From positions 434,001 through 498,000 of the forward strand of contig NZ_CP053351.1 in NCBI RefSeq assembly GCF_013394655.1: 64,000 nucleotides of DNA. Reading direction: 5' to 3'. Shown piece after piece: positions 1-64,000 of the stretch; within the stretch, counting starts at the first letter, position 1; each line of letters begins with the position of its first letter. The notes beneath the pieces were generated by a model. It saw only the letters and a list, made by a program, of their open reading frames with translations, made no database searches and was not told where the DNA came from. The translations under genes were made by a program, and so were the position numbers. Source of the DNA: Winogradskyella schleiferi. Lineage in GTDB: Bacteria > Bacteroidota > Bacteroidia > Flavobacteriales > Flavobacteriaceae.

Positions 1-182
1 GAATCTTTTGAATAGCGAAACTGACCAGCATTGCTTGTAAGTGTTCTAATTTTTTCATAATTGTCATTATAAGTATCCACAACACTAATTAAGGAATCAA
101 GGATTTTTTGTTTATCAGAATTTGTTTGTGAATGCAATAGGTATGAAAAACATAATAAGAAAATGAGATAAAAGTGTTTCAA
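1..182 (-). CDS. N-terminus of an exported protein (partial, runs off the left edge)
   Basis: The minus strand is open from a TTG at 180-182 to the window edge, giving about 60 residues. They start MKHFYLIFLLCFSYLLHSQ, a typical Flavobacteriaceae Sec signal peptide (lysine, long hydrophobic core, HSQ cleavage region), followed by a polar, probably helical stretch (SDKQKILDSLISVVDTY). An in-frame TGA lies three codons upstream of the TTG and no ATG is available, so TTG is the best start. The mature start resembles exported helical-repeat or sensor proteins, but too little is visible to name a family. That it is an exported protein is well supported; its function is unknown. Confidence 0.55.
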   Translation of the reverse strand, partial: MKHFYLIFLLCFSYLLHSQTNSDKQKILDSLISVVDTYNDNYEKIRTLTSNAGQFRYSKD

Positions 183-413
183 GTTCTTTCAAATTTAGAA
201 GGTTAGTTCCTACAAGTTACGTATTTTCTTGTTTATTGTAAAAATCTTGTGGAGTATTGCCCGTTTTTTTAACCGCACTTTTCATGAATTTTACTTCAAT
301 ACTATATTAATAGAAATCAATATTTTGAAGATTTTGACTAAAAATAAGGAAAACGTCAATATTAATATCAAGTGAATTAACACTTCAATAAGAGAGTTTG
401 TAGTTTCGTTCTT

Positions 414-421
414 TAAATTTG
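414..421 (+). promoter_or_regulatory. -7 element upstream of the metallophosphoesterase gene
   Basis: TAAATTTG matches the Bacteroidota -7 consensus TAnnTTTG and ends 14 bases before the ATG at 436. No clear -33 TTTG lies at the usual distance, so this is a moderate call. Confidence 0.35.
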
Positions 422-435
422 TTAACAAAAATTTT

Positions 436-1728
436 ATGCTTCGTTGGATTGTCTTAATCATCCTCATTTTTATTCTAGATTTCTACGCCTTTCAGGTGGT
501 AAGAACGTTGACTAAAAGTTATTGGATTTATGCTATATATTGGTTGTTATCCATTTTGGTGGTTGTAAACTTTATGTATTACTATTATAATTTCATCAGA
601 GGCGAAAGTTTTACTCATGGTCATGGCTATGCGGTGGCGTTTTTATTTACACTATTTGTGCCGAAGGCATTTTTAGTGCTATTTATGTTTGGGGAAGATT
701 TAGTAAGAATGGGTTCCTATCTCATTCAAAAATTTTCTAATGATACACCTGCAAATTTTATGGGCAGAAGACAATTTGTTTCTCAATTGGCTCTTGGCGT
801 GGCTTCCATTCCATTGGCTTCTTTTATTTATGGGATAACAAAAGGAAAATACAATTTCCAGGTGTTGAAACATACCTTGTATTTCGATGATCTACCTGCT
901 GCTTTCGATGGTTATAAAATTACCCAAATAAGCGATATACATTCCGGAAGTTTAGAAAGCAAAGACGAGATTTCTTATGGTGTGGAACTGGTTAATAAGC
1001 AGGAAAGTGATCTCATATTATTTACTGGAGATATTGTAAACAGTAAAGCTGAAGAAATGATAGGTTGGCTTTCTGTGTTTGATAAATTTAAAGCCAAAGA
1101 CGGCAAATTCTCCGTACTAGGCAATCACGATTATGGTTATTATGCCTATGGAGGCGATGTAGAGCTCAACAAAAGCAACCAAATACAAATGGAAGAGGTA
1201 CATAAACGTATTGGATTCGATTTATTGCTTAACGATAGCCGTCGCATTGAAAAAAATGGCGAGTCCATCAATATTTTAGGCGTCGAAAATTGGGGCGCAT
1301 CACGTCATTTTCCAAAACGAGGCAGTCTTAAGGATGCTACAAAAAATATAAATAAAGGCGAGTTTAATATTTTAATGAGCCACGATCCTTCGCATTTTGA
1401 TTATACCGAAATGGAACTCAACAGGGAAGATATAAATAATCATGATATTGTGGTCGATGAACCCAACATTATCAATTTTGAAAAGCAAATTCAACTAACT
1501 CTTGCTGGTCATACACACGGTATGCAATTTGGAATCGAATTACCAGCATTGGGAATTAAATGGAGTCCCGTAAAATACCGTTATCCAAAATGGGCTGGTA
1601 TGTACAAGAATGCCAATAAATATTTACATGTCAACCGAGGATTTGGTTATTTGGCTTTTCCAGGACGTATTGGAATATGGCCAGAAATTACCGTAATTGA
1701 GCTCAAAAGAGGTAAGAAAAGTGCTTAA
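436..1728 (+). CDS. Membrane-anchored metallophosphoesterase
   Basis: This is a calcineurin-like phosphoesterase that probably hydrolyses a phosphoester with a two-metal centre; the substrate is not visible. The N-terminus carries three hydrophobic helices (about residues 1-22, 30-52 and 65-85) and a fourth near 115-135 preceded by RRQF, so the catalytic domain is membrane-tethered. Metal-binding blocks appear in order: DIHSG (about 167), GDIVN (about 197), GNHDYG (about 228), SHDP (about 314) and GHTHGMQ (about 357). This is the arrangement of YkuE-like enzymes, and the four-helix head is common in Bacteroidota members. The gene stands alone, with a separate downstream gene 117 bases away. 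Family is certain; substrate unknown. Confidence 0.88.
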   Translation: MLRWIVLIILIFILDFYAFQVVRTLTKSYWIYAIYWLLSILVVVNFMYYYYNFIRGESFTHGHGYAVAFLFTLFVPKAFLVLFMFGEDLVRMGSYLIQKFSNDTPANFMGRRQFVSQLALGVASIPLASFIYGITKGKYNFQVLKHTLYFDDLPAAFDGYKITQISDIHSGSLESKDEISYGVELVNKQESDLILFTGDIVNSKAEEMIGWLSVFDKFKAKDGKFSVLGNHDYGYYAYGGDVELNKSNQIQMEEVHKRIGFDLLLNDSRRIEKNGESINILGVENWGASRHFPKRGSLKDATKNINKGEFNILMSHDPSHFDYTEMELNREDINNHDIVVDEPNIINFEKQIQLTLAGHTHGMQFGIELPALGIKWSPVKYRYPKWAGMYKNANKYLHVNRGFGYLAFPGRIGIWPEITVIELKRGKKSA

Positions 1729-1845
1729 TTGTAAAGAATTGCTTATTTTTATAATATGAGTGTCTAATTTACAGGAACTTATTGTTAAAATTTATAAGTT
1801 TAAAGTGTTTATTTTTTAGAATTCATTTGACTAAAACTATAACGT

Positions 1846-2142
1846 ATGTCAAAATTTGGGGAATTAATCGATGTTGATATTCCAGTATTATTGGATTTCT
1901 ACACTGAACAGAACGATCAATCAAAAGCCATGCATCCTATACTAAGGGATGTTGCTGCCGCACTTGGTGATAAAGCCAAAGTCATTAAGATTGATGTGGA
2001 TAAAAATAAAGAACTCGCAGAAGCTTTGCGTGTTAAAGCCTTACCGACCTTAATTATTTACAAAAGCGGCGAAATGAAATGGCGTCACAGCGGCGAACAG
2101 GATGCCAATGTGTTGATTGGTATTATCCAGGAGTATGTCTAA
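1846..2142 (+). CDS. Thioredoxin-fold protein lacking the redox cysteines
   Basis: The 98-residue protein has the thioredoxin layout: an early strand (VLLDFYTE), the helix after the usual active site, the IDVDKN strand, and the cis-proline loop KALPTLIIYKSGE. Where WCGPC would stand it reads TEQNDQSKAM, and the whole protein has no cysteine. It therefore cannot do dithiol-disulfide exchange and is more likely a binding or scaffold thioredoxin-like protein. Length equals that of a complete thioredoxin, so this is not a truncation. It is monocistronic as far as visible. The fold call is firm; the role is unknown. Confidence 0.8.
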   Translation: MSKFGELIDVDIPVLLDFYTEQNDQSKAMHPILRDVAAALGDKAKVIKIDVDKNKELAEALRVKALPTLIIYKSGEMKWRHSGEQDANVLIGIIQEYV

Positions 2143-2145
2143 CAA

Positions 2146-2165
2146 ATTCCTGCGTACGCAGGAAT
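2146..2165. repeat. REP-like perfect palindrome
   Basis: ATTCCTGCGTACGCAGGAAT is a perfect 20-base palindrome starting four bases after the thioredoxin-like stop codon. It shares the TTCCTGCG...GCAGGAA arms with the repeats at 25965-25986 and 26247-26268, so it belongs to a dispersed family. It lacks the T-tract of an intrinsic terminator. Confidence 0.75.
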
Positions 2166-2350
2166 CCCGTCCTAAGAAAAAATGTTTTGAATCGTGACAA
2201 AACCTTTTCTGTTATTAGTTCAAAATTGCAAAAAGTTTTGTTTTATTTACCTTTTATACCTGTCAGGTAGATGCTGAACTAAACTCAGCACTTCGCCTTA
2301 CAGGATATTTTGATTAAGCCAAGGTCGATAAGTGAAAAAACATCAAAATA

Positions 2351-3016
2351 TCAATTCAAACTTTTAAACAGAAATCCTCTCGCAGTATAATATTCCAAAA
2401 CCTTGGGAAGCACATACTTTAAATTCCGAGATGCTTTTATACTATCGTGAAATACAATTATACTACCTTCTTGAGCTGTTGAAGTCACGTTTTTAAGACA
2501 GGTCTCTTCAGTTACCGATTGATCCCAATCATAAGATAAAACATCCCACATCACAATCTTATAACCCAATTCTTGAATTAGTTTGCTCTGTTTGGATTTG
2601 AATTTGCCATAAGGTGGACGGAAGAGATTTACGATTTTTGAGTCACGATTTTTGATTTCCGAGATTTGGAATTTCGAATTTATTAAGTCTTGCGTTTTCT
2701 CAACATCATCAACATAATCTTTCGTTTTATGCTTCCAACCCTTTAAATGGTTATAGGTATGATTTCCGATGGCATGACCTTTAGCTATAGTATTCTGAAA
2801 AATTTCAGGATATTTTTCAATGTTATTTCCAATACAAAAGAACGTCGCTTTTGCATCATAATCTTTTAAGGTCTGAAGGACCCAATCTGTAATTTCAGGT
2901 GTGGGACCATCATCAAAGGTTAAGTAAAGTGCTTTCTTCTTGGTATCGATATTCCAGATAAAATTTGGGAACAATGTTTTTACAAATTCTGGCGTTTTAG
3001 CTGGAATAATCTTCAT
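2351..3016 (-). CDS. Polysaccharide deacetylase (NodB-like)
   Basis: This is a carbohydrate esterase family 4-type enzyme that removes N-acetyl (or O-acetyl) groups from a glycan. The NodB motifs are visible: TFDDGP at residues 33-38 (catalytic and metal aspartates), HTYNH near 87-91 (metal histidines), FRPPYG near 133-138, and a late VFHD. There is no signal peptide or membrane helix, so it is cytoplasmic or exported by another route. It starts three bases after the stop of the large DUF2723 gene, so the two form an operon and may act on the same glycan or glycoprotein. Residues about 115-130 are an extra low-complexity stretch (ISEIKNRDSKIVN). The substrate is not determined. Confidence 0.88.
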   Translation of the reverse strand: MKIIPAKTPEFVKTLFPNFIWNIDTKKKALYLTFDDGPTPEITDWVLQTLKDYDAKATFFCIGNNIEKYPEIFQNTIAKGHAIGNHTYNHLKGWKHKTKDYVDDVEKTQDLINSKFQISEIKNRDSKIVNLFRPPYGKFKSKQSKLIQELGYKIVMWDVLSYDWDQSVTEETCLKNVTSTAQEGSIIVFHDSIKASRNLKYVLPKVLEYYTARGFLFKSLN

Positions 3017-3019
3017 GTT

Positions 3020-6000
3020 CTATTGCAGCGCTGGAATAATGTCATCAAGCGTGTCATTTATGGCATCTTGTAAATCTACATCTTCTGGAACTTCTGGTAA
3101 CTCGCCTTCATTGTAGCGATTCATAAGGTCGTCGAATAAGCTTAAATAACTATTAAAGGTTTTAGTTTCCTGTAACGCAAAATCTTTATCGTTATAAATC
3201 ACTAAAATATCAATCAAAGCTCTGTAGCGTTGAATATCTAAATAAATATCCTCTCCAACCATCAGTTCCTGATTTTCTAAATCTAAGCTACTGTAATACA
3301 ACAGGTTTTCTTGGTATTTTTTAGCGACCTCTTTATAAAGTTTACGTCCTTTTTCCACATTTCCAATTTCGTAATAGGCACTTACATAAGGTTCAAGTAA
3401 CGAGTAAAAGCCAAACTTATCCACAGGCATTTTTTCCATCGCAATATCTGCGATTTCTTCGGCTTTATCTAGTTTTTCTTCATTGATGAGCTGTTCTATC
3501 AAGCGTGCTAAATTTCCTCTATAGGTAATGCCGTTGCGTCGGGTTTCAATATCGTAATATAAATCTTCTCCACTACCGCCCCAATTCCAATTCTTAACCA
3601 TATCGTACATGAGGTCTGGATCTACACGTCCCATATCGTAAGGATTGGCTCTATCAACGGCTGTCTTAATTGGTACAAGCTTATAACACATACCATCGAG
3701 TTGCAAATAATCTTTTAGCCACACATAATCCTCAGCTCCAAACGCGCCTCCAGTAAAGTAAATAGGGCGTTCCCAATTGTTATTGGCTATAATATCTAAC
3801 ATTAAAAGACGATTTTTATAGAGGTAACTACCACCAATCTCAGCATATAGATTGTCCACTATTTTATCGGCATCTTTTGGTTTAACGATTCCCTTTTTAA
3901 GAACCATGTCCTTATTGACTGGAATGCTAATATATCGCGTAGGAAAATAATTTGAATTTAATAAGTGCTTGGGATATTGATTTGGATCTTCGCCTTGTCT
4001 TTCAACAACATATTTGAATTTCGTATTCGGCTTATCACTTGAAACAAAATCCATAAAATCTTTAATTGGTATGGTGTCTTTAGTGATTTCTCTTCTAATG
4101 ATCACGTCTCTTGTGCCACCGCGATATTGGTTGTGGGTCAACTGCGACGGAATAGGATCACTATCGTAAGCCTTTCGTTTCATTTGGTCAATGTACCAAT
4201 CCGTTTGAAATAAACTGGTATTTACCACACGCACGTCGGTTCGAACCCCTTCAATTTCCTGTAAATACCAAAGCGGGAACGTATCATTATCGCCAATGGT
4301 AAATAGAATAGCATTTGGTGCACAGGATTCTAAGTATTTTCGCGCCATGGATTCTGTGGTGTATTTTCCAGAACGATCATGATCGTCCCAATTATTTGCC
4401 GCTAAAACACCAGGCACAATAATAATACAGGCCAATGAAATCGCAGGTGCTAAAAATTTTGTCTTTATACTGGATTTTAAAAGGTCATAAATGGCATAAA
4501 CACCAAAACCAATCCAAATAGCAAAAACATAGAACGAACCAACCACGGAGTAATCACGCTCTCTTGGTTCAAAAGGTCTGATATTGGTGTAAAACTGAAT
4601 GGCTAACCCTGTGAGTAAAAAGAACACTAAAAGCACCCAAAATCGCTTCAAATCAGAATACATTAAGAAAAAGAAACCAACTAATCCCAGTAATAGTGGT
4701 AAGAAATAATAGGTATTTCTAGATTTATTTTCTAAAACATCTGTAGGTAAATTGTCTTGGGATAAGCCTAAATGTAGTTCATCAACAAATGGAATTCCAG
4801 AAATCCAATTACCGTTTTTATGTGTATATCTTCCTTGGATGTCATCTTGTCTTCCTGTGAAATTCCACATAAAATAACGCCAATACATATAACCAAATTG
4901 GTATTGGAACATATACATTATATTGTCTATAAAGGATGGTTTCTCAATAATCAAATACTGCTGACCATAGGTTCTCAAGAACTGATTATAATCTTCATAA
5001 TCAATTTCCCCTCTGGCCACACGCATTTTAAAATCATTGACCAACTGATCAAATTGTTGCTTTTCCCCAAAAGCATATTGACTAGCTTGATCTTCAGATA
5101 AGCCAGCGTTCATAGCTTCGTTGTAAGCACGGGTTTGTAGGTTTGGATCAACTTTAAAGTCAATTAAACCTGTAAACATCATATAATTTTCCGCATGCTC
5201 CGAACTCCACATTCTTGGAAGAATGGAAGCATGTTCATGATTGTAGTTTTGTCTGCTTTTTTCCCAATCGTTTATAATGACGTATTTTCCGGCTTCCTCG
5301 TCACGTTCATAATTCTTCTTGTCATCTACAAACGGTTCATCTTTATCAGCACCAGAATAGACTTCCGTAAATTGAGGACCGTAAAACAAATGGGTTTCAG
5401 GATATTGTTCTAGGTTGTAATAAGCTAAAAGTTCCCTAGCATCCGAAGGGTCATTTTCATTGATGACCACTTGAGCATTGGCACGAATAGGTAACATCAT
5501 CCAAGATGAAAATCCTATAAAAATAAACATCAGGCAGAGCACCAAAGTGTTCACATGTTTCATATCTTTTTTTCGGGTGTAATTCAATCCGAAATAGAAA
5601 AGAGCTATGACCATTAAACCTGTTATAATAGTTCCGGAATTAAATGGTAAGCCAATGGAGTTCACAAAAAATACTTCCAAATACCCAAAAAGTTTTAAGG
5701 TGGAAGGCAATAATAATTTGAATATAAATAATAAAATCGCAGCCGAAGCAACATTCGCAATAATGAAGTTCTTTACCGTAATAGTCTTATAATTCTTGAA
5801 ATAATAAAGAAGGCCAATTGCAGGAATGGTTAATAAGCCCATAAAATGAACGCCAAAAGATAGACCAATCACAAAGGCAATTAAAATGAGCCAGCGGTTT
5901 CCTCGTGGCTTGTGCATATCTTGTTCCCAACGCAAACCTAAATAAAACAAAATCGCCATGATTAAAGTTGCCATGGCATAAACTTCAGTTTCAACGGCAT

Positions 6001-6421
6001 TGAACCAAAACGAATCCGTAAACGTGAAAGCCAGACTTCCTACTAACGCACTTCCTAATATGGCATAGGCTTTACTCGGATTGTCATCTTTGTGATATTT
6101 TACCAGTTTTACAAGGAGTAAAGTAATGGTCCAAAACATAAAAAGAATGGTAAAGGCACTTGCCACACCACTCATCATATTCATAATAGCACCAATTTGT
6201 GAAGGCTCTAAGGCGAACATGGAGAAAAACGCGCCAAACATTTGAAATAATGGAGCTCCAGGAGGATGTCCTACCTGTAATTTTGATGAGGTAAGAATAT
6301 ATTCTCCAGCATCCCAAAAGCTAACAGTTGGTTCAATGGTAAGACCGTAAACCACAGCGGCTACGGCAAAAACAAACCATCCTAAGATGTTGTTCCACTT
6401 TTTAAAGTTAAAATCTCTCAT
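3020..6421 (-). CDS. DUF2723 multispanning membrane protein (GT-C-like glycosyltransferase candidate)
   Basis: This 1133-residue protein has about a dozen membrane helices, first in residues 10-320 and then in about 560-680, separated by a large soluble segment. The first periplasmic loop holds SFWDAGEYI and VGHPPGAPLF, the hallmark of DUF2723 proteins, where the acidic DxGE motif resembles the catalytic loop of GT-C glycosyltransferases using lipid-linked sugars. The C-terminal 250 residues are soluble with TPR-like helices (KAEEIADIAMEKM; NVEKGRKLYKEVAKKY). Length is normal for the family. It heads an operon with the deacetylase. The transferase role is inferred from the family; no donor or acceptor can be read. 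Confidence 0.82.
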   Translation of the reverse strand: MRDFNFKKWNNILGWFVFAVAAVVYGLTIEPTVSFWDAGEYILTSSKLQVGHPPGAPLFQMFGAFFSMFALEPSQIGAIMNMMSGVASAFTILFMFWTITLLLVKLVKYHKDDNPSKAYAILGSALVGSLAFTFTDSFWFNAVETEVYAMATLIMAILFYLGLRWEQDMHKPRGNRWLILIAFVIGLSFGVHFMGLLTIPAIGLLYYFKNYKTITVKNFIIANVASAAILLFIFKLLLPSTLKLFGYLEVFFVNSIGLPFNSGTIITGLMVIALFYFGLNYTRKKDMKHVNTLVLCLMFIFIGFSSWMMLPIRANAQVVINENDPSDARELLAYYNLEQYPETHLFYGPQFTEVYSGADKDEPFVDDKKNYERDEEAGKYVIINDWEKSRQNYNHEHASILPRMWSSEHAENYMMFTGLIDFKVDPNLQTRAYNEAMNAGLSEDQASQYAFGEKQQFDQLVNDFKMRVARGEIDYEDYNQFLRTYGQQYLIIEKPSFIDNIMYMFQYQFGYMYWRYFMWNFTGRQDDIQGRYTHKNGNWISGIPFVDELHLGLSQDNLPTDVLENKSRNTYYFLPLLLGLVGFFFLMYSDLKRFWVLLVFFLLTGLAIQFYTNIRPFEPRERDYSVVGSFYVFAIWIGFGVYAIYDLLKSSIKTKFLAPAISLACIIIVPGVLAANNWDDHDRSGKYTTESMARKYLESCAPNAILFTIGDNDTFPLWYLQEIEGVRTDVRVVNTSLFQTDWYIDQMKRKAYDSDPIPSQLTHNQYRGGTRDVIIRREITKDTIPIKDFMDFVSSDKPNTKFKYVVERQGEDPNQYPKHLLNSNYFPTRYISIPVNKDMVLKKGIVKPKDADKIVDNLYAEIGGSYLYKNRLLMLDIIANNNWERPIYFTGGAFGAEDYVWLKDYLQLDGMCYKLVPIKTAVDRANPYDMGRVDPDLMYDMVKNWNWGGSGEDLYYDIETRRNGITYRGNLARLIEQLINEEKLDKAEEIADIAMEKMPVDKFGFYSLLEPYVSAYYEIGNVEKGRKLYKEVAKKYQENLLYYSSLDLENQELMVGEDIYLDIQRYRALIDILVIYNDKDFALQETKTFNSYLSLFDDLMNRYNEGELPEVPEDVDLQDAINDTLDDIIPALQ

Positions 6422-6523
6422 GAAAAACTTTGCTATTTAACGCAGGCGAATTTACTAATTATTACATAAACGTCTAAGGATTTAAGTTAACGTTAAGTAT
6501 TTTCAATTATTTTGCCGTTTTTT

Positions 6524-6554
6524 TTTGCCCAAATAAAACTTTGTATTAAATTTG
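6524..6554 (+). promoter_or_regulatory. Promoter of the tRNA-Gln gene
   Basis: TTTG at 6524-6527 and TAAATTTG at 6547-6554 are separated by 19 bases, an exact match to the Bacteroidota housekeeping consensus TTTG-N19-TAnnTTTG. Transcription should start about 7 bases downstream, near 6561, 13 bases before the tRNA. Confidence 0.8.
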
Positions 6555-6573
6555 CACCCTCAATTTGAGAGAT

Positions 6574-6646
6574 TGGCCTATGGTGTAACTGGCAACACAT
6601 TGGTTTTTGGTACCAAAGAGTCTAGGTTCGATCCCTAGTGGGCCAA
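6574..6646 (+). tRNA. tRNA-Gln (anticodon TTG)
   Basis: The 73 bases fold into a complete cloverleaf: acceptor TGGCCTA/TGGGCCA with one T-G pair, D stem GTGT/ACAC, anticodon stem TTGGT/ACCAA around loop TTTTGGT (anticodon TTG, reading CAA), variable loop AGAGT, and T arm CTAGG-TTCGATC-CCTAG. The discriminator is A and CCA is not encoded. It has its own strong promoter and terminator, so it is a single-gene transcription unit. Confidence 0.97.
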
Positions 6647-6652
6647 CTGAAA

Positions 6653-6688
6653 GAAAAAAATCCTAATCAGAAATGATTAGGATTTTTT
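6653..6688 (+). terminator. Intrinsic terminator after tRNA-Gln
   Basis: ATCCTAATCA (6660-6669) pairs with TGATTAGGAT (6674-6683) across a GAAA loop, flanked by an A-run and a T-run. The A/T symmetry lets it also stop transcription coming from the right, although the stress protein gene to the right ends at 6710 on the minus strand. Confidence 0.85.
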
Positions 6689-6709
6689 GATTTTATGTTG
6701 TGCTTTTTC

Positions 6710-7534
6710 CTATATCTTAAAAGTAATTACTGGTCGTTTAGCATGATTTACCAAATCCTCACTAATGCTACCATTAAAGAAATGTGCAATACCTTGTCTG
6801 CCGTGTGTGCTAATACCAATAAGGTCTGCGTCTAAGTCCTTTGACACATTTAAAATTCCTTGTTCTACAGTCGTATCGTTATGTATGGTGATAGTATAAT
6901 TCTTAAAAGTTTGTCCAGATATAAAATCATCAATTCTAGATTTTGCTTCATAAGACGTCATAAAGTTACTCGACGTGATTACCAATAATAAATGAATTTT
7001 TGAGCCAAAAGATTCTGCAAATTTCACGGCTTGTTCATAAGTTTTCTTATTGTCATTCTTAAAATCAGAAGCAAAAACGAAATCGGATACGTCAAAACTT
7101 TGATGTTCATTTTTAATTACCAATACAGGTACTTCAGAAGTGCGAACCACTTTTTCCGCGTTAGAGCCAACAAACATTTCCTTAAGTCCAGATGCACCAT
7201 GGGAGCCCATAATAATAAAATCTATATCCAATTCTTTACAGGAATCCTTAATTTCATTGAATGTAATATCTGCTTTTACGGTTTCATGAACAGTAATACC
7301 CTGTAAATAATCTGAAGCCATGAGGTCTGCAAACCGCTTTTGGGCCAATTTCATAAAAAACAAGGTTTCGGGAATATCACTTTGAGTGCTTCCTTGGTCG
7401 GTTTGTTGTACTGGAATTTCCATCATATGCAATAAATATATCTCAGCATTGTGAGATTTGGCAAGCATTGCAGCTACTTTTAAGGCATTTCCGGCTTGTT
7501 CCGAAAAATCGGTTGGAACTAAAATTCTATTCAT
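6710..7534 (-). CDS. Universal stress protein, tandem Usp domains
   Basis: The 274-residue cytoplasmic protein consists of two Usp domains, about residues 1-145 and 150-274. Both start with a strand typical of the fold (ILVPTDFSEQAGNAL; DFVFASDFKNDNKK). The first carries an ATP-loop-like GSHGASGLKEMFVGSNAEKV; the second has GISTHGRQGIAHFFNGS. Such proteins bind nucleotide and help survival under stress; no precise target is visible. It is divergent from rimP and convergent with the tRNA unit. Confidence 0.9.
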   Translation of the reverse strand: MNRILVPTDFSEQAGNALKVAAMLAKSHNAEIYLLHMMEIPVQQTDQGSTQSDIPETLFFMKLAQKRFADLMASDYLQGITVHETVKADITFNEIKDSCKELDIDFIIMGSHGASGLKEMFVGSNAEKVVRTSEVPVLVIKNEHQSFDVSDFVFASDFKNDNKKTYEQAVKFAESFGSKIHLLLVITSSNFMTSYEAKSRIDDFISGQTFKNYTITIHNDTTVEQGILNVSKDLDADLIGISTHGRQGIAHFFNGSISEDLVNHAKRPVITFKI

Positions 7535-7590
7535 ATTTATTGGTTTAATTTAGTTCACTAAATCTATGAAAATTATTCCATATTACATAA

Positions 7591-7623
7591 CTTGGATAAA
7601 TAAATTAAAATGTCGTATATTTG
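7591..7623 (+). promoter_or_regulatory. Promoter of the rimP-nusA-infB operon
   Basis: TATATTTG at 7616-7623 is a full -7 match. CTTG at 7591-7594 is an imperfect -33 element with a 21-base spacer. The predicted start near 7630 leaves a leader of about 58 bases. Confidence 0.65.
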
Positions 7624-7651
7624 CACCGTTGTTTACTAAAAATAAATAAGC

Positions 7652-7677
7652 GAGAGGACGGGAAGTCCTCTCTTTTT
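7652..7677 (+). terminator. Leader hairpin with U-tract before rimP (candidate attenuator)
   Basis: GAGAGGAC (7652-7659) pairs perfectly with GTCCTCTC (7665-7672) across GGGAA and is followed by TTTTT, the form of an intrinsic terminator. It lies between the predicted promoter (7591-7623) and the rimP ATG, ending 10 bases before that ATG, and it points into the operon. The upstream neighbour is transcribed away, so it has no other gene to terminate. It is therefore a candidate attenuator of rimP-nusA-infB. Confidence 0.7.
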
Positions 7678-7687
7678 ATATCAAATA

Positions 7688-8152
7688 ATGTTCAAGAAAA
7701 TAGTAGAAGACTTATTACAAAGCGCATTGGAAGAAAGACAAGATCTGTTCTTAATAGATTTTACGGTGTCTGGCGATAATACTATTAAAATTGTAATAGA
7801 TGGCGATAACGGCGTTTTGGTAGAAGATTGTATGTTTATTAGCAGAGCTATTGAGCACAATATAGATAGGGACGAACACGATTTTTCCTTAGAAGTATTA
7901 TCCTCTGGTGCAGCGACTCCTTTAGTTTTGCCAAGACAATACAATAAGCATGTTGGCAGAAATTTGGAAGTTAAGACTTTGGATAGTCAAAATTTAGAAG
8001 GGGAATTGACCGAGGTCAATGAAAAAGGTGTGGTATTAAGCTGGAAGGCTAGAGAACCAAAGCCGGTAGGTAAAGGAAAGATTACAGTAGCTAAAACGGC
8101 AACTGTGGCTTTTGATAATATTAAAGAAGCAAAAGTTAAAATAAAATTTTAA
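7688..8152 (+). CDS. rimP: Ribosome maturation factor RimP
   Basis: RimP binds the 30S precursor and is needed for correct 16S rRNA folding and protein assembly around S12. The 154 residues show the N-terminal alpha/beta domain with DGDNGVLVEDCMFISRAIEH and LEVLSSGAATPLVLPRQY, followed by the small beta-barrel C-terminal domain (residues about 90-154). Length is normal. It is the first gene of the conserved rimP-nusA-infB operon, 12 bases before nusA. The ATG is preceded by a terminator-like leader hairpin. Confidence 0.95.
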   Translation: MFKKIVEDLLQSALEERQDLFLIDFTVSGDNTIKIVIDGDNGVLVEDCMFISRAIEHNIDRDEHDFSLEVLSSGAATPLVLPRQYNKHVGRNLEVKTLDSQNLEGELTEVNEKGVVLSWKAREPKPVGKGKITVAKTATVAFDNIKEAKVKIKF

Positions 8153-8164
8153 TTCATATCAATT

Positions 8165-9397
8165 ATGGAAAATGTAGCGTTAATTGAGTCATTTTCAGAA
8201 TTTAAAGACGACAAATTAATAGATAGAGTTACGCTAATGGCAATTCTTGAAGATGTATTACGAAATGCATTGAAGAAAAAATATGGCGATGACGATAATT
8301 TTGATATCATTATAAATCCAGATAAAGGCGATTTAGAAATCTGGAGAAACCGTATTGTTGTGGCGGATGGAGAGGTTGAAGAACCTAACCAAGAAATTGA
8401 ATTGTCTGAAGCTCAAAAAATAGAGCCAGATTTTGAAGTTGGCGAAGACGTTGCAGAAGAAGTGAAATTAATTGATTTGGGAAGACGTTCAATTTTAGCA
8501 TTGAGACAAAACTTAATCTCTAAAATTCACGAGCATGATAATACTAACATTTATAAGCACTTTAAAGAGCTTGAAGGTGAGATTTATACAGCTGAAGTTC
8601 ATCACATCCGTCACAGGGCAATTATTTTGCTAGACGACGATGGCAATGAAATTATCCTTCCAAAGGATCGACAAATTCCTTCAGATTTTTTCAGAAAAGG
8701 AGAAAATGTAAGAGGAATTATTGAAAGTGTGGAATTAAAAGGAAGTAAACCAGCAATTATAATGTCTAGAACCTCTCCTGTTTTTCTTGAGAAATTATTC
8801 GAACAAGAAATACCGGAAGTTTTCGATGGTTTAATTACCGTTAAAAAAGTAGTTCGTATTCCAGGTGAAAAGGCAAAAGTAGCAGTAGATTCTTATGATG
8901 ATAGAATCGACCCAGTTGGTGCCTGCGTTGGTATGAAAGGATCTAGAATTCACGGTATTGTTCGTGAGTTAGGGAATGAAAATATTGACGTTATCAACTA
9001 TACCAACAACATTCAGCTTTTTGTCACAAGAGCATTAAGTCCAGCAAGAGTAACGTCTTTAAAGTTAGATGAAGAAAACATGCGTGCTGAGGTGTTGTTA
9101 AAACCAGAAGAAGTGTCTAAAGCCATCGGTAGAGGTGGTCACAACATTCGTTTGGCGGGACAATTAACAGGTTATGAGATCGATGTGTTTAGGGAAGGTG
9201 CAGAAGAAGATGTAGAGTTAAAAGAATTCTCAGATGAGATTGAAGAATGGGTGATCTCTGAATTTAGCAAAGCAGGTCTAGATACCGCAAAGAGTATTTT
9301 GGAGCAAGATGTTAACGATTTAGTGAAGCGTACAGATTTAGAAGAAGAAACAATTTTAGATGTTATCAGAATTCTAAAAGAAGAATTTGAAGATTAA
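8165..9397 (+). CDS. nusA: Transcription termination/antitermination factor NusA
   Basis: NusA binds RNA polymerase and modulates pausing, termination and antitermination. The 410 residues contain the N-terminal polymerase-binding domain (about 1-125), an S1 domain (about 135-200, GEIYTAEVHHIRHRAIILLD), KH1 (around PVGACVGMKGSRIHGIVREL) and KH2 (IGRGGHNIRLAGQLTGYEID). A short C-terminal helical tail of about 60 residues replaces the two acidic repeats of E. coli NusA, as usual in Bacteroidota. NusA promotes hairpin-dependent termination, so it could feed back on the leader hairpin of its own operon (inference). Confidence 0.96.
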   Translation: MENVALIESFSEFKDDKLIDRVTLMAILEDVLRNALKKKYGDDDNFDIIINPDKGDLEIWRNRIVVADGEVEEPNQEIELSEAQKIEPDFEVGEDVAEEVKLIDLGRRSILALRQNLISKIHEHDNTNIYKHFKELEGEIYTAEVHHIRHRAIILLDDDGNEIILPKDRQIPSDFFRKGENVRGIIESVELKGSKPAIIMSRTSPVFLEKLFEQEIPEVFDGLITVKKVVRIPGEKAKVAVDSYDDRIDPVGACVGMKGSRIHGIVRELGNENIDVINYTNNIQLFVTRALSPARVTSLKLDEENMRAEVLLKPEEVSKAIGRGGHNIRLAGQLTGYEIDVFREGAEEDVELKEFSDEIEEWVISEFSKAGLDTAKSILEQDVNDLVKRTDLEEETILDVIRILKEEFED

Positions 9398-9410
9398 ATA
9401 TCAGTTTTAA

Positions 9411-9439
9411 TTTAAAATGAAAGTTTAGTTCATTTTAAA
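9411..9439 (+). other. AU-rich hairpin in the nusA-infB spacer
   Basis: TTTAAAATGAA (9411-9421) and TTCATTTTAAA (9429-9439) form a perfect 11-bp stem around a 7-base loop, starting 14 bases after the nusA stop. There is no T-run after it, so it is not an obvious terminator. It may be an RNA processing or stability element; low GC makes it weak. Confidence 0.45.
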
Positions 9440-9528
9440 GTGTAATTGGTATCAACCTAATTTTAGTTCGAAATAAGTTTTGATTTAAAATTAGTATATA
9501 ATATATTTAAGTATTTTACAGGCAATTT

Positions 9529-12297
9529 ATGGCTCAAACAAGATTAAATAAAGTATTAAGGGAATTAAATATTTCAATAGATCGTGCTGTGGATTTTTTA
9601 GAATCCAAAGGTGTCGAGATTGAGAAAAGCCCTAATACAAAAATTTCGCAAGAGGTTTATGACACGCTATCTGATGAATTTCAGACCGATGCAACGAAGC
9701 GTGAAAAAGCTCAGGAAGTTAGTGAAGCAAAACTTAAGGAAAAAGAGGAGCTTCGCGAACAGAGAGAACGCGAAATTGAAGAAAAGCAAAAGCAAAAGGC
9801 AGAAAGGGAATCTGTGGTTAAAGCTAAAGCTGAGTTAAGCGGCCCAAAACAAGTTGGTAAAATTGACTTAGACAAAAAAGCTAAAGCAGAAAAAGAGGAA
9901 GAGTCCAAAACTCCTGAGGTTAAGGAAACTCCAAAAGCTGAAAAGGCAGAAAAGAAAGAAGAGGCTAAGCCAAAAACTGAAGAAAAAGAAGTTTCTGAAA
10001 AAGCGGAAACCGAAAAGCAGGAGGAAGCTGATAAAACTGAAACAGCTAAAGCTGAAAAGCCAAAAGCGGACGAATCTAAAACGGTTGAGACTAGAAAAGA
10101 TAAGTTAGCCAAGGAAGATAAGGAGGGAGAACCAGCTGAAGAGACCTTAAAAACACAATACAAAAAACTGTCCGGACCAAAAGTAGCAGGAGAGAAGATA
10201 GATCTTTCTAAATTCAAGAAACCTAAAAAGAAAAAAGACGAGAAGTCAAGTTCAGATAACACCAACAAGCGTAAAAGACGTAGAATTAGTAAAGGTGGAA
10301 ATGATACAGCTGGAAAACCAAATTTTGATAAAAGACGAGGCGGTAAAGGACGTGGAGGAAATACAAGACCTAAAGTGGTTAAGGAAGAGCCTACTGAAGA
10401 AGATGTAAAGAAACAAATTAGAGAGACTCTTGAAAAATTACAGGGCAAATCCAGTAAAGGAAAAGGCGCTAAATATAGAAGAGACAAGAGAGATCAGCAC
10501 AGAGAACAATCTGAAATTGATCAAGAAATTGCAGCAGCAGAAAGCAAGACGCTTAAAGTTACAGAATTTGTAACGGTAAGTGAGGTTGCTACCATGATGG
10601 AAGTTGGCGTTACCCAAGTGATTTCAGCATGTATGTCTTTAGGAATGATGGTTACAATGAACCAGCGTTTGGACGCAGAAACATTGACTATTGTTGCTGA
10701 AGAATTTGGATACGACGTAGAATTTATCAAAGCGGATATCGAAGAATCAATTGATGTTGTTGAAGACGATCCTAAGGATTTAGAACCAAGAGCGCCAATT
10801 GTAACCGTAATGGGTCACGTTGATCACGGTAAAACGTCTTTATTGGATTACATACGTAAGGAGAATGTAATTGCAGGAGAATCTGGTGGTATCACACAGC
10901 ACATTGGTGCTTATGGTGTAGAGCTAGAGAATGGGCAAAAAATAGCATTTTTAGATACGCCAGGTCACGAGGCTTTTACAGCGATGCGTGCGCGTGGTGC
11001 CCAAGTTACGGATATCGCTATTATTGTTGTGGCAGCAGATGATGCTATAATGCCACAAACAAAAGAGGCGATTTCCCATGCCCAAGCAGCTGGAGTGCCA
11101 ATTGTTTTTGCAATCAATAAAATAGATAAGCCAGATGCAAATCCTGAAAAGGTAAAAGAGCAATTGGCACAGATGAATCTCTTGGTAGAAGATTGGGGCG
11201 GTAAAATTCAATCCCATGATATTTCTGCGAAAGTAGGAACAGGTGTTAAGGAATTACTAGAAAAAGTATTACTTGAAGCCGAATTGTTAGAGCTAAAAGC
11301 CAATCCTAATAAAGCCGCAAGCGGAACAGTCGTTGAAGCTTACTTGGATAAAGGTAGAGGTTACGTGTCAACTATTTTAGTACAAGCAGGTACTTTAAAA
11401 GTTGGTGATTATGTATTAGCCGGAAAAAATAGTGGTAAAGTTAAGGCCATGCAAGATGAACGAGGACATGATGTTGAAGAAGCAGGACCTGCAACTCCAG
11501 TATCTATTCTTGGATTGGATGGTGCACCACAAGCAGGTGACAAGTTTAATGTCTTTGCAGATGAGCGTGAAGCAAAACAAATAGCAACCAAACGTACACA
11601 ATTGCAACGTGAGCAATCCGTTAGAACGCAACGTCATATTACATTAGACGAAATAGGACGTCGTATCGCACTTGGAGATTTCCAAGAGTTGAATATTATC
11701 CTTAAAGGTGATGTGGATGGTTCTGTGGAAGCATTAACGGATTCTTTCCAAAAATTATCTACTGAAGAAATTCAAGTTAATATTATACATAAAGGCGTTG
11801 GTGCCATTACAGAAAGTGATGTATTGTTGGCTACAGCTTCAGATGCCATTATTGTCGGATTTAATGTACGACCTGTTGGAAATGCAAGAATGATTGCGGA
11901 CAAGGAAGAAATTGATATCAGAACTTACTCAATTATCTATGCAGCCATTAACGATCTTAAAGATGCCATGGAAGGTATGTTATCTCCTGAGGTTAAAGAA
12001 GAAGTTACTGGTACAGCTGAAATTAGAGAAATATTCAAAGTATCTAAAGTTGGAAACATTGCGGGTTGTATGGTTACCAATGGAAAAATCTTCAGAAATT
12101 CTAACATTAGGATTATTAGAGATGGCGTCGTTGTTCATACAGGTTCACTTGAAGCATTGAAACGATTTAAGGATGATGTAAGAGAAGTGGCAAAAGGCTA
12201 CGATTGTGGTATGCAGATCAAAAACTATAACGATATTGCCATAGGTGATGTTATAGAAGCATTCCAAGAGGTAGAGGTAAAGAAAAAGTTGAAATAA
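9529..12297 (+). CDS. infB: Translation initiation factor IF-2
   Basis: IF-2 is the GTPase that brings initiator tRNA to the 30S subunit. The 922 residues begin with an IF2_N helix-turn-helix domain (about 1-55), then a Lys/Glu/Ala-rich linker (about 60-320) with two LSGPK boxes and an Arg/Gly-rich segment, a second IF2_N-like block (about 340-400), and the G domain: GHVDHGKT at 429 (G1), DTPGHEAF at about 476 (G3), NKID at about 530 (G4). Domains 2, 3 and C follow to the end. The long charged linker explains the long antisense reading frames here. Third gene of the operon; followed by a strong terminator. Confidence 0.97.
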
Positions 12298-12313
12298 TAA
12301 CTTTAAATAATAG

Positions 12314-12342
12314 AAAAACGGCGACCATTGGTCGCCGTTTTT
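12314..12342 (+). terminator. Intrinsic terminator after infB
   Basis: AACGGCGACC (12317-12326) and GGTCGCCGTT (12330-12339) form a 10-bp GC-rich stem with loop ATT, flanked by an A-run and TTTTT. It ends the rimP-nusA-infB transcript. Confidence 0.92.
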
Positions 12343-12380
12343 GTTAGATTCTTATCTTAGCGCTTATATCAAAGCTTGCA

Positions 12381-13370
12381 ATGAAATATCTGTATTACAA
12401 ATCATCTAAAAAATTTGGTGAAGGTTTATTGGACCGTCGTTCTTGTTTAATGATATTATTGGCAGAGGCTAAATTGAGCAATAGAATTGCCATAATCCCT
12501 AAATTTCAATTGGGCTCACAACACAATAATGGAAAACCTATCGAGAGCTATTTAATTGAAGACTATATTAATATCGATAAACTAAATGTCCACTACATCT
12601 TAGAAGAAAATTTTTTAGACATAGAAAAGCGACTTGATTCTAATGCTATTTTGAATATTGAAGATAAGAAATTCAATTATAATACAAATGAAACGTTGGT
12701 TATTAGAAACTTGCAAAACGATAATTTCTGGAACTTAAAAAAAACGTACCAAGCGTTTAGTTTAGCCAAATTGTATCATGGCGTCGGCGTGAAATTCGTT
12801 ATTCCTCTAGTTACGGCACCTTCACAAATAAAACAACTTGGTGATAATATTTTGAATAGATTAGAAAAGCCCGTTATAGGTTTGCATCTTAGAAGAGGTG
12901 ATCGCTTAAATAAAAAATTAAATGCGAGTATGGATGAAACTATAATTGTAAATAAATTAAAAGATTTTAATTACAATTCAGTTTTTTATTGCTCTAATGA
13001 CCAAAATTACAGAATTGAAAATTCAAGGTTCTTTTCCAGTACATATTTTAGTGATTTATTAAAGGATATTAAAGACAATTATTTGCTGTTTGCAATAGAA
13101 ATGTATGTCGTGGATCATTGTGATATTTCGGTTAGAACCTTTAACGATTCCTCGCCATTTTATTATCTCGAAAACAAACAGAACAAAAACTATTCTATTT
13201 GTACTTACAGTATGCATGGATCCAATAATAGTTTTATGAAAATTCCAAAACAATTGGTTAAATGTAATTATGAGGATTACGATAAGAATAAAAGAAAATC
13301 TTTCGTGAAAAGCAGGCCGATTGTTCCACGATTTCTAATGGCGATAAAAAGAAAATTAAAGTTGCTCTAA
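12381..13370 (+). CDS. Fucosyltransferase-like protein (HxRRGD motif)
   Basis: The 329-residue protein has no signal peptide or membrane helix. The segment GLHLRRGDR (about 167-175) is the nucleotide-sugar-binding HxRRGD motif of the alpha-1,2/1,6- and O-fucosyltransferase superfamily. A later block, EMYVVDHCDISVRTFNDSSPF (about 235-255), resembles the second conserved region where acidic and serine residues contact GDP-fucose. The order of the two blocks and the spacing fit a GT-B fold. The family is supported by motifs only; donor and acceptor cannot be read. It sits between infB's terminator and a convergent SPOR gene, with no glycan cluster around it. Confidence 0.6.
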   Translation: MKYLYYKSSKKFGEGLLDRRSCLMILLAEAKLSNRIAIIPKFQLGSQHNNGKPIESYLIEDYINIDKLNVHYILEENFLDIEKRLDSNAILNIEDKKFNYNTNETLVIRNLQNDNFWNLKKTYQAFSLAKLYHGVGVKFVIPLVTAPSQIKQLGDNILNRLEKPVIGLHLRRGDRLNKKLNASMDETIIVNKLKDFNYNSVFYCSNDQNYRIENSRFFSSTYFSDLLKDIKDNYLLFAIEMYVVDHCDISVRTFNDSSPFYYLENKQNKNYSICTYSMHGSNNSFMKIPKQLVKCNYEDYDKNKRKSFVKSRPIVPRFLMAIKRKLKLL

Positions 13371-13374
13371 TCTA

Positions 13375-13758
13375 TTAGTCCTTATCAGTTTTAGGCTGAA
13401 AAATAATAGCATTCATGTATTGTTTCTTGATTTTTACACCAGCACGTTCAGCTTCCAATCTTGTTGCAAAATTGCCAACCCAAACTTTATAATTAGGCGT
13501 GTTCCATACAATTTCCACAGGCCATTGGTCATAGGAGTTTAAGAAATTGGATTTCTCCCGTTGTGCTTTATCGGGATCTACACTTTGATATACTTGGATT
13601 TTATATACCTTCGATGTTTTAATATCCTTTTTAAACTCTAATAATTTATCAATATCACTGTCTTGGCTAATATTAACTTCCCCTTGTTGTGCATGTAAAG
13701 CAGCCGTTAATAGAAAGCCTAAAATCACTAAACACAGGGATTTATATTTTAATTTCAT
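13375..13758 (-). CDS. Exported SPOR-domain protein
   Basis: The mature C-terminal half (YKIQVYQSVDPDKAQREKSNF...WVGNFATRLEAERAGVKIKKQY) has the beta-alpha-beta pattern of a SPOR domain, which binds denuded peptidoglycan glycan strands at division sites. The N-terminus MKLKYKSLCLVILGFLL ending in ALHAQ is a Sec signal. An upstream in-frame ATG at 13794 would add 12 residues, but it lies upstream of the predicted start of transcription (promoter 13777-13809), so the ATG at 13758 is preferred. It ends four bases from the convergent glycosyltransferase-like gene. Confidence 0.82.
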   Translation of the reverse strand: MKLKYKSLCLVILGFLLTAALHAQQGEVNISQDSDIDKLLEFKKDIKTSKVYKIQVYQSVDPDKAQREKSNFLNSYDQWPVEIVWNTPNYKVWVGNFATRLEAERAGVKIKKQYMNAIIFQPKTDKD

Positions 13759-13776
13759 AATATGAGTATTTACTGG

Positions 13777-13809
13777 CAAAGGTATAGTTTTCAATGAAAC
13801 ATGTGCAAA
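13777..13809 (-). promoter_or_regulatory. Promoter of the SPOR-domain gene
   Basis: On the minus strand TTTG (13806-13809) and TACCTTTG (13777-13784) are spaced by 21 bases, fitting the Bacteroidota consensus. Predicted initiation near 13770 gives a leader of about 12 bases to the ATG at 13758. Confidence 0.65.
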
Positions 13810-13968
13810 TATTTTTTGTGCACTTTTAAGTTGTAACCAATTGACTGCAAGTTCGCAATATAAAAGGAACGAATTTACACCTATAAAATTTCAAAAAGAC
13901 TTTATTTAGAATTGGTATAAATTATATATTAACAGTTCTCTAAGATTTTCAAAATCGACTTTAAATGT

Positions 13969-13976
13969 TACTTTTG
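13969..13976 (+). promoter_or_regulatory. -7 element of the act-cox operon
   Basis: TACTTTTG matches TAnnTTTG, about 80 bases before the preferred actA start. The -33 position is T-rich (TTTT) but has no exact TTTG. Confidence 0.5.
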
Positions 13977-14057
13977 CCAGAGTTTTTATAAACATCTTTT
14001 TTCACATTTTTAATGAAAAAATCGTACCAAAGTTTAGAAGATAATCCAACTTATAAT

Positions 14058-15344
14058 ATGAAACAGGTGATTTACTGTGGTTTAACCTCAAAGATATATA
14101 GTCTTTGTATTGTACTTTTACTTACGTTTTCAACTTCTCTTATAGCCCAAGAAGGTGATCCTGCAAATGGAAAATCACTTTATAATTCTAATTGTGCCGC
14201 TTGTCATAAGCTAGACAAGCCAATGACAGGTCCTGCATTACGTAATGTTGAGGCGAGATTGGCGGAAGAACAAGGTCTTGGTAGAGAGTGGTTAAATTCA
14301 TGGATTAGAAATAGTGCTTCATTGATTAAGTCTGGAGATTCTTACGCTGTTAAAATTTACAACGAGTACAACCAAACAGCGATGACGGCCTTCCCGCAGT
14401 TGAGTGATCAAGATATTTCTGATATTTTAGCTTATACAGCTGCTCCTGCTCCAGAGCCTGTTGTGGTTGAGAGCACTGGTGGTGGAGAGGCTGGTCAACA
14501 AGGAGGAGTTTCAAACAACTTAATCTTAGGTGCTTTAGCTTTATTGTTTGCTTTACTAGCAATGGCTTTAGTGTTAGTAAATAAAACACTTAATCGATTT
14601 GCAGATGCTAAGGGTATTGAGGTTCCTGCCGAAAATAAAAAAACACCATTATGGAAAGCGTTTGTTCAGAACCAGTTTTTGGTATTGGTTACGGCAATCG
14701 TCTTTTTATTGGCGAGTGGTTACTTTGTATATGGTTATTTTATGCAAGTTGGTGTAGATCAGGGTTACGAACCGGTTCAGCCAATTCATTATTCGCATAG
14801 AATTCATGCTGGTGATAATGGTATCGATTGTAAATATTGTCACTCTTCAGCAAGGGTGAGCAAGCATTCGGGCATTCCTTCATTAAATGTTTGTATGAAT
14901 TGTCATAAATCGATTTCAGAAGTGGCACCAGAGACTTTAGCGGAAGGTGAAGAATATGGTGTAGATTATAATGCTGAAATCCAAAAATTATACGATGCAG
15001 TAGGCTGGGATGGCACAGGTTATACAGGAGATCAAAAGCCTGTAAAATGGATTCGTATTCATAATTTGCCTGATTTTGCTTATTTCAATCACTCACAGCA
15101 TGTTTCTGTTGCAGGTATAGAATGTCAAACTTGTCATGGACCTGTTGAGGAAATGGAAATTATGTACCAACATGCGCCGTTAACTATGGGCTGGTGTATT
15201 AACTGTCACAGAGAGACGAATGTAAAAGTTCAAGACAACGAGTATTATACAAAAATTCACGAAGAACTATCCAAAAAGTATGGTGTTGATCAGTTAACTG
15301 CTGCACAAATGGGAGGTTTGGAATGTGGTAAATGCCACTATTAA
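14058..15344 (+). CDS. actA: Alternative complex III subunit ActA (multihaem cytochrome c)
   Basis: ActA is the haem-carrying periplasmic subunit of the quinol:cytochrome c oxidoreductase alternative complex III. Six CXXCH sites are present: one in an N-terminal mono-haem domain (CAACH, about residue 46) and five in the C-terminal domain (CKYCH, CMNCH, CQTCH, CINCH, CGKCH). Two membrane segments (about 152-176 and 205-230) separate the domains. A Sec signal (KIYSLCIVLLLTFSTSLIAQ) precedes the first. The frame is open from an ATG at 14013, but MKQVI at 14058 puts the signal peptide at the true start as in other ActA proteins. First gene of actABCDEF-coxBA. Confidence 0.93.
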   Translation: MKQVIYCGLTSKIYSLCIVLLLTFSTSLIAQEGDPANGKSLYNSNCAACHKLDKPMTGPALRNVEARLAEEQGLGREWLNSWIRNSASLIKSGDSYAVKIYNEYNQTAMTAFPQLSDQDISDILAYTAAPAPEPVVVESTGGGEAGQQGGVSNNLILGALALLFALLAMALVLVNKTLNRFADAKGIEVPAENKKTPLWKAFVQNQFLVLVTAIVFLLASGYFVYGYFMQVGVDQGYEPVQPIHYSHRIHAGDNGIDCKYCHSSARVSKHSGIPSLNVCMNCHKSISEVAPETLAEGEEYGVDYNAEIQKLYDAVGWDGTGYTGDQKPVKWIRIHNLPDFAYFNHSQHVSVAGIECQTCHGPVEEMEIMYQHAPLTMGWCINCHRETNVKVQDNEYYTKIHEELSKKYGVDQLTAAQMGGLECGKCHY

Positions 15345-15423
15345 AAATTAAAGAATTACGATTGATGAATTACGACGCAAAAACTAGTCGTAAATCTAAA
15401 ATCTAAAATCATAAATAAACACT

Positions 15424-18400
15424 ATGTCATCAAACAAGAAATACTGGAAAAGTGTTGAAGAGCTAAACGAAAAGAGCTCTATTGTTGAGGCGCTACAACA
15501 AAATGAATTTGTGGAAACAATTCCTACGGATGAATTTTTAGGAGATAAAGAAACTTTGGAATCTTCATCTACTACGCGTCGTGATTTCTTAAAATACGTT
15601 GGTTTCAGTACAGCGGCAGCTTCGCTAGCAGCTTGTGAAGGACCAGTGATTAAGTCAATTCCTTATATAAATCAACCAACGGAAATTATTCCTGGTGTAG
15701 CTAATTATTATGCAACGACGATTGCAGATGGTTACGATTTTGCTAGTGTTTTAGTAAAGACACGAGAAGGACGACCTATAAAAATTGAACATAATTCTGA
15801 TTCCAAAACAAGTGGAATGGCAAATGCCAGAGTTAATGCTTCAGTTTTAGGACTGTATGATAACCTCAGAGTGAAATCGCCGATGAAAGGGGATTCAAAA
15901 ATCTCTTGGGAGACGTTCATGTCTGAAACAACTTCAAAATTAAATGGCCTTAATGGTAAAGCGATTGTATTGTTAACACATTCAATGCCGAGTCCATCTA
16001 CAAATAAATTAATTGCAGATTTCAAATCGAAATTCGGAAATGTAAGTCATGTGGCTTATGATGCCGTTTCAGAATCTGCAACATTAGATGCTTACCAAGC
16101 CAAGTACGGAACAAGAGGAATGGCTAATTACGATTTCTCTAAAGCAAAAACCATTGTTTCTATTGGAGCTGATTTTCTAGGGGATTGGCAAGGGGGTAAT
16201 TTTTCTGGAGGTTATGCTAAAAATCGTATTCCAGAAAATGGTCAAATGTCCAGACATATTCAGTTTGAATCCAATATGTCTTTGACTGGTGCAAATGCAG
16301 ACAAACGTGTGCCATTAACACCAAGTGAACAAAAATTAGCTTTAGCTAAATTATATAGTGCAGTAACTGGAAATTCTTCAGGAGGAGCAAATCTTCCAGA
16401 AGGCATTGATGCAGCAATCAAATCCGCAGCAAAAGAATTGAGTTTAGCTGGAAGTAACGCGGTGGTTGTTACAGGTATTCAAGATGTGAATGCACAGACA
16501 ACAGTTTTAGAAATCAATAGCTTTTTAAGAAGTAAGGCTTTTGATCCGAGTACTACCATAAAAACTAGACAAGGAAGCGATAAAGCTGTGATGCAGTTAG
16601 TTGCTGATATGAAAGCTGGAAAAGTTGGTGCCATTATCATGAATGGTGTGAATCCAATGTACACACTTCCAAATGCTTCGGACTTTAAAGAAGGTTTGGC
16701 TAAAACAGAATTATCAGTTGCGTTTTCGATGAAACAAGACGAAACGGCAACAGATTGTCAATATATTGCTGCGACACCTCATAACTTAGAATCTTGGGGA
16801 GATTTCGAATTCAAGTCGGGTCATTATTCAATGATGCAACCTACAATTCGCCCATTGTTTGATACAAAACAGTTTCAAGAAGTATTGATGGGCTGGACGG
16901 GAGCGACAGGTTCTTATAGAGATTATTTAAAATCAGTTTGGACAGAAAGTGTATTAAATGGGTCTTCATTTAATAAAGCCGTTCAAGATGGTGTTTTTGT
17001 AGCAGGTTCAGCAGGAAATAGTTCAAATGGCTCATCGACAACAGTTGAAACTTCTTCATCTGAATTAAACGATAAAAAAGATAGAACGTTCTTAGGTGGC
17101 GTTATTCATGATGTTGCCGTAGGTGTTGGAATCAAAGACGAAGATAAAGACGAGTACACAACCACGACATCATCAACTACAGTTAATAATACGAGTGGTA
17201 ATACAGATGTTGCTTCGGTATTAACAGGTGGTGCTGCAGCTAGAGCTTTGGCTAAAACAGCATCAGCAAATGGCATGGAATTATCACTTTATACCAAGAC
17301 AGGTATGGGAGATGGTCAGCAAGCCAATAACCCATGGTTACAAGAATTTCCAGATCCTATTACTAGAACAACTTGGGATAACTATTTAACGATTTCTAAA
17401 GCAGATGCTGAAAGATTAAAGTTAGAAAACTGGCATGAAGCCAATGGTGGTTTGAATAGTAGCTATGCTAAAGTTTCAGTGAATGGAGCGGAACCGATAA
17501 CCGTTCCTGTAATTATTCAGCCAGGACAAGCAAAAGGTTCTGCAGGTTTAGCATTTGGTTTTGGAAGAACGTCTAAAGCCTTAAAAGCCGAAATGAAAAC
17601 GGGAGTTAACGCTTATCCATTATACCAAAATTTCAATCCTGTACAAAATATAACTATTGAAAAAGCTCTTGGCGAGCATGAATTTGCTTGTGTACAGTTG
17701 CACAATACCTTAATGGGTCGTGGAGACATCATTAAAGAAACAAGCTTAGAGATATTCAATACCTATAAATATAACGACCATAAACATGGTTGGAATAAAA
17801 CACCTCAAGTATCCTTAAATCATATAGAAACGCCTGTAACATCTCCAGATGTAGATTTATGGGATGAGTTTGACCGTTCAGTTGGTCATCACTTTAATTT
17901 ATCAATTGATTTAAATGCTTGTACAGGTTGTGGCGCATGTGTTATTGCATGTCACGCAGAAAATAATGTACCTGTTGTTGGTAAAACGGAGATGAGACGT
18001 AGTAGGGATATGCACTGGTTGCGTATTGATAGATACTATTCTTCAGAGGATTCATTTGAAGGTGATAACGAAAAGAAAGAAAATATTTCTGGTTTAGGTA
18101 GCTCATTGAGTGAGTTTGGTGAGATGGAACATCCTGCTGATAATCCTCAAGTAGCATTTCAACCTGTAATGTGTCAGCATTGTAATCATGCGCCTTGTGA
18201 AACAGTTTGTCCTGTAGCTGCAACAGCTCATGGTCGTCAAGGTCAAAACCACATGGCATATAACCGTTGTGTAGGTACAAGATATTGTGCCAACAACTGT
18301 CCTTATAAAGTACGTCGTTTCAACTGGTTCTTATACAATAAGAATGATGAGTTCGATTACTATATGAATGACGATTTAGGACGTATGGTATTGAATCCAG

Positions 18401-18696
18401 ATGTTACTGTTCGTTCACGTGGTGTCATGGAAAAATGTTCTATGTGTATTCAAAAAACACAAAAAACAATTCTGGATGCAAAACGTGATGGACGTTTGGT
18501 TAAAGATGGAGAATTCCAAACGGCTTGTTCCGCAGCTTGTGGAAACGGAGCAATGGTATTCGGAGACATTAATGACAAAGACAGTAAGATTGCAGAACTA
18601 AAAGAAGATGATCGTATGTATCACTTGTTAGAAAGCGTTGGAACAAAACCAAACGTGATTTATCAAACAAAAGTGAGAAACACATCAAAAGCATAA
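15424..18696 (+). CDS. actB: Alternative complex III subunit ActB (molybdopterin-type and iron-sulfur subunit)
   Basis: ActB is the large peripheral subunit: a molybdopterin-oxidoreductase-like domain without usable cofactor (about residues 60-800) fused to a ferredoxin domain. A twin-arginine-like TTRRDFLKYVGFSTAA segment lies at about 50-65, so export through Tat is likely. The ferredoxin part begins near 832 with CTGCGACVIAC and continues with CQHCNHAPCETVCP, CVGTRYCANNCP and a last cluster site (CSMCIQK, CSAACG), consistent with several Fe-S clusters. Residues about 525-597 are an unusual Ser/Thr-rich, low-complexity insertion. Length (1090) is close to that of known ActB. The operon position confirms identity. 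Confidence 0.94.
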   Translation: MSSNKKYWKSVEELNEKSSIVEALQQNEFVETIPTDEFLGDKETLESSSTTRRDFLKYVGFSTAAASLAACEGPVIKSIPYINQPTEIIPGVANYYATTIADGYDFASVLVKTREGRPIKIEHNSDSKTSGMANARVNASVLGLYDNLRVKSPMKGDSKISWETFMSETTSKLNGLNGKAIVLLTHSMPSPSTNKLIADFKSKFGNVSHVAYDAVSESATLDAYQAKYGTRGMANYDFSKAKTIVSIGADFLGDWQGGNFSGGYAKNRIPENGQMSRHIQFESNMSLTGANADKRVPLTPSEQKLALAKLYSAVTGNSSGGANLPEGIDAAIKSAAKELSLAGSNAVVVTGIQDVNAQTTVLEINSFLRSKAFDPSTTIKTRQGSDKAVMQLVADMKAGKVGAIIMNGVNPMYTLPNASDFKEGLAKTELSVAFSMKQDETATDCQYIAATPHNLESWGDFEFKSGHYSMMQPTIRPLFDTKQFQEVLMGWTGATGSYRDYLKSVWTESVLNGSSFNKAVQDGVFVAGSAGNSSNGSSTTVETSSSELNDKKDRTFLGGVIHDVAVGVGIKDEDKDEYTTTTSSTTVNNTSGNTDVASVLTGGAAARALAKTASANGMELSLYTKTGMGDGQQANNPWLQEFPDPITRTTWDNYLTISKADAERLKLENWHEANGGLNSSYAKVSVNGAEPITVPVIIQPGQAKGSAGLAFGFGRTSKALKAEMKTGVNAYPLYQNFNPVQNITIEKALGEHEFACVQLHNTLMGRGDIIKETSLEIFNTYKYNDHKHGWNKTPQVSLNHIETPVTSPDVDLWDEFDRSVGHHFNLSIDLNACTGCGACVIACHAENNVPVVGKTEMRRSRDMHWLRIDRYYSSEDSFEGDNEKKENISGLGSSLSEFGEMEHPADNPQVAFQPVMCQHCNHAPCETVCPVAATAHGRQGQNHMAYNRCVGTRYCANNCPYKVRRFNWFLYNKNDEFDYYMNDDLGRMVLNPDVTVRSRGVMEKCSMCIQKTQKTILDAKRDGRLVKDGEFQTACSAACGNGAMVFGDINDKDSKIAELKEDDRMYHLLESVGTKPNVIYQTKVRNTSKA

Positions 18697-18721
18697 ATAA
18701 TAAAGAAACAAGTATATAATT

Positions 18722-20455
18722 ATGGCGTCTCATTACGAAGCACCTATTAGAAGACCTTTAGTCACTGGCGAAAAATCGTATCACGATGTTACTATAGATG
18801 TAGCAAGACCAGTTGAAGGCAAAGCCAACAGAGCATGGTGGATTGTTTTTAGCATTGCTTTGGTAGCATTCCTTTGGGGAATAGGTTGTATTATTTATAC
18901 CATATCTACAGGTATTGGAGTTTGGGGTCTTAACAAGACCGTAAACTGGGCTTGGGATATTACTAACTTCGTTTGGTGGGTTGGTATTGGTCACGCAGGA
19001 ACATTAATTTCTGCCGTACTTTTACTTTTCCGTCAAAAATGGAGAATGGCAATTAACCGTTCTGCGGAAGCCATGACCATTTTCTCAGTTGTACAGGCAG
19101 GTTTGTTTCCAATTATTCACATGGGTCGTCCATGGTTAGCATATTGGGTATTACCAATTCCGAATCAATTTGGGTCCTTATGGGTTAACTTTAATTCACC
19201 ATTACTTTGGGATGTATTTGCGATTTCAACCTATTTATCTGTGTCACTAGTTTTCTGGTGGACAGGTTTATTACCAGATTTCGCTATGTTAAGAGACAGA
19301 GCTGTTAAACCTTTCCAAAAGAAAATTTATTCTTTAGTGAGTTTCGGTTGGTCTGGTCGTGCGAAGGATTGGCAACGTTTTGAAGAAGTATCTCTAGTAC
19401 TTGCTGGTTTGGCAACACCTTTAGTACTTTCTGTACATACTATTGTATCCTTTGACTTCGCAACGTCGGTTATTCCAGGTTGGCATACGACGATTTTCCC
19501 ACCTTACTTTGTTGCAGGAGCGGTATTCTCAGGATTTGCTATGGTAAATACACTCCTTATTATTATGAGAAAAGTGTGTAACCTTGAAGATTATATTACA
19601 GTACAACACATAGAGTTAATGAACATTGTAATTATGATTACAGGTTCGATCGTTGGTGTTGCTTATATTACAGAGCTATTTATTGCGTGGTATTCTGGTG
19701 TGGAGTACGAGCAATACGCATTCTTAAACAGAGCAACTGGACCTTACTGGTGGGCATATTGGGCAATGATGTCCTGTAATGTTTTCTCGCCTCAGTTTAT
19801 GTGGTTTAAGAAATTAAGAACAAGTATTATGTTCTCATTCGTTATATCTATTGTTGTAAACATTGGAATGTGGTTTGAGCGATTTGTAATTATTGTAACC
19901 TCATTACATAGAGATTATTTACCATCTTCTTGGTCTATGTTCTCACCAACATTTGTGGATATTGGAATTTTCATTGGAACCATCGGATTCTTCTTTGTGT
20001 TATTCTTATTGTACTCACGTACATTCCCAGTAATTGCGCAAGCAGAGGTTAAAACCATTTTAAAATCTTCTGGAGAACGTTATAAGCGTATTAGAGAAAA
20101 CGGAGAGACACTTGTCGGTACAGGTGCAGATGATAGAACATCTAACTATAAACTCCCTGAAACGACTACAGCTTCAAAACCTTTGCAGGACGATGAAGAA
20201 AAATTAGGTAATCTTTTAGAAGGTGTTGGCAGGTTTGATCCTGATGTTCAAACACCAGACGATTTAAAAGTGATTAGTGGTATTGGTCCAAAAATGGAAG
20301 AGGTACTGAACACATTAGGAATTTTTACTTACGCACAAGTAAGTAAAATGACAAAAAGAGAATATGACTTGTTAGATGAAATCACAGGTTCTTTCCCAGG
20401 AAGAGCAGAACGTGATGATTGGTCAGGACAAGCTAAAAACTTATTAAACAACTAA
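18722..20455 (+). CDS. actC: Alternative complex III subunit ActC (NrfD-like) with C-terminal HhH-like domain
   Basis: ActC is the NrfD/PsrC-type integral membrane subunit thought to bind quinol. About ten membrane helices fill residues 40-440. After a hydrophilic linker, residues about 512-577 form a separate small domain: DLKVISGIGPKMEEVLNTLG, then GIFTYAQVSKMTKREYDLLD, then FPGRAERDDWSGQAKNLL. This is the helix-hairpin-helix-like (COG3743-type) domain also found as a C-terminal tail on complex I subunit NuoE in many alphaproteobacteria. The match is read by eye. It starts 25 bases after actB. Identity is firm; the role of the tail is unknown. Confidence 0.94.
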   Translation: MASHYEAPIRRPLVTGEKSYHDVTIDVARPVEGKANRAWWIVFSIALVAFLWGIGCIIYTISTGIGVWGLNKTVNWAWDITNFVWWVGIGHAGTLISAVLLLFRQKWRMAINRSAEAMTIFSVVQAGLFPIIHMGRPWLAYWVLPIPNQFGSLWVNFNSPLLWDVFAISTYLSVSLVFWWTGLLPDFAMLRDRAVKPFQKKIYSLVSFGWSGRAKDWQRFEEVSLVLAGLATPLVLSVHTIVSFDFATSVIPGWHTTIFPPYFVAGAVFSGFAMVNTLLIIMRKVCNLEDYITVQHIELMNIVIMITGSIVGVAYITELFIAWYSGVEYEQYAFLNRATGPYWWAYWAMMSCNVFSPQFMWFKKLRTSIMFSFVISIVVNIGMWFERFVIIVTSLHRDYLPSSWSMFSPTFVDIGIFIGTIGFFFVLFLLYSRTFPVIAQAEVKTILKSSGERYKRIRENGETLVGTGADDRTSNYKLPETTTASKPLQDDEEKLGNLLEGVGRFDPDVQTPDDLKVISGIGPKMEEVLNTLGIFTYAQVSKMTKREYDLLDEITGSFPGRAERDDWSGQAKNLLNN

Positions 20456-20463
20456 TATAGTCT

Positions 20464-21003
20464 ATGGAAGCTTCGAAAGTAATTCATGCTATTTATACAG
20501 ATGATGATATCTTAATGTCAGCCGTTAAAAAGGTAAAGGCAGAACGACATCACATTGAAGAAATATACACCCCTTTTCCAGTCCACGGACTAGACAAGGC
20601 AATGGGATTGGCACCAACACGTATAGCAATTACGTCATTTATGTACGGTTGCGTTGGGCTTACGGTAGCCATTGTAATGATGAACTATATAATGATTGAA
20701 GATTGGCCACAAGATATTGGTGGTAAGCCAAGTTTTAGTTATATTGAAAATATGCCAGCGTTTGTGCCGATAATGTTCGAGCTAACGGTATTTTTTGCGG
20801 CCCACTTAATGGTTATTACGTTTTACTTAAGAAGTAGGATGTGGCCATTTAAAAAAGCAGAAAATCCAGACCCACGAACAACAGATGACCATTTCTTAAT
20901 GGAGATAGCCATACACAATAATGAGGATTCATTAATGACGCTTTTAAAGGAAACTGGAGCTGCTGAAATAAATATTGTAGATAAAGATGAAGATGCACAT
21001 TAA
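20464..21003 (+). CDS. actD: Alternative complex III subunit ActD (DUF3341)
   Basis: ActD is a membrane subunit with a cytoplasmic ferredoxin-like head and two membrane helices (about residues 60-82 and 98-122), as seen here. The start (VIHAIYTDDDILMSAVKKVKA) and HHIEEIYTPFPVHGLDKAMG are the conserved DUF3341 head motifs. It follows actC by eight bases and its stop lies one base before the preferred actE ATG, so translation is likely coupled. Confidence 0.93.
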   Translation: MEASKVIHAIYTDDDILMSAVKKVKAERHHIEEIYTPFPVHGLDKAMGLAPTRIAITSFMYGCVGLTVAIVMMNYIMIEDWPQDIGGKPSFSYIENMPAFVPIMFELTVFFAAHLMVITFYLRSRMWPFKKAENPDPRTTDDHFLMEIAIHNNEDSLMTLLKETGAAEINIVDKDEDAH

Positions 21004-21004
21004 T

Positions 21005-21634
21005 ATGAAGATAGCCACAAAATATATTGTAGTAACAATATTATTGGTAAGCTTTGTGTCTTGCCAAAAGAACTCGAGCCGAAACTATCAGTACATGCCT
21101 AATATGTATGAGTCTGTAGGTTATGAAGCCTATCAAGAGGCCAATGTTGATGTCGACGGTACAAATATTTTCGAATATGACATGGAAGCTAGATTACCAG
21201 CGGATGGCACTATTCCTAGAGGTGATTTTATGCCTTTTGAAATTCCAAATACGAATGAAGGATATGCCTTGGCTAAAGCTACGCTTGAAAATCCATTAGC
21301 GGATCCTATTCCTTTAACTGAAATGGGCAATGCTGAACAAGATTCAACTAAAACTCGTATTGACTATGCTAAAGGAGGCCCATTATATACCATTTACTGT
21401 GGTATTTGCCATGGCGCCAAAGGTGATGGTAAAGGGAAGTTAGTGCAACGTGAAAAGATTTTAGGTGTGCCTAGTTATGCCGATGTTGGTAGAGCAATTA
21501 CAACTGGCAGTATTTATCATGTTATTTATTACGGAAAGAATACAATGGGTTCTTATGCCAACCAATTGAACGAAGAAGAGCGTTGGCAAGTGGTTGCTTA
21601 TGTTGAAAAACTGAAGGCAGATTTAGAAAAGTAA
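21005..21634 (+). CDS. actE: Alternative complex III subunit ActE (mono-haem cytochrome c lipoprotein)
   Basis: ActE carries one c-type haem and is anchored by lipid. The ATG at 21005 gives MKIATKYIVVTILLVSFVSC, a lipoprotein signal with lipobox SFVSC; an ATG 18 bases upstream is in frame but would overlap actD and spoil the signal. The haem site is CGICH (about residue 130), with a later methionine (TMGSYANQL) as likely sixth ligand. In the complex it helps pass electrons from ActA towards the oxidase. Confidence 0.92.
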   Translation: MKIATKYIVVTILLVSFVSCQKNSSRNYQYMPNMYESVGYEAYQEANVDVDGTNIFEYDMEARLPADGTIPRGDFMPFEIPNTNEGYALAKATLENPLADPIPLTEMGNAEQDSTKTRIDYAKGGPLYTIYCGICHGAKGDGKGKLVQREKILGVPSYADVGRAITTGSIYHVIYYGKNTMGSYANQLNEEERWQVVAYVEKLKADLEK

Positions 21635-21656
21635 GATTTAGATAAAGATTATATAA

Positions 21657-23048
21657 ATGGAATATAAAATTTCAAATCGATTAAGAATAGGGGCTATCAT
21701 TTTAATAGTTTTAGGACTGTTAGGTGTTGGTTACGGCTTTATGGATGCTCATCATTACGAAACCGTTGAGGATGTAAAAGAGCTATTAGCAAGTGAATCA
21801 CATGATGGTGACGCTCATGCTAATGAGGCACATGGAGCGTCTCATGGAGAAGCAGCATCACATGTTGACGAAACCGACGGACATGTCGAAGAAGCGCATG
21901 GAGCAGCTCATGCTGAGGAAGGTCATGCCATGAGTCATGAAGAACACGTATTACATCAAATACATAACAGACCATATTCTGCGTTATACGTTGCAGCTTT
22001 CTTTTTCTTTATGATTGCCTTAGGTGTGTTAGCTTTTTATGCGGTTCAATATGCATCGCAAGCAGGTTGGTCACCAGTATTGTTTAGAGTCATGGAAGGT
22101 ATTACGGCTTATCTTTTACCAGGTGGTATAATTGTATTATTAATTGCTTTCCTTGCGGATAGTCATTTATTTATATGGTTAACGGATGGTATGACTACAA
22201 AAGGCAGTGATAACTACGATGCTTTGGTAGCAGGTAAATCAAGTTGGTTAAACAAAGCAGGATTTTTTATTAGAGGCCTTATTTTCTTAGCAGGTTGGTC
22301 GCTTTACCGTCATTTCTCTAGAAAGTTTTCGGTGGCACAGGACAACGCGGATATAAATGATAACAGAAACTTTAAAAAGAACTTCAGAATTTCTGCAGGA
22401 TTTTTGGTATTTTTCATCTATACGGAATCAATGATGTCTTGGGATTGGATAATGAGTGTAGATCCTCATTGGTTCAGTACATTGTTTGGGTGGTATGTAT
22501 TAGCAGGTATGCTAGTTTGTGGCGTTACAACGATTGCGATGATTGCTATTTTTCTGAAATCAAAAGGCTTATTAGAACATGTAAATGATAGCCATATTCA
22601 TGATTTAGCTAAATTTATGTTTGGTTTTAGTATTTTCTGGACCTATTTATGGTTCTCTCAATTTATGTTAATCTGGTATTCGAATATTCCGGAGGAAGTT
22701 ACTTATTTCATTACACGTATAGAGGATTATAATTTACCATTCTTCGGTATGATAGTAATGAATTTTATTTTCCCATTATTATTATTGATGAATAGTGATT
22801 ATAAGCGCATAAATTGGTTTGTAATCATGGCTGGTATAGTAATCCTTTGTGGACACTATATAGATATATTCAATATGATTATGCCAGCAACCGTAGGTGA
22901 TAGATGGTTTATTGGTATTCCGGAGATAGGATCAATACTATTATTTGGTGGCATATTCTTGCTTATTGTCTTTACTGCGCTTGGCAAATATCCATTATTA
23001 CCAAAAGGAAATCCATTTATTAAGGAAAGTGAACATTTCCATTATTAA
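21657..23048 (+). CDS. actF: Alternative complex III subunit ActF (NrfD-like) with His-rich insert
   Basis: ActF is the second NrfD-like membrane subunit, with about ten helices. Helix 1 (about residues 10-28) is followed by a histidine/alanine/glutamate-rich segment to about residue 104 holding 15 histidines in some 75 residues, including AHG, SHG and AH repeats. The rest (FRVMEGITAYLLPGG..., AGFLVFFIYTESMMSWDWIM) is standard ActF. The His-rich part should lie at the membrane surface and looks able to bind metal ions; this is inference. Sixth act gene, 22 bases after actE. Confidence 0.93.
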   Translation: MEYKISNRLRIGAIILIVLGLLGVGYGFMDAHHYETVEDVKELLASESHDGDAHANEAHGASHGEAASHVDETDGHVEEAHGAAHAEEGHAMSHEEHVLHQIHNRPYSALYVAAFFFFMIALGVLAFYAVQYASQAGWSPVLFRVMEGITAYLLPGGIIVLLIAFLADSHLFIWLTDGMTTKGSDNYDALVAGKSSWLNKAGFFIRGLIFLAGWSLYRHFSRKFSVAQDNADINDNRNFKKNFRISAGFLVFFIYTESMMSWDWIMSVDPHWFSTLFGWYVLAGMLVCGVTTIAMIAIFLKSKGLLEHVNDSHIHDLAKFMFGFSIFWTYLWFSQFMLIWYSNIPEEVTYFITRIEDYNLPFFGMIVMNFIFPLLLLMNSDYKRINWFVIMAGIVILCGHYIDIFNMIMPATVGDRWFIGIPEIGSILLFGGIFLLIVFTALGKYPLLPKGNPFIKESEHFHY

Positions 23049-23072
23049 TTTTTAAAAAGAATAGAAACGATA

Positions 23073-24131
23073 ATGACTGCTTTATTAACGATTATAATTG
23101 TACTCTTTGCAGCTGTTGCCTTATGGCAAATGGTAAAGATTTTTGATTTGGCTCAAGTTGGCACAACGAGTTCCCCTGTTGCAACCGACCATGATAACAA
23201 AATCAATGGCTATATGATGATAGGTTTTTTGATATTTATTTATGTCATAACCATTCTTAGTTTTTGGTATTTAGGTGATTTGCCACTAACGTCAAATGCG
23301 GCTTCAGAACATGGTCCAGGACTTGATAATTTAATGATTATCTCCATGGTGGTGATATTTACAGTACAAACAATTACGCAATTCTTATTGCATTATTTTG
23401 CTTTTAAATATAGAGGAGAAAAAGGAAGGAAAGCGTTGTTCTATGCCGATAACAACACTTTAGAATTTATATGGACTATAATTCCGGTTATCGTTTTGGC
23501 TGGTTTAATCATTTATGGATTATTTACTTGGAACGATATTATGAATATCGATGAAGAAGACGATCCAATGGTAATTGAATTATATGCGCAACAATTTAAT
23601 TGGAAAGCACGATACAGTGGTGCGGACAATGTTTTAGGAAAAGCTAACGTGCGATTGATAGATATAGATCGTGCCAATGTTTTAGGTGTTGATGAAGATG
23701 ATCCTAATGCTCAAGACGATGTTATTGTTACGGAACTACATTTACCAGTGGATCAACCGATACTATTTAAAATGCGATCACAAGATGTGTTGCACTCTGC
23801 ATATATGCCGCACTTTAGAGCACAGATGAACTGTGTTCCAGGTATGGTAACGCAATTTGGTTTTACGCCTACAGTAACAACTGCTGAGATGCGTGAGAAT
23901 CCTGATATGATAGAGAAAGTACAAAACATTAATCAACTTAGATTAGAGCGAAAAGCTAAGGTTGAAGAATCTGGACAAGAGTTGGTTTATGAATTCGATT
24001 ACTTATTATTATGTAATAAGATTTGCGGTAAGTCCCACTACAATATGCAGATGAAGATTATTGTAGAAACACAAGAAGAGTTTGATGCATGGATGAAAGA
24101 ACAGAAATCCTTTCCAGATTCATTAAATTAA
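23073..24131 (+). CDS. coxB: Cytochrome c oxidase subunit II
   Basis: Subunit II receives electrons from cytochrome c through the binuclear CuA centre. Membrane helices occur at about 1-20, 47-67, 85-112 and 131-153; the first may be a signal anchor. The cupredoxin domain contains AQQFNWKARYSG, the HSAYMPHFR histidine block and the CuA loop CNKICGKSHYNM (about 314-325), with both cysteines, histidine and methionine present. There is no fused cytochrome c domain, so electrons must come from ActE/ActA or a soluble carrier. Its position after actF fits a supercomplex of alternative complex III and aa3 oxidase. Confidence 0.95.
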   Translation: MTALLTIIIVLFAAVALWQMVKIFDLAQVGTTSSPVATDHDNKINGYMMIGFLIFIYVITILSFWYLGDLPLTSNAASEHGPGLDNLMIISMVVIFTVQTITQFLLHYFAFKYRGEKGRKALFYADNNTLEFIWTIIPVIVLAGLIIYGLFTWNDIMNIDEEDDPMVIELYAQQFNWKARYSGADNVLGKANVRLIDIDRANVLGVDEDDPNAQDDVIVTELHLPVDQPILFKMRSQDVLHSAYMPHFRAQMNCVPGMVTQFGFTPTVTTAEMRENPDMIEKVQNINQLRLERKAKVEESGQELVYEFDYLLLCNKICGKSHYNMQMKIIVETQEEFDAWMKEQKSFPDSLN

Positions 24132-24160
24132 AAGATTTTTTAAGAAAAAGAAAATAGATT

Positions 24161-25960
24161 ATGTCAGCAACTATAGATACACACAGTCACGATGATGACC
24201 ACGACGTACATCATCACAAGGAAACATTTGTAACGAAGTACATCTTTAGCCAAGATCATAAAATGATTGCTAAGCAGTATCTGATTACAGGTGTAATTGT
24301 TATGGGTATTCTAGGGATTTTAATGTCCTTATTGATGCGTATGCAAATTGCATGGCCAGAAGAACCAAATGTATTATTTGAAGCATTATTGGGCAAATGG
24401 GCGCCAGAAGGTGTTATGGATGCCGATATTTATTTGGCATTAGTAACCATACACGGAACACTGATGGTGTTCTTTGTACTTACTGCAGGGCTAAGCGGTA
24501 CTTTTAGTAACCTCTTAATCCCTTTACAAATTGGAGCACGTGACATGGCATCCGGTTTTCTTAATATGGTGTCTTACTGGCTATTTTTTCTTTCATGTGT
24601 TATCATGATATCGTCATTTTTTGTCGAGTTTGGTCCAGCTGCAGCAGGTTGGACAATTTATCCACCGCTGTCTGCGTTGCCGATGGCATCAGGAGGTTCT
24701 GGACTAGGAATGACACTCTGGTTAGTATCCATGGCCATATTTATCGCATCGTCTTTATTAGGTTCTCTTAATTATATTGTAACCGTAATTAATCTTAGAA
24801 CAAAAGGGATGTCAATGACTAGATTACCATTGACCATTTGGGCATTTTTTGTAACAGCCATTATTGGTGTAATTTCATTCCCTGTATTATTATCTGCGGC
24901 GTTATTACTCATTATGGATAGAAGTTTTGGTACGTCATTCTTTTTATCTGATATCTTTATTCAGGGTGAAGTATTGCATTATCAAGGTGGATCACCGGTA
25001 TTATTTGAACATTTATTTTGGTTCTTAGGACACCCAGAGGTATATATCGTGCTTTTACCAGCGTTAGGAATTACCTCAGAAATTATAGCTACAAATTCAC
25101 GTAAACCAATATTCGGGTATCGCGCTATGGTTGCTTCAATATTGGCCATTGCTTTTTTATCAACCATTGTTTGGGGTCACCATATGTTTATCTCAGGGAT
25201 GAATCCATTTTTAGGTTCCGTATTTACTTTTACAACCTTGTTAATTGCAATTCCATCAGCGGTAAAAGCATTTAATTATATAACGACCTTATGGAAGGGA
25301 AATCTGCAAATGAATCCAGCGATGTTGTTTTCCATAGGTCTAGTATCTACATTCATCACAGGTGGTTTAACAGGTATTATTTTGGGAGATAGCGCTCTAG
25401 ATATCAATGTTCACGATACTTATTTTGTGGTAGCCCACTTTCATTTAGTTATGGGTATTTCAGCCTTATATGGTGTGTTTGCAGGTATCTATCATTGGTT
25501 CCCAAAAATGTTTGGTAAAATGATGAATAAAAACTTAGGATACGTACATTTTTGGGTAACCGCAATTTGTGCTTATGGTGTATTTTTCCCAATGCACTTT
25601 ATAGGTATGGCAGGATTACCAAGGCGTTATTATACAAACTCTAATTTCCCTTTATTCGATGATTTAGCTAACACTAATGTTGTCATTACCGTATTTGCTC
25701 TTGTCGGAGGACTAGTACAGTTAGTATTCTTATATAACTTTATTAGCAGTATATTCTTTGGCAAAAAAGCTGTACAAAACCCATGGAGATCTACAACTTT
25801 AGAATGGACTGCGCCAGTAGAACATATTCACGGTAACTGGCCAGGTGCAATACCTCATGTTTACCGTTGGTCTTACGATTACAGTAAACCAGGACATGAA
25901 GAGGACTTTGTACCTCAGAATGTACCGATGATGGAAGGCGAAGAGGAATTACAGCATTAA
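24161..25960 (+). CDS. coxA: Cytochrome c oxidase subunit I
   Basis: Subunit I holds haem a and the haem a3-CuB site where oxygen is reduced. The 599 residues have about twelve helices. GHPEVYIVLLPALG (about 290) contains the CuB histidine, the proton-path glutamate and the tyrosine of A-type oxidases; VWGHHMFISGMN supplies further CuB histidines; HDTYFVVAHFHLVMG (about 415) carries the haem ligands. The N-terminus is His/Asp-rich (HSHDDDHDVHHHKE), unlike most homologues. No subunit III or IV follows; ruvB is next after a 313-base gap with terminators, so those subunits must be elsewhere. Confidence 0.96.
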   Translation: MSATIDTHSHDDDHDVHHHKETFVTKYIFSQDHKMIAKQYLITGVIVMGILGILMSLLMRMQIAWPEEPNVLFEALLGKWAPEGVMDADIYLALVTIHGTLMVFFVLTAGLSGTFSNLLIPLQIGARDMASGFLNMVSYWLFFLSCVIMISSFFVEFGPAAAGWTIYPPLSALPMASGGSGLGMTLWLVSMAIFIASSLLGSLNYIVTVINLRTKGMSMTRLPLTIWAFFVTAIIGVISFPVLLSAALLLIMDRSFGTSFFLSDIFIQGEVLHYQGGSPVLFEHLFWFLGHPEVYIVLLPALGITSEIIATNSRKPIFGYRAMVASILAIAFLSTIVWGHHMFISGMNPFLGSVFTFTTLLIAIPSAVKAFNYITTLWKGNLQMNPAMLFSIGLVSTFITGGLTGIILGDSALDINVHDTYFVVAHFHLVMGISALYGVFAGIYHWFPKMFGKMMNKNLGYVHFWVTAICAYGVFFPMHFIGMAGLPRRYYTNSNFPLFDDLANTNVVITVFALVGGLVQLVFLYNFISSIFFGKKAVQNPWRSTTLEWTAPVEHIHGNWPGAIPHVYRWSYDYSKPGHEEDFVPQNVPMMEGEEELQH

Positions 25961-25964
25961 CAAG

Positions 25965-25986
25965 TTCCTGCGAAGGCAGGAATCTC
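25965..25986. repeat. REP-like element, left member of an inverted pair
   Basis: TTCCTGCGAAGGCAGGAA (imperfect palindrome with 7-bp arms) plus TCTC lies five bases after the coxA stop. The whole 22 bases recur as the exact reverse complement at 26247-26268. The copy at 2146-2165 has the same arms. Confidence 0.8.
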
Positions 25987-26012
25987 ATAATCGAGAATAA
26001 ACAACAATACTG

Positions 26013-26045
26013 AAAGCCTTTCTATTTACAGAAAGGCTTTTTTAT
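26013..26045 (+). terminator. Intrinsic terminator of the act-cox operon
   Basis: AAAGCCTTTCT (26013-26023) and AGAAAGGCTTT (26030-26040) form a perfect 11-bp stem with a 6-base loop and a T-run. Confidence 0.92.
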
Positions 26046-26118
26046 TTTATTTAATTGTGACTAACAATTTAATGAATTTCCCATTTCTTGCAATCTAAAT
26101 TAATCTCATAACAAATAA

Positions 26119-26160
26119 GAAAAGACCTTTGGATTGATATAACATTCCAAAGGTCTTTTT
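26119..26160 (+). terminator. Second hairpin terminator in the coxA-ruvB gap
   Basis: AAAGACCTTTGGA (26121-26133) pairs with TCCAAAGGTCTTT (26146-26158), 13 bp, with A-run before and T-run after, so it could act in both directions. No gene of 300 bases or a clear promoter lies between it and the first terminator; it may be a backup. Confidence 0.75.
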
Positions 26161-26163
26161 CGT

Positions 26164-26171
26164 TATATTTG
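26164..26171 (+). promoter_or_regulatory. -7 element upstream of ruvB
   Basis: TATATTTG matches TAnnTTTG and lies directly after the second terminator, about 100 bases before the ruvB ATG. A -33 TTTG at the right distance is not seen. The leader would include the 26247-26268 palindrome. Confidence 0.45.
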
Positions 26172-26246
26172 CTTTAGCCGAAATTGGTTTGGTCATTAAC
26201 CTACACAATTCTTAATACATTGTAGGTTTTGGAAATAATAAAATAA

Positions 26247-26268
26247 GAGATTCCTGCCTTCGCAGGAA
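26247..26268. repeat. REP-like element, right member of an inverted pair
   Basis: This is the exact reverse complement of 25965-25986 and ends five bases before the ruvB ATG at 26274, so the ruvB ribosome-binding region adjoins a hairpin. Confidence 0.8.
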
Positions 26269-26273
26269 GTACT

Positions 26274-27296
26274 ATGAATGAAAACCTAAACCCATATAAT
26301 GATAACTTCACATCAGAAGAACTAGATGTCGAGAAGAAATTAAGACCCTTAACGTTTGAAGACTTTACTGGTCAAGATCAAGTATTGGAAAATCTATTGG
26401 TTTTTGTACAAGCTGCAAATTTACGAGAAGAAGCATTGGACCATACGTTGTTTCACGGCCCTCCTGGTTTAGGTAAAACTACCTTAGCACATATTTTAGC
26501 TAACGAGTTGGAGGTTGGTATTAAGGTAACTTCAGGACCGGTTTTGGACAAGCCTGGCGACTTAGCAGGTTTACTTACCAATCTAGAGGTGCGTGATGTA
26601 TTATTTATAGATGAAATCCACCGACTAAGTCCAATTGTAGAAGAGTATTTATATTCTGCGATGGAAGATTATAAGATAGATATCATGATAGAGTCTGGAC
26701 CGAATGCCAGAACTGTTCAAATTAATCTTAATCCATTTACCCTTGTTGGTGCAACAACACGTTCTGGATTATTAACAGCACCAATGCGAGCACGATTTGG
26801 GATTAGCAGTCGATTACAATATTATAAAACCGAATTATTAACTTCTATAGTTCAACGTAGTGCTTCAATTTTAAGTATGCCGATTACCATGGAAGCAGCC
26901 ATTGAAATTGCAGGTAGAAGTAGAGGAACACCGCGTATTGCGAATGCTTTATTAAGGCGTGTTCGAGATTTTGCTCAAATAAAAGGCAATGGAAAGATTG
27001 ATATCGAAATCGCCAAATTTGCATTAAAGGCACTCAACGTGGATGCCTATGGTCTGGACGAAATGGATAATAAAATCTTAACCACCATAATAGATAAATT
27101 TAAAGGTGGACCAGTGGGAATTAGCACTATCGCCACAGCAGTAAGTGAGAGTACAGAAACGATTGAAGAAGTTTACGAGCCGTTTTTAATACAACAGGGT
27201 TTTATAATGCGAACGCCTCGTGGCCGTGAAGTTACAGAGCAGGCATATAAGCATTTGGGAAAAATGAAAGGTCCTACTCAAGGAGGGTTATTCTAA
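26274..27296 (+). CDS. ruvB: Holliday junction helicase motor RuvB
   Basis: RuvB is the AAA+ ATPase that drives branch migration with RuvA. Visible motifs are Walker [10 protein letters not shown] (about 65), Walker [10 protein letters not shown], sensor 1 GATTRSG, the arginine-finger region APMRARFG, and the C-terminal winged helix ([15 protein letters not shown]...PRGREVT). Length (340) is normal. ruvA is 24 kb away in this window, so the pair is not an operon, as usual in Bacteroidota. Confidence 0.97.
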
Positions 27297-27385
27297 AAAA
27301 AAGCCCATCTTAGCATTCCCATATTCCGCTTGAGAAGAAGGATAAACCACTAAAGTCGGAGTTAAAAAAAATGTAATATCAAAAT

Positions 27386-28723
27386 TTGAACCCAAAACAA
27401 AACATACCAACCGTTCCACTTAGTCGATTTATAAAACATTCACTCGAAATTTTAAAAAATCCGCTACCATTTCATCATCAAAATTTTGAAGAACAAGGCG
27501 ATGTTTTTAAATTAAAAATCGGCTTAAAGAATAGTGTCATTTTTGTCAGGGATGCGGCTTTTGCAGAATATGTACTTCAAAAGAATCAAAGAAATTATAC
27601 CAAATCTAAAATTCAGACCGAAGATTTGGTAAAATATGTTGGTAAGGGTTTGTTGACTTCAGAAGGTGATCATTGGAAAAAACAGCGTAAACTCATTCAG
27701 CCAGCTTTTCATAAAAAGCAGTTAGAGAATCTTCTAGAAAGTATTAAAAGTGCGATTCTATCAGAATATGATAAGATTACGTCTAACAAAGTCATTGATC
27801 TATTTCCTATTTTGAATGATTTAGCTTTTCAAACGGTTGTAAAATCATTGTTCAGTAGTGCGGCAAATCAAGATGATATTAATAGACTTCAATATATTAC
27901 TGAGGCCGCTCAAAAAATGTTGGTTAAAGAATTACGCCAGCCTTATTTGGGCTGGTGGTTTAATTTGAGTGGCGAAATTCAAAAGTATATTGATTTAACT
28001 CAGGAAGCACGTCAAATATTAAAACGAATCGTTAACGAAAGACGAGCTTCAGCTGTAAAAGAGCACGATTTGTTGGACATGCTTTTAGATGCTAAATACG
28101 ACGATGGCACTTCCATGGAAGAAGAACAGCTCATTGACGAAATTTTAATTTTATTTACGGCAGGGCACGAAACTACCTCTAACGCCTTAACCTTTACCAC
28201 TCAGTTATTGGCATTGCATCCCAAATGGCAGGAAGAAATTTATAAAGAACGAATCGCCCTAAAATCAGAAAGTGACGATTTAATGGATTTGGTAACACAG
28301 TCTAAAGTCTGCCAACAAGTTATTGAAGAAGCCATGCGACTCTATCCTCCAGCTTATTTTATAGATCGCGTTAATATTGAACCAGACACTTTTAACGAAT
28401 TGGATTTTGAAGCGGGATCCAATCTCTTATTTTCTGTTTACGAAATGCATCGTCATCCAAAATTATGGGATCAACCAGATGAGTTTTTACCTGAACGTTT
28501 TAATGAAGGCAGTAGGAAATACTCATCTCAATATTTTCCATTTGGCGCAGGTCCGAGAAAATGTATAGGTAATAACTTTGCCATGTTCGAAATGATTATC
28601 GCTGTTTCGGAATTAGTTTCAATCTATAAAATTCATCCAAATTTTGATGTTATTGAAATTACACCATTGATTACTTTAAAACCCAAAAACGCCTTTCTAA
28701 AGTTTGAAAAAAGAGATCTCTAG
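27386..28723 (+). CDS. Cytochrome P450
   Basis: The 445-residue haem-thiolate monooxygenase has all P450 signatures: I-helix oxygen-binding AGHETTSN (about 259-266), K-helix EEAMRLYPP with the ExxR pair, a PERF block, and the haem loop FPFGAGPRKCIGNNFAMFE with Cys near 393. No membrane anchor is seen, so it is soluble. No ferredoxin or reductase gene adjoins it, so redox partners are elsewhere. The start is a TTG at 27386; the closest ATG upstream is followed at once by a stop. Substrate unknown. It is the first gene of the probably accessory stretch between ruvB and queG. Confidence 0.93.
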   Translation: MNPKQNIPTVPLSRFIKHSLEILKNPLPFHHQNFEEQGDVFKLKIGLKNSVIFVRDAAFAEYVLQKNQRNYTKSKIQTEDLVKYVGKGLLTSEGDHWKKQRKLIQPAFHKKQLENLLESIKSAILSEYDKITSNKVIDLFPILNDLAFQTVVKSLFSSAANQDDINRLQYITEAAQKMLVKELRQPYLGWWFNLSGEIQKYIDLTQEARQILKRIVNERRASAVKEHDLLDMLLDAKYDDGTSMEEEQLIDEILILFTAGHETTSNALTFTTQLLALHPKWQEEIYKERIALKSESDDLMDLVTQSKVCQQVIEEAMRLYPPAYFIDRVNIEPDTFNELDFEAGSNLLFSVYEMHRHPKLWDQPDEFLPERFNEGSRKYSSQYFPFGAGPRKCIGNNFAMFEMIIAVSELVSIYKIHPNFDVIEITPLITLKPKNAFLKFEKRDL

Positions 28724-28834
28724 GCTATTCACTTCATACGGAGTCATTTTATCGAAAAAAAGAGCATTCGTTTCCTTTTAATCAATTATTTAGTACGTTC
28801 GTCTGTTTTAGAGTTAAAATTTTAACATTTCTAC

Positions 28835-28842
28835 TAGATTTG
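28835..28842 (+). promoter_or_regulatory. -7 element of the di-haem peroxidase gene
   Basis: TAGATTTG matches TAnnTTTG. It overlaps the TTG at 28840 that would otherwise extend the reading frame, so transcription should start near 28849 and the ATG at 28867 is the real start. Confidence 0.5.
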
Positions 28843-28866
28843 GATGTTATTCAAAATCTTCGGAAT

Positions 28867-30204
28867 ATGTCCACCCTGCGTTATGCCATTTTGATTTTAG
28901 TCTGCTTTGGACTAGTATCCTGTAATTCAGAAACCGATAATTATCAAGATATATCGAGCAGTTTAGAACTTGAAAGTAGAATCATCGAACTATATGGTTC
29001 TAAGGCCGAATTAATTCAACCTATAGAAACCGATTTTCTTTCCATACCTAGCGATATTAACAATCCAATAACAGAAGCAAAAGTAGAATTAGGAAAATTA
29101 TTGTACCATGAAACTATGATTGCCACCAATCCAAATTTGGATAATGGTATGTACACCTATTCTTGTGCTAGTTGTCATCATGTAGCTGCAGGGTTTCAAA
29201 GTGGAATAAAACAAGGCATCGGAGAAGGAGGCCTGGGCTTTGGTAGTTATGGTGAAGGACGGATTAAAAACCAAATGTATGCAGAAGCAGATCTAGACGT
29301 GCAACCCATAAGGTCGCCTAGTGTATTGAATGTTGCTTTTCAAGAAGTGATGCTGTGGAATGGACAATTTGGCGGAAAAGGAATGAACGAAGGTACAGAA
29401 TCGCAGTGGACTGTTGGTACACCAAAAGAAGTCAATAATTTAGGATTTGAAGGCGTAGAGACACAGGCTATTGCTGGTTTGGACGTTCATCGTCTTGTTA
29501 TTGATGGTGACGAAATGATTAACTCTTCATACCACGATTTATTTGATACTGCATTTCCAGAGGTTGCAGTAAATGAACGCTATACCAAACGTAATGCAGG
29601 ATTGGCAATTGCAGCTTATGAGCGTACGCTTTTACCCAACCAAGCACCATTTCAGAACTGGTTAAGAGGCGATAATAATGCCATGGAAGCAGATGAATTA
29701 GCTGGAGCAAAACTATTTTTTAATAAAGGTCAATGTTATACATGTCATTCAGGGCCTGGACTCAACGGTATGGATTTTCATGCTTTGGGTATGAAAGATT
29801 TAGAGGGTGCAGAAGTTTTAACTTTAATTGATGAAGCCACAAAAAAGGGACGTGGCGGATTTACAGGTAATAGTGCAGATGATTATAAATTTAAAACGCC
29901 GCAATTATATAATTTGAAGGATGTACATTTTTTTGGACATGGTGGAAGTTTTGAAACCGTGAAAGACGTCATCGAATATAAAAATGAAGCCATAGCAGAA
30001 CAGACCGATGTTGGACAAAATCAATTGTCGCCATTGTTTGAGCCATTGAACTTAACAGAAACCGAAATCAATCAGTTGACTGCATTTTTAGAAAACGCTT
30101 TATACGATGATAATCTAGAACGCTATGTGCCAACCCAATTACCGTCAGGCAACTGTTTCCCAAATGCAGACGCAACCTCTTCTGCGGATTTAGGGTGTAA
30201 TTAA
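28867..30204 (+). CDS. Di-haem cytochrome c peroxidase/MauG-family lipoprotein
   Basis: This protein has two c-type haem sites, CASCHH (about residue 100) and CYTCHSGPG (about 290), with the spacing and flanking motifs (RSPSVLNVAFQ..MLWNG, FKTPQLYNLKD) of the bacterial CCP/MauG family. The family either reduces hydrogen peroxide or does haem-based oxidation of a partner. The start MSTLRYAILILVCFGLVSC is a lipoprotein signal, so it is anchored facing the periplasm. Using the upstream TTG at 28840 would add nine residues and lie on the promoter. It follows the P450 gene by 143 bases; a shared pathway is possible but not shown. Confidence 0.88.
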   Translation: MSTLRYAILILVCFGLVSCNSETDNYQDISSSLELESRIIELYGSKAELIQPIETDFLSIPSDINNPITEAKVELGKLLYHETMIATNPNLDNGMYTYSCASCHHVAAGFQSGIKQGIGEGGLGFGSYGEGRIKNQMYAEADLDVQPIRSPSVLNVAFQEVMLWNGQFGGKGMNEGTESQWTVGTPKEVNNLGFEGVETQAIAGLDVHRLVIDGDEMINSSYHDLFDTAFPEVAVNERYTKRNAGLAIAAYERTLLPNQAPFQNWLRGDNNAMEADELAGAKLFFNKGQCYTCHSGPGLNGMDFHALGMKDLEGAEVLTLIDEATKKGRGGFTGNSADDYKFKTPQLYNLKDVHFFGHGGSFETVKDVIEYKNEAIAEQTDVGQNQLSPLFEPLNLTETEINQLTAFLENALYDDNLERYVPTQLPSGNCFPNADATSSADLGCN

Positions 30205-30323
30205 AAACAAGATGAGTTTTTCATTAACCTTTCTTAGATAATAGTAATTATCATATTCGTATTCTCAGCGTTTACATTTAAAAAATCATTAACTTTAAAA
30301 TTCAATAATTAATTGATTTAAAG

Positions 30324-33300
30324 GTGGTTATTAATTACGTTTTTATAGTTGCGGCGCAAAATTTTAAAATTTTTCGGCTCTTTATAATTACGCTATTTTT
30401 TTCTTCAACCTTTGCACAATCTTATCCAGATTTCCATAGTATCAAATACTTCACCTTAGAAGATGGTTTGTCTCAAGTTTCAACAAATGACCTTTTACTT
30501 GATCATTCAGGATTTGTATGGATTGCTACTCAAGATGGATTAAATAGGTTTGATGGAAATCAGTTTAAACAATTTAAACACCACGATTCAGATTCTGCAA
30601 CAATTTCTGGAAACCTAACCAATAACTTACTTGAAGATAAAAAAGGTAATATATGGGTTGGTACTATTGGTAGTGGTCTTTCATATTATAACCAAAACCA
30701 AGAGCGCTTTTATAAAGTAAATTTGAAATTTTCAAAAGATGAAAATGAAGTGATATCAGATTTGACTTTAGATAAAGAAGGAACTATTTGGGTTGCATCA
30801 AGACTATCTGGCTTACATAAAATCAAAGGATTAGAGGATAATACTTTTTTGCAAAAAAACTATTTACCTAATCAGTCATTAAGTGCTCTATTAGCTTCAG
30901 AAGATGGAAATCTATGGGTTGGTGATTTTGAAGGCAATGTTTATAAAATTGATACTTCAAAGAATTATAAAACAAATATTAATCCTGAACTAAAAGTCAA
31001 TAGCCGTGTACGTACATTTTATAACACAGGAGAACATTTATTAATTGGAGGTGATTTTGGATTATATATTTATGATTTTAAAAATAAAAAACTCGATTTA
31101 TTTGAGTTTGAAATAACATCTCACGTTTCTGTAAAATTCATTACTTCATTTTTAAAAAAGAATGACTCTTCAGTATGGGTAGGTACAGGAAATGGTCTTT
31201 TTCTATTGGATTTTAATAAAATGAAAATCATTCAAGAAATAGAAAAATCAATAGAAAATGAAAGTGGGTTGAGCAATAGTACAGTTACGGCTTTACTGAA
31301 AATGGATAAAGACAAAATACTTGTAGGTACAGCAAATAATTTGAATTTAGTAAACTTTAAACCCTCTTTTTTTAAAAATATTTCAAAAAATAAACGCGGC
31401 AACCACGTGTTGAACGACAATGTGATTTTTTCTATACTAAAAGATCAAGAGGATTTATGGGTTGGAACATCTGATGGTGGTTTAAATTTAATTAGAAATG
31501 GCAAGCCTTACTATTTTGAAAACGTTAAAAACGATTCAATTAGAACTTTTGGGACTGTAAGGGAAATAGTTAAAGATGATAAAAACCAAAGACTTTGGTT
31601 TGCAACCACAAGAGGTTTACGCATGTTAAACTTAAAAACGTTTGACCCTAACCAACCAAAATTTAAAGTATTTAGGTATAACCCTAACGATTTCAATTCT
31701 ATAAATGGTGATTTTTTAAAAGGATTAGCACTAGATCAAAACAATAACATTTGGGGAGCAACTTATGGTTATGGAGTTTTTAGATTAGAAATGAAAGAGA
31801 ATGGGGAAATCAATGTGATCAGGTATGTAAATAATCCTGAAAATAAAAATTCTTTACAAAACAATGTTACCATGTGTGTAAGAATAGATAAAAAGAATAA
31901 TGCTTGGATTGGCACGCAAGGAGGATTAACTAAAATTCACTTTAAAAACGAAGGTTATATAAACCCTGTTTTCACAAACTATAATAAAGACAGGCATAAC
32001 AAGGCAAGTCTTTCCCATAACGCTGTTTATGATATATTAATAGATAAAAATGATAGTATTTGGGTGGGCACTCGCAATGGATTAAACCTTTTTTTGGGTC
32101 ATAATACTTTTGCCTCTTGGAAAGAACAAAATCAATTTACCAATGCTGCGGTTTATTCTATACAAGATGACCATGAAGATAACCTTTGGTTAGGCACAAA
32201 TGATGGTTTGGTGAATTTTAATACAAAAAACAGAAAATTTACCCAATACAATATTGAAGATGGCATCCAAAGTAAAGAGTTTGATATTCATGCCAGATTT
32301 AAGGATGAAGATGGTATAATTTATATGGGAGGTATTGGAGGTGTTACTTACTTTCAGCCTAATGACCTTAATAATTTGGACCACCCAAAACCACTTTACT
32401 TTTCGCAATTAAAGGTAAAGGACGAAATTATTAAACCAAATAATTCGAATAATCTACTTGTTAATTCATTACCTAAAACCAAATTGTTAGAGTTTAAACA
32501 AAACCAATTTCCGTTTTACTTGCAATTCTCGGCTATAGATTTTCGTATCCAAAAGCATATAAAATATGGCTATAAGCTATTGCCAAACGATAAAGATTGG
32601 AATATGCTTGAAGATACAAATATTCAATTTTTAAATCTTCCCTCAGGTGATTATAAGCTTCAAGTTAATGGCTTTTCAAGAGGAAAAATATGGAATCAAG
32701 CACCTTTAGAAATAGATTTAAAAGTTTTGCCACCACTATGGGCAACATGGTGGGCTTATGTAATGTATACGCTTATTTTAGGATGTTTAACTTACGTATT
32801 CTATAACTTTCTATTGTCTAAAAAATTGGCCGTTGCAGAACGTAATAAACTTAAAGACCTCAACACCTTAAAAAGTAATTTATACACTAATATTACCCAC
32901 GAATTTAGAACACCACTTACTGTAATTTTAGGATTAGCTGACACAATTAAGGATGACCTTAGAACCCAAAATTATAAGACCGCAAATGAAGCGATGACTA
33001 TTATAGAACGTAATGGTAAAGATTTATTGTTGTTGGTCAATCAGCTATTAGGCATTAGTAAAGCTGAAAGTGGCACTATGGATCTGAATTTAATTCAAGG
33101 AGATATTGTTCCATTTTTAAGATACATCTGCGAGAGTTTTCAATCCTTGGCAAAAACAAAAAATATAGATATAACTGCCTATTTTGAAACAGAAAGCCTC
33201 AATATGGATTTTGATGACGGGAAGTTGCAAATTATCATATCTAATTTATTATCAAATGCTATTAAATTTTCTGCTGGTGGTAAGAAAATAATTTTGCATG

Positions 33301-34412
33301 TTAAATGTGAAAGTATAAATGAAACAGAATATGCGATGATTAAAGTAAAAGATTATGGTATAGGTATTTCGGAAAAAGTAATTCCTCATATTTTTGATAG
33401 ATTTTATCAAGTGGAAAATTCGTTTTCAAAAGCTGGTAAAGGAACAGGAATTGGCTTGGCATTAACCAAAGAATTAGTGGCACTGATGAATGGTACTATA
33501 GCTGTAAAAAGCATAGAAGGAAAAGGAACTGAGTTTACAGTAGCAATTCCTATTACCAGAAATTCACCTATTGCGACGCAACCAGAGACGCGTCCTATTG
33601 ATTTTGTAGATAATGTTAGTACTGAGCCAGAATGGTCAATGCAAATTTTTGATAAAGATGTTAACTTACCTAAGGCCTTAATAATAGAAGATAATAAAGA
33701 TGTTGCCTATTATTTAAAGCTGTGTTTGCAAAATAAGTACCATTGTTTTTTTGCTAATAATGGAAATTTAGGATTAGAAAAAGCGTTCGAAAAAATTCCT
33801 GATATTATTATTTGTGATGTTATGATGCCAGAACGCGATGGTTTTGAGGTTTGTAAACTATTAAAAACAGACGAACGTACTGATCATATTCCAGTTATTT
33901 TGCTTACCGCAAAGACATCAGAGACAGATAGACTTAAAGGTTTGCAACATGGCGCTGATGCCTATTTAACTAAGCCGTTTTTAAAGGCAGAATTGCTTAC
34001 AAGACTAGACCAACTCATCATCCTTCGTAAGCGCATCACGCAATCATTTGCAAAAAATAAATTTTCTCAAATTTTAGTGTCTAGAGACCATACGCCTGAA
34101 ACTAAATTTCTTCAGAAAGTGATACAAATCATTCAAAGCAACATTGATGATCCTAACTTGGGCTCAAGGCATGTAGCACAAAAAATGAACCTAAGTGAAT
34201 CGCAAACCTACAGAAAATTAAAAGCAATTACAGGGAAATCCACAGCGGTATTTATTCGTTCGGTGCGTTTAGAAAAGGCAAAGGATCTTATTCAAACTAC
34301 CGATAAGTCAATTTCTGAAATTGCTTATGAAGTTGGTTTTAACGATCCATCATGGTTTAGTCGCGCATTTAAAGAAGAATTTGGTCAGACACCAAGTGCA
34401 ATACATAAATAG
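30324..34412 (+). CDS. Hybrid two-component system regulator (periplasmic sensor, kinase, receiver, AraC domain)
   Basis: This 1362-residue single-protein signalling system has, in order: a signal peptide ending SSTFAQ; two seven-bladed propellers of Reg_prop repeats (IWVGT/LWVGT recurring, about 40-720); a Y_Y_Y domain (to about 800); one membrane helix (about 808-830); a kinase with H-box HEFRTPL (His about 859), an N-box (NLLSNAIKFS) and GIGLAL; a receiver with Asp about 1165 in CDVMMPERDGF; and an AraC-type DNA-binding domain (EIAYEVGFNDPSWFSRAFKEEFG). Start is GTG; no in-frame ATG precedes the signal. Such proteins usually sense glycan fragments beside polysaccharide loci, but no SusCD pair adjoins it. 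Confidence 0.93.
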   Translation: MVINYVFIVAAQNFKIFRLFIITLFFSSTFAQSYPDFHSIKYFTLEDGLSQVSTNDLLLDHSGFVWIATQDGLNRFDGNQFKQFKHHDSDSATISGNLTNNLLEDKKGNIWVGTIGSGLSYYNQNQERFYKVNLKFSKDENEVISDLTLDKEGTIWVASRLSGLHKIKGLEDNTFLQKNYLPNQSLSALLASEDGNLWVGDFEGNVYKIDTSKNYKTNINPELKVNSRVRTFYNTGEHLLIGGDFGLYIYDFKNKKLDLFEFEITSHVSVKFITSFLKKNDSSVWVGTGNGLFLLDFNKMKIIQEIEKSIENESGLSNSTVTALLKMDKDKILVGTANNLNLVNFKPSFFKNISKNKRGNHVLNDNVIFSILKDQEDLWVGTSDGGLNLIRNGKPYYFENVKNDSIRTFGTVREIVKDDKNQRLWFATTRGLRMLNLKTFDPNQPKFKVFRYNPNDFNSINGDFLKGLALDQNNNIWGATYGYGVFRLEMKENGEINVIRYVNNPENKNSLQNNVTMCVRIDKKNNAWIGTQGGLTKIHFKNEGYINPVFTNYNKDRHNKASLSHNAVYDILIDKNDSIWVGTRNGLNLFLGHNTFASWKEQNQFTNAAVYSIQDDHEDNLWLGTNDGLVNFNTKNRKFTQYNIEDGIQSKEFDIHARFKDEDGIIYMGGIGGVTYFQPNDLNNLDHPKPLYFSQLKVKDEIIKPNNSNNLLVNSLPKTKLLEFKQNQFPFYLQFSAIDFRIQKHIKYGYKLLPNDKDWNMLEDTNIQFLNLPSGDYKLQVNGFSRGKIWNQAPLEIDLKVLPPLWATWWAYVMYTLILGCLTYVFYNFLLSKKLAVAERNKLKDLNTLKSNLYTNITHEFRTPLTVILGLADTIKDDLRTQNYKTANEAMTIIERNGKDLLLLVNQLLGISKAESGTMDLNLIQGDIVPFLRYICESFQSLAKTKNIDITAYFETESLNMDFDDGKLQIIISNLLSNAIKFSAGGKKIILHVKCESINETEYAMIKVKDYGIGISEKVIPHIFDRFYQVENSFSKAGKGTGIGLALTKELVALMNGTIAVKSIEGKGTEFTVAIPITRNSPIATQPETRPIDFVDNVSTEPEWSMQIFDKDVNLPKALIIEDNKDVAYYLKLCLQNKYHCFFANNGNLGLEKAFEKIPDIIICDVMMPERDGFEVCKLLKTDERTDHIPVILLTAKTSETDRLKGLQHGADAYLTKPFLKAELLTRLDQLIILRKRITQSFAKNKFSQILVSRDHTPETKFLQKVIQIIQSNIDDPNLGSRHVAQKMNLSESQTYRKLKAITGKSTAVFIRSVRLEKAKDLIQTTDKSISEIAYEVGFNDPSWFSRAFKEEFGQTPSAIHK

Positions 34413-34580
34413 CTGATATGTAGTTTTTTAAACATGTTTCTATTGTTTTTTTGACCATATAGTGCTAGCCTTTTTATGGGTCTGCATTAATAGGACTTGC
34501 CTATAAAAAAATAGTGAAAGTCATTTCTTCCAGCTCTTCCTAGCTTGCTCTCAATTAATTAATCTTAAAATTCAAAAATT

Positions 34581-35636
34581 ATGAAAATTGATGAGAACGC
34601 ACTAAACACGCTCTTAGGTAAAATGGTTACCGAAATGGGAGCAGCTGCAATTGGACCACTTATTATTATAGGTGATAAACTAGGAATTTATAAAGCAATG
34701 GAAGCAAAAGGGAGTGCAACTTCAGCAGAGCTTGCTGTAGCTTCAGGAGTCAACGAACGTTATATAAGAGAATGGTTATCCGCACATGCAGCTTCTGGAT
34801 ATGTTGAATATGAGGCAACAAACGAAACGTTTTCATTAACACCAGAACAAGCTTTTGTATTTAGTAATCCGGATAGTCCTGTGTTAATGACAGGAGCATA
34901 CTATGCCATATCATCCATGTATCATGATGTACCAACAATGGAGAAAGCGTTCAAGTCTGGAGATGGCGTGTCTTGGGGTAATCATCATAGTTGCTTATTT
35001 TGTGGTACAGAAAAATTCTTCAGACCTTCTTATGCCACTAATTTGGTGCAAACTTGGTTACCAACTCTTGATGGTGTGGTGGAAAAATTACAAAAAGGTG
35101 CAAAAGTAGCTGATGTTGGTTGCGGACATGCAGCTTCTACAATGATTATGGCAAAAGCCTTTCCTAATTCAGAATTTATTGGTTTCGATTTTCATCAAGG
35201 TTCAATAGATCATGCCGCTTTACATGCCAAAGAATCTGGATTGGATAATATTTCATTTCAAGTTGCAACAGCAAAGGACTTTCCGGGAATTGATTATGAC
35301 CTCGTCACTTTTTTCGATTGTCTACATGATATGGGTGATCCAGAAGGTGCTTGCGCTCATACGGTAAAAGCATTAAAACCAGATGGCACTTGTATGATTG
35401 TTGAACCGTTTGCTAATGATACTTTAAAAGACAACATCAATCCTGTTAGTAGGGCTTTTTACTCGTTTTCAACCTTATTGTGTACGCCAAGTTCTATGAG
35501 TCAAGAAGTAGGCTTGGCATTAGGTGCTCAAGCAGGTGAAAAACGATTAAGTGAAGTGGCGCTAAAAGGAGGCTTTAATCACTTTAGAAGAGCTACAGAA
35601 ACGCCTTTTAATTTAATACTTGAGGCTAGGCTTTAA
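34581..35636 (+). CDS. SAM-dependent methyltransferase with N-terminal winged helix
   Basis: The 351 residues start with a helical/winged-helix dimerisation part (about 1-110; TSAELAVASGVNERYIREWL), as in O-methyltransferases and the Rv2258c-like group. The class I methyltransferase fold follows, with SAM motif I VADVGCGHAAST (about 175-186), an acidic strand end FIGFDF, and VTFFDCLHDMGDP. A Cys-rich HHSCLFCGTEKFF at about 135-147 is unusual and may bind metal. The protein is cytoplasmic. It lies 168 bases after the hybrid regulator and could be its target, but no operator is seen. Substrate unknown. Confidence 0.82.
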   Translation: MKIDENALNTLLGKMVTEMGAAAIGPLIIIGDKLGIYKAMEAKGSATSAELAVASGVNERYIREWLSAHAASGYVEYEATNETFSLTPEQAFVFSNPDSPVLMTGAYYAISSMYHDVPTMEKAFKSGDGVSWGNHHSCLFCGTEKFFRPSYATNLVQTWLPTLDGVVEKLQKGAKVADVGCGHAASTMIMAKAFPNSEFIGFDFHQGSIDHAALHAKESGLDNISFQVATAKDFPGIDYDLVTFFDCLHDMGDPEGACAHTVKALKPDGTCMIVEPFANDTLKDNINPVSRAFYSFSTLLCTPSSMSQEVGLALGAQAGEKRLSEVALKGGFNHFRRATETPFNLILEARL

Positions 35637-35675
35637 TGAAAATTTCAAATTATTATAAATCATTTATATAACATT

Positions 35676-36185
35676 ATGAAAACTAAATTTAAAATTACAT
35701 TCCTTATTATCTGTGCATTATTTATTGTGGGATTTTGTAACAGTGACGATGGGCAAACTAACGACCGTGAAGACCTAATCAATACGCAATACCCTGAAGC
35801 GAAACAAGAGGTGATCGAAACCTGGGCTGCCATTGAACAAAGCGTTAGAGAGGGTGATATGGATAAGCTGATTTCCTTTCACGGCTATAGTCCAAAGTTT
35901 ACTGAATATAAAAATGGAGAAGTAGTAAATGATGGAGCAGCAAACGAAGCTTACGAACGAAGAGCTTATGGTGCAGTAACCGAAGTAGTAAGCTTTGCTA
36001 CAAACGATTTTAAAGTCGCCGTTTATGGTGATGTAGCTAATATGACGTTTCAGTCTGATTTTCAAATAAAATTTGGGGATAATCTAGCTGTTATTAAAGA
36101 ACAAACAACATTATTATTCGTAAGAACAAACTACGGATGGAAAATTGTTCATGAACATCATTCACCTTTGAACACTGCAGATTAA
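35676..36185 (+). CDS. SnoaL/NTF2-like lipoprotein
   Basis: After a signal peptide with a lipobox-like LFIVGFC, the 169-residue protein has the helix-then-sheet pattern of the NTF2-like (SnoaL/DUF4440) fold: TWAAIEQSVREGDMDKLISF, later FKVAVYGDVANMTFQSDF, then TTLLFVRTNYGWKIVHEHHSP. The closing WKIVHEHHS is typical. Such proteins bind small ligands or act as simple enzymes; no catalytic set can be assigned. It lies 39 bases after the methyltransferase, probably co-transcribed. Confidence 0.75.
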   Translation: MKTKFKITFLIICALFIVGFCNSDDGQTNDREDLINTQYPEAKQEVIETWAAIEQSVREGDMDKLISFHGYSPKFTEYKNGEVVNDGAANEAYERRAYGAVTEVVSFATNDFKVAVYGDVANMTFQSDFQIKFGDNLAVIKEQTTLLFVRTNYGWKIVHEHHSPLNTAD

Positions 36186-36212
36186 TGTTATAAATAATAG
36201 TAACTTTACGCT

Positions 36213-37136
36213 GTGAATCATAAACAGCAATACACCGAACTTATAAAAACCGAAGCCAAACGCCTCGGTTTTTTGTCATGTGGCATAAGTAAAGCACAAT
36301 TTTTAGACGAAGAAGCTCCACGTTTAGAGGCGTGGTTAAATAAGAATATGAATGGCGAAATGCGTTATATGGAAAACCATTTCGATAAGCGTTTAGATCC
36401 AACTTTGCTTGTTGAAGGTTCAAAAAGTGTAGTGTCGTTATTATTGAATTATTATCCTTCTGAAATACAAAATGAGGATTCCTATAAGTTATCAAAATAT
36501 GCTTATGGAACAGATTATCATTTCGTTATAAAGGACAAATTAAAATCACTTTTACATTATATACAAGATGAAATTGGCGAGGTTGGTGGTCGAGCTTTTG
36601 TAGATTCGGCACCAGTTTTAGATAAGGCTTGGGCAGCAAAATCGGGTTTAGGTTGGATAGGAAAACACTCCAACCTATTAACGCAACAAGTAGGTTCGTT
36701 TTATTTTATTGCTGAATTAATCATCGATTTAGAACTCGAATACGATACACCAGTGACCGACCATTGCGGTACATGTACAGCTTGTATAGACGCCTGCCCA
36801 ACAGAAGCCATCACAGAACCTTATGTGGTAGATGGCAGTAAATGTATTTCTTATTTTACTATAGAACTTAAAGAACATATACCCTCAGAATTCAAAGGTC
36901 AATTTAACGATTGGATATTTGGTTGCGATATCTGTCAGGATGTTTGCCCTTGGAACCGCTTTTCCAAACCGCACAAAGAACCCTTATTCAATCCACATCC
37001 CGAATTATTGGATATGACCAAAAAAGATTGGGAAGAGATTACCGAAGATACCTTTAGAAAAGTTTTTCAGAAGTCCGCAGTGAAGCGTACTAAGTTTTCT
37101 GGTTTGGAACGGAATATTAAGTTTGTTAAGGACTAA
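36213..37136 (+). CDS. queG: Epoxyqueuosine reductase QueG
   Basis: QueG makes queuosine from epoxyqueuosine in tRNA, using cobalamin and two [4Fe-4S] clusters. The 307 residues contain the N-terminal cobalamin-binding domain, the [21 protein letters not shown] block with the catalytic aspartate, and the ferredoxin cysteines [12 protein letters not shown] (about 185) and CDICQDVCP (about 238). The start is GTG at 36213. Its 3' end is repeated at 45353-45474 and, decayed, at about 46930-47130. The stop codon overlaps the stop of the convergent lacI-type gene. Length is close to family norm, so this copy is intact. Confidence 0.95.
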
Positions 37137-38161
37137 TTCTTGGTCGATGCTCTTTTAATAAGTTTAGTTTCCAACGCTACGGTCTTAAATTTTACTGGCA
37201 AATTTTGTTTTCGTTTTTTAATCTCCTTGTATAAAAGTTTAAATGCTTCTTTCCCCATGTCATAACCCGGTTGATTAATGGTTGTTAAGGTTGGGGATAT
37301 CACTGAAGACATAAACCAATTGCTAAACCCAACAATAGAAATATCTTCAGGTATGTTAATTCCTAATTTGTTAAATTCTGTCATGGCTCCAATTGCTACT
37401 AAATCTGTATTGATAAAAATACCATCGACATCTTTATGATCGTTAAATAATTTTCTTGCATTCTCTTTACCCTCTTCAAAACTATTGTCGCCACATTCAC
37501 AGATATAGACTAAAGACGGATCGTATGTTAAACCATTATCCATCAAAGCTTTTTTATATCCAAGGAAACGGTCAATTGAGTTTTGAGGTAAAAGAGGGCC
37601 TCTAAAGTGAGCAATACGTTTACAGCCTGAATCAATTAAATGTTGAGTAGCCATATAAGCTGCTTTCCGATCATCAATTATTACCTTTGAGCAATTTACA
37701 ATTTTTGCGATTTTATCAAACATCACCAGAGGTAATTCTTGGGATATTAAGTTGTTAAGATGTTTGAAATCCCCAGTTCCATTGGCAAGAGAGATAAGGA
37801 TGCCGTCAACCCTTTTGCTTAACAATAAATCTAATTGCTTCTTTTCGAGCTCGTAAGATTCATTGGACTGAAGAATTATAACGAGATAACCTTTTTTTTC
37901 GGCTCTAGCAATAATGCCCTTTATAACACTTGAAAAAAAATGATGAACAACCTCTGGAATGATAAGTCCTATCGTTTTTGATTCTTTAGTCCTAAGATTG
38001 ACAGCAAATGCATTTGGTTTATAATTTAAAACTTCTGCAGTTTCCTTAACTAAACGCTTTGTCTTTTTACTCACATCAGGATAATCTTTTAACGCTTTTG
38101 AAACGGTTGAAACGGACATTCCGAGAGTTTCTGCAATTTCTTTTAAAGTAACTTCCTTCAT
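37133..38161 (-). CDS. LacI-family regulator of the sucrose locus
   Basis: The 342 residues start with a LacI helix-turn-helix ([20 protein letters not shown]) and hinge (VAVNL-like FAVNLRTK), followed by a periplasmic-binding-protein-like sugar domain ([16 protein letters not shown] onward). It is divergent from the TonB-dependent receptor gene, and two CGAAAACGTTTTCG palindromes lie between them, so it probably controls both directions. Its TAG stop is read from bases that form the end of queG (37133-37135), so the two genes overlap tail to tail by four bases. The inducer is probably sucrose or fructose, inferred from the neighbours. Confidence 0.92.
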
Positions 38162-38199
38162 AATTAAAAAAGATAAATAGGATACAAAAGTAACAAATT

Positions 38200-38213
38200 C
38201 GAAAACGTTTTCG
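38200..38213. promoter_or_regulatory. LacI-type operator 1
   Basis: CGAAAACGTTTTCG is a perfect 14-base palindrome with the central CG typical of LacI-family sites. It lies 39 bases upstream of the lacI-type gene, next to that gene's likely -7 element (38185-38192 read on the minus strand, TACTTTTG). Confidence 0.85.
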
Positions 38214-38218
38214 GTAAA

Positions 38219-38234
38219 TCGAAAACGTTTTCGA
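38219..38234. promoter_or_regulatory. LacI-type operator 2
   Basis: TCGAAAACGTTTTCGA is a 16-base perfect palindrome, the same core as operator 1 with centres 20 bp apart, about two helical turns. This places two repressor dimers on the same DNA face. Confidence 0.85.
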
Positions 38235-38267
38235 TACGAATTTCTTAAATATTTTTAATCTTAACTA

Positions 38268-38275
38268 TAAATTTG
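38268..38275 (+). promoter_or_regulatory. -7 element of the TonB-dependent receptor gene
   Basis: TAAATTTG matches TAnnTTTG, 45 bases before the ATG at 38320 and 33 bases after operator 2. The -33 region is weak, which would suit a regulated promoter. Confidence 0.5.
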
Positions 38276-38319
38276 ATAAATATTACGCTAATAAAATACT
38301 AATTAAACAACATTTAAAA

Positions 38320-40950
38320 ATGAAATCAATTAAAAACAAAATGTATTTATTGCTTCTGTTTACCATGGTAACAGCAGCAGTTTCTGCACAGAGCAGTATC
38401 TCAGGTGTCGTAAAGGATTCTGAGGGCATAACACTTCCAGGTGTTAATGTAATTTTAGAAGGTACATCAAAAGGTGCCGTTTCCGATTTAGATGGAAATT
38501 ATGTGATTACTAATGTTGAAAATGGAACATACACCATTGTAGGTTCTTATTTGGGTTTTACAACATTTAGAAAGTCAGTTACAATCGATGGTAGTGATAT
38601 TACTGTTGACATTACAATGGCCGAAGATGCCGAATCTTTAGATCAAGTGATTGTTACAGGCGTAACAAATCCAAGATCTAAAATTGAGTCTAGTGTGTCT
38701 GTAACTACGATGAGACCAGATAAAATTCAAGAGTCAGCTCCTAGGACAACAGCAGAAATTTTTAGAACTATTCCTGGTATTCGTTCAGAATCTTCAGGTG
38801 GTGAAGGTAACTCTAATATTGCAGTTCGTGGTGTGCCAGTATCTTCAGGTGGTTCTAAGTATGTACAACTTCAAGAAGATGGTTTACCAGTGTTATTATT
38901 TGGTGATATGTCTTTTGCCACAGCAGATATTTTCACGAGATTTGATAATAATATAGGTAGAATTGAAGCTATCAGAGGTGGCTCTGCATCTACATTATCT
39001 ACAAACTCTCCAGGTGCTATAATTAACTTAATTAGTAAAACTGGTAAGACAGAAGGCGGCTCTATTGGAACTTCTTTTGGTTTAGATTACAGTTCATTTA
39101 GAACCGATTTCGATTATGGTTCACCAATAGGTGAAGGATTATATTTTCACATGGGTGGGTTTTATCGTGTAGGTGAAGGTATTAGAGATGCTGGTTATAC
39201 CGCTAATAATGGAGGACAATTTAAATTTAATTTAACGAAGGAATTTGATAAAGGTTACGTTAGAGTATATGCAAAATATTTGAATGATAGAGCAATTGCT
39301 TATTTACCTAACCCAATTCAAGTAACAGGCACAAATTCGGATCCGAATTTTGAGAACATTCCTAATTTTGATGCGAATAGTCAAACGTTACACACACCAT
39401 ATTTATCTCAAAACGTCGGTGTCGGTGAGAGCGGAGAATTACGTCGTTCTGATGTAAGCGATGGTATGAATCCGATTTCTACTTCGTTTGGATTAGAAGC
39501 ATCATTTGATTTAGGTGATGGCTTTAAAATAAAAAATAATGGTAGATTCTCTATGAATAAAGGAGGTTTCAACTCTCCGTTTCCAGCGAGTGTGTCAACA
39601 GCGTCAGATTTTTTAGCCGGAGATTTTGCGACAAACAATGGTTACAGCTCATTAGCTTATGCCAATGGAGATGGTGCTGTTAGTGATAGTTCTATTTTAA
39701 CACCTGTAGTATTGTTCGATACGCAATTAAACAACTTCAATAATTTTATGAACGACATTCGTTTAACCAAGAATTTTGATGCAGTCGATGTTACTCTCGG
39801 TTATTTTAAAGGCATTCAAAATGTGTCAATGTCATGGTTGTGGAACTCTTATTTACTTGAAGCTGCCGGAGATAATGCAAGACTTATCGACGCTTTAGAT
39901 TCCAATGGAGATCCACTTTCTACTAATGGACTTGTAGGTTATGGAGCAGCATTCTTTGGGAATTGTTGCCAGCGAAGCTATGATACACGTTATAATACAT
40001 CTGCACCTTATTTGGCGGTTGGAGTACAGGCATCTGAAAAATTTAATATTGATGCTAGTATTCGTTTCGATAATGGTAAAGTTGATGGCTCATTTTCTGG
40101 CCCTGTAACGTCTGAATATGACGTTAACAATGATGGTGAAATTTCTTTACCAGAGCAATCAGTTCAGTCTATAGATTTAGCAAACCCAACTACAGTAGAT
40201 TATGATTATAACTATGTATCTTATTCCTTAGGAGCTAACTTCTTGTTAAAAGATAACGAAGCTGTCTTCGCAAGATACAGTAGAGGTGCAGCAGCAAAAG
40301 CAGACCGTATTTTATTTGCAGGCTTAGATTATACCGACGGCGATAGAATTAATGCTTTAGATTTTATTAACCAAGCTGAAGTAGGTTATAAAAGAGGGTT
40401 TGAGAATGGTTCGTTATACGCCACTTTGTTTTATGCCAAAACAACTGAGGAAGGTGGTTTTGAAGCCACTTCAAACAGTATTATTGAAAATGATTATAAG
40501 TCTTTGGGTATAGAAATTGAAGGTTCATATAGGTTTAATAATTTTGATGTACGTGGAGCTTTAACTTTTACCGATGCAGAAATTGATTCTGGTGATAATG
40601 AGGGAAATACTCCAAGGAGACAACCAGATTTTATTTACAATTTAATTCCTACATATAATTTTGGTAGTGAAAAGCAAAATTCCTTCGGACTTAGTTTCAT
40701 TGGTCAAAGTAAGGCTTATGCTCAAGATTCAAACGAATTAGTATTACCTGGTTTTGTAATAATCAATAGTTTTATTAATGTCGGAGTCACTAACAACTTG
40801 TTCGTAAATTTATCAGCTAACAACATATTTGACACATTAGGAATAACTGAATCTGAAGAAGGAAGTATAGTAGAAGGTCAGACTAACTATTTAAGAGTAA
40901 GACCAGTGCCAGGAAGATCGCTTTCATTAGGATTAAATTATAAATTCTAA
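38320..40950 (+). CDS. TonB-dependent outer membrane receptor (probable sucrose uptake)
   Basis: The 876-residue protein has a signal peptide (to about 23, VSAQ), a carboxypeptidase-regulatory-like domain (ISGVVKDSEGITLPGVNV...), a plug domain (DQVIVTGVTNPRS..., IEAIRGGSASTLSTNSPGAI) and a C-terminal 22-strand barrel ending in aromatic LNYKF. It imports a ligand across the outer membrane with TonB energy. No SusD partner follows, unlike glycan systems. Its place between a LacI regulator and a sugar transporter, kinase and phosphorylase matches the Xanthomonas sux-type layout, so sucrose is the likely ligand (inference). A terminator follows, so it is its own transcript. Confidence 0.88.
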   Translation: MKSIKNKMYLLLLFTMVTAAVSAQSSISGVVKDSEGITLPGVNVILEGTSKGAVSDLDGNYVITNVENGTYTIVGSYLGFTTFRKSVTIDGSDITVDITMAEDAESLDQVIVTGVTNPRSKIESSVSVTTMRPDKIQESAPRTTAEIFRTIPGIRSESSGGEGNSNIAVRGVPVSSGGSKYVQLQEDGLPVLLFGDMSFATADIFTRFDNNIGRIEAIRGGSASTLSTNSPGAIINLISKTGKTEGGSIGTSFGLDYSSFRTDFDYGSPIGEGLYFHMGGFYRVGEGIRDAGYTANNGGQFKFNLTKEFDKGYVRVYAKYLNDRAIAYLPNPIQVTGTNSDPNFENIPNFDANSQTLHTPYLSQNVGVGESGELRRSDVSDGMNPISTSFGLEASFDLGDGFKIKNNGRFSMNKGGFNSPFPASVSTASDFLAGDFATNNGYSSLAYANGDGAVSDSSILTPVVLFDTQLNNFNNFMNDIRLTKNFDAVDVTLGYFKGIQNVSMSWLWNSYLLEAAGDNARLIDALDSNGDPLSTNGLVGYGAAFFGNCCQRSYDTRYNTSAPYLAVGVQASEKFNIDASIRFDNGKVDGSFSGPVTSEYDVNNDGEISLPEQSVQSIDLANPTTVDYDYNYVSYSLGANFLLKDNEAVFARYSRGAAAKADRILFAGLDYTDGDRINALDFINQAEVGYKRGFENGSLYATLFYAKTTEEGGFEATSNSIIENDYKSLGIEIEGSYRFNNFDVRGALTFTDAEIDSGDNEGNTPRRQPDFIYNLIPTYNFGSEKQNSFGLSFIGQSKAYAQDSNELVLPGFVIINSFINVGVTNNLFVNLSANNIFDTLGITESEEGSIVEGQTNYLRVRPVPGRSLSLGLNYKF

Positions 40951-40997
40951 TACAAACATATTTGAGTTAGTTAGATTCTTAAGTTTGATTGATTGGT

Positions 40998-41040
40998 AAA
41001 AAGAGTCGGTGTTAATGTTTTATCATTGGCTCTTTTTTTT
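40998..41040 (+). terminator. Terminator after the TonB-dependent receptor gene
   Basis: AAAAAGAGTCGGTG (40998-41011) pairs, with a few G-T pairs, with CATTGGCTCTTTTT (41024-41037), followed by more T. This separates the receptor from the transporter operon, so the latter needs read-through or its own promoter. Confidence 0.7.
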
Positions 41041-41098
41041 CTTAAAATGATTACTTTGCTATTTAACTAAATACTAACTATACCAGACATTGAAAACC

Positions 41099-42433
41099 AT
41101 GTTAAAGACAAAACCAAGCTTAAGTTTCTGGCAAATATTTAATATGAATGTGGGATTCCTTGGAATTCAGTTCAGTTTTGGTTTGCAGCAAACAGCAGTT
41201 AATCCTATCTTTTCTTTCTTAGGTGCAAGTCATGAGGATTTACCTTTATTAAATTTAGCAGGACCAATAACAGGTTTGATTATTCAGCCTATAATTGGTG
41301 CGATTTCAGATAAAACGTGGTCGCCGAAATGGGGAAGAAGAAAACCATTCTTTTTAATTGGTGCGCTTATAGGAAGTTTATGTTTGTTTGCATTTCCTTA
41401 TAGCCCATCGTTATGGTTTGCAGTTGGTTTATTGTGGATTTTAGATGTTGGAAATAATATGGCAATGGAACCTTACAGAGCTTTTGTTGGTGATAAATTA
41501 CCAAATAAACAGCTAAGTTTTGGTTACCAGATGCAAAGTTTGTTTGTTGGTGCTGGTATTGTTTTGGCAAATGCATCGATATTTCTATTTCAAGATTGGT
41601 TCGGTGGCCAAGAAGTTGTGGATGAAACGGTAAAGTCAATTCCGAAATGGTTATATTATTCCTTTTATATTGGTGCCATTTTATCAATAAGTACGATTTT
41701 GTGGTCTGTTTTAAAAACACCAGAGATACCACCTGAAGCGGATGAGTTAGAAGAAATTAATAAGCATAAGGCCTTACCTTTTTCTGAACGTGTTAAAACA
41801 CCGTTCATAGAAATTTGGGAGGCTATTAAAGACATGCCTAAATTTATGTGGAAGCTTGCTGGAGTGTATCTCTTTCAATGGTATGCACTATTCATTTACT
41901 GGCAATTTATTTCACCAATGTTTGAAGAAAGTGTAGGTTTTGATAAATCCCAAGCTTTAAGTCAGGCGGCTAAAATGAACACAACCTACAACATTTCTAC
42001 CATAGTATTTGCTTTGGCATTAGTACCATTAGCCTTAAAATGGGGAGGAAAAAAAGTGTATGTCTTAAGTTTGTTTTTAACAGGAATAGCGATGTTGTCC
42101 ATTCCAAATATTCAAGATCCCACTATGGTATTATTGCCAATGGTTTTATTCGGAATTGGTTGGGCGGCCATGATGGGAATTCCATATTCAATGGTTTCTA
42201 AAATAGTACCTCAAGAACGAAGAGGCGTTTATATGGGAATTTTGAATATGATGATTGTAATTCCTATGGGAATTCAAACATTAACCTTTGGTCCAATAGT
42301 TAAGAATCTATTAAACAATAGTGCGGTTAATGCGATACTGTTTGGAGGTGTATTTTTCGTTATTGCAGGTATGTTGGCATTGCGTTTAAAACAACCTGAG
42401 GAAATTCTAGAAGAAAAAAGTATTGATAATTAA
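41099..42433 (+). CDS. MFS sugar transporter (GPH/sucrose-type)
   Basis: The protein has twelve membrane helices. NMNVGFLGIQFSFGLQQTAV and the loop SDKTWSPKWGRRKPFF (with the RxGRR signature) match the sucrose/proton symporter group of the major facilitator superfamily, related to plant SUT proteins. It would carry the disaccharide over the inner membrane. The ATG at 41099 gives MLKTKPSLSF; an in-frame TTG at 41090 would add three residues. It is followed by a kinase gene (14-base gap) and a phosphorylase-like gene, so the three form an operon. Substrate is inferred from family and context. Confidence 0.86.
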   Translation: MLKTKPSLSFWQIFNMNVGFLGIQFSFGLQQTAVNPIFSFLGASHEDLPLLNLAGPITGLIIQPIIGAISDKTWSPKWGRRKPFFLIGALIGSLCLFAFPYSPSLWFAVGLLWILDVGNNMAMEPYRAFVGDKLPNKQLSFGYQMQSLFVGAGIVLANASIFLFQDWFGGQEVVDETVKSIPKWLYYSFYIGAILSISTILWSVLKTPEIPPEADELEEINKHKALPFSERVKTPFIEIWEAIKDMPKFMWKLAGVYLFQWYALFIYWQFISPMFEESVGFDKSQALSQAAKMNTTYNISTIVFALALVPLALKWGGKKVYVLSLFLTGIAMLSIPNIQDPTMVLLPMVLFGIGWAAMMGIPYSMVSKIVPQERRGVYMGILNMMIVIPMGIQTLTFGPIVKNLLNNSAVNAILFGGVFFVIAGMLALRLKQPEEILEEKSIDN

Positions 42434-42447
42434 GAATTGAATTTGTT

Positions 42448-43386
42448 TTGGAAAACAGTATAAAGAATATAGATATATTGTGTATTGGTGAGGTACTGAT
42501 AGATTTTATTGGGCATCAAAAAGATGTTCATATTAACAACACAAGAGATTATCACAGGTATTTAGGAGGCTCACCAACCAACGTTGCAATGAATGCAGCA
42601 AGACTAGGACTAAAATCTAGAATGGTTGCCACTGTCGGGAATGATGGCTTTGGGGAGTATATTTATGAACGTTTAAATCAAGTTGGAGTCGATACAAATT
42701 CCATTAATAAAATTAATAATAAACCAACGAGTGTTATTTTTGTATCAAGATCTCAGAATACACCAGATTTTATCCCTTACCGTGAAGCGGATTATCGGAT
42801 TTCTGAAAGTCAAATTCCATTAGCATTGCTGGCAAACACCAAAATTTACCATACCACTTGTTTTGCACTTAGTAAAAACCCTGCTCAAGCTACTATTTTA
42901 AAAAAGGCAGAAGAAGCGTACAATTTGGGCTGTCAGTTAAGCATCGATATTAACTATGCGGATGAATTGTGGGAGGATAAGAAAGATGCCCTAAGCGTTA
43001 TCAAGGCATATTGCAAGTTTAATCCATTGATTAAAATTAGTGAAGATGATATGTCAAGACTGTTTGAACGCCATTTACCACATGATGAAATCTTTGAGTT
43101 TTTTCATAAGGAAGGTGTCGAAACGATTTGTTTAACTTTAGGAAGTAAAGGAGTTAAATTATCTCAAAAACATCAGCCAGTTATAGAATTGCCAGCCATT
43201 AAAGTTGAAAATGTTATGGATGCTACAGGAGCTGGAGACGCCTTTTGGTCAGGATTCTTATTCGCTTATATCAAAGATAAACCAATAGAAGAATGTCTAA
43301 AAGTGGCATTAAAGCTAGCAGCATTAAAACTTCAAAATGTTGGAAGACTACCAGACAACATTGATATTTTATCCAAACTGTTATAA
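42448..43386 (+). CDS. PfkB-family fructokinase
   Basis: The 312-residue kinase has the PfkB signatures: GGSPTNVAMNAARLG near the start (sugar binding) and DATGAGDAFWSGFL at about 258-271, with the catalytic Asp at about 264 and anion-hole glycines. Beside a sucrose phosphorylase-like gene it would phosphorylate released fructose to fructose 6-phosphate. The start is TTG at 42448; no ATG fits, and the frame is closed just upstream by the transporter stop. Substrate is inferred from context, since the family also includes ribo- and gluconokinases. Confidence 0.88.
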   Translation: MENSIKNIDILCIGEVLIDFIGHQKDVHINNTRDYHRYLGGSPTNVAMNAARLGLKSRMVATVGNDGFGEYIYERLNQVGVDTNSINKINNKPTSVIFVSRSQNTPDFIPYREADYRISESQIPLALLANTKIYHTTCFALSKNPAQATILKKAEEAYNLGCQLSIDINYADELWEDKKDALSVIKAYCKFNPLIKISEDDMSRLFERHLPHDEIFEFFHKEGVETICLTLGSKGVKLSQKHQPVIELPAIKVENVMDATGAGDAFWSGFLFAYIKDKPIEECLKVALKLAALKLQNVGRLPDNIDILSKLL

Positions 43387-43398
43387 TACCATATTATT

Positions 43399-45138
43399 AT
43401 GATCAAAAGTGAAAGCCTAAACCTTTCTAATGGTGTAATGCTAAATGCATATCCTGATAGTATAGGTAAAAAATTAAGTGATACTATTGAAATGCTGCAA
43501 TTGCCAGAGTTTAAGGATGCATTTTCTTTATTCTATGTTTTGCCCACCTTTTTTAATAGTGATTTAGATCGCGGTTTCTCCATTATAGATTACAACCTTA
43601 ATAAAGAATTGGTTTCTAAAGACGATTTAAAAGTATTGAATGAGTTAAATATCATGTTGAAATTTGATATTGTTTTAAATCATCTATCGGTAGCCTCACC
43701 TCAGTTCAAGGATTTATTGAAATATGGTGATGACTCTAAATACAAGGATTTTTTCATTAATTGGAATACGTTTTGGGAAGGACATGGGAGTAAAAATGAA
43801 GATGGTATAATCATTCCTAAAAAAGAATTTCTCAACAAGTTATTCATGAGAAAATCGGGGTTACCTATTTTAAAAGTACCGTTTCCAGATGGTTCAAAAC
43901 GACCGTATTGGAATACGTTCTATCAGCAGGTCAATTACAATAGAATTACTGTAGCTGATTTAGAGAGCATAAAAGAATTAAATAACGTCGACAAAACAAT
44001 AATAGTAGAAAAAGTTAATAAGGTCATAGAAGGTGATGAAGATATAAGTGCTATTAACTTTAAAAAATACAATCATTTAAAATCTGAAATATTAAAAGTA
44101 GTAGACAGAAACTGTACCTATCTAGGGCAAATGGATGTTAATGCCAATTCTGAATTAGTTTGGGAGTTTTATGAAGACACATTAGCCAAAGTAAAAAGCT
44201 TTGGTTGTAAAGTATTAAGGTTAGATGCATTTGCTTATTTGCATAAAGAAGTTGGTCAATCTAACTTTTTTAATAAACCTGGTACATGGCAACATTTGGA
44301 GCGAATAAAACAAATAGCAAACAAAAATGATCTCACACTTTTACCAGAAATCCATGCGGAATATGGTTTACATCTACATGATGAAGTTGCAGAGAAAGGT
44401 TATCACATTTATGATTTTTTTCTACCTGGATTAGTCATTCATACCCTAGAAAAAGGAAGTAATAAGGCACTTTTAAAATGGGCTAAGGAAATTATTGATA
44501 AAGATTATAAAACTGTAAATATGCTCGGCTGCCATGACGGCATTCCTGTTTTAGATTTAAAAGGAAAGGAAGTCAATGGAATTTATAATCAAGGTTTACT
44601 TCAAGATAAAGAAATAGAAGATATAATGAATGTCATAATGGAGCGTGGCGGACGAGTTAAAAACCTCTATGATCCATCTGGAAAAAAGATATCATATTAT
44701 CAAATTAATGCCACATATTTTAGTGCTTTAAAAGAGAATGAACAAAAATTACTCGCCGCTAGAGCCATTCAATTATTTATGCCAGGCATTCCACAAATTT
44801 GGTATCTTGATTTATTCGTAGGGAAAAATAACTATGAGGCTGCGGACAAAGCAGGTAACGGAGGGCATAAGGAAATTAATCGCACAACGTTAAGCCTAAA
44901 TGATGTAAGAGCTGGTTTAAAAACAGACATTGTAAAAAATCAACTTAAAATAATTAGGTTAAGAAACACTTCAAAAGCATTTTTTGGTAAGCTAACAATT
45001 AAGGATACTTCGGATAATGAAATTGATATGGTTTGGAAAAACAATGGTGCTTTTGCGCATCTTGAGTTAAATCTAATTTCTTATAAGCTTTCAATAACGT
45101 ATTCAAATGGTGATAAAATTGTTGTATTAAATTTTTAA
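43399..45138 (+). CDS. GH13 sucrose phosphorylase-like enzyme
   Basis: The 579 residues form a GH13 (alpha/beta)8 barrel of the sucrose phosphorylase subgroup. The nucleophile Asp is at about 276 in RLDAFAYLHKEVG, the acid/base Glu at about 317 in LLPEIHAEY, and the transition-state His-Asp at about 379-380 in GCHDGIPVLD; the early FDIVLNHLS is conserved region I. Sucrose plus phosphate would give glucose 1-phosphate and fructose. Related enzymes act on glucosylglycerate or glucosylglycerol, so the exact acceptor needs a test. No signal peptide: it works in the cytoplasm after uptake. It is the last gene of the operon (12 bases after the kinase). Confidence 0.86.
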   Translation: MIKSESLNLSNGVMLNAYPDSIGKKLSDTIEMLQLPEFKDAFSLFYVLPTFFNSDLDRGFSIIDYNLNKELVSKDDLKVLNELNIMLKFDIVLNHLSVASPQFKDLLKYGDDSKYKDFFINWNTFWEGHGSKNEDGIIIPKKEFLNKLFMRKSGLPILKVPFPDGSKRPYWNTFYQQVNYNRITVADLESIKELNNVDKTIIVEKVNKVIEGDEDISAINFKKYNHLKSEILKVVDRNCTYLGQMDVNANSELVWEFYEDTLAKVKSFGCKVLRLDAFAYLHKEVGQSNFFNKPGTWQHLERIKQIANKNDLTLLPEIHAEYGLHLHDEVAEKGYHIYDFFLPGLVIHTLEKGSNKALLKWAKEIIDKDYKTVNMLGCHDGIPVLDLKGKEVNGIYNQGLLQDKEIEDIMNVIMERGGRVKNLYDPSGKKISYYQINATYFSALKENEQKLLAARAIQLFMPGIPQIWYLDLFVGKNNYEAADKAGNGGHKEINRTTLSLNDVRAGLKTDIVKNQLKIIRLRNTSKAFFGKLTIKDTSDNEIDMVWKNNGAFAHLELNLISYKLSITYSNGDKIVVLNF

Positions 45139-45352
45139 CCCTATTTAAAACTAAATTCTACAGAATACTTACGAAAAAAACTATCTCTTATCTTTTCGAA
45201 ATTGTGATACTCATAAAGCTAGTAATCACCAAATCCTACATTATAAATCCGAAATGAAATGTTTAACGTTATACTTAAACTCTAAAATTACTGCTTAAAA
45301 TAGGTGGACTTTAGTTTCGAACTCAATATTTAGAAGAAAAAAAGTTTGAGTT
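45139..45352. other. Spacer between the sucrose locus and the first queG remnant
   Basis: The 214 bases are AT-rich and hold no supportable gene, terminator or promoter. With the remnant and the next spacer this makes a stretch of 468 bases (45139-45606) without an intact gene. Confidence 0.5.
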
Positions 45353-45474
45353 ATGATCAAAAAAATTAGGAAAAGATTACCGAAGATACTTTTAGAAAGG
45401 TATTTCAAAAATCTGCTGTAAAGCGTACTAAGTTTTTCGGTTTGGAGCGAAATATTAATTTTCTTAAAGATTAG
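45353..45474 (+). pseudogene. Remnant of a queG 3' end
   Basis: From 45370 the frame reads [20 protein letters not shown] then [14 protein letters not shown] and a TAG, against [20 protein letters not shown] then [14 protein letters not shown] in intact QueG: 30 of 34 residues match. Over these 105 bases, 18 differ from queG (about 83% identical). Of 17 changed codons, 13 (including the stop) are silent. Upstream the match continues to about 45353 with a one-base deletion that shifts the frame, and an in-frame TAG precedes residue 1, so nothing is expressed as QueG. It is a displaced or duplicated queG tail. Confidence 0.9.
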
Positions 45475-45606
45475 CTCATTTTTTAAACCCAATATCCTGT
45501 CGTTAACATCATTTTAACCACCTCCTAAGCATCTGCGTTAAGAAAATCTTTAAAACAGAACATGTTTTAGACCAATAACATGTAAGTTAAAAGGGAACCT
45601 AATAAG

Positions 45607-46197
45607 ATGTATATGAAGATTTTAAAAATAATGGCATTGGCTTTAATAACCACCCTTTTCGCTTGTGGGCCAAAATTAACAACAGAAAAAATGGGTACAA
45701 CAGATTTGAGCAATTATAAAACTTTTGCGTATCTCCCTAACAGTAATTTTGACGATTTAGAGAAATTCGAAACCGATAGTAATGTAGGAATGTCGGTGAT
45801 TGAAAGTGTTAACCAAAACATGAAAAATCAAGGTTATACTATAGAACGGAACAATCCAGATTTGTTGGTTTTGCTGAGTACATCCACAGATATTGAAAAG
45901 ACGGTGGACCAAGATCCGGTTTATGCCACATATCCTCGATATTATAATAGAATGTATCCTGTAAGTCCTTACTATCAAGATTATTACTATAATAATTATT
46001 ATGGTTATTCTAAACTTGTAGGTTATGAAACGGATGTCAATAAATATAAGGAAGGCATGTTACTCTTAAGACTAGTGGACACAGATAGTAAAAATGTGGT
46101 CTGGGAAGGGAAAGCATCTAATCTTATATTTCAGCAAAATGAATCGGAGGCCATATCGGAATTTGTCGATGATATGTTTGACGAATTTCCAAAGTAA
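45607..46197 (+). CDS. DUF4136 lipoprotein
   Basis: The 196-residue protein begins with a lipoprotein signal (KILKIMALALITTLFAC; cysteine about 20). A second ATG at 45613 is equally good. The mature part, DLSNYKTFAYLPN, NQNMKNQGYTIERNNPDLLVLL and EGMLLLRLVDTDSKNVVWEGKAS, shows the conserved blocks of DUF4136, a family of envelope lipoproteins of unknown role. A tyrosine-rich stretch (YYQDYYYNNYYGYS) lies in the middle. It probably shares a transcript with the fasciclin gene 35 bases downstream. Confidence 0.85.
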   Translation: MYMKILKIMALALITTLFACGPKLTTEKMGTTDLSNYKTFAYLPNSNFDDLEKFETDSNVGMSVIESVNQNMKNQGYTIERNNPDLLVLLSTSTDIEKTVDQDPVYATYPRYYNRMYPVSPYYQDYYYNNYYGYSKLVGYETDVNKYKEGMLLLRLVDTDSKNVVWEGKASNLIFQQNESEAISEFVDDMFDEFPK

Positions 46198-46231
46198 AAA
46201 CTTAATTATTAACTATAAAGCACAAATTATT

Positions 46232-46762
46232 ATGAAAACAAATAACATTAAAAATTTATTCTTGGCAGGTGCACTAATGCTAATAAGTACTTTAGGCTTT
46301 AGTCAAGATTCAATGGCACCTCTTTCAGGTGTAGACAACACAAAAGAATACAAAACAATAGATTTAATTTATATGGATAAGGATCTCTCTATCTTTGCAA
46401 ATTTATTGACCTTATCCGGTCTGGATACTTCCTTGGCAATGACAGAAAAAGAGCATACCTTATTTGTTCCCACCAACGAAGCTTTCAAGTATATGAGTAT
46501 AAAAAGATTTGCTGAATTGACCAACCCTAAAAATAGAGCTATGTTGGTTAAATTTGTAAACAATCATTTTACAGCTTCAAAAATTCAAAGTTACCAGCTC
46601 ACAGAATTCAAAATATTGGATTTAGATAATAACAATCGGATTCAAATTTCTGAATATGGTAATTCTGTATTTATTGGTGGTGCGAAAGTTATCGCTTCAG
46701 ATATTGAAACAGCAAATGGTTTAGTACATGTAGTGAACGATGTGGTTAGCGTTACTAAATAA
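46232..46762 (+). CDS. Exported fasciclin-domain protein
   Basis: The ATG at 46232 gives a 176-residue protein with a signal peptide (MKTNNIKNLFLAGALM...LGFSQ) and one fasciclin (FAS1) domain: LSIFANLLTLSGLDTSL, HTLFVPTNEAFKYM, a NHF block and ANGLVHVVNDVV. Such domains mediate adhesion or matrix binding. The frame is open upstream to 46094, but that part overlaps the DUF4136 gene and lacks a signal, so the later ATG is right. A strong terminator follows. Confidence 0.9.
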   Translation: MKTNNIKNLFLAGALMLISTLGFSQDSMAPLSGVDNTKEYKTIDLIYMDKDLSIFANLLTLSGLDTSLAMTEKEHTLFVPTNEAFKYMSIKRFAELTNPKNRAMLVKFVNNHFTASKIQSYQLTEFKILDLDNNNRIQISEYGNSVFIGGAKVIASDIETANGLVHVVNDVVSVTK

Positions 46763-46783
46763 TCGAAATTTTAAACTATTATT

Positions 46784-46827
46784 AAAGCAATCGTCTTAGA
46801 TTAGAAATCTGGGACGATTGCTTTTTT
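46784..46827 (+). terminator. Terminator after the fasciclin gene
   Basis: AAAGCAATCGTC (46784-46795) pairs perfectly with GACGATTGCTTT (46813-46824) around a 17-base loop, followed by TTT. Confidence 0.88.
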
Positions 46828-46929
46828 AAACTAACTCTCTTATAATTCTTCAGTTAAAAATGATCATTGGAATTTTCTAAATTATAATGAAAATAACGAT
46901 TAAATCGATCAAGCTCTTTAACATATTGA

Positions 46930-47130
46930 ATTTCTGGTCAGTCTCTAAAAACAATTTGTCTTTGGTTTTAAATACTATACATATAAGTCCTTTTAAATAA
47001 TTGTTGGATATAATCAACAGAGTTGAAAAAAATATTGAGAATACCTTTATGAATATAGTATAGAAGTCTGCAATCAAAGAAATAAAAATGTTATGTTTTA
47101 AAGCTGAATATTAAGTTTCTTAAAGATTAA
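46930..47130 (+). pseudogene. Heavily decayed second queG remnant next to maeB
   Basis: Islands of identity to the queG 3' end appear in the right order: TTTCTGGTCAG (46931-46941), AATTGTTGGATAT (46999-47011), ATACCTTTA (47041-47049), AGAAGTCTGCAATCAAAG (47062-47079), and a final AAT-ATT-AAG-TTT-CTT-AAA-GAT-TAA (47107-47130) coding NIKFLKD-stop, against NIKFVKD-stop in QueG. Frames are broken by several indels, so it cannot code. It is much older or faster decaying than the 45353 remnant. Boundaries are approximate and only the last 130 bases are convincing by eye. Confidence 0.7.
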
Positions 47131-47148
47131 ATTATAATTCTTTCATTG

Positions 47149-47156
47149 TATCTTTG
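47149..47156 (+). promoter_or_regulatory. -7 element of maeB
   Basis: TATCTTTG matches TAnnTTTG, 20 bases before the maeB ATG, and predicts a very short leader. The -33 is not clear. Confidence 0.5.
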
Positions 47157-47176
47157 GGTCTTATTCCATTCCAATT

Positions 47177-49459
47177 ATGAGCAAACAAAGCAAACGAATA
47201 GAAGCCTTAGTGTATCACGCCAAGCCTACACCAGGTAAAATAAAAGTGGTTCCTACTAAAAAGTACGCATCTCAGCGAGACTTATCTTTGGCTTATTCTC
47301 CTGGTGTAGCAGAACCTTGTTTAGAAATAGCTAAAGACGTCAATAACGTTTATAAGTACACAGCTAAAGGAAATCTAGTAGCCGTAATATCCAACGGTAC
47401 AGCTGTTTTAGGTTTAGGAAATATTGGGCCAGAAGCTTCAAAGCCTGTTATGGAAGGTAAAGGTTTGCTTTTTAAAATCTTTGCAGATATCGATGTTTTT
47501 GATATTGAAGTCAATACGGAAGATGTAGATGCTTTTATTGAAACGGTAAAGAATATCGCACCAACGTTTGGTGGTATAAATCTTGAAGATATCAAAGCGC
47601 CTGAAGCCTTTGAAATTGAACGTCGATTAAAGGAAGAATTAGATATTCCTGTAATGCATGATGATCAGCATGGCACAGCTATTATTTCGGCAGCGGCATT
47701 GTTAAATGCTTTGGAACTTGCTAATAAAAAAATTGAAGAAGTGAGTATTGTGGTTAGTGGAGCAGGTGCTGCCGCAATTTCATGTACACGTTTGTATCAA
47801 GCTTTTGGTGCTAAACGTGAAAATATTGTAATGCTAGATAGTAAAGGTGTTATTAGAAACGACAGAGAGAATTTAAGCGCGGAAAAAGCCGAATTCGCTA
47901 CGCACCATAAAATAGATACACTTGATGAAGCTATGACAAATGCAGATGTCTTCATTGGCTTATCTATGGCAGATATTGTCTCGCCTGAGATGCTGAAATC
48001 CATGGCTGTCAATCCAATTGTCTTCGCTATGGCCAATCCAAATCCTGAGATCAATTACCAACTTGCAATAGATACAAGGGACGATATTATTATGGCAACA
48101 GGTCGCAGCGACCATCCTAATCAAGTAAATAATGTGCTTGGATTTCCTTTTATTTTTAGAGGTGCATTAGACGTTCGAGCTACAAAGATTAATGAAGCCA
48201 TGAAAATGGCAGCTGTTAAGGCTTTGTCTAATTTAGCAAAGGAATCAGTACCAGAACAAGTAAACATTGCCTATTCCGAAACGAGACTTACATTCGGAAA
48301 GGATTATATAATTCCTAAACCTTTTGACCCAAGATTAATAGCAGAAGTTCCTCCTGCTGTAGCGAAAGCTGCTATGGAAAGTGGTGTTGCCAAAGAACCG
48401 ATAGAAGATTGGGACCGTTATAGAAACACCTTATTGGAACGCTTAGGTTCAGATAATAAGTTAGTTAGGCTATTATTGGGCAGAGCAAAAACAAATCCAA
48501 AACGTGTGGTTTTTGCCGAAGCCGATCAACTCGATGTTCTAAAAGCCGCTCAAATCGCTTATGATGAAGGTATCGCACTTCCAATTTTGTTAGGACGTAA
48601 AGAAACTATCAATGCATTAATGGAAGAAATTGAATTTGATGCCGATGTACCTATCATCGACCCTAAATCCGATGAAGAAACTGAACGAAAAAATCGCTAT
48701 GCAAAAGCGTATTGGGAAAAACGCAAACGTCAAGGTGTAACGATATACTCGGCCGAAAAAGTAATGCGCGAACGTAACTATTTTGCAGCCATGATGGTGA
48801 ATGTTGGTGATGCAGATACACTAATTACAGGTTATTCCCGTAACTATCCTTCGGTAGTAAGACCTATGTTAGAATTAATTGGAATGGCAGATGGTGTGAC
48901 AAGAGTGGCGGCAACCAACTTAATGATGACGCAACGAGGCCCGATGTTTTTGAGTGACACTTCAATAAATATTGATCCATCAGCAAAAGATTTAGCTAAA
49001 ATTGCTCGAATGACGTCAAGGGTAACCAAAATGTTTGGGATAGAACCAATAACAGCAATGATTTCTTACTCCAACTTTGGATCATCTGAAAATCCACGAG
49101 CTGAAAAAGTAAGGGAGGCAGTAGCTTACTTGCATAAAGCTTATCCTGAAATGGTGGTGGATGGCGAATTGCAAACCGATTTTGCTTTAAACCCGAAAAT
49201 GCTTCAAGATATTTTTCCATTTTCTAAATTGGCTGGTCGTAAAGTGAACACCCTCATTTTTCCAAATTTAGATGCTGCAAATATTACTTATAAATTGCTG
49301 AAAGAACTCAATAAAGCGGAATCTATTGGACCAATTCTGATGGGAATGCGTAAACCGGTTCACATATTACAATTGGGCGCCAGTGTAGATGAAATTGTAA
49401 ACATGACTGCAATAGCTGTTGTTGATGCTCAAGAACGAGATAAGAGTAAGGTGAAGTAG
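47177..49459 (+). CDS. maeB: NADP-dependent malic enzyme with C-terminal phosphotransacetylase-like domain
   Basis: This enzyme oxidatively decarboxylates malate to pyruvate and makes NADPH. The 760 residues comprise the malic enzyme part (about 1-420; SLAYSPGVAEPC, VMHDDQHGTAII, VSGAGAAAISC) and a phosphotransacetylase-like domain (about 425-760; RVVFAEADQLDVLKAAQIA, MLELIGMADGVTRVAATNL), which in this family is regulatory rather than catalytic. Length is standard for the fused form. The stop codon lies in the first unit of a 14-base tandem repeat. Just upstream lies a decayed queG tail, suggesting that queG was the original neighbour. Confidence 0.95.
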   Translation: MSKQSKRIEALVYHAKPTPGKIKVVPTKKYASQRDLSLAYSPGVAEPCLEIAKDVNNVYKYTAKGNLVAVISNGTAVLGLGNIGPEASKPVMEGKGLLFKIFADIDVFDIEVNTEDVDAFIETVKNIAPTFGGINLEDIKAPEAFEIERRLKEELDIPVMHDDQHGTAIISAAALLNALELANKKIEEVSIVVSGAGAAAISCTRLYQAFGAKRENIVMLDSKGVIRNDRENLSAEKAEFATHHKIDTLDEAMTNADVFIGLSMADIVSPEMLKSMAVNPIVFAMANPNPEINYQLAIDTRDDIIMATGRSDHPNQVNNVLGFPFIFRGALDVRATKINEAMKMAAVKALSNLAKESVPEQVNIAYSETRLTFGKDYIIPKPFDPRLIAEVPPAVAKAAMESGVAKEPIEDWDRYRNTLLERLGSDNKLVRLLLGRAKTNPKRVVFAEADQLDVLKAAQIAYDEGIALPILLGRKETINALMEEIEFDADVPIIDPKSDEETERKNRYAKAYWEKRKRQGVTIYSAEKVMRERNYFAAMMVNVGDADTLITGYSRNYPSVVRPMLELIGMADGVTRVAATNLMMTQRGPMFLSDTSINIDPSAKDLAKIARMTSRVTKMFGIEPITAMISYSNFGSSENPRAEKVREAVAYLHKAYPEMVVDGELQTDFALNPKMLQDIFPFSKLAGRKVNTLIFPNLDAANITYKLLKELNKAESIGPILMGMRKPVHILQLGASVDEIVNMTAIAVVDAQERDKSKVK

Positions 49460-49495
49460 GAAGTGTAAAGTAGGAAGTGTAAAGTAATAAGTGTA
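49454..49495. repeat. 14-bp tandem repeat overlapping the maeB stop
   Basis: AAGTAGGAAGTGTA occurs twice exactly, then once as AAGTAATAAGTGTA, and then decays (AAGTGCTTAGTAGG). The first unit includes the maeB TAG. Confidence 0.8.
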
Positions 49496-49795
49496 AAGTG
49501 CTTAGTAGGCATCGTTCAGTTGGCAGTGGTTAGTATTCAGTAAAATAATAAAGTCATAAAATATATTCTTCATTACTTACTGCATTAGCCAAATGCTGTA
49601 GTGTCCATAAGTTTTTTGAGCTTCTTACTTTAACACAACATTCATAGCTTCAGTACGCGGCATGCGCAATCAACTATTCCATCATTCAATATTTCAGATT
49701 TTATAGTATCATTACCCTTATTTTTCCTCAGCGATTCTCTGAGAAACCTCTGTGTAGCTCTCTATAATTTTTATTTGAAAGCATCCGTGTGAATC

Positions 49796-49816
49796 CCAGT
49801 CTACCGACAGGCAGGC
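49796..49816. repeat. REP-like element of a second type
   Basis: CAGTCTACCGACAGGCAGGC has the short inverted arms of a REP-like element and is unlike the TTCCTGCG family. It appears to interrupt a flanking phrase (GTGTGAATC...CGTGAAATTTGTG), as if inserted. I recall similar elements from other Flavobacteriaceae spacers. Confidence 0.5.
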
Positions 49817-50003
49817 GTGAAATTTGTGTTAGTTCTCCATTTTGATTAGTGCCAATTAGTCAAATTAGGTCTTTACTTTTCAGCAACATCAAAAAACACC
49901 CTCAAATGCCCTAAAATTCCTCCCAATTTATCCCCTAAAAAGACTAAACTCAAATTCCTTTGTATAACAATATCTTCAAGCTATGTAATGAAAATAATTT
50001 TAT

Positions 50004-50011
50004 TACATTTG
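50004..50011 (+). promoter_or_regulatory. -7 element of ruvA-sprA
   Basis: TACATTTG matches TAnnTTTG, 22 bases before the ruvA ATG. No exact -33 TTTG is at the usual distance. Confidence 0.5.
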
Positions 50012-50033
50012 GATTTTTAACTTTTCGTTATAA

Positions 50034-50615
50034 ATGATTACACATATAGAGGGCAAACTTGTTGAAAAAAATCCGACTGACGTTGTTATAGATTGCAATG
50101 GAGTCGGCTATTTTATTAATATCTCACTGCATACATTTTCTCAAATTCCAGATAAAGAACATTTAAGACTATACACCTATCTTCAGGTACGTGAAGATTC
50201 GCAAAGTCTTTATGGTTTTTCTACTAAAACTGAACGTGAGATTTTTAAATTATTGATTTCAGTTAGTGGTATCGGAGCCAATATAGCAAGGACAATGTTA
50301 TCCTCCTTAACACCTGACCAAGTAAAAGAAGGTATTGCAGGTGAAGATGTAGCTTTGATTCAGAGCGTAAAAGGGATTGGAGCAAAGACAGCGCAACGCG
50401 TTATCATCGATTTGAAGGATAAAGTGTTAAAAGTATATGGTATAGACGAACTTTCTTTAATACCAAACAATACGCACAAAGATGAAGCGTTATCAGCTTT
50501 AGATGTTTTAGGATTTAATAAAAAACAATCCGATAAAGTGGTCGATAGAATTTTAAAAGCCCAACCGGAAGCCCAAGTAGAGCAAATTATTAAAGAAGCT
50601 CTAAAAAACTTATAA
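50034..50615 (+). CDS. ruvA: Holliday junction DNA helicase subunit RuvA
   Basis: RuvA binds four-way junctions and loads RuvB. The 193 residues show the N-terminal OB domain (MITHIEGKLVEKNPTDVVID..GVGYFINIS), two helix-hairpin-helix motifs (LISVSGIGANIARTML; IQSVKGIGAKTAQRVIIDLK) and the C-terminal domain III that contacts RuvB (EALSALDVLGFNKKQSDKVV). The stop codon shares one base with the sprA ATG (TAATG), so translation of the two is likely coupled. Confidence 0.97.
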   Translation: MITHIEGKLVEKNPTDVVIDCNGVGYFINISLHTFSQIPDKEHLRLYTYLQVREDSQSLYGFSTKTEREIFKLLISVSGIGANIARTMLSSLTPDQVKEGIAGEDVALIQSVKGIGAKTAQRVIIDLKDKVLKVYGIDELSLIPNNTHKDEALSALDVLGFNKKQSDKVVDRILKAQPEAQVEQIIKEALKNL

Positions 50616-53600
50616 TGCAATTGAATACAACTCTACATAGTCAACCCTACGCCTTTAGATTTTATTTCATATTAGCTTTTTTGATGCTAATAAATGCTTC
50701 GGTTTTAGCTCAAGAAACGGAAACAGAACAAGATTCAACGAAAACTACGTTTGCTTTTGGTAAACTAAATATGCCGAACCCAAACAGCATTGTTTCAAAA
50801 TACACCTATGATCCTATTTTAGATCGATATGTTTACACCGAAACAATAGGGTCATTTAATATCAATTATCCCTTAATTCTTACACCAGATGAATTTCAAA
50901 AACTGGTACTTCAAGAAAAGCTAAAAGCCTATTACAAAAGAATGGCAGATGCCCAAGCCGGACAAAAAGACGGTTCGGAAGAAGATCAGAAAAATCTATT
51001 GCCTGAATTCTATGTGAATTCAGGTTTATTTGAGACCATTTTTGGCGGAAATACTATTAATGTCATACCACAAGGTTCGGTTGAAGTCGATTTAGGGGTT
51101 CTATTTACAAAACAAGACAATCCAGCATTTTCGCCAAGAAACAGAACAAATTTTACTTTCGATTTTGATACAAGAATTAGTTTAAGCTTATTGGGAAAAG
51201 TTGGGACGAGACTTCAAGTTACCGCAAACTATGATACGGAAGCCACGTTCGATTTTCAACAAGTCGTAAAATTAGAATACACACCAACCGAGGATGATAT
51301 TATTAGAAAGATTGAAGTCGGTAACGTTAATATGCCATTGAACAGTTCTTTAATTACAGGTGCTCAAAGTCTGTTTGGTGTCAAAACTGAATTGCAATTT
51401 GGTAAAACTAGAGTGACAGCGGTATTTTCTGAACAACAATCACAGTCAAAATCTGTAGTCGCAGAAGGTGGAGGTACAGTTGAGGAATTCGAGTTTTTTG
51501 CAAGAGACTATGATGAAAACAGACACTTTTTCTTAGCGCAGTATTTTAGGGAGACTTATGACGAGGCTTTGAAACAGTACCCGTTTATAAATAACCAAGG
51601 GCTTCAAATTACGCGGGCTGAAGTTTGGGTAACCAACAGAAATAACCAAACCCAAAATGTAAGAAATATTGTGGCGTTTCAGGATTTGGGAGAATCTACT
51701 GTTGAAAATATTGGGCTTGATGCTTACCCAGCAAATTTTGTGCTTAATCCGGGAGCAAGACCTAGCAATAAAAATAATGCGTTTGATCCTACTAATATTG
51801 GAGGAGCGGGTTCTTTTTTAACAGAAGCTGTTAGAAACATCACTAATGTAGAAAGTGGTGTAAATACGGTTAATGTAAATGAAGGTTTTGATTATGGTAA
51901 ATTAGAATCTGCAAGAAAATTAAATGAAGGTCAGGAGTATATTCTAAATACAGAATTAGGCTATATCTCATTAAATCAACGGTTACAAAATGATGAGGTT
52001 TTGGCAGTTGCCTTTCAATATACTATTGGTGGACAGGTATTTCAAGTTGGGGAATTCGCTAATGATGGTGTAGATGCCACAGTTGTTGATGACAATGCTA
52101 CAACTGGCAATCAAGAGGTTAGTAACCAAAGTTTAGTCTTAAAAATGTTGAAAAGTGCCGTAACTTCCGTAACTGAGCCTGTTTGGAAACTGATGATGAA
52201 AAACATCTACGATACTGGTGCATTTCAGCTCAGTCGAGAAGATTTTAGATTAAATATCTTTTATACGGAAGCCTCGCCTTTAAATTATATAAATCCTGTT
52301 GAGGGAACAACATTTCCTCCATTTGATAATAATACGCCATTAACAAATGATGACACTGCCATAAACGAAACGCCATTAATAAGGCTTTTTCATTTAGACC
52401 GTTTAAATTTTAATAATGATCCACAAGAACGAGGCGATGGCTTTTTTGATTATGTCGAAGGGATTACAGTATTGTCTCAGAACGGTAAAATAATTTTTAC
52501 CAAAACTCAGCCATTTGGAGACTATTTATTTGAGGTTTTAGATGATCCACTTAACCCTGGGAATTACGCGGCAGATATCTATGAAAATCCAAACCAGGAA
52601 AAATATGTTTACGATTTACTTTATAAATCCACTAAAACGCAAGCTTTAGATGAAGCTGAAAAGAACAAGTTCCAAATAAAAGGACGTTACAAAAGTAGTG
52701 GAGGCGATGGCGGTATTCCTATTGGCGCCTTTAATGTACCGCGTGGTTCCGTTGTAGTCACAGCTGGTGGACGAACGCTCGTAGAAGGTGTGGATTATAC
52801 CGTAAATTATCAATTGGGACGTGTAGAAATATTGGACGAAGCTTTAAAGGCCTCAAACACACCAATTAATGTGTCGGTAGAAAACAATGCTGTTTTTGGG
52901 CAGCAAACCAAGCGGTTTACAGGAATTAATGTAGAACATCAATTCAATGAGAATTTTGTAATAGGTGGAACGGTATTAAATCTAAATGAACGACCAATTA
53001 CACAGAAAGCAAATTTTAATTCAGAACCTATTAACAATACTATTTTAGGTTTTAATGGAAACTACTCGACGGAAGTTCCTTTCCTAACACGAATGGTAAA
53101 TAAACTTCCAAACATAGATACAGATGTACCTTCTAACTTGTCTTTAAGAGGTGAGTTTGCCTATTTATTGCCAGGCGCTTCGAAAGGTGCGAATTTTAAT
53201 GGCGAGGCAACGGCTTATATTGATGATTTTGAAGGTACACAAGGTGCCATTGATTTATTGAGTCCATTATCTTGGACGCTATCAAGTAGGCCACTTACGG
53301 TTAATGGAGTGAGTGAAAATGATCCGATTAATGACAAAAGAATTGAAAATGGTTTCGGAAGAGCACTATTAAACTGGTACACTATAGATCCCATTTTTTA
53401 TAGCAACCAGCGACCTGGTGGTATTACAGACGATGATATTTCAAATTTATACACACGACGTATTTTTATTGATGAAATTTTTAATCAAGATATCGTACAA
53501 GGACAAACTTCGGTGATCAATACTTTAGATTTAGCTTATTACCCTACAGAGCGTGGACCGTATAACTTTGATCCAACGGCAACTAATAACGTGCTAAATA

Positions 53601-56600
53601 ATCCTAGTAATAGTTGGGCTGGAATTACAAGACAAATTACTTCAACGGATTTTGAACAAGCCAATGTTGAGTATATAGAGTTTTGGGTTCAGGATCCATT
53701 TTTAGATAATCCTGCTAGTTCAGGAGGTAAATTATTTATAAATCTTGGAAATATTTCAGAAGATGTTTTAAAGGATGGCAAAAAACAATACGAAAATGGT
53801 TTACCAGAAGATGGCGATGTTTCTGCATTAGCTAGAACGGACTTTGGTGGAGTTGTACCACAGAATCAATCACTTATTTACACGTTTGCCACTACAGGAG
53901 AAGAAAGGGCCAATCAAGATGTAGGTTTTGATGGATTTGATGATGCAGAAGAATTAGTAGAGTTTGGAAATTTTGGTGAAGATCCATCAAATGATAATTA
54001 TACGTATTATTTAAACACAGAAGGCAATATTTTTGAGCGCTACAAAAAATATAATGGTACGGAAGGCAACACTCCAGACACCTTTACAGATACCAACAGA
54101 GGTTCTACCACGCAACCAGATGTAGAAGATATCAATCGGGATAATACCATGAACACTATTGATAGTTATTTTGAGTATGAAATTGATGTAAATCCGAATG
54201 TACTTAATATAAACAATCCAATTATTAATGATGTGCAACCTAGAACGGTTACTTTACCTAATGGGAATCAAAGAGATGTGACATGGTATCAATTTAGAAT
54301 ACCAATAAATGAAGAAACGAGACGGATTGGTGGGATTTCAGATATACGTTCGGTTCGTTTTGCGCGTTTATATGTGTCCGATTTTACAGAGAGTACCGTT
54401 TTACGTTTTGCCACATTAGATTTAGTACGTAGCGATTGGAGACGTTATACCTTGGATTTAGATAATAATGATAGCAATAATAGTACTAACGCAGAATTTA
54501 ATGTTGGTGTTGTTAACGTACAGGATAATCCAGGTTATGAGACGCCTCCAGGTGTAGTGCAAGAGCAATTAAATAATAACAATAGTATTATAAGGCAGAA
54601 CGAACAATCCTTAGTGCTGCAAGCTTGTGAATTAGAACCAACAGACTCTCGAGGTGTTTTTAAAAATATCAATGTAGATATGCGTCAATATAAAAAACTA
54701 CGTATGTTTATACATGCCGAACCACAAGAAGGTGCTCAGCTAGCGGATAATGAAATGATAGGTTTTATAAGGATGGGTAATGATTTTACCCAGAATTATT
54801 ACCAGGTAGAAGTGCCTTTAAAAGTATCGAGTAATACTGGACTAGCTGCATCTGCTGAAGACGTTTGGCCAGATGAGAATGAAATAAATATTCCATTGGA
54901 GTTTTTGCAAAAAATTAAAGCACTAGGGATTTCTGACATGACTTTAAGCGATGAAAACCCTACATTTTATAACGTAGTAGATGGCGCACTTGATGAGGAT
55001 GGATTTACAAATCCAGATGAAACGCCTTATGATACTGCATCAGATGCCAAACAACAACGTATCGCCATAAAAGGTAATCCAAATTTTGGGGATATTAGAG
55101 TGTTAATGATTGGCGTGAAAAATGGAAATCTAGCGATGACGCAACAAAATGTTTGCGGCGAAGTTTGGTTCAATGAATTACGTATGTCTGACATGGAGAA
55201 TGAAGGTGGCTGGGCAACTGTAGTGAGTATGGATACCCAAATTGCCGATTTTGCCAATATCAGTGCTACCGGAAGACGAAGCACTATTGGTTTTGGTAGT
55301 CTGGACCAAGGACCAAATGAACGCAGTCTAGAGGATGTAAAACAATACGACGTAGTTACCAATGTGCAATTGGGACAGCTATTACCTAAAAAATGGGGCA
55401 TTCAAATTCCTTTTAATTATGCACGAAGTGAAGAGTTAATAACTCCTAAATTTGATCAATTTTATAATGACCTTACTTTAGAATCGCGAATAGATGCTGC
55501 AGATACAAGCGAAGAAGAGGATCGCATTAAAGAACAATCTGAAGACTACACTAAGCGCCAAAGCATTAATTTTATTGGTGTAAGAAAACAAAAAACGGGA
55601 GATTCTAAAAAGCACTTTTACGATGTTGAAAATTTAACGGTCAACTACTCCTATAATAAAGTAGAGCATCGTGATTTTGAAATTGAAAACGCCTTAGATG
55701 AAACCGTAAGGGCAGGTGTCAATTATAATTACGCCTTTGAGCCCGTAAAAATTGAGCCGTTTAAAAAGAATGACTCCTTATTTACAGGTAAATATTGGAA
55801 GATCTTAAAGGATTTCAACCTTAATTTATTACCATCAAGTTTTTCAATTAACACGGATATCAACAGACAGTTCAGCAAACAGAAATTTAGGGAAGTAGAA
55901 TTAGGAGGTGGTAATATTGGTATAGAAGAATTATTCCGAAGAAATTATACCTTCGATTTTCAATATGCTATCAATTATAACATTACAGATGCTTTGAGTT
56001 TAAACTTCACGGCGGCCAACACTAATATAGTTCGTAATTATTTTATTGACGATCGTATTGGAGGACTTCAAAACCCTGAGCTCGATGTTTGGGATGGTTT
56101 TTTCGATTTTGGAGATCCAAATTTCCAAACACAGCAGCTGCAATTGAATTATGAGTTACCGTTGTATAAAATTCCAGTCTTAAGCTTCTTAAAAGCAACC
56201 TATGCGTACAATGGTACATTTCAATGGCAAAAAGGATCGGATTTAAATACGAATTTAGAAATTGTAAATACTGATACAGGGATTCCTGAGTATTTTAATT
56301 TAGGAAATTCCATTCAAAATTCTAATACACACAATATCAATTCTACTCTTAACATGGAAACCTTATATAAAACCTTAGGTTTAGTTAAAAAAGGGAAACA
56401 AAATGTTAGAGGTCGTGGAAGAGATAGAGGAGCCATTCGTTCTGCAAAACCAGCTAGAACTGATGATAATAAGGATGAAGAAGCTAAAGACCCAAATAAA
56501 TTAAGTGTAGGCAAAAAGGCTTACAATACGGTAATTGATATAGTCACAATGGTAAAACGTGTTCAGTTGGGCTATAGTGAAAACAATGGAACGTTTCTTC

Positions 56601-57913
56601 CAGGTTATTTACCAACTCCTGGTTTTATAGGTACGCTAAAACCAACCGTGGGTTACACCTTTGGAAGTCAACGAAATATAAGGGATCTATCTGCACGAAA
56701 TGGTTGGCTTACGACATATGATGAATTCAATCAACAATATACAGAAGTACAAAATACATCTTTGGATTATTCGGTGAATGTGGAGCCAATGAGAGATCTG
56801 AAAATTGATTTCATTGGCAATAGAACCTATGCTAAAAATACGTCTGAGAGTTTTATAGCAAGAGATACTGATGATGATGACTTAAGTGATGCATACGAAA
56901 GTTTAATTACCAATTCTTTTGGAAATTTTAATATTTCAACGGTATTAATAAAAACAGCATTTAGCAAAAGTGATGAAAATCAATCCGCTACTTTCAATGA
57001 TTTTAGAGCAAATAGATTAATAATAGCCAATCGATTAGCCCGTGAATTCTATGGTTCTACTCCGTTTAACAGAGATATAGAAGGTTATCCGGAAGGCTTT
57101 GGTAAAAATAGTCAGCGTGTGTTGTTACCAGCATTTTTATCAGCTTATCAAGGCACTAATCCAGATAAAGTAAAAACAGGAGCGTTTCGTGATATTCCAT
57201 TACCAAACTGGACCTTGAAATATACGGGATTAATGAAAATTCCATGGTTTAAGAAAACGTTTAGGCGTTTTTCTGTACAGCATGGATATCGCTCTAATTA
57301 TACCATAAATCAGTTTAGGACAAATTTAGATTATGTAGCACCAGATAGAACCGTTACAGCTAGCGCGCCAGAAAATACAGATGCAGTTGACCAAGCAGGG
57401 AATTTTAAAAATGAAACCTTATTTAGCAATATTAATTTAGAAGAGCAGTTTAGCCCTTTGGTGCGATTAGAATTTGAAATGAAAAACTCAATCAAGGTCT
57501 TAGCAGAAGTCGCAACAGATAGAACCTTGTCCTTAAGTTTTGATAATAATTTGATGACCGAAATTCAAGGTAAGGAATACACGCTTGGTTTGGGCTACCG
57601 TTTCAAGGATTTAAGAATCCGATCTAAATTGGCAGGACCAAAGCAAATTATAGTCAGTGATTTGAATATGCGAGCAGATGTAACCGTCAGGGACAACAAA
57701 ACTATTATTAGATATTTGGATTTAGAGAACAATCAGGTGACCGCAGGACAGACGATTTGGGGCGTGAAATACACGGCAGATTATGCGTTCACTAAAAACT
57801 TGACCGCTATTTTCTATTTTGATTACAGCTTTTCGGATTTTGCGATTTCAACCTCATTCCCACAAACTTCAATACGATCAGGATTTACATTACGATATAA
57901 TTTTGGAAATTAA
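50615..57913 (+). CDS. sprA: Type IX secretion/gliding protein SprA
   Basis: SprA is the giant outer-membrane barrel that forms the translocon of the type IX secretion system and is needed for gliding and surface secretion in Flavobacteriia. The 2432 residues begin with a signal peptide (FYFILAFLMLINASVLAQ) and have the family blocks: FGKLNMPNPNSIVSKYTYDP, LLGKVGTRLQVTANYDTEATFDFQ and GSYVNPxQ-like middle repeats rich in Asn/Asp, ending in an aromatic strand TLRYNFGN. Length matches known SprA. The order ruvA-sprA-gcvH is conserved in the group. Overlap with ruvA by one base gives coupled translation. Confidence 0.96.
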   Translation: MQLNTTLHSQPYAFRFYFILAFLMLINASVLAQETETEQDSTKTTFAFGKLNMPNPNSIVSKYTYDPILDRYVYTETIGSFNINYPLILTPDEFQKLVLQEKLKAYYKRMADAQAGQKDGSEEDQKNLLPEFYVNSGLFETIFGGNTINVIPQGSVEVDLGVLFTKQDNPAFSPRNRTNFTFDFDTRISLSLLGKVGTRLQVTANYDTEATFDFQQVVKLEYTPTEDDIIRKIEVGNVNMPLNSSLITGAQSLFGVKTELQFGKTRVTAVFSEQQSQSKSVVAEGGGTVEEFEFFARDYDENRHFFLAQYFRETYDEALKQYPFINNQGLQITRAEVWVTNRNNQTQNVRNIVAFQDLGESTVENIGLDAYPANFVLNPGARPSNKNNAFDPTNIGGAGSFLTEAVRNITNVESGVNTVNVNEGFDYGKLESARKLNEGQEYILNTELGYISLNQRLQNDEVLAVAFQYTIGGQVFQVGEFANDGVDATVVDDNATTGNQEVSNQSLVLKMLKSAVTSVTEPVWKLMMKNIYDTGAFQLSREDFRLNIFYTEASPLNYINPVEGTTFPPFDNNTPLTNDDTAINETPLIRLFHLDRLNFNNDPQERGDGFFDYVEGITVLSQNGKIIFTKTQPFGDYLFEVLDDPLNPGNYAADIYENPNQEKYVYDLLYKSTKTQALDEAEKNKFQIKGRYKSSGGDGGIPIGAFNVPRGSVVVTAGGRTLVEGVDYTVNYQLGRVEILDEALKASNTPINVSVENNAVFGQQTKRFTGINVEHQFNENFVIGGTVLNLNERPITQKANFNSEPINNTILGFNGNYSTEVPFLTRMVNKLPNIDTDVPSNLSLRGEFAYLLPGASKGANFNGEATAYIDDFEGTQGAIDLLSPLSWTLSSRPLTVNGVSENDPINDKRIENGFGRALLNWYTIDPIFYSNQRPGGITDDDISNLYTRRIFIDEIFNQDIVQGQTSVINTLDLAYYPTERGPYNFDPTATNNVLNNPSNSWAGITRQITSTDFEQANVEYIEFWVQDPFLDNPASSGGKLFINLGNISEDVLKDGKKQYENGLPEDGDVSALARTDFGGVVPQNQSLIYTFATTGEERANQDVGFDGFDDAEELVEFGNFGEDPSNDNYTYYLNTEGNIFERYKKYNGTEGNTPDTFTDTNRGSTTQPDVEDINRDNTMNTIDSYFEYEIDVNPNVLNINNPIINDVQPRTVTLPNGNQRDVTWYQFRIPINEETRRIGGISDIRSVRFARLYVSDFTESTVLRFATLDLVRSDWRRYTLDLDNNDSNNSTNAEFNVGVVNVQDNPGYETPPGVVQEQLNNNNSIIRQNEQSLVLQACELEPTDSRGVFKNINVDMRQYKKLRMFIHAEPQEGAQLADNEMIGFIRMGNDFTQNYYQVEVPLKVSSNTGLAASAEDVWPDENEINIPLEFLQKIKALGISDMTLSDENPTFYNVVDGALDEDGFTNPDETPYDTASDAKQQRIAIKGNPNFGDIRVLMIGVKNGNLAMTQQNVCGEVWFNELRMSDMENEGGWATVVSMDTQIADFANISATGRRSTIGFGSLDQGPNERSLEDVKQYDVVTNVQLGQLLPKKWGIQIPFNYARSEELITPKFDQFYNDLTLESRIDAADTSEEEDRIKEQSEDYTKRQSINFIGVRKQKTGDSKKHFYDVENLTVNYSYNKVEHRDFEIENALDETVRAGVNYNYAFEPVKIEPFKKNDSLFTGKYWKILKDFNLNLLPSSFSINTDINRQFSKQKFREVELGGGNIGIEELFRRNYTFDFQYAINYNITDALSLNFTAANTNIVRNYFIDDRIGGLQNPELDVWDGFFDFGDPNFQTQQLQLNYELPLYKIPVLSFLKATYAYNGTFQWQKGSDLNTNLEIVNTDTGIPEYFNLGNSIQNSNTHNINSTLNMETLYKTLGLVKKGKQNVRGRGRDRGAIRSAKPARTDDNKDEEAKDPNKLSVGKKAYNTVIDIVTMVKRVQLGYSENNGTFLPGYLPTPGFIGTLKPTVGYTFGSQRNIRDLSARNGWLTTYDEFNQQYTEVQNTSLDYSVNVEPMRDLKIDFIGNRTYAKNTSESFIARDTDDDDLSDAYESLITNSFGNFNISTVLIKTAFSKSDENQSATFNDFRANRLIIANRLAREFYGSTPFNRDIEGYPEGFGKNSQRVLLPAFLSAYQGTNPDKVKTGAFRDIPLPNWTLKYTGLMKIPWFKKTFRRFSVQHGYRSNYTINQFRTNLDYVAPDRTVTASAPENTDAVDQAGNFKNETLFSNINLEEQFSPLVRLEFEMKNSIKVLAEVATDRTLSLSFDNNLMTEIQGKEYTLGLGYRFKDLRIRSKLAGPKQIIVSDLNMRADVTVRDNKTIIRYLDLENNQVTAGQTIWGVKYTADYAFTKNLTAIFYFDYSFSDFAISTSFPQTSIRSGFTLRYNFGN

Positions 57914-57914
57914 T

Positions 57915-57934
57915 ACCCATAATAAAATGGGTTT
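57915..57934 (+). terminator. Weak terminator after sprA
   Basis: ACCCAT and ATGGGT (57915-57920 and 57927-57932) form a 6-bp stem followed by TT, immediately after the sprA stop. It is short, so it may act only partly. Confidence 0.4.
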
Positions 57935-57937
57935 AGA

Positions 57938-57969
57938 TTTGAATTGAAGCTTTTAAAAAATTACATTTG
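57938..57969 (+). promoter_or_regulatory. Promoter of gcvH
   Basis: TTTG at 57938-57941 and TACATTTG at 57962-57969 are 20 bases apart, a good match to the Bacteroidota consensus, 27 bases before the ATG. gcvH is therefore probably transcribed separately from sprA. Confidence 0.75.
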
Positions 57970-57996
57970 CGTCATTAACGATATATTATATTAAAG

Positions 57997-58377
57997 ATGA
58001 ATACACCAGCCGAATTAAAATACACTAAAGATCACGAATGGATCAAAATTGAAGGTGACATTGCAACTATAGGTATTACCGATTTTGCCCAAAGTGAACT
58101 TGGAGATATTGTTTATGTAGAGGTAGATACCTTAGATGAAACTTTAGATATTGAAGAGGTTTTTGGGACTGTAGAAGCTGTTAAAACGGTTTCAGATTTG
58201 TTTCTGCCTTTATCAGGGGAAATTGTTGAATTCAACGAAGGTTTAGAAGACGAACCTGAAAAAGTAAACTCAGATCCTTATGGTGACGGTTGGATGATTA
58301 AACTAAAATTCTCAGACGCTTCCGAAATTGATAGTTTATTATCCGCAGACGATTATAAAGCACTCATCAGTGGTTAA
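57997..58377 (+). CDS. gcvH: Glycine cleavage system H protein
   Basis: GcvH carries the lipoyl arm that shuttles the aminomethyl group between P, T and L proteins. The 126 residues include [20 protein letters not shown] and the lipoylation loop [13 protein letters not shown] with Lys63 as the modified residue, followed by [25 protein letters not shown] and L genes are not in this window. The VanZ-like gene starts at its last codons. Confidence 0.96.
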
Positions 58378-58738
58378 AAAAATGCTTTTATTGGTGTCAA
58401 TTGGTTATACCTTGGCATTGATTATTTCAAGCTTAATTAACTTAAATGGTGTACCAAGTCTCGGATCGTCTTTCGATGATAAGATTTATCATGTCGTAGC
58501 GTATTTAGGCTTGGCTTTTTTATGGGTAAATTATTTTAAACCTTTTAAAGCTAAATATATTCCTTTTGTAATTTTTTTTGCTGCAGTTTTAGTCGGCTTT
58601 TTATTGGAAATATTGCAGTATCTGCTCAATCCGAACAGAACCTACGATACGTTCGACTTAATAGCAAATAGTATTGGAGCGGTTTTTGGTACGTTAATTG
58701 CAGTTCAATTCAATATATTAAAGTTTTTTAAGAATTAA
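58370..58738 (+). CDS. VanZ-like small membrane protein
   Basis: This protein has four hydrophobic helices and conserved VanZ-family features: an early [16 protein letters not shown] (conserved D..H..Y) and a late [22 protein letters not shown] at 58370 gives VVKKMLLLV, overlapping gcvH by 8 bases; ATG at 58382 is the alternative start. The family name derives from a teicoplanin-resistance gene, but most members, including this conserved neighbour of gcvH, have no known role. Confidence 0.8.
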
Positions 58739-58921
58739 TTTAAAGTGTTTTACTTGCTGATTTAAAGGATAAAAAACTTGAAATCAAGATAAAATATATC
58801 ATGTTTTCCATCAAAAAATGAAATTTTAAATAGCTTCTTAAGTTAAAATAACCCAAAGCCTTGTTTTTTTTACTATTATTTAGTTAAATTAGCAATGTTA
58901 TAATAAAAATAATTCTATTCT

Positions 58922-59653
58922 ATGGAACCTAAAAAGAATCCAAAATCAGATGTAAGTCGTAATAGTTCTTTGTACTTCGCTGTTGGTCTTGCTGTAATGT
59001 TAGGTATTACTTACTTAGCAATTAATTACAAGACGTATGATCCAACAGGTGTTGTTGCAGACTCACTTAATTTAGATGATGAGCTAGATGAGGAAGTGCC
59101 AATTACAGAACAACTCGTAACACCACCACCTCCACCGCCACCACCTCCACCACCAGCTCCCGAAATTATTGAAGTTGTTGAGGATGAAGTTGAAGTAGAG
59201 GAAACGGTAATTGAATCTACGGAAACAGAAATGGAGACTGAGATTGTTGAGGTAGAAGAAGTGGAAGTATCTGAGGTCGAAGAAGATATTGAAGTACCAT
59301 TTTCCGTAATTGAAAATGTGGCTGTTTTTCCTGGATGTGAAAGGGAAAAAGGCAATGCGGCCAAAAAAGAGTGTATGAACGAAAAGGTCAATAAATTCAT
59401 TGGTAAAAAGTTTAATACAGACTTGGCTAGTGATTTAGGTTTACCACCTGGCAAAAAAAGAATCTTCGTACAGTTTAAAGTCGATAAATCAGGAAACATA
59501 ACCAGTATTGGTGCTCGTGGTCCACATCCTGGATTAGAGAAAGAAGCAAAACGTGTTATAGGTTTGTTACCTAAAATGAAACCAGGAAAACAGAGAGGTA
59601 AGCCAGTGGTTATGCCATTCTCAATTCCTATTGTATTCCAAGTACAAGATTAA
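58922..59653 (+). CDS. Energy transducer TonB (proline-rich)
   Basis: TonB couples the proton-motive force to outer-membrane receptors. The 243 residues have one N-terminal membrane helix (about 18-37), an eleven-proline run at about 69-80, an acidic Val/Glu-rich spacer (EVEVEETVIES...) and the C-terminal TonB domain (about 125-243; VFPGCEREKGNAAKKEC, VQFKVDKSGNITSIGARGPH). The pair of cysteines is usual for Bacteroidota TonB. Followed by a terminator, a second TonB gene and remB. Confidence 0.9.
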   Translation: MEPKKNPKSDVSRNSSLYFAVGLAVMLGITYLAINYKTYDPTGVVADSLNLDDELDEEVPITEQLVTPPPPPPPPPPPAPEIIEVVEDEVEVEETVIESTETEMETEIVEVEEVEVSEVEEDIEVPFSVIENVAVFPGCEREKGNAAKKECMNEKVNKFIGKKFNTDLASDLGLPPGKKRIFVQFKVDKSGNITSIGARGPHPGLEKEAKRVIGLLPKMKPGKQRGKPVVMPFSIPIVFQVQD

Positions 59654-59680
59654 GAAATAGATAGAATTATATCCTATATA

Positions 59681-59714
59681 AAAATCCCGTTCAAAATTAA
59701 TTGGACGGGATTTT
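59681..59714 (+). terminator. Terminator after the first tonB
   Basis: AAAATCCCGTTCAA (59681-59694) and TTGGACGGGATTTT (59701-59714) pair with one G-T, loop AATTAA, and end in T. Confidence 0.88.
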
Positions 59715-59772
59715 CGTTTTGGTATGCTTATTGTGACTTTGACATAATATTAACATTTAAATCATAAATATT

Positions 59773-60570
59773 ATGAAAAATTCTAAAAAAGACTTCAGTA
59801 ATGCTGGTCAGAGCATTCCTGAAGCACAGAAATCACAAAAGCATGATGCAAATTTACAAAAAAACTCTACCCTTTATTTCCAAATTGGGTTGATACTTTG
59901 TTTATTGGGTACTTATGCACTTTTTGAAATGCAGTTTCAGGAAAAGAAACTAATTATTGACACCGTTGAGACAAATGAATTAGCGACTATAGATGTTGTC
60001 GAGAAGTTTAGGGTGGAACCCGAAGTTGTTCCTGAAACTAAGCAGAATCAGGCTAAACAAACTGTTTTAATTGATAAAATTATAGAAGTGGATAATGAGC
60101 TTGTGATTAAAGATCCGGTTGATGTTATTATTACGGATCCAACACCCATAGCAGATAACCCAGTGAAAGTCGATGATATTACGGTTGTTGATGAGCCAAA
60201 CGATTTAGAACCCGTGCCTTTTGCTATAATTGAAAAGGTGCCAGTGTATCCAGGTTGTGAAAACAAGAAAACGAACGAAGACCGAAAAAAATGTATGTCA
60301 GACAAAATTACTAAGTTAATTGGTAAAAAGTTTAATGTAGGTATCGGTTCAGAATATGGAATTTCAGGAAGACAAAGAATTACAACCCAATTTACAATTG
60401 ATAAAACCGGAAATGTTACGAATATCAAAATAAGAGGGCCACATCAGGCTTTAGAAAATGAGGCACAACGTGTCATTAATCAAATTCCGCAAATGGAACC
60501 AGGTTTACAACGTCAAGTGCCTGTTGGCGTTATCTATACATTACCTATAGTATATGATGCTAGGAATTGA
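59773..60570 (+). CDS. TonB-like protein lacking the proline run
   Basis: The 265 residues are a paralogue of the gene before it: one membrane helix (about 36-56), a Val/Asp-rich spacer without the polyproline run, and a matching C-terminal domain (VYPGCENKKTNEDRKKC, ITTQFTIDKTGNVTNIKIRGPH). A long N-terminal polar part precedes the helix. The tandem arrangement indicates duplication followed by divergence; the rigid proline arm is gone, so its reach across the periplasm may differ. A strong terminator follows. Confidence 0.87.
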   Translation: MKNSKKDFSNAGQSIPEAQKSQKHDANLQKNSTLYFQIGLILCLLGTYALFEMQFQEKKLIIDTVETNELATIDVVEKFRVEPEVVPETKQNQAKQTVLIDKIIEVDNELVIKDPVDVIITDPTPIADNPVKVDDITVVDEPNDLEPVPFAIIEKVPVYPGCENKKTNEDRKKCMSDKITKLIGKKFNVGIGSEYGISGRQRITTQFTIDKTGNVTNIKIRGPHQALENEAQRVINQIPQMEPGLQRQVPVGVIYTLPIVYDARN

Positions 60571-60592
60571 TTGATAATCAGCTGATAATTTT

Positions 60593-60623
60593 AAAAACCG
60601 CTAGTACCATAGCGGTTTTTTTT
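60593..60623 (+). terminator. Terminator after the second tonB
   Basis: AAAAACCGCTA (60593-60603) and TAGCGGTTTTT (60610-60620) form an 11-bp stem with loop GTACCA and a T-run. Confidence 0.9.
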
Positions 60624-60627
60624 ATGT

Positions 60628-60789
60628 CGAACTCATCTTCACTTTTAATTTTAAATCGAAACGTTTCGCTTTCGGACTGTAATGAAGGTGTTTTTTCTTA
60701 ACATAGCAACGCTACGTTAATAAAAAAGAGCAAAATTAGAGTTCCAAATGGAATTTTTGCAAACAAAAGAAAATGTCAAGATGAGTTCG
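60628..60789. repeat. Inverted-repeat-bounded spacer segment upstream of remB
   Basis: CGAACTCATCTT (60628-60639) is repeated exactly in reverse complement as AAGATGAGTTCG (60778-60789). Between them lie CGAAACGTTTCG (60657-60668), an imperfect hairpin TTAACATAGC...GCTACGTTAA, and TTCCAAATGGAA. The segment has no coding frame of note and may be a small folded or non-autonomous element. Confidence 0.45.
60657..60668. promoter_or_regulatory. LacI-like palindrome upstream of remB
   Basis: CGAAACGTTTCG is a perfect 12-base palindrome with the central ACGT of LacI-family operators and one base per arm shorter than the 38200 and 38219 operators. It sits 188 bases before remB. Function is not shown. 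Confidence 0.3.
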
Positions 60790-60855
60790 TATATTTTGGT
60801 TTAAATCTTACTAAAAAAATTAAGTATCTTTCGCCTATTAAAAAATTAGTCCTAT

Positions 60856-62964
60856 ATGAAGCGCATTGTGCTGTTTGCTTTTCTTCTATCGACCGTTTTT
60901 GGTTATACCCAAACTAATACTACCTATGAAAAACCTCCAGTGTTTGATGATTGTGATTCCGAAGTTATCGATCAATTAAAATCCTGCTTCAATTTTACGC
61001 TTAACACGTTTATTTTTGAAAATTTTAAAGTACCGGAAATTGTTTCGGATGAATCCTATAATGGCGATGTCCAAGTGCTGTTTGAAGTTAATAAAGAAGG
61101 CGAATTCAAGCTCATCTATTCAGATGCTATTTACGAAGAATTAAAAGAGGAAAGCATTCGCGTTTTTAATTTGCTTCCAAATATCGAACCTGCAACTTAC
61201 AACGGAAAACCAACATTTGTTCAATATAGTATTACAATTGCTATACCTTTAACTCAACCTGTAAGAAAAGCGGATGTAGTTGATGATGCGGTACAGCTTA
61301 CGGAAAAAGATAGTCTCAATGCCACATTGTCGAATGAGTTTGATCAAGTAAACGATGATTTAAAACCTTTCGAAAACTTAGAATATAATAGTGAACTCAA
61401 CGTGCCGTTTACACATTCGTATTATGCACGTTTTGATGCAGAAATGAATGCTATTGGTACCAATAGCCATACCGCTGCAAAACCTTTTGTGTATAGTGAT
61501 GTGGCCAGGTATTATGATATAAAAGCTGAAAAAGAAAGCTTGGCAAAAGACACCGATTCCTGGGCAGGTAGAAAATTATTTAATGAGCATTTGGTAAGAG
61601 TACAAGGCAAAGATTATTGGTTTACGGTCGATCCTATTTTCGATTTACAAGTCGGAAAAGATAGTGAGGCAAATTTTAGTTCTACCTATAACAACACGAG
61701 AGGTATTTATATACAAGCAGGTTTAGGAAAGCGATTTAATTTAGTGACTTCGGTTTATGAAAGTCAAGGGCGTTTTGCAGATTATTACAATCGCTATGCA
61801 GAAAGTCTTAAAGCTTTCGGTCCCGATCCAGCTATTATTCCAGGTCGTGGTATCGCCAAACGATTCAAGGATGATTCTTATGATTATCCTGTGGCAGAAG
61901 CCTATATATCTTATACACCAGCTGATTTTTTAAATGTGCAATTTGGTCATGGTAAAAATTTTATTGGTGATGGTTACCGCTCATTGTTCCAAAGTGATGT
62001 GACAAGTCCTTATACATTCTTAAAGTTGAATACCTCGTTCTGGAAAATAAAATATACTAGTACATGGATGTGGTTAAAGGATGTTAGAGATGAAGTTGTG
62101 GTTGATAAAGCATTTTTAACGAAATACATGGCGAATCATTATTTAAGCTGGAATGTTTCCAAACGATTAAACGTTGGCTTGTTTGAATCCGTAATGTGGG
62201 TAGATTCCAATGGAAGAGGTTTTGATATCAATTATTTGAATCCCATCATCTTTTTTAGGGCTATAGAATTTGAATCTGGTCAAGGTGCAGGAAATGCTAT
62301 TTTAGGCTTAAGTTCTAAATACAAATGGAATAATAAAGTGAATCTTTATGGGCAATTTATACTGGATGAATTCTCTTTAGGTGATGTTAGAGCAGGAGAA
62401 AAAAGTTGGAAAAACAAATTCGGGTTTCAATTGGGTGCAAAATACTTCAATGCCTTTAAGGTGGATAATCTATTGCTTCAAGCAGAATATAATCGTGTGC
62501 GTCCATATACCTATTCTCACAATACCCAAATCTTAAATTATGCCCATTTTAACCAGCCCATGGCGCACCTCTGGGGAGCAAATTTCAGGGAATTAGTTTT
62601 GATTGGTCGTTACAATTACAAACGATGGGCTGCAGATGCCAAATTTATCATTGGGCAACGTGGTTTCGATTTTAATACCGATGAAGACAGTTTTTCGTAT
62701 GGAGGCGATATCTATAGAAATTATAACGACCGTGCTGCAGACACCGGAATAGAAATTGGACAAGGAAACAAAACCAATAGTTTTATGACTGAAGTCCAAG
62801 CGAGTTATTTGGTGAATCCTGCTACTAATCTAAAATTATTCGCTAATCTTATTTACAGGGATTTTAATCCAGATGCTGTAACGGCTTCAACTCAAGATTC
62901 TAACACCCTCTGGTTTAGTGTTGGTGTAAGAACGGATTTGTTTAATTGGTATAATGATTTTTAG
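60856..62964 (+). CDS. remB: Gliding-associated outer membrane protein RemB with N-terminal TonB-C-like domain
   Basis: The 702 residues have a signal peptide (MKRIVLFAFLLSTVFGYTQ), a TonB C-terminal-like domain (about 25-140: PPVFDDCDSEVIDQLKSC, VLFEVNKEGEF, RVFNLLPNIEPATYNGKPTF), then a region of beta-strands (about 250-700) related to the Wzi capsule-assembly barrel (QFGHGKNFIGDGYRSLFQSD), ending in an aromatic strand. In Flavobacterium johnsoniae remB lies just downstream of sprA, gcvH, a VanZ-like gene and tonB (recalled); the same order here supports the name. It is implicated in cell-surface motility. The gene has no close upstream promoter match. Confidence 0.8.
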   Translation: MKRIVLFAFLLSTVFGYTQTNTTYEKPPVFDDCDSEVIDQLKSCFNFTLNTFIFENFKVPEIVSDESYNGDVQVLFEVNKEGEFKLIYSDAIYEELKEESIRVFNLLPNIEPATYNGKPTFVQYSITIAIPLTQPVRKADVVDDAVQLTEKDSLNATLSNEFDQVNDDLKPFENLEYNSELNVPFTHSYYARFDAEMNAIGTNSHTAAKPFVYSDVARYYDIKAEKESLAKDTDSWAGRKLFNEHLVRVQGKDYWFTVDPIFDLQVGKDSEANFSSTYNNTRGIYIQAGLGKRFNLVTSVYESQGRFADYYNRYAESLKAFGPDPAIIPGRGIAKRFKDDSYDYPVAEAYISYTPADFLNVQFGHGKNFIGDGYRSLFQSDVTSPYTFLKLNTSFWKIKYTSTWMWLKDVRDEVVVDKAFLTKYMANHYLSWNVSKRLNVGLFESVMWVDSNGRGFDINYLNPIIFFRAIEFESGQGAGNAILGLSSKYKWNNKVNLYGQFILDEFSLGDVRAGEKSWKNKFGFQLGAKYFNAFKVDNLLLQAEYNRVRPYTYSHNTQILNYAHFNQPMAHLWGANFRELVLIGRYNYKRWAADAKFIIGQRGFDFNTDEDSFSYGGDIYRNYNDRAADTGIEIGQGNKTNSFMTEVQASYLVNPATNLKLFANLIYRDFNPDAVTASTQDSNTLWFSVGVRTDLFNWYNDF

Positions 62965-63173
62965 GGTTGAGTTGTTCGTCGATGGGCATAAGGTGAGATT
63001 TTTGCATTAGAAGGCATTAAATTTAACATTCTCAACGGTTAATGATATTTTAAGAAGTTACGACAACGGTTTATCGTTCTTGAAAGTCATAAAAAACAAT
63101 ACAGAATCATATTATTTTGTATGTTGCTTAATAGCCTTTTAATGAGTAACTTTAGGTGTAAAAAGCAATAGTT

Positions 63174-63620
63174 ATGAGAAAAATAATAGGTTTAGCTGTC
63201 ATTTTGATTCTTAGTCAAACTTGTAAATTGGTGGCACAAACTATGATGCCAAGTGAGCTGGCAGAGGCAACAATGGTTAATGAGTTAGGTCCAAAAGATT
63301 TTAAAGATTATGACAAAATGCTTCTGGTTGTTCCTGCATTTAAAGCTATAGGAACTAAAAAATACTTTTCTAAAAGATTAGACAAATATTATTCAAAACC
63401 TTATCATTTAGCGGAATACACAGAAGTTGCATCTGGCTTGGGACCTGAAAATTATTCCATTGAAGAGTACAAGTATATGGTTGTTATTCAGAGCAGCAAA
63501 AATTTTTCGGGGAACACCGCGTATTCATTTATGTTGGTAGATAGAAGTACTAATACGATTTACTACACCTTAAAATCAGGTAACAATTTTAAAAAATATT
63601 TACAGAAACTCTTAAAATAG
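63174..63620 (+). CDS. Small exported protein of unknown function
   Basis: The 148 residues start with a signal peptide (MRKIIGLAVILILSQTCKLVAQ). The mature part (about 126 residues) is rich in Lys/Tyr and short strands (KYMVVIQSSKNFSGNTAYSFMLVDRSTNTIYYTLKSG) with no motif I recognise. It follows remB by 209 bases. The coding call rests on the signal peptide, length and codon use. Confidence 0.7.
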   Translation: MRKIIGLAVILILSQTCKLVAQTMMPSELAEATMVNELGPKDFKDYDKMLLVVPAFKAIGTKKYFSKRLDKYYSKPYHLAEYTEVASGLGPENYSIEEYKYMVVIQSSKNFSGNTAYSFMLVDRSTNTIYYTLKSGNNFKKYLQKLLK

Positions 63621-64000
63621 GAGAGGCTAACTGCTAATTAAAAAAAAACAGACCTTTTTATTAATTCAAATTATCTTTATCGCTAGTAAAAACGGGCGCT
63701 AACAGTTTTGTTTATAGGTAGTTGTGAGGGTTATGGCTATGCTCGTTTTTGGGGTAAGTTGTGATAGAATTACTACACCATTTTAGATTTATCTTTCTTA
63801 AAAGTCATAAAATAAAATTGCGAAACAAAAAGCTGAGTATGTCATTAAAGCGAGTTTTGCTAGTAATGTTTGTTAGTCTAAAGGTAGAGGCCGAAGTTTA
63901 AAATTCTATTTGTTATATTCGGATGTTGTGCACATATTTTCACTGGAATTGTTCCAGAAGAGCCAGACTTCTTACCAGATATTGCAAACTGTGATTTTCC
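63621..64000. other. Tail region without a supportable gene
   Basis: The last 380 bases are AT-rich. One minus-strand frame is open from the right edge to a TAG at 63878-63880 (40 codons), and could be the end of a gene outside the window, but no family resemblance could be confirmed. No terminator or RNA gene is evident. Confidence 0.4.

What the first reader, a model, noticed from the sequence alone, without database searches (positions are those of the whole stretch)
36213..47130. Three copies of the queG 3' end bracket two cargo modules: a likely insertion hotspot
Intact queG ends at 37136. A remnant of its tail lies at 45353-45474, after the sucrose locus, and a decayed one at about 46930-47130, after the DUF4136/fasciclin pair and just before maeB. 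In islands that integrate into the 3' end of a gene, the incoming DNA supplies a new 3' end and the old one is left at the far side. Two such events would give exactly this picture, with the outermost tail the oldest and most decayed. From memory queG often adjoins maeB in this family, which would be the ancestral state. No integrase remains in the window.
Basis: partly seen in the sequence, partly recalled or inferred. Interest (0 to 1): 0.88.

Follow-up and report, generated by a model that had tools for sequence, protein, structure and literature searches.

The report
Integrase-free gene insertion hotspot at queG
In this marine bacterium and its relatives, new gene sets have repeatedly been inserted directly behind the housekeeping gene queG, and leftover old ends of queG record some of these insertions; no enzyme of the usual kind that would insert DNA there was found, so ordinary recombination between related DNA is the likeliest cause.

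Summary
Two remnants of the queG 3' end lie behind queG on the same strand: 45352-45473 (84%, E 9e-32) and 46999-47130 (68%, E 1e-4); 129.0 and 40.1 bits against a best of 31.9 in 300 shuffles. The spot is a real hotspot. In the genus (Winogradskyella) queG and maeB lie at most 300 bp apart in 25 of 64 genomes; the other 39 carry 0.86-17 kb of varied cargo. Ten of 68 genomes carry 11 queG tails, all in queG's orientation, all between queG and maeB. A classical integrase island is not supported: no tyrosine recombinase found in the intervals, scattered left edges, and a 99% recombination tract that starts at a tail and ends inside a cargo gene. Best reading: integrase-free cassette accretion by homologous recombination anchored in queG, with some non-homologous joins. 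A site-specific origin stays possible: three left edges coincide near -179.

The parts
36213..37136 (+). queG, intact; the anchor of the hotspot
   Evidence: Pfam QueG_DUF1730 1e-21, Fer4_16 1.2e-23; found in 68 of 68 genus genomes
37133..38161 (-). LacI-type regulator, first gene of cargo module A; its end overlaps the end of queG
   Evidence: Pfam LacI and Peripla_BP; queG|LacI junctions printed for 10 genomes
38320..40950 (+). TonB-dependent receptor, module A
   Evidence: Pfam TonB_dep_Rec_b-barrel, Plug
41090..42433 (+). MFS sugar transporter, module A
   Evidence: Pfam MFS_1, MFS_2
42448..43386 (+). PfkB sugar kinase, module A
   Evidence: Pfam PfkB 9.5e-50
43399..45138 (+). GH13 enzyme (sucrose-phosphorylase-like: name recalled), last gene of module A
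   Evidence: Pfam Alpha-amylase 22.5 bits, cut-off 22
45142..45351 (-). B fragment 1: 3' end of the module-B gene, cut off at tail 1
   Evidence: nhmmer, model positions 2-219, E 3.3e-12; two tblastn pieces
45352..45473 (+). queG tail remnant 1 (from -123)
   Evidence: 84% over 123 bp, E 8.8e-32
45607..46197 (+). DUF4136 protein, module C
   Evidence: Pfam DUF4136 3.9e-26
46229..46762 (+). fasciclin-domain protein, module C
   Evidence: Pfam Fasciclin 5e-24
46910..46980 (-). B fragment 2 (decayed), left of tail 2
   Evidence: nhmmer, model positions 126-197, E 9.1e-5; no BLAST match to fragment 1
46999..47130 (+). queG tail remnant 2 (decayed, from -133)
   Evidence: 68% over 136 bp, E 1.2e-4; nhmmer E 0.013
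47131..47176 (+). maeB leader; with tail 2 it looks like the ancestral queG-maeB junction
   Evidence: by eye like the short queG-maeB gaps of genomes without cargo; 32 of 36 identical to G014's leader
47177..49459 (+). maeB, right border of the hotspot

Best explanation
The queG-maeB gap is an integrase-free insertion hotspot. A DNA fragment from a relative, carrying a queG 3' part and the cargo behind it, recombines homologously with the recipient's queG. The right end of the fragment joins the recipient's old queG tail: at first without homology, at a variable point; later possibly by homology, because cargo that already ends in a queG tail has queG homology at both ends (as a linear fragment, or as a circle inserted by one crossover). 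The recipient then has an intact queG with the cargo's own 3' end, the cargo, and the old tail followed by whatever used to follow queG. Repeats stack modules, newest next to queG. Shown: hotspot, tails, cargo-linked 3' ends in the compared cases, a tract that starts at a tail, no tyrosine recombinase in the scanned intervals. Inferred: order of steps, RecA dependence, uptake by transformation, tails as homology arms.
For: Hotspot: queG-maeB gap over 300 bp in 39 of 64 genus genomes; maeB-ruvA 4 of 62, ruvA-sprA 0 of 63. Tails: 11 in 10 of 68 genomes; in the genus none elsewhere in the up to 17.5 kb scanned downstream at E <= 0.1. Junctions: tail 1|DUF4136 looks like queG|DUF4136 in G014, G006's tail is followed by G027's queG-downstream sequence, G057's tail|B equals G009's queG|B. 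3' ends: the last 15 bases of the remnant equal a relative's queG end and the own queG differs in window/G014, G052/G025, G006/G027, G057/G009. Tracts: G057-G009 1,940 bp at 99.4% against a pair median of 90.5%, from the tail's left edge into B; G012-G061 6,619 bp at 99.0% against 84.2% inside module A. No tyrosine recombinase in the scanned intervals. A cut inside gene B at tail 1.
Against: None of the 11 tails exceeds about 184 bp although queG offers 920 bp. G057's left edge and contig ends in two other genera coincide near -179. No maeB heads, which symmetric random joins would predict. The G006-G027 tract is mostly 91-100% from the tail's end into B but has windows of 88% and 70%, and the tract scan did not flag it. 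The 15 end bases shared by G006's remnant and G027 occur in 9 of 68 queG genes. Tail 2 is not recovered in G014. Microhomology was seen by eye in one join only. The DprA match has a stop inside. Serine recombinases were not searched. The ruvB-queG gap is variable too.
Confidence: 0.55

Rival explanations
1. Classical site-specific integration: a recombinase, now lost or acting in trans, inserts elements at a fixed point about 179 bp before the queG stop; the element restores the gene end, and older tails have been trimmed from the left.
For: In the compared cases the old gene end stays at the far side. G057's tail, 99% like G009's queG end, starts at about -176 to -182. Contig C27 of G342 and contig C26 of G268 both begin exactly 179 bases before the stop; the G342 copy is 98% identical to its own queG end (224 of 229). 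No genus tail exceeds about 184 bp.
Against: No tyrosine recombinase in the intervals of 68 genus and 80 named loci; PF00589 matches of 7 genus genomes all lie outside the interval. G342's repeat runs about 50 bp past the queG stop. The edges in G342 and G268 are contig ends. The G057-G009 tract shows exchange inside B. Phage and plasmid records gave only distant queG genes under 60% identity.
Confidence: 0.23
2. Mirror image: the fragment is anchored on the right, in maeB or module B, and its left end joins the recipient's cargo without homology. The distal tail is then the incoming DNA and the intact queG is native.
For: In G057 the tail and the following 1.77 kb are 99.4% identical to G009 while queG and its upstream are 89% on average. 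The window's B fragment joined to tail 1 can be read either way.
Against: In the window and G052 the remnant carries the 3' end of the nearest relative's queG and the intact queG another one. The three genomes with module F first share the queG end AAAATA[AG], found in 3 of the other 65.
Confidence: 0.14
3. Old resident genes lost in patches: the gap has held sugar genes since early in the family, and the tails are by-products of local duplications.
For: Module A, or single genes of it, sits at this spot in other genera.
Against: Tails sit between modules at junctions seen without them in relatives. Modules occur in different orders and combinations. Module A is 99.0% identical between two genomes that are 84.2% alike around it.
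Confidence: 0.05

Closest known systems
[quoted passage not shown] 2017, PMC5635113; abstract and one results section read)
   Same: Core genes on both sides, turnover of cargo, no recognised integrase, homologous tracts around the spot.
   Different: Here the flanking gene leaves tail fossils between modules, and the tails may themselves serve as homology arms.
Homology-facilitated illegitimate recombination and single-crossover integration of circularised fragments (PMC3240628; abstract and introduction read)
   Same: One homologous and one non-homologous end would give joins at variable points; a single crossover through a queG tail would duplicate that tail around the insert.
   Different: Described from laboratory events; here inferred from genome comparison at one recurrent spot.
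Islands and prophages that integrate into the 3' end of a protein gene and restore it (e.g. phage 21 / e14 in icd: recalled)
   Same: Restored gene end next to the insert, displaced old end at the far side.
   Different: No tyrosine recombinase found, scattered left edges, no fixed crossover shown.
Integron cassette arrays (recalled)
   Same: Modules stack behind a fixed anchor.
   Different: No tyrosine integrase found; multi-gene modules in both orientations; attC sites not looked for.

Membership tests
Site-specific island in the 3' end of a gene | Gene 3' end restored, old end displaced to the far side | tested here: met
   four compared cases of 11 tails, junctions
Site-specific island in the 3' end of a gene | Tyrosine recombinase gene in the element | tested here: not met
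   0 of 1,478 ORFs of at least 60 aa match a profile of 29 integrases at E <= 0.01; PF00589 matches of 7 genus genomes lie elsewhere. Serine recombinases and the 20 loci were not searched.
Site-specific island in the 3' end of a gene | One fixed crossover point | tested here: inconclusive
   11 genus tails start from about -184 to -72, but three edges coincide near -179
MGE-free recombination hotspot | Varied cargo between conserved core neighbours | tested here: met
MGE-free recombination hotspot | Homologous recombination at the flanks and in the cargo | tested here: met
   13 tracts above the pair background; not compared with the rest of the genome
MGE-free recombination hotspot | Natural competence of the host | tested here: inconclusive
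   ComEC-type match in an open frame; DprA match with one in-frame TAA
Homology-facilitated illegitimate recombination | Homologous at one end, non-homologous at the other | tested here: inconclusive
   tract from tail edge to inside B in G057; direction not settled
Homology-facilitated illegitimate recombination | 3-10 bp microhomology at the non-homologous join | tested here: inconclusive
   AAGAA at the module F|tail join by eye only; no statistical test
Integron | IntI-type (tyrosine) integrase next to the array | tested here: not met
Integron | attC sites between cassettes | not tested
   no search made

The most novel reading that the evidence does not exclude
The queG 3' end works as an attachment site without a recombinase: any cargo that once acquired a queG tail at its far end has homology to queG at both ends, so it can be excised as a circle or taken up as a fragment and inserted behind queG in any recipient by RecA alone, stacking modules like a cassette array.
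Probability: 0.33. Interest if true: 0.7.

Novelty: new variant of a known kind. Interest (0 to 1): 0.52.

Why it matters
Many gene-turnover hotspots have no mobile element, and how cargo gets in is mostly argued from statistics. Here the flanking gene leaves a readable fossil at some joins, so order, direction and donor of single insertions can be worked out. If tails act as homology arms, the end of a core gene can become an attachment site without any enzyme of its own, which is directly testable in the laboratory.

Tried and rejected
Chance similarity: rejected by shuffles and by the window's other ORFs. A tendency of all genes: 558 other ORFs of at least 150 aa in the 68 stretches gave 30 rows, one in each of 30 genomes, all for an ORF of 240-250 aa 11-16 kb downstream; by length and place I take these for one pair of neighbouring similar genes. 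maeB heads as mirror remnants: none by BLAST in 39 genomes and none by profile in 243 kb. A weak tail row outside the pattern: L168, a named locus of another genus, E 0.024, beyond maeB; taken for chance. Phages and plasmids: 3 and 2 records with a match, all under 60% identity and annotated as queG or as an electron transport protein. IMG/VR: no relative with whole queG; with the tail alignment one contig, L225, in which a broken queG tail and maeB stand beside phage-like genes; possibly a chimeric assembly, so not used. A link between integrase loci and the G342 or G268 contig edges: none found. Papers: queG with integration site and island gave one unrelated paper; Winogradskyella with hotspot one unrelated paper; none; (44 and 30 papers, listings seen) gave the two papers I read in part. 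So 'no prior report' means only these searches. Not done: serine recombinase search, gene trees, attC search, structure prediction, a genome-wide search for other such spots. On re-checking, the G006-G027 tract proved weaker than I first wrote, so I lowered the main odds from 0.58 to 0.55, the bold reading from 0.35 to 0.33, and raised two rivals by 0.01 each.
Full report
CHECK OF THE OBSERVATION. BLAST of queG against the window gives two further places on the same strand: 45352-45473 (84%, E 8.8e-32) and 46999-47130 (68%, E 1.2e-4). A search of the whole genome with the last 148 bp finds queG and these two. The scores, 129.0 and 40.1 bits, exceed the best of 300 dinucleotide shuffles, 31.9. 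Of 39 window ORFs of at least 110 aa no other shows such copies: three other rows are matches of 17, 21 and 41 bp, the last between two neighbouring ORFs.

RELATIVES. All 68 genomes held of the genus have queG. I call the genus Winogradskyella because contigs agree in length and place with named records. I fetched queG with up to 17.5 kb downstream for the 67 relatives; about ten stretches are cut by contig ends. maeB was found in 64 of 68: the gap is at most 300 bp in 25 and 861-17,049 bp in 39. The four without maeB are G013 and G055, where it follows further on, G044, which ends at a contig end, and G045, where module B is followed directly by ruvA. Gaps further right are quiet: over 300 bp in 4 of 62 for maeB-ruvA, 0 of 63 for ruvA-sprA, 0 of 53 and 0 of 52 for the next two pairs tested; but the gap left of queG (ruvB-queG) is variable as well, 31 of 53 (gene names partly recalled). 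Outside the genus the gap is at most 300 bp in 15 of 45 named loci that show maeB (counted by hand) and in 12 of 20 further stretches, some of them the same genomes.

CARGO. Modules recur in different combinations: A, the sugar locus of the window; B, a ~790-aa minus-strand gene (23 genomes, and by eye G013 and G055); C, DUF4136 + fasciclin; D, a ~400-aa protein; E, an exporter pair with small genes; F, a 233-aa protein; and others. The letters are mine. Five contigs outside the genus hold all five genes of A at the same spot (L136, L146, L231, L241, L243).

TAILS. A profile of queG tails finds 11 tails in 10 of 68 genomes (two in the window; one each in G006, G013, G022, G024, G028, G042, G046, G052, G057), all on the + strand and all between queG and maeB; the weakest, window tail 2, has E 0.013. 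G006 and G024 seem to share one junction, so independent events are fewer than 11. With the same method no maeB head was found. Among 299 genomes drawn from the family, seven outside the genus had a second queG match; two of these look like tails, G155 and G342. After the tails I compared comes what normally follows queG: the spacer before DUF4136 as in G014, the end of B, the LacI end, or the maeB leader.

WHICH END IS NEW. The last 15 bases of tail 1 equal those of G014's queG, which lacks module A; the window's own queG ends differently and overlaps the LacI gene. G052's remnant equals G025's queG end, G006's equals G027's, G057's equals G009's, while their own queG ends differ. G006's match is weak evidence, since nine of 68 queG genes end so. 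All three genomes with module F first end queG in AAAATA[AG]; 3 of the other 65 do. I compared these four cases, not all 11.

HOW IT HAPPENED. Against an integrase: a profile of 29 integrases (from the loci) found none at E <= 0.01 in 1,478 ORFs from the intervals of 68 genus and 80 named loci (23 of them of the genus) and nine extra stretches; it recovered 4 of 4 controls, three of which had gone into the profile. The left edges of the 11 tails run from about -184 to -72 from the queG stop. For homologous recombination: a scan of all pairs found 13 tracts above the pair background, two very close pairs left out. In G057 and G009 the tract (1,940 bp, 99.4% against 90.5%) starts at the tail's left edge and ends inside B. 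In G006 and G027 identity from the end of the tail into B is mostly 91-100% in 100-bp windows, with one of 88% and one of 70%, against 88% over queG and its upstream; the scan did not flag this stretch, so it is suggestive only. Module A is 99.0% identical over 6.6 kb between G012 and G061, 84.2% alike otherwise. In the window a cut-off 3' end of B stands directly left of tail 1, and by profile a more decayed one left of tail 2; they stop at model positions 219 and 197. They do not match each other by BLAST, and G014 shows no recognisable tail 2 in its gap, so the reading 'one B|tail join, reused in two modules' is inference. In G042 the remnant and the intact tail are identical over about 60 bp near the end but differ before it, as local exchange between the copies would give.

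WHAT SPEAKS FOR A SITE-SPECIFIC ORIGIN. In G342 (another genus) contig C27 begins 179 bases before a queG stop with a 98% copy of the own tail and about 50 bp beyond it. In G268 (a third genus) a contig also begins exactly 179 bases before the stop. The longest genus tail, in G057, starts at the same place within about 3 bases. Two of these are contig ends and the comparison was made after the fact, but the coincidence is unexplained, as are the upper limit near 184 bp and the lack of maeB heads. I give this rival 0.23.

LITERATURE. Oliveira et al. 2017 (PMC5635113; abstract and the section on recombination read) describe hotspots without mobile elements and with more recombination in flanking core genes. 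PMC3240628 (abstract and introduction read) describes homology-facilitated illegitimate recombination, mostly with 3-10 bp microhomology, and single-crossover integration of circularised DNA. The own genome has a ComEC-type match in an open frame and a DprA match with one stop inside, so competence is possible but not shown.

VERDICT. A real hotspot of a known general kind with unusually legible joins; most likely integrase-free.

Noticed in passing
window 27297-36212: The ruvB-queG gap upstream is variable too: over 300 bp in 31 of 53 genus genomes where both were seen, 8.9 kb in the window. Only about 1.5 kb upstream was fetched for the relatives, so the count is limited.
   Followed up: no
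L105 (G342 C27) and L107 (G268 C26), contig ends: Contigs of two different genera begin exactly 179 bases before the queG stop; what stands left of them is unknown.
   Followed up: partly
L225:9950-10300: An IMG/VR contig has a queG tail with a stop codon in place of a tryptophan codon, then maeB, next to genes that look like phage tail and partition genes (recalled resemblance); possibly chimeric.
   Followed up: partly
L136, L146, L231, L241, L243: All five genes of the sugar locus (module A) occupy the same queG-maeB gap in five contigs outside the genus.
   Followed up: partly
L078 (G045): No maeB at the hotspot: module B is followed directly by ruvA.
   Followed up: no
L054 (G021), 152-236 after the queG stop: A module-B fragment that stops at model position 212, near where the window's two fragments stop, here followed by the maeB leader.
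   Followed up: partly
L105 reverse strand, 270-422: Behind the G342 tail copy lies a short frame that looks like part of an IS transposase (recalled resemblance); similar DNA stands at the end of contig C39.
   Followed up: no
L079 (G046), 2137-5719 after queG: Cargo behind the tail includes an ATPase-like gene with two neighbours that may be a defence module (recalled resemblance; not searched).
   Followed up: no
L039 (G006) and L060 (G027), just before module B: By eye, the last ~20 bases before module B look like the very end of queG, a possible further, very short tail.
   Followed up: no
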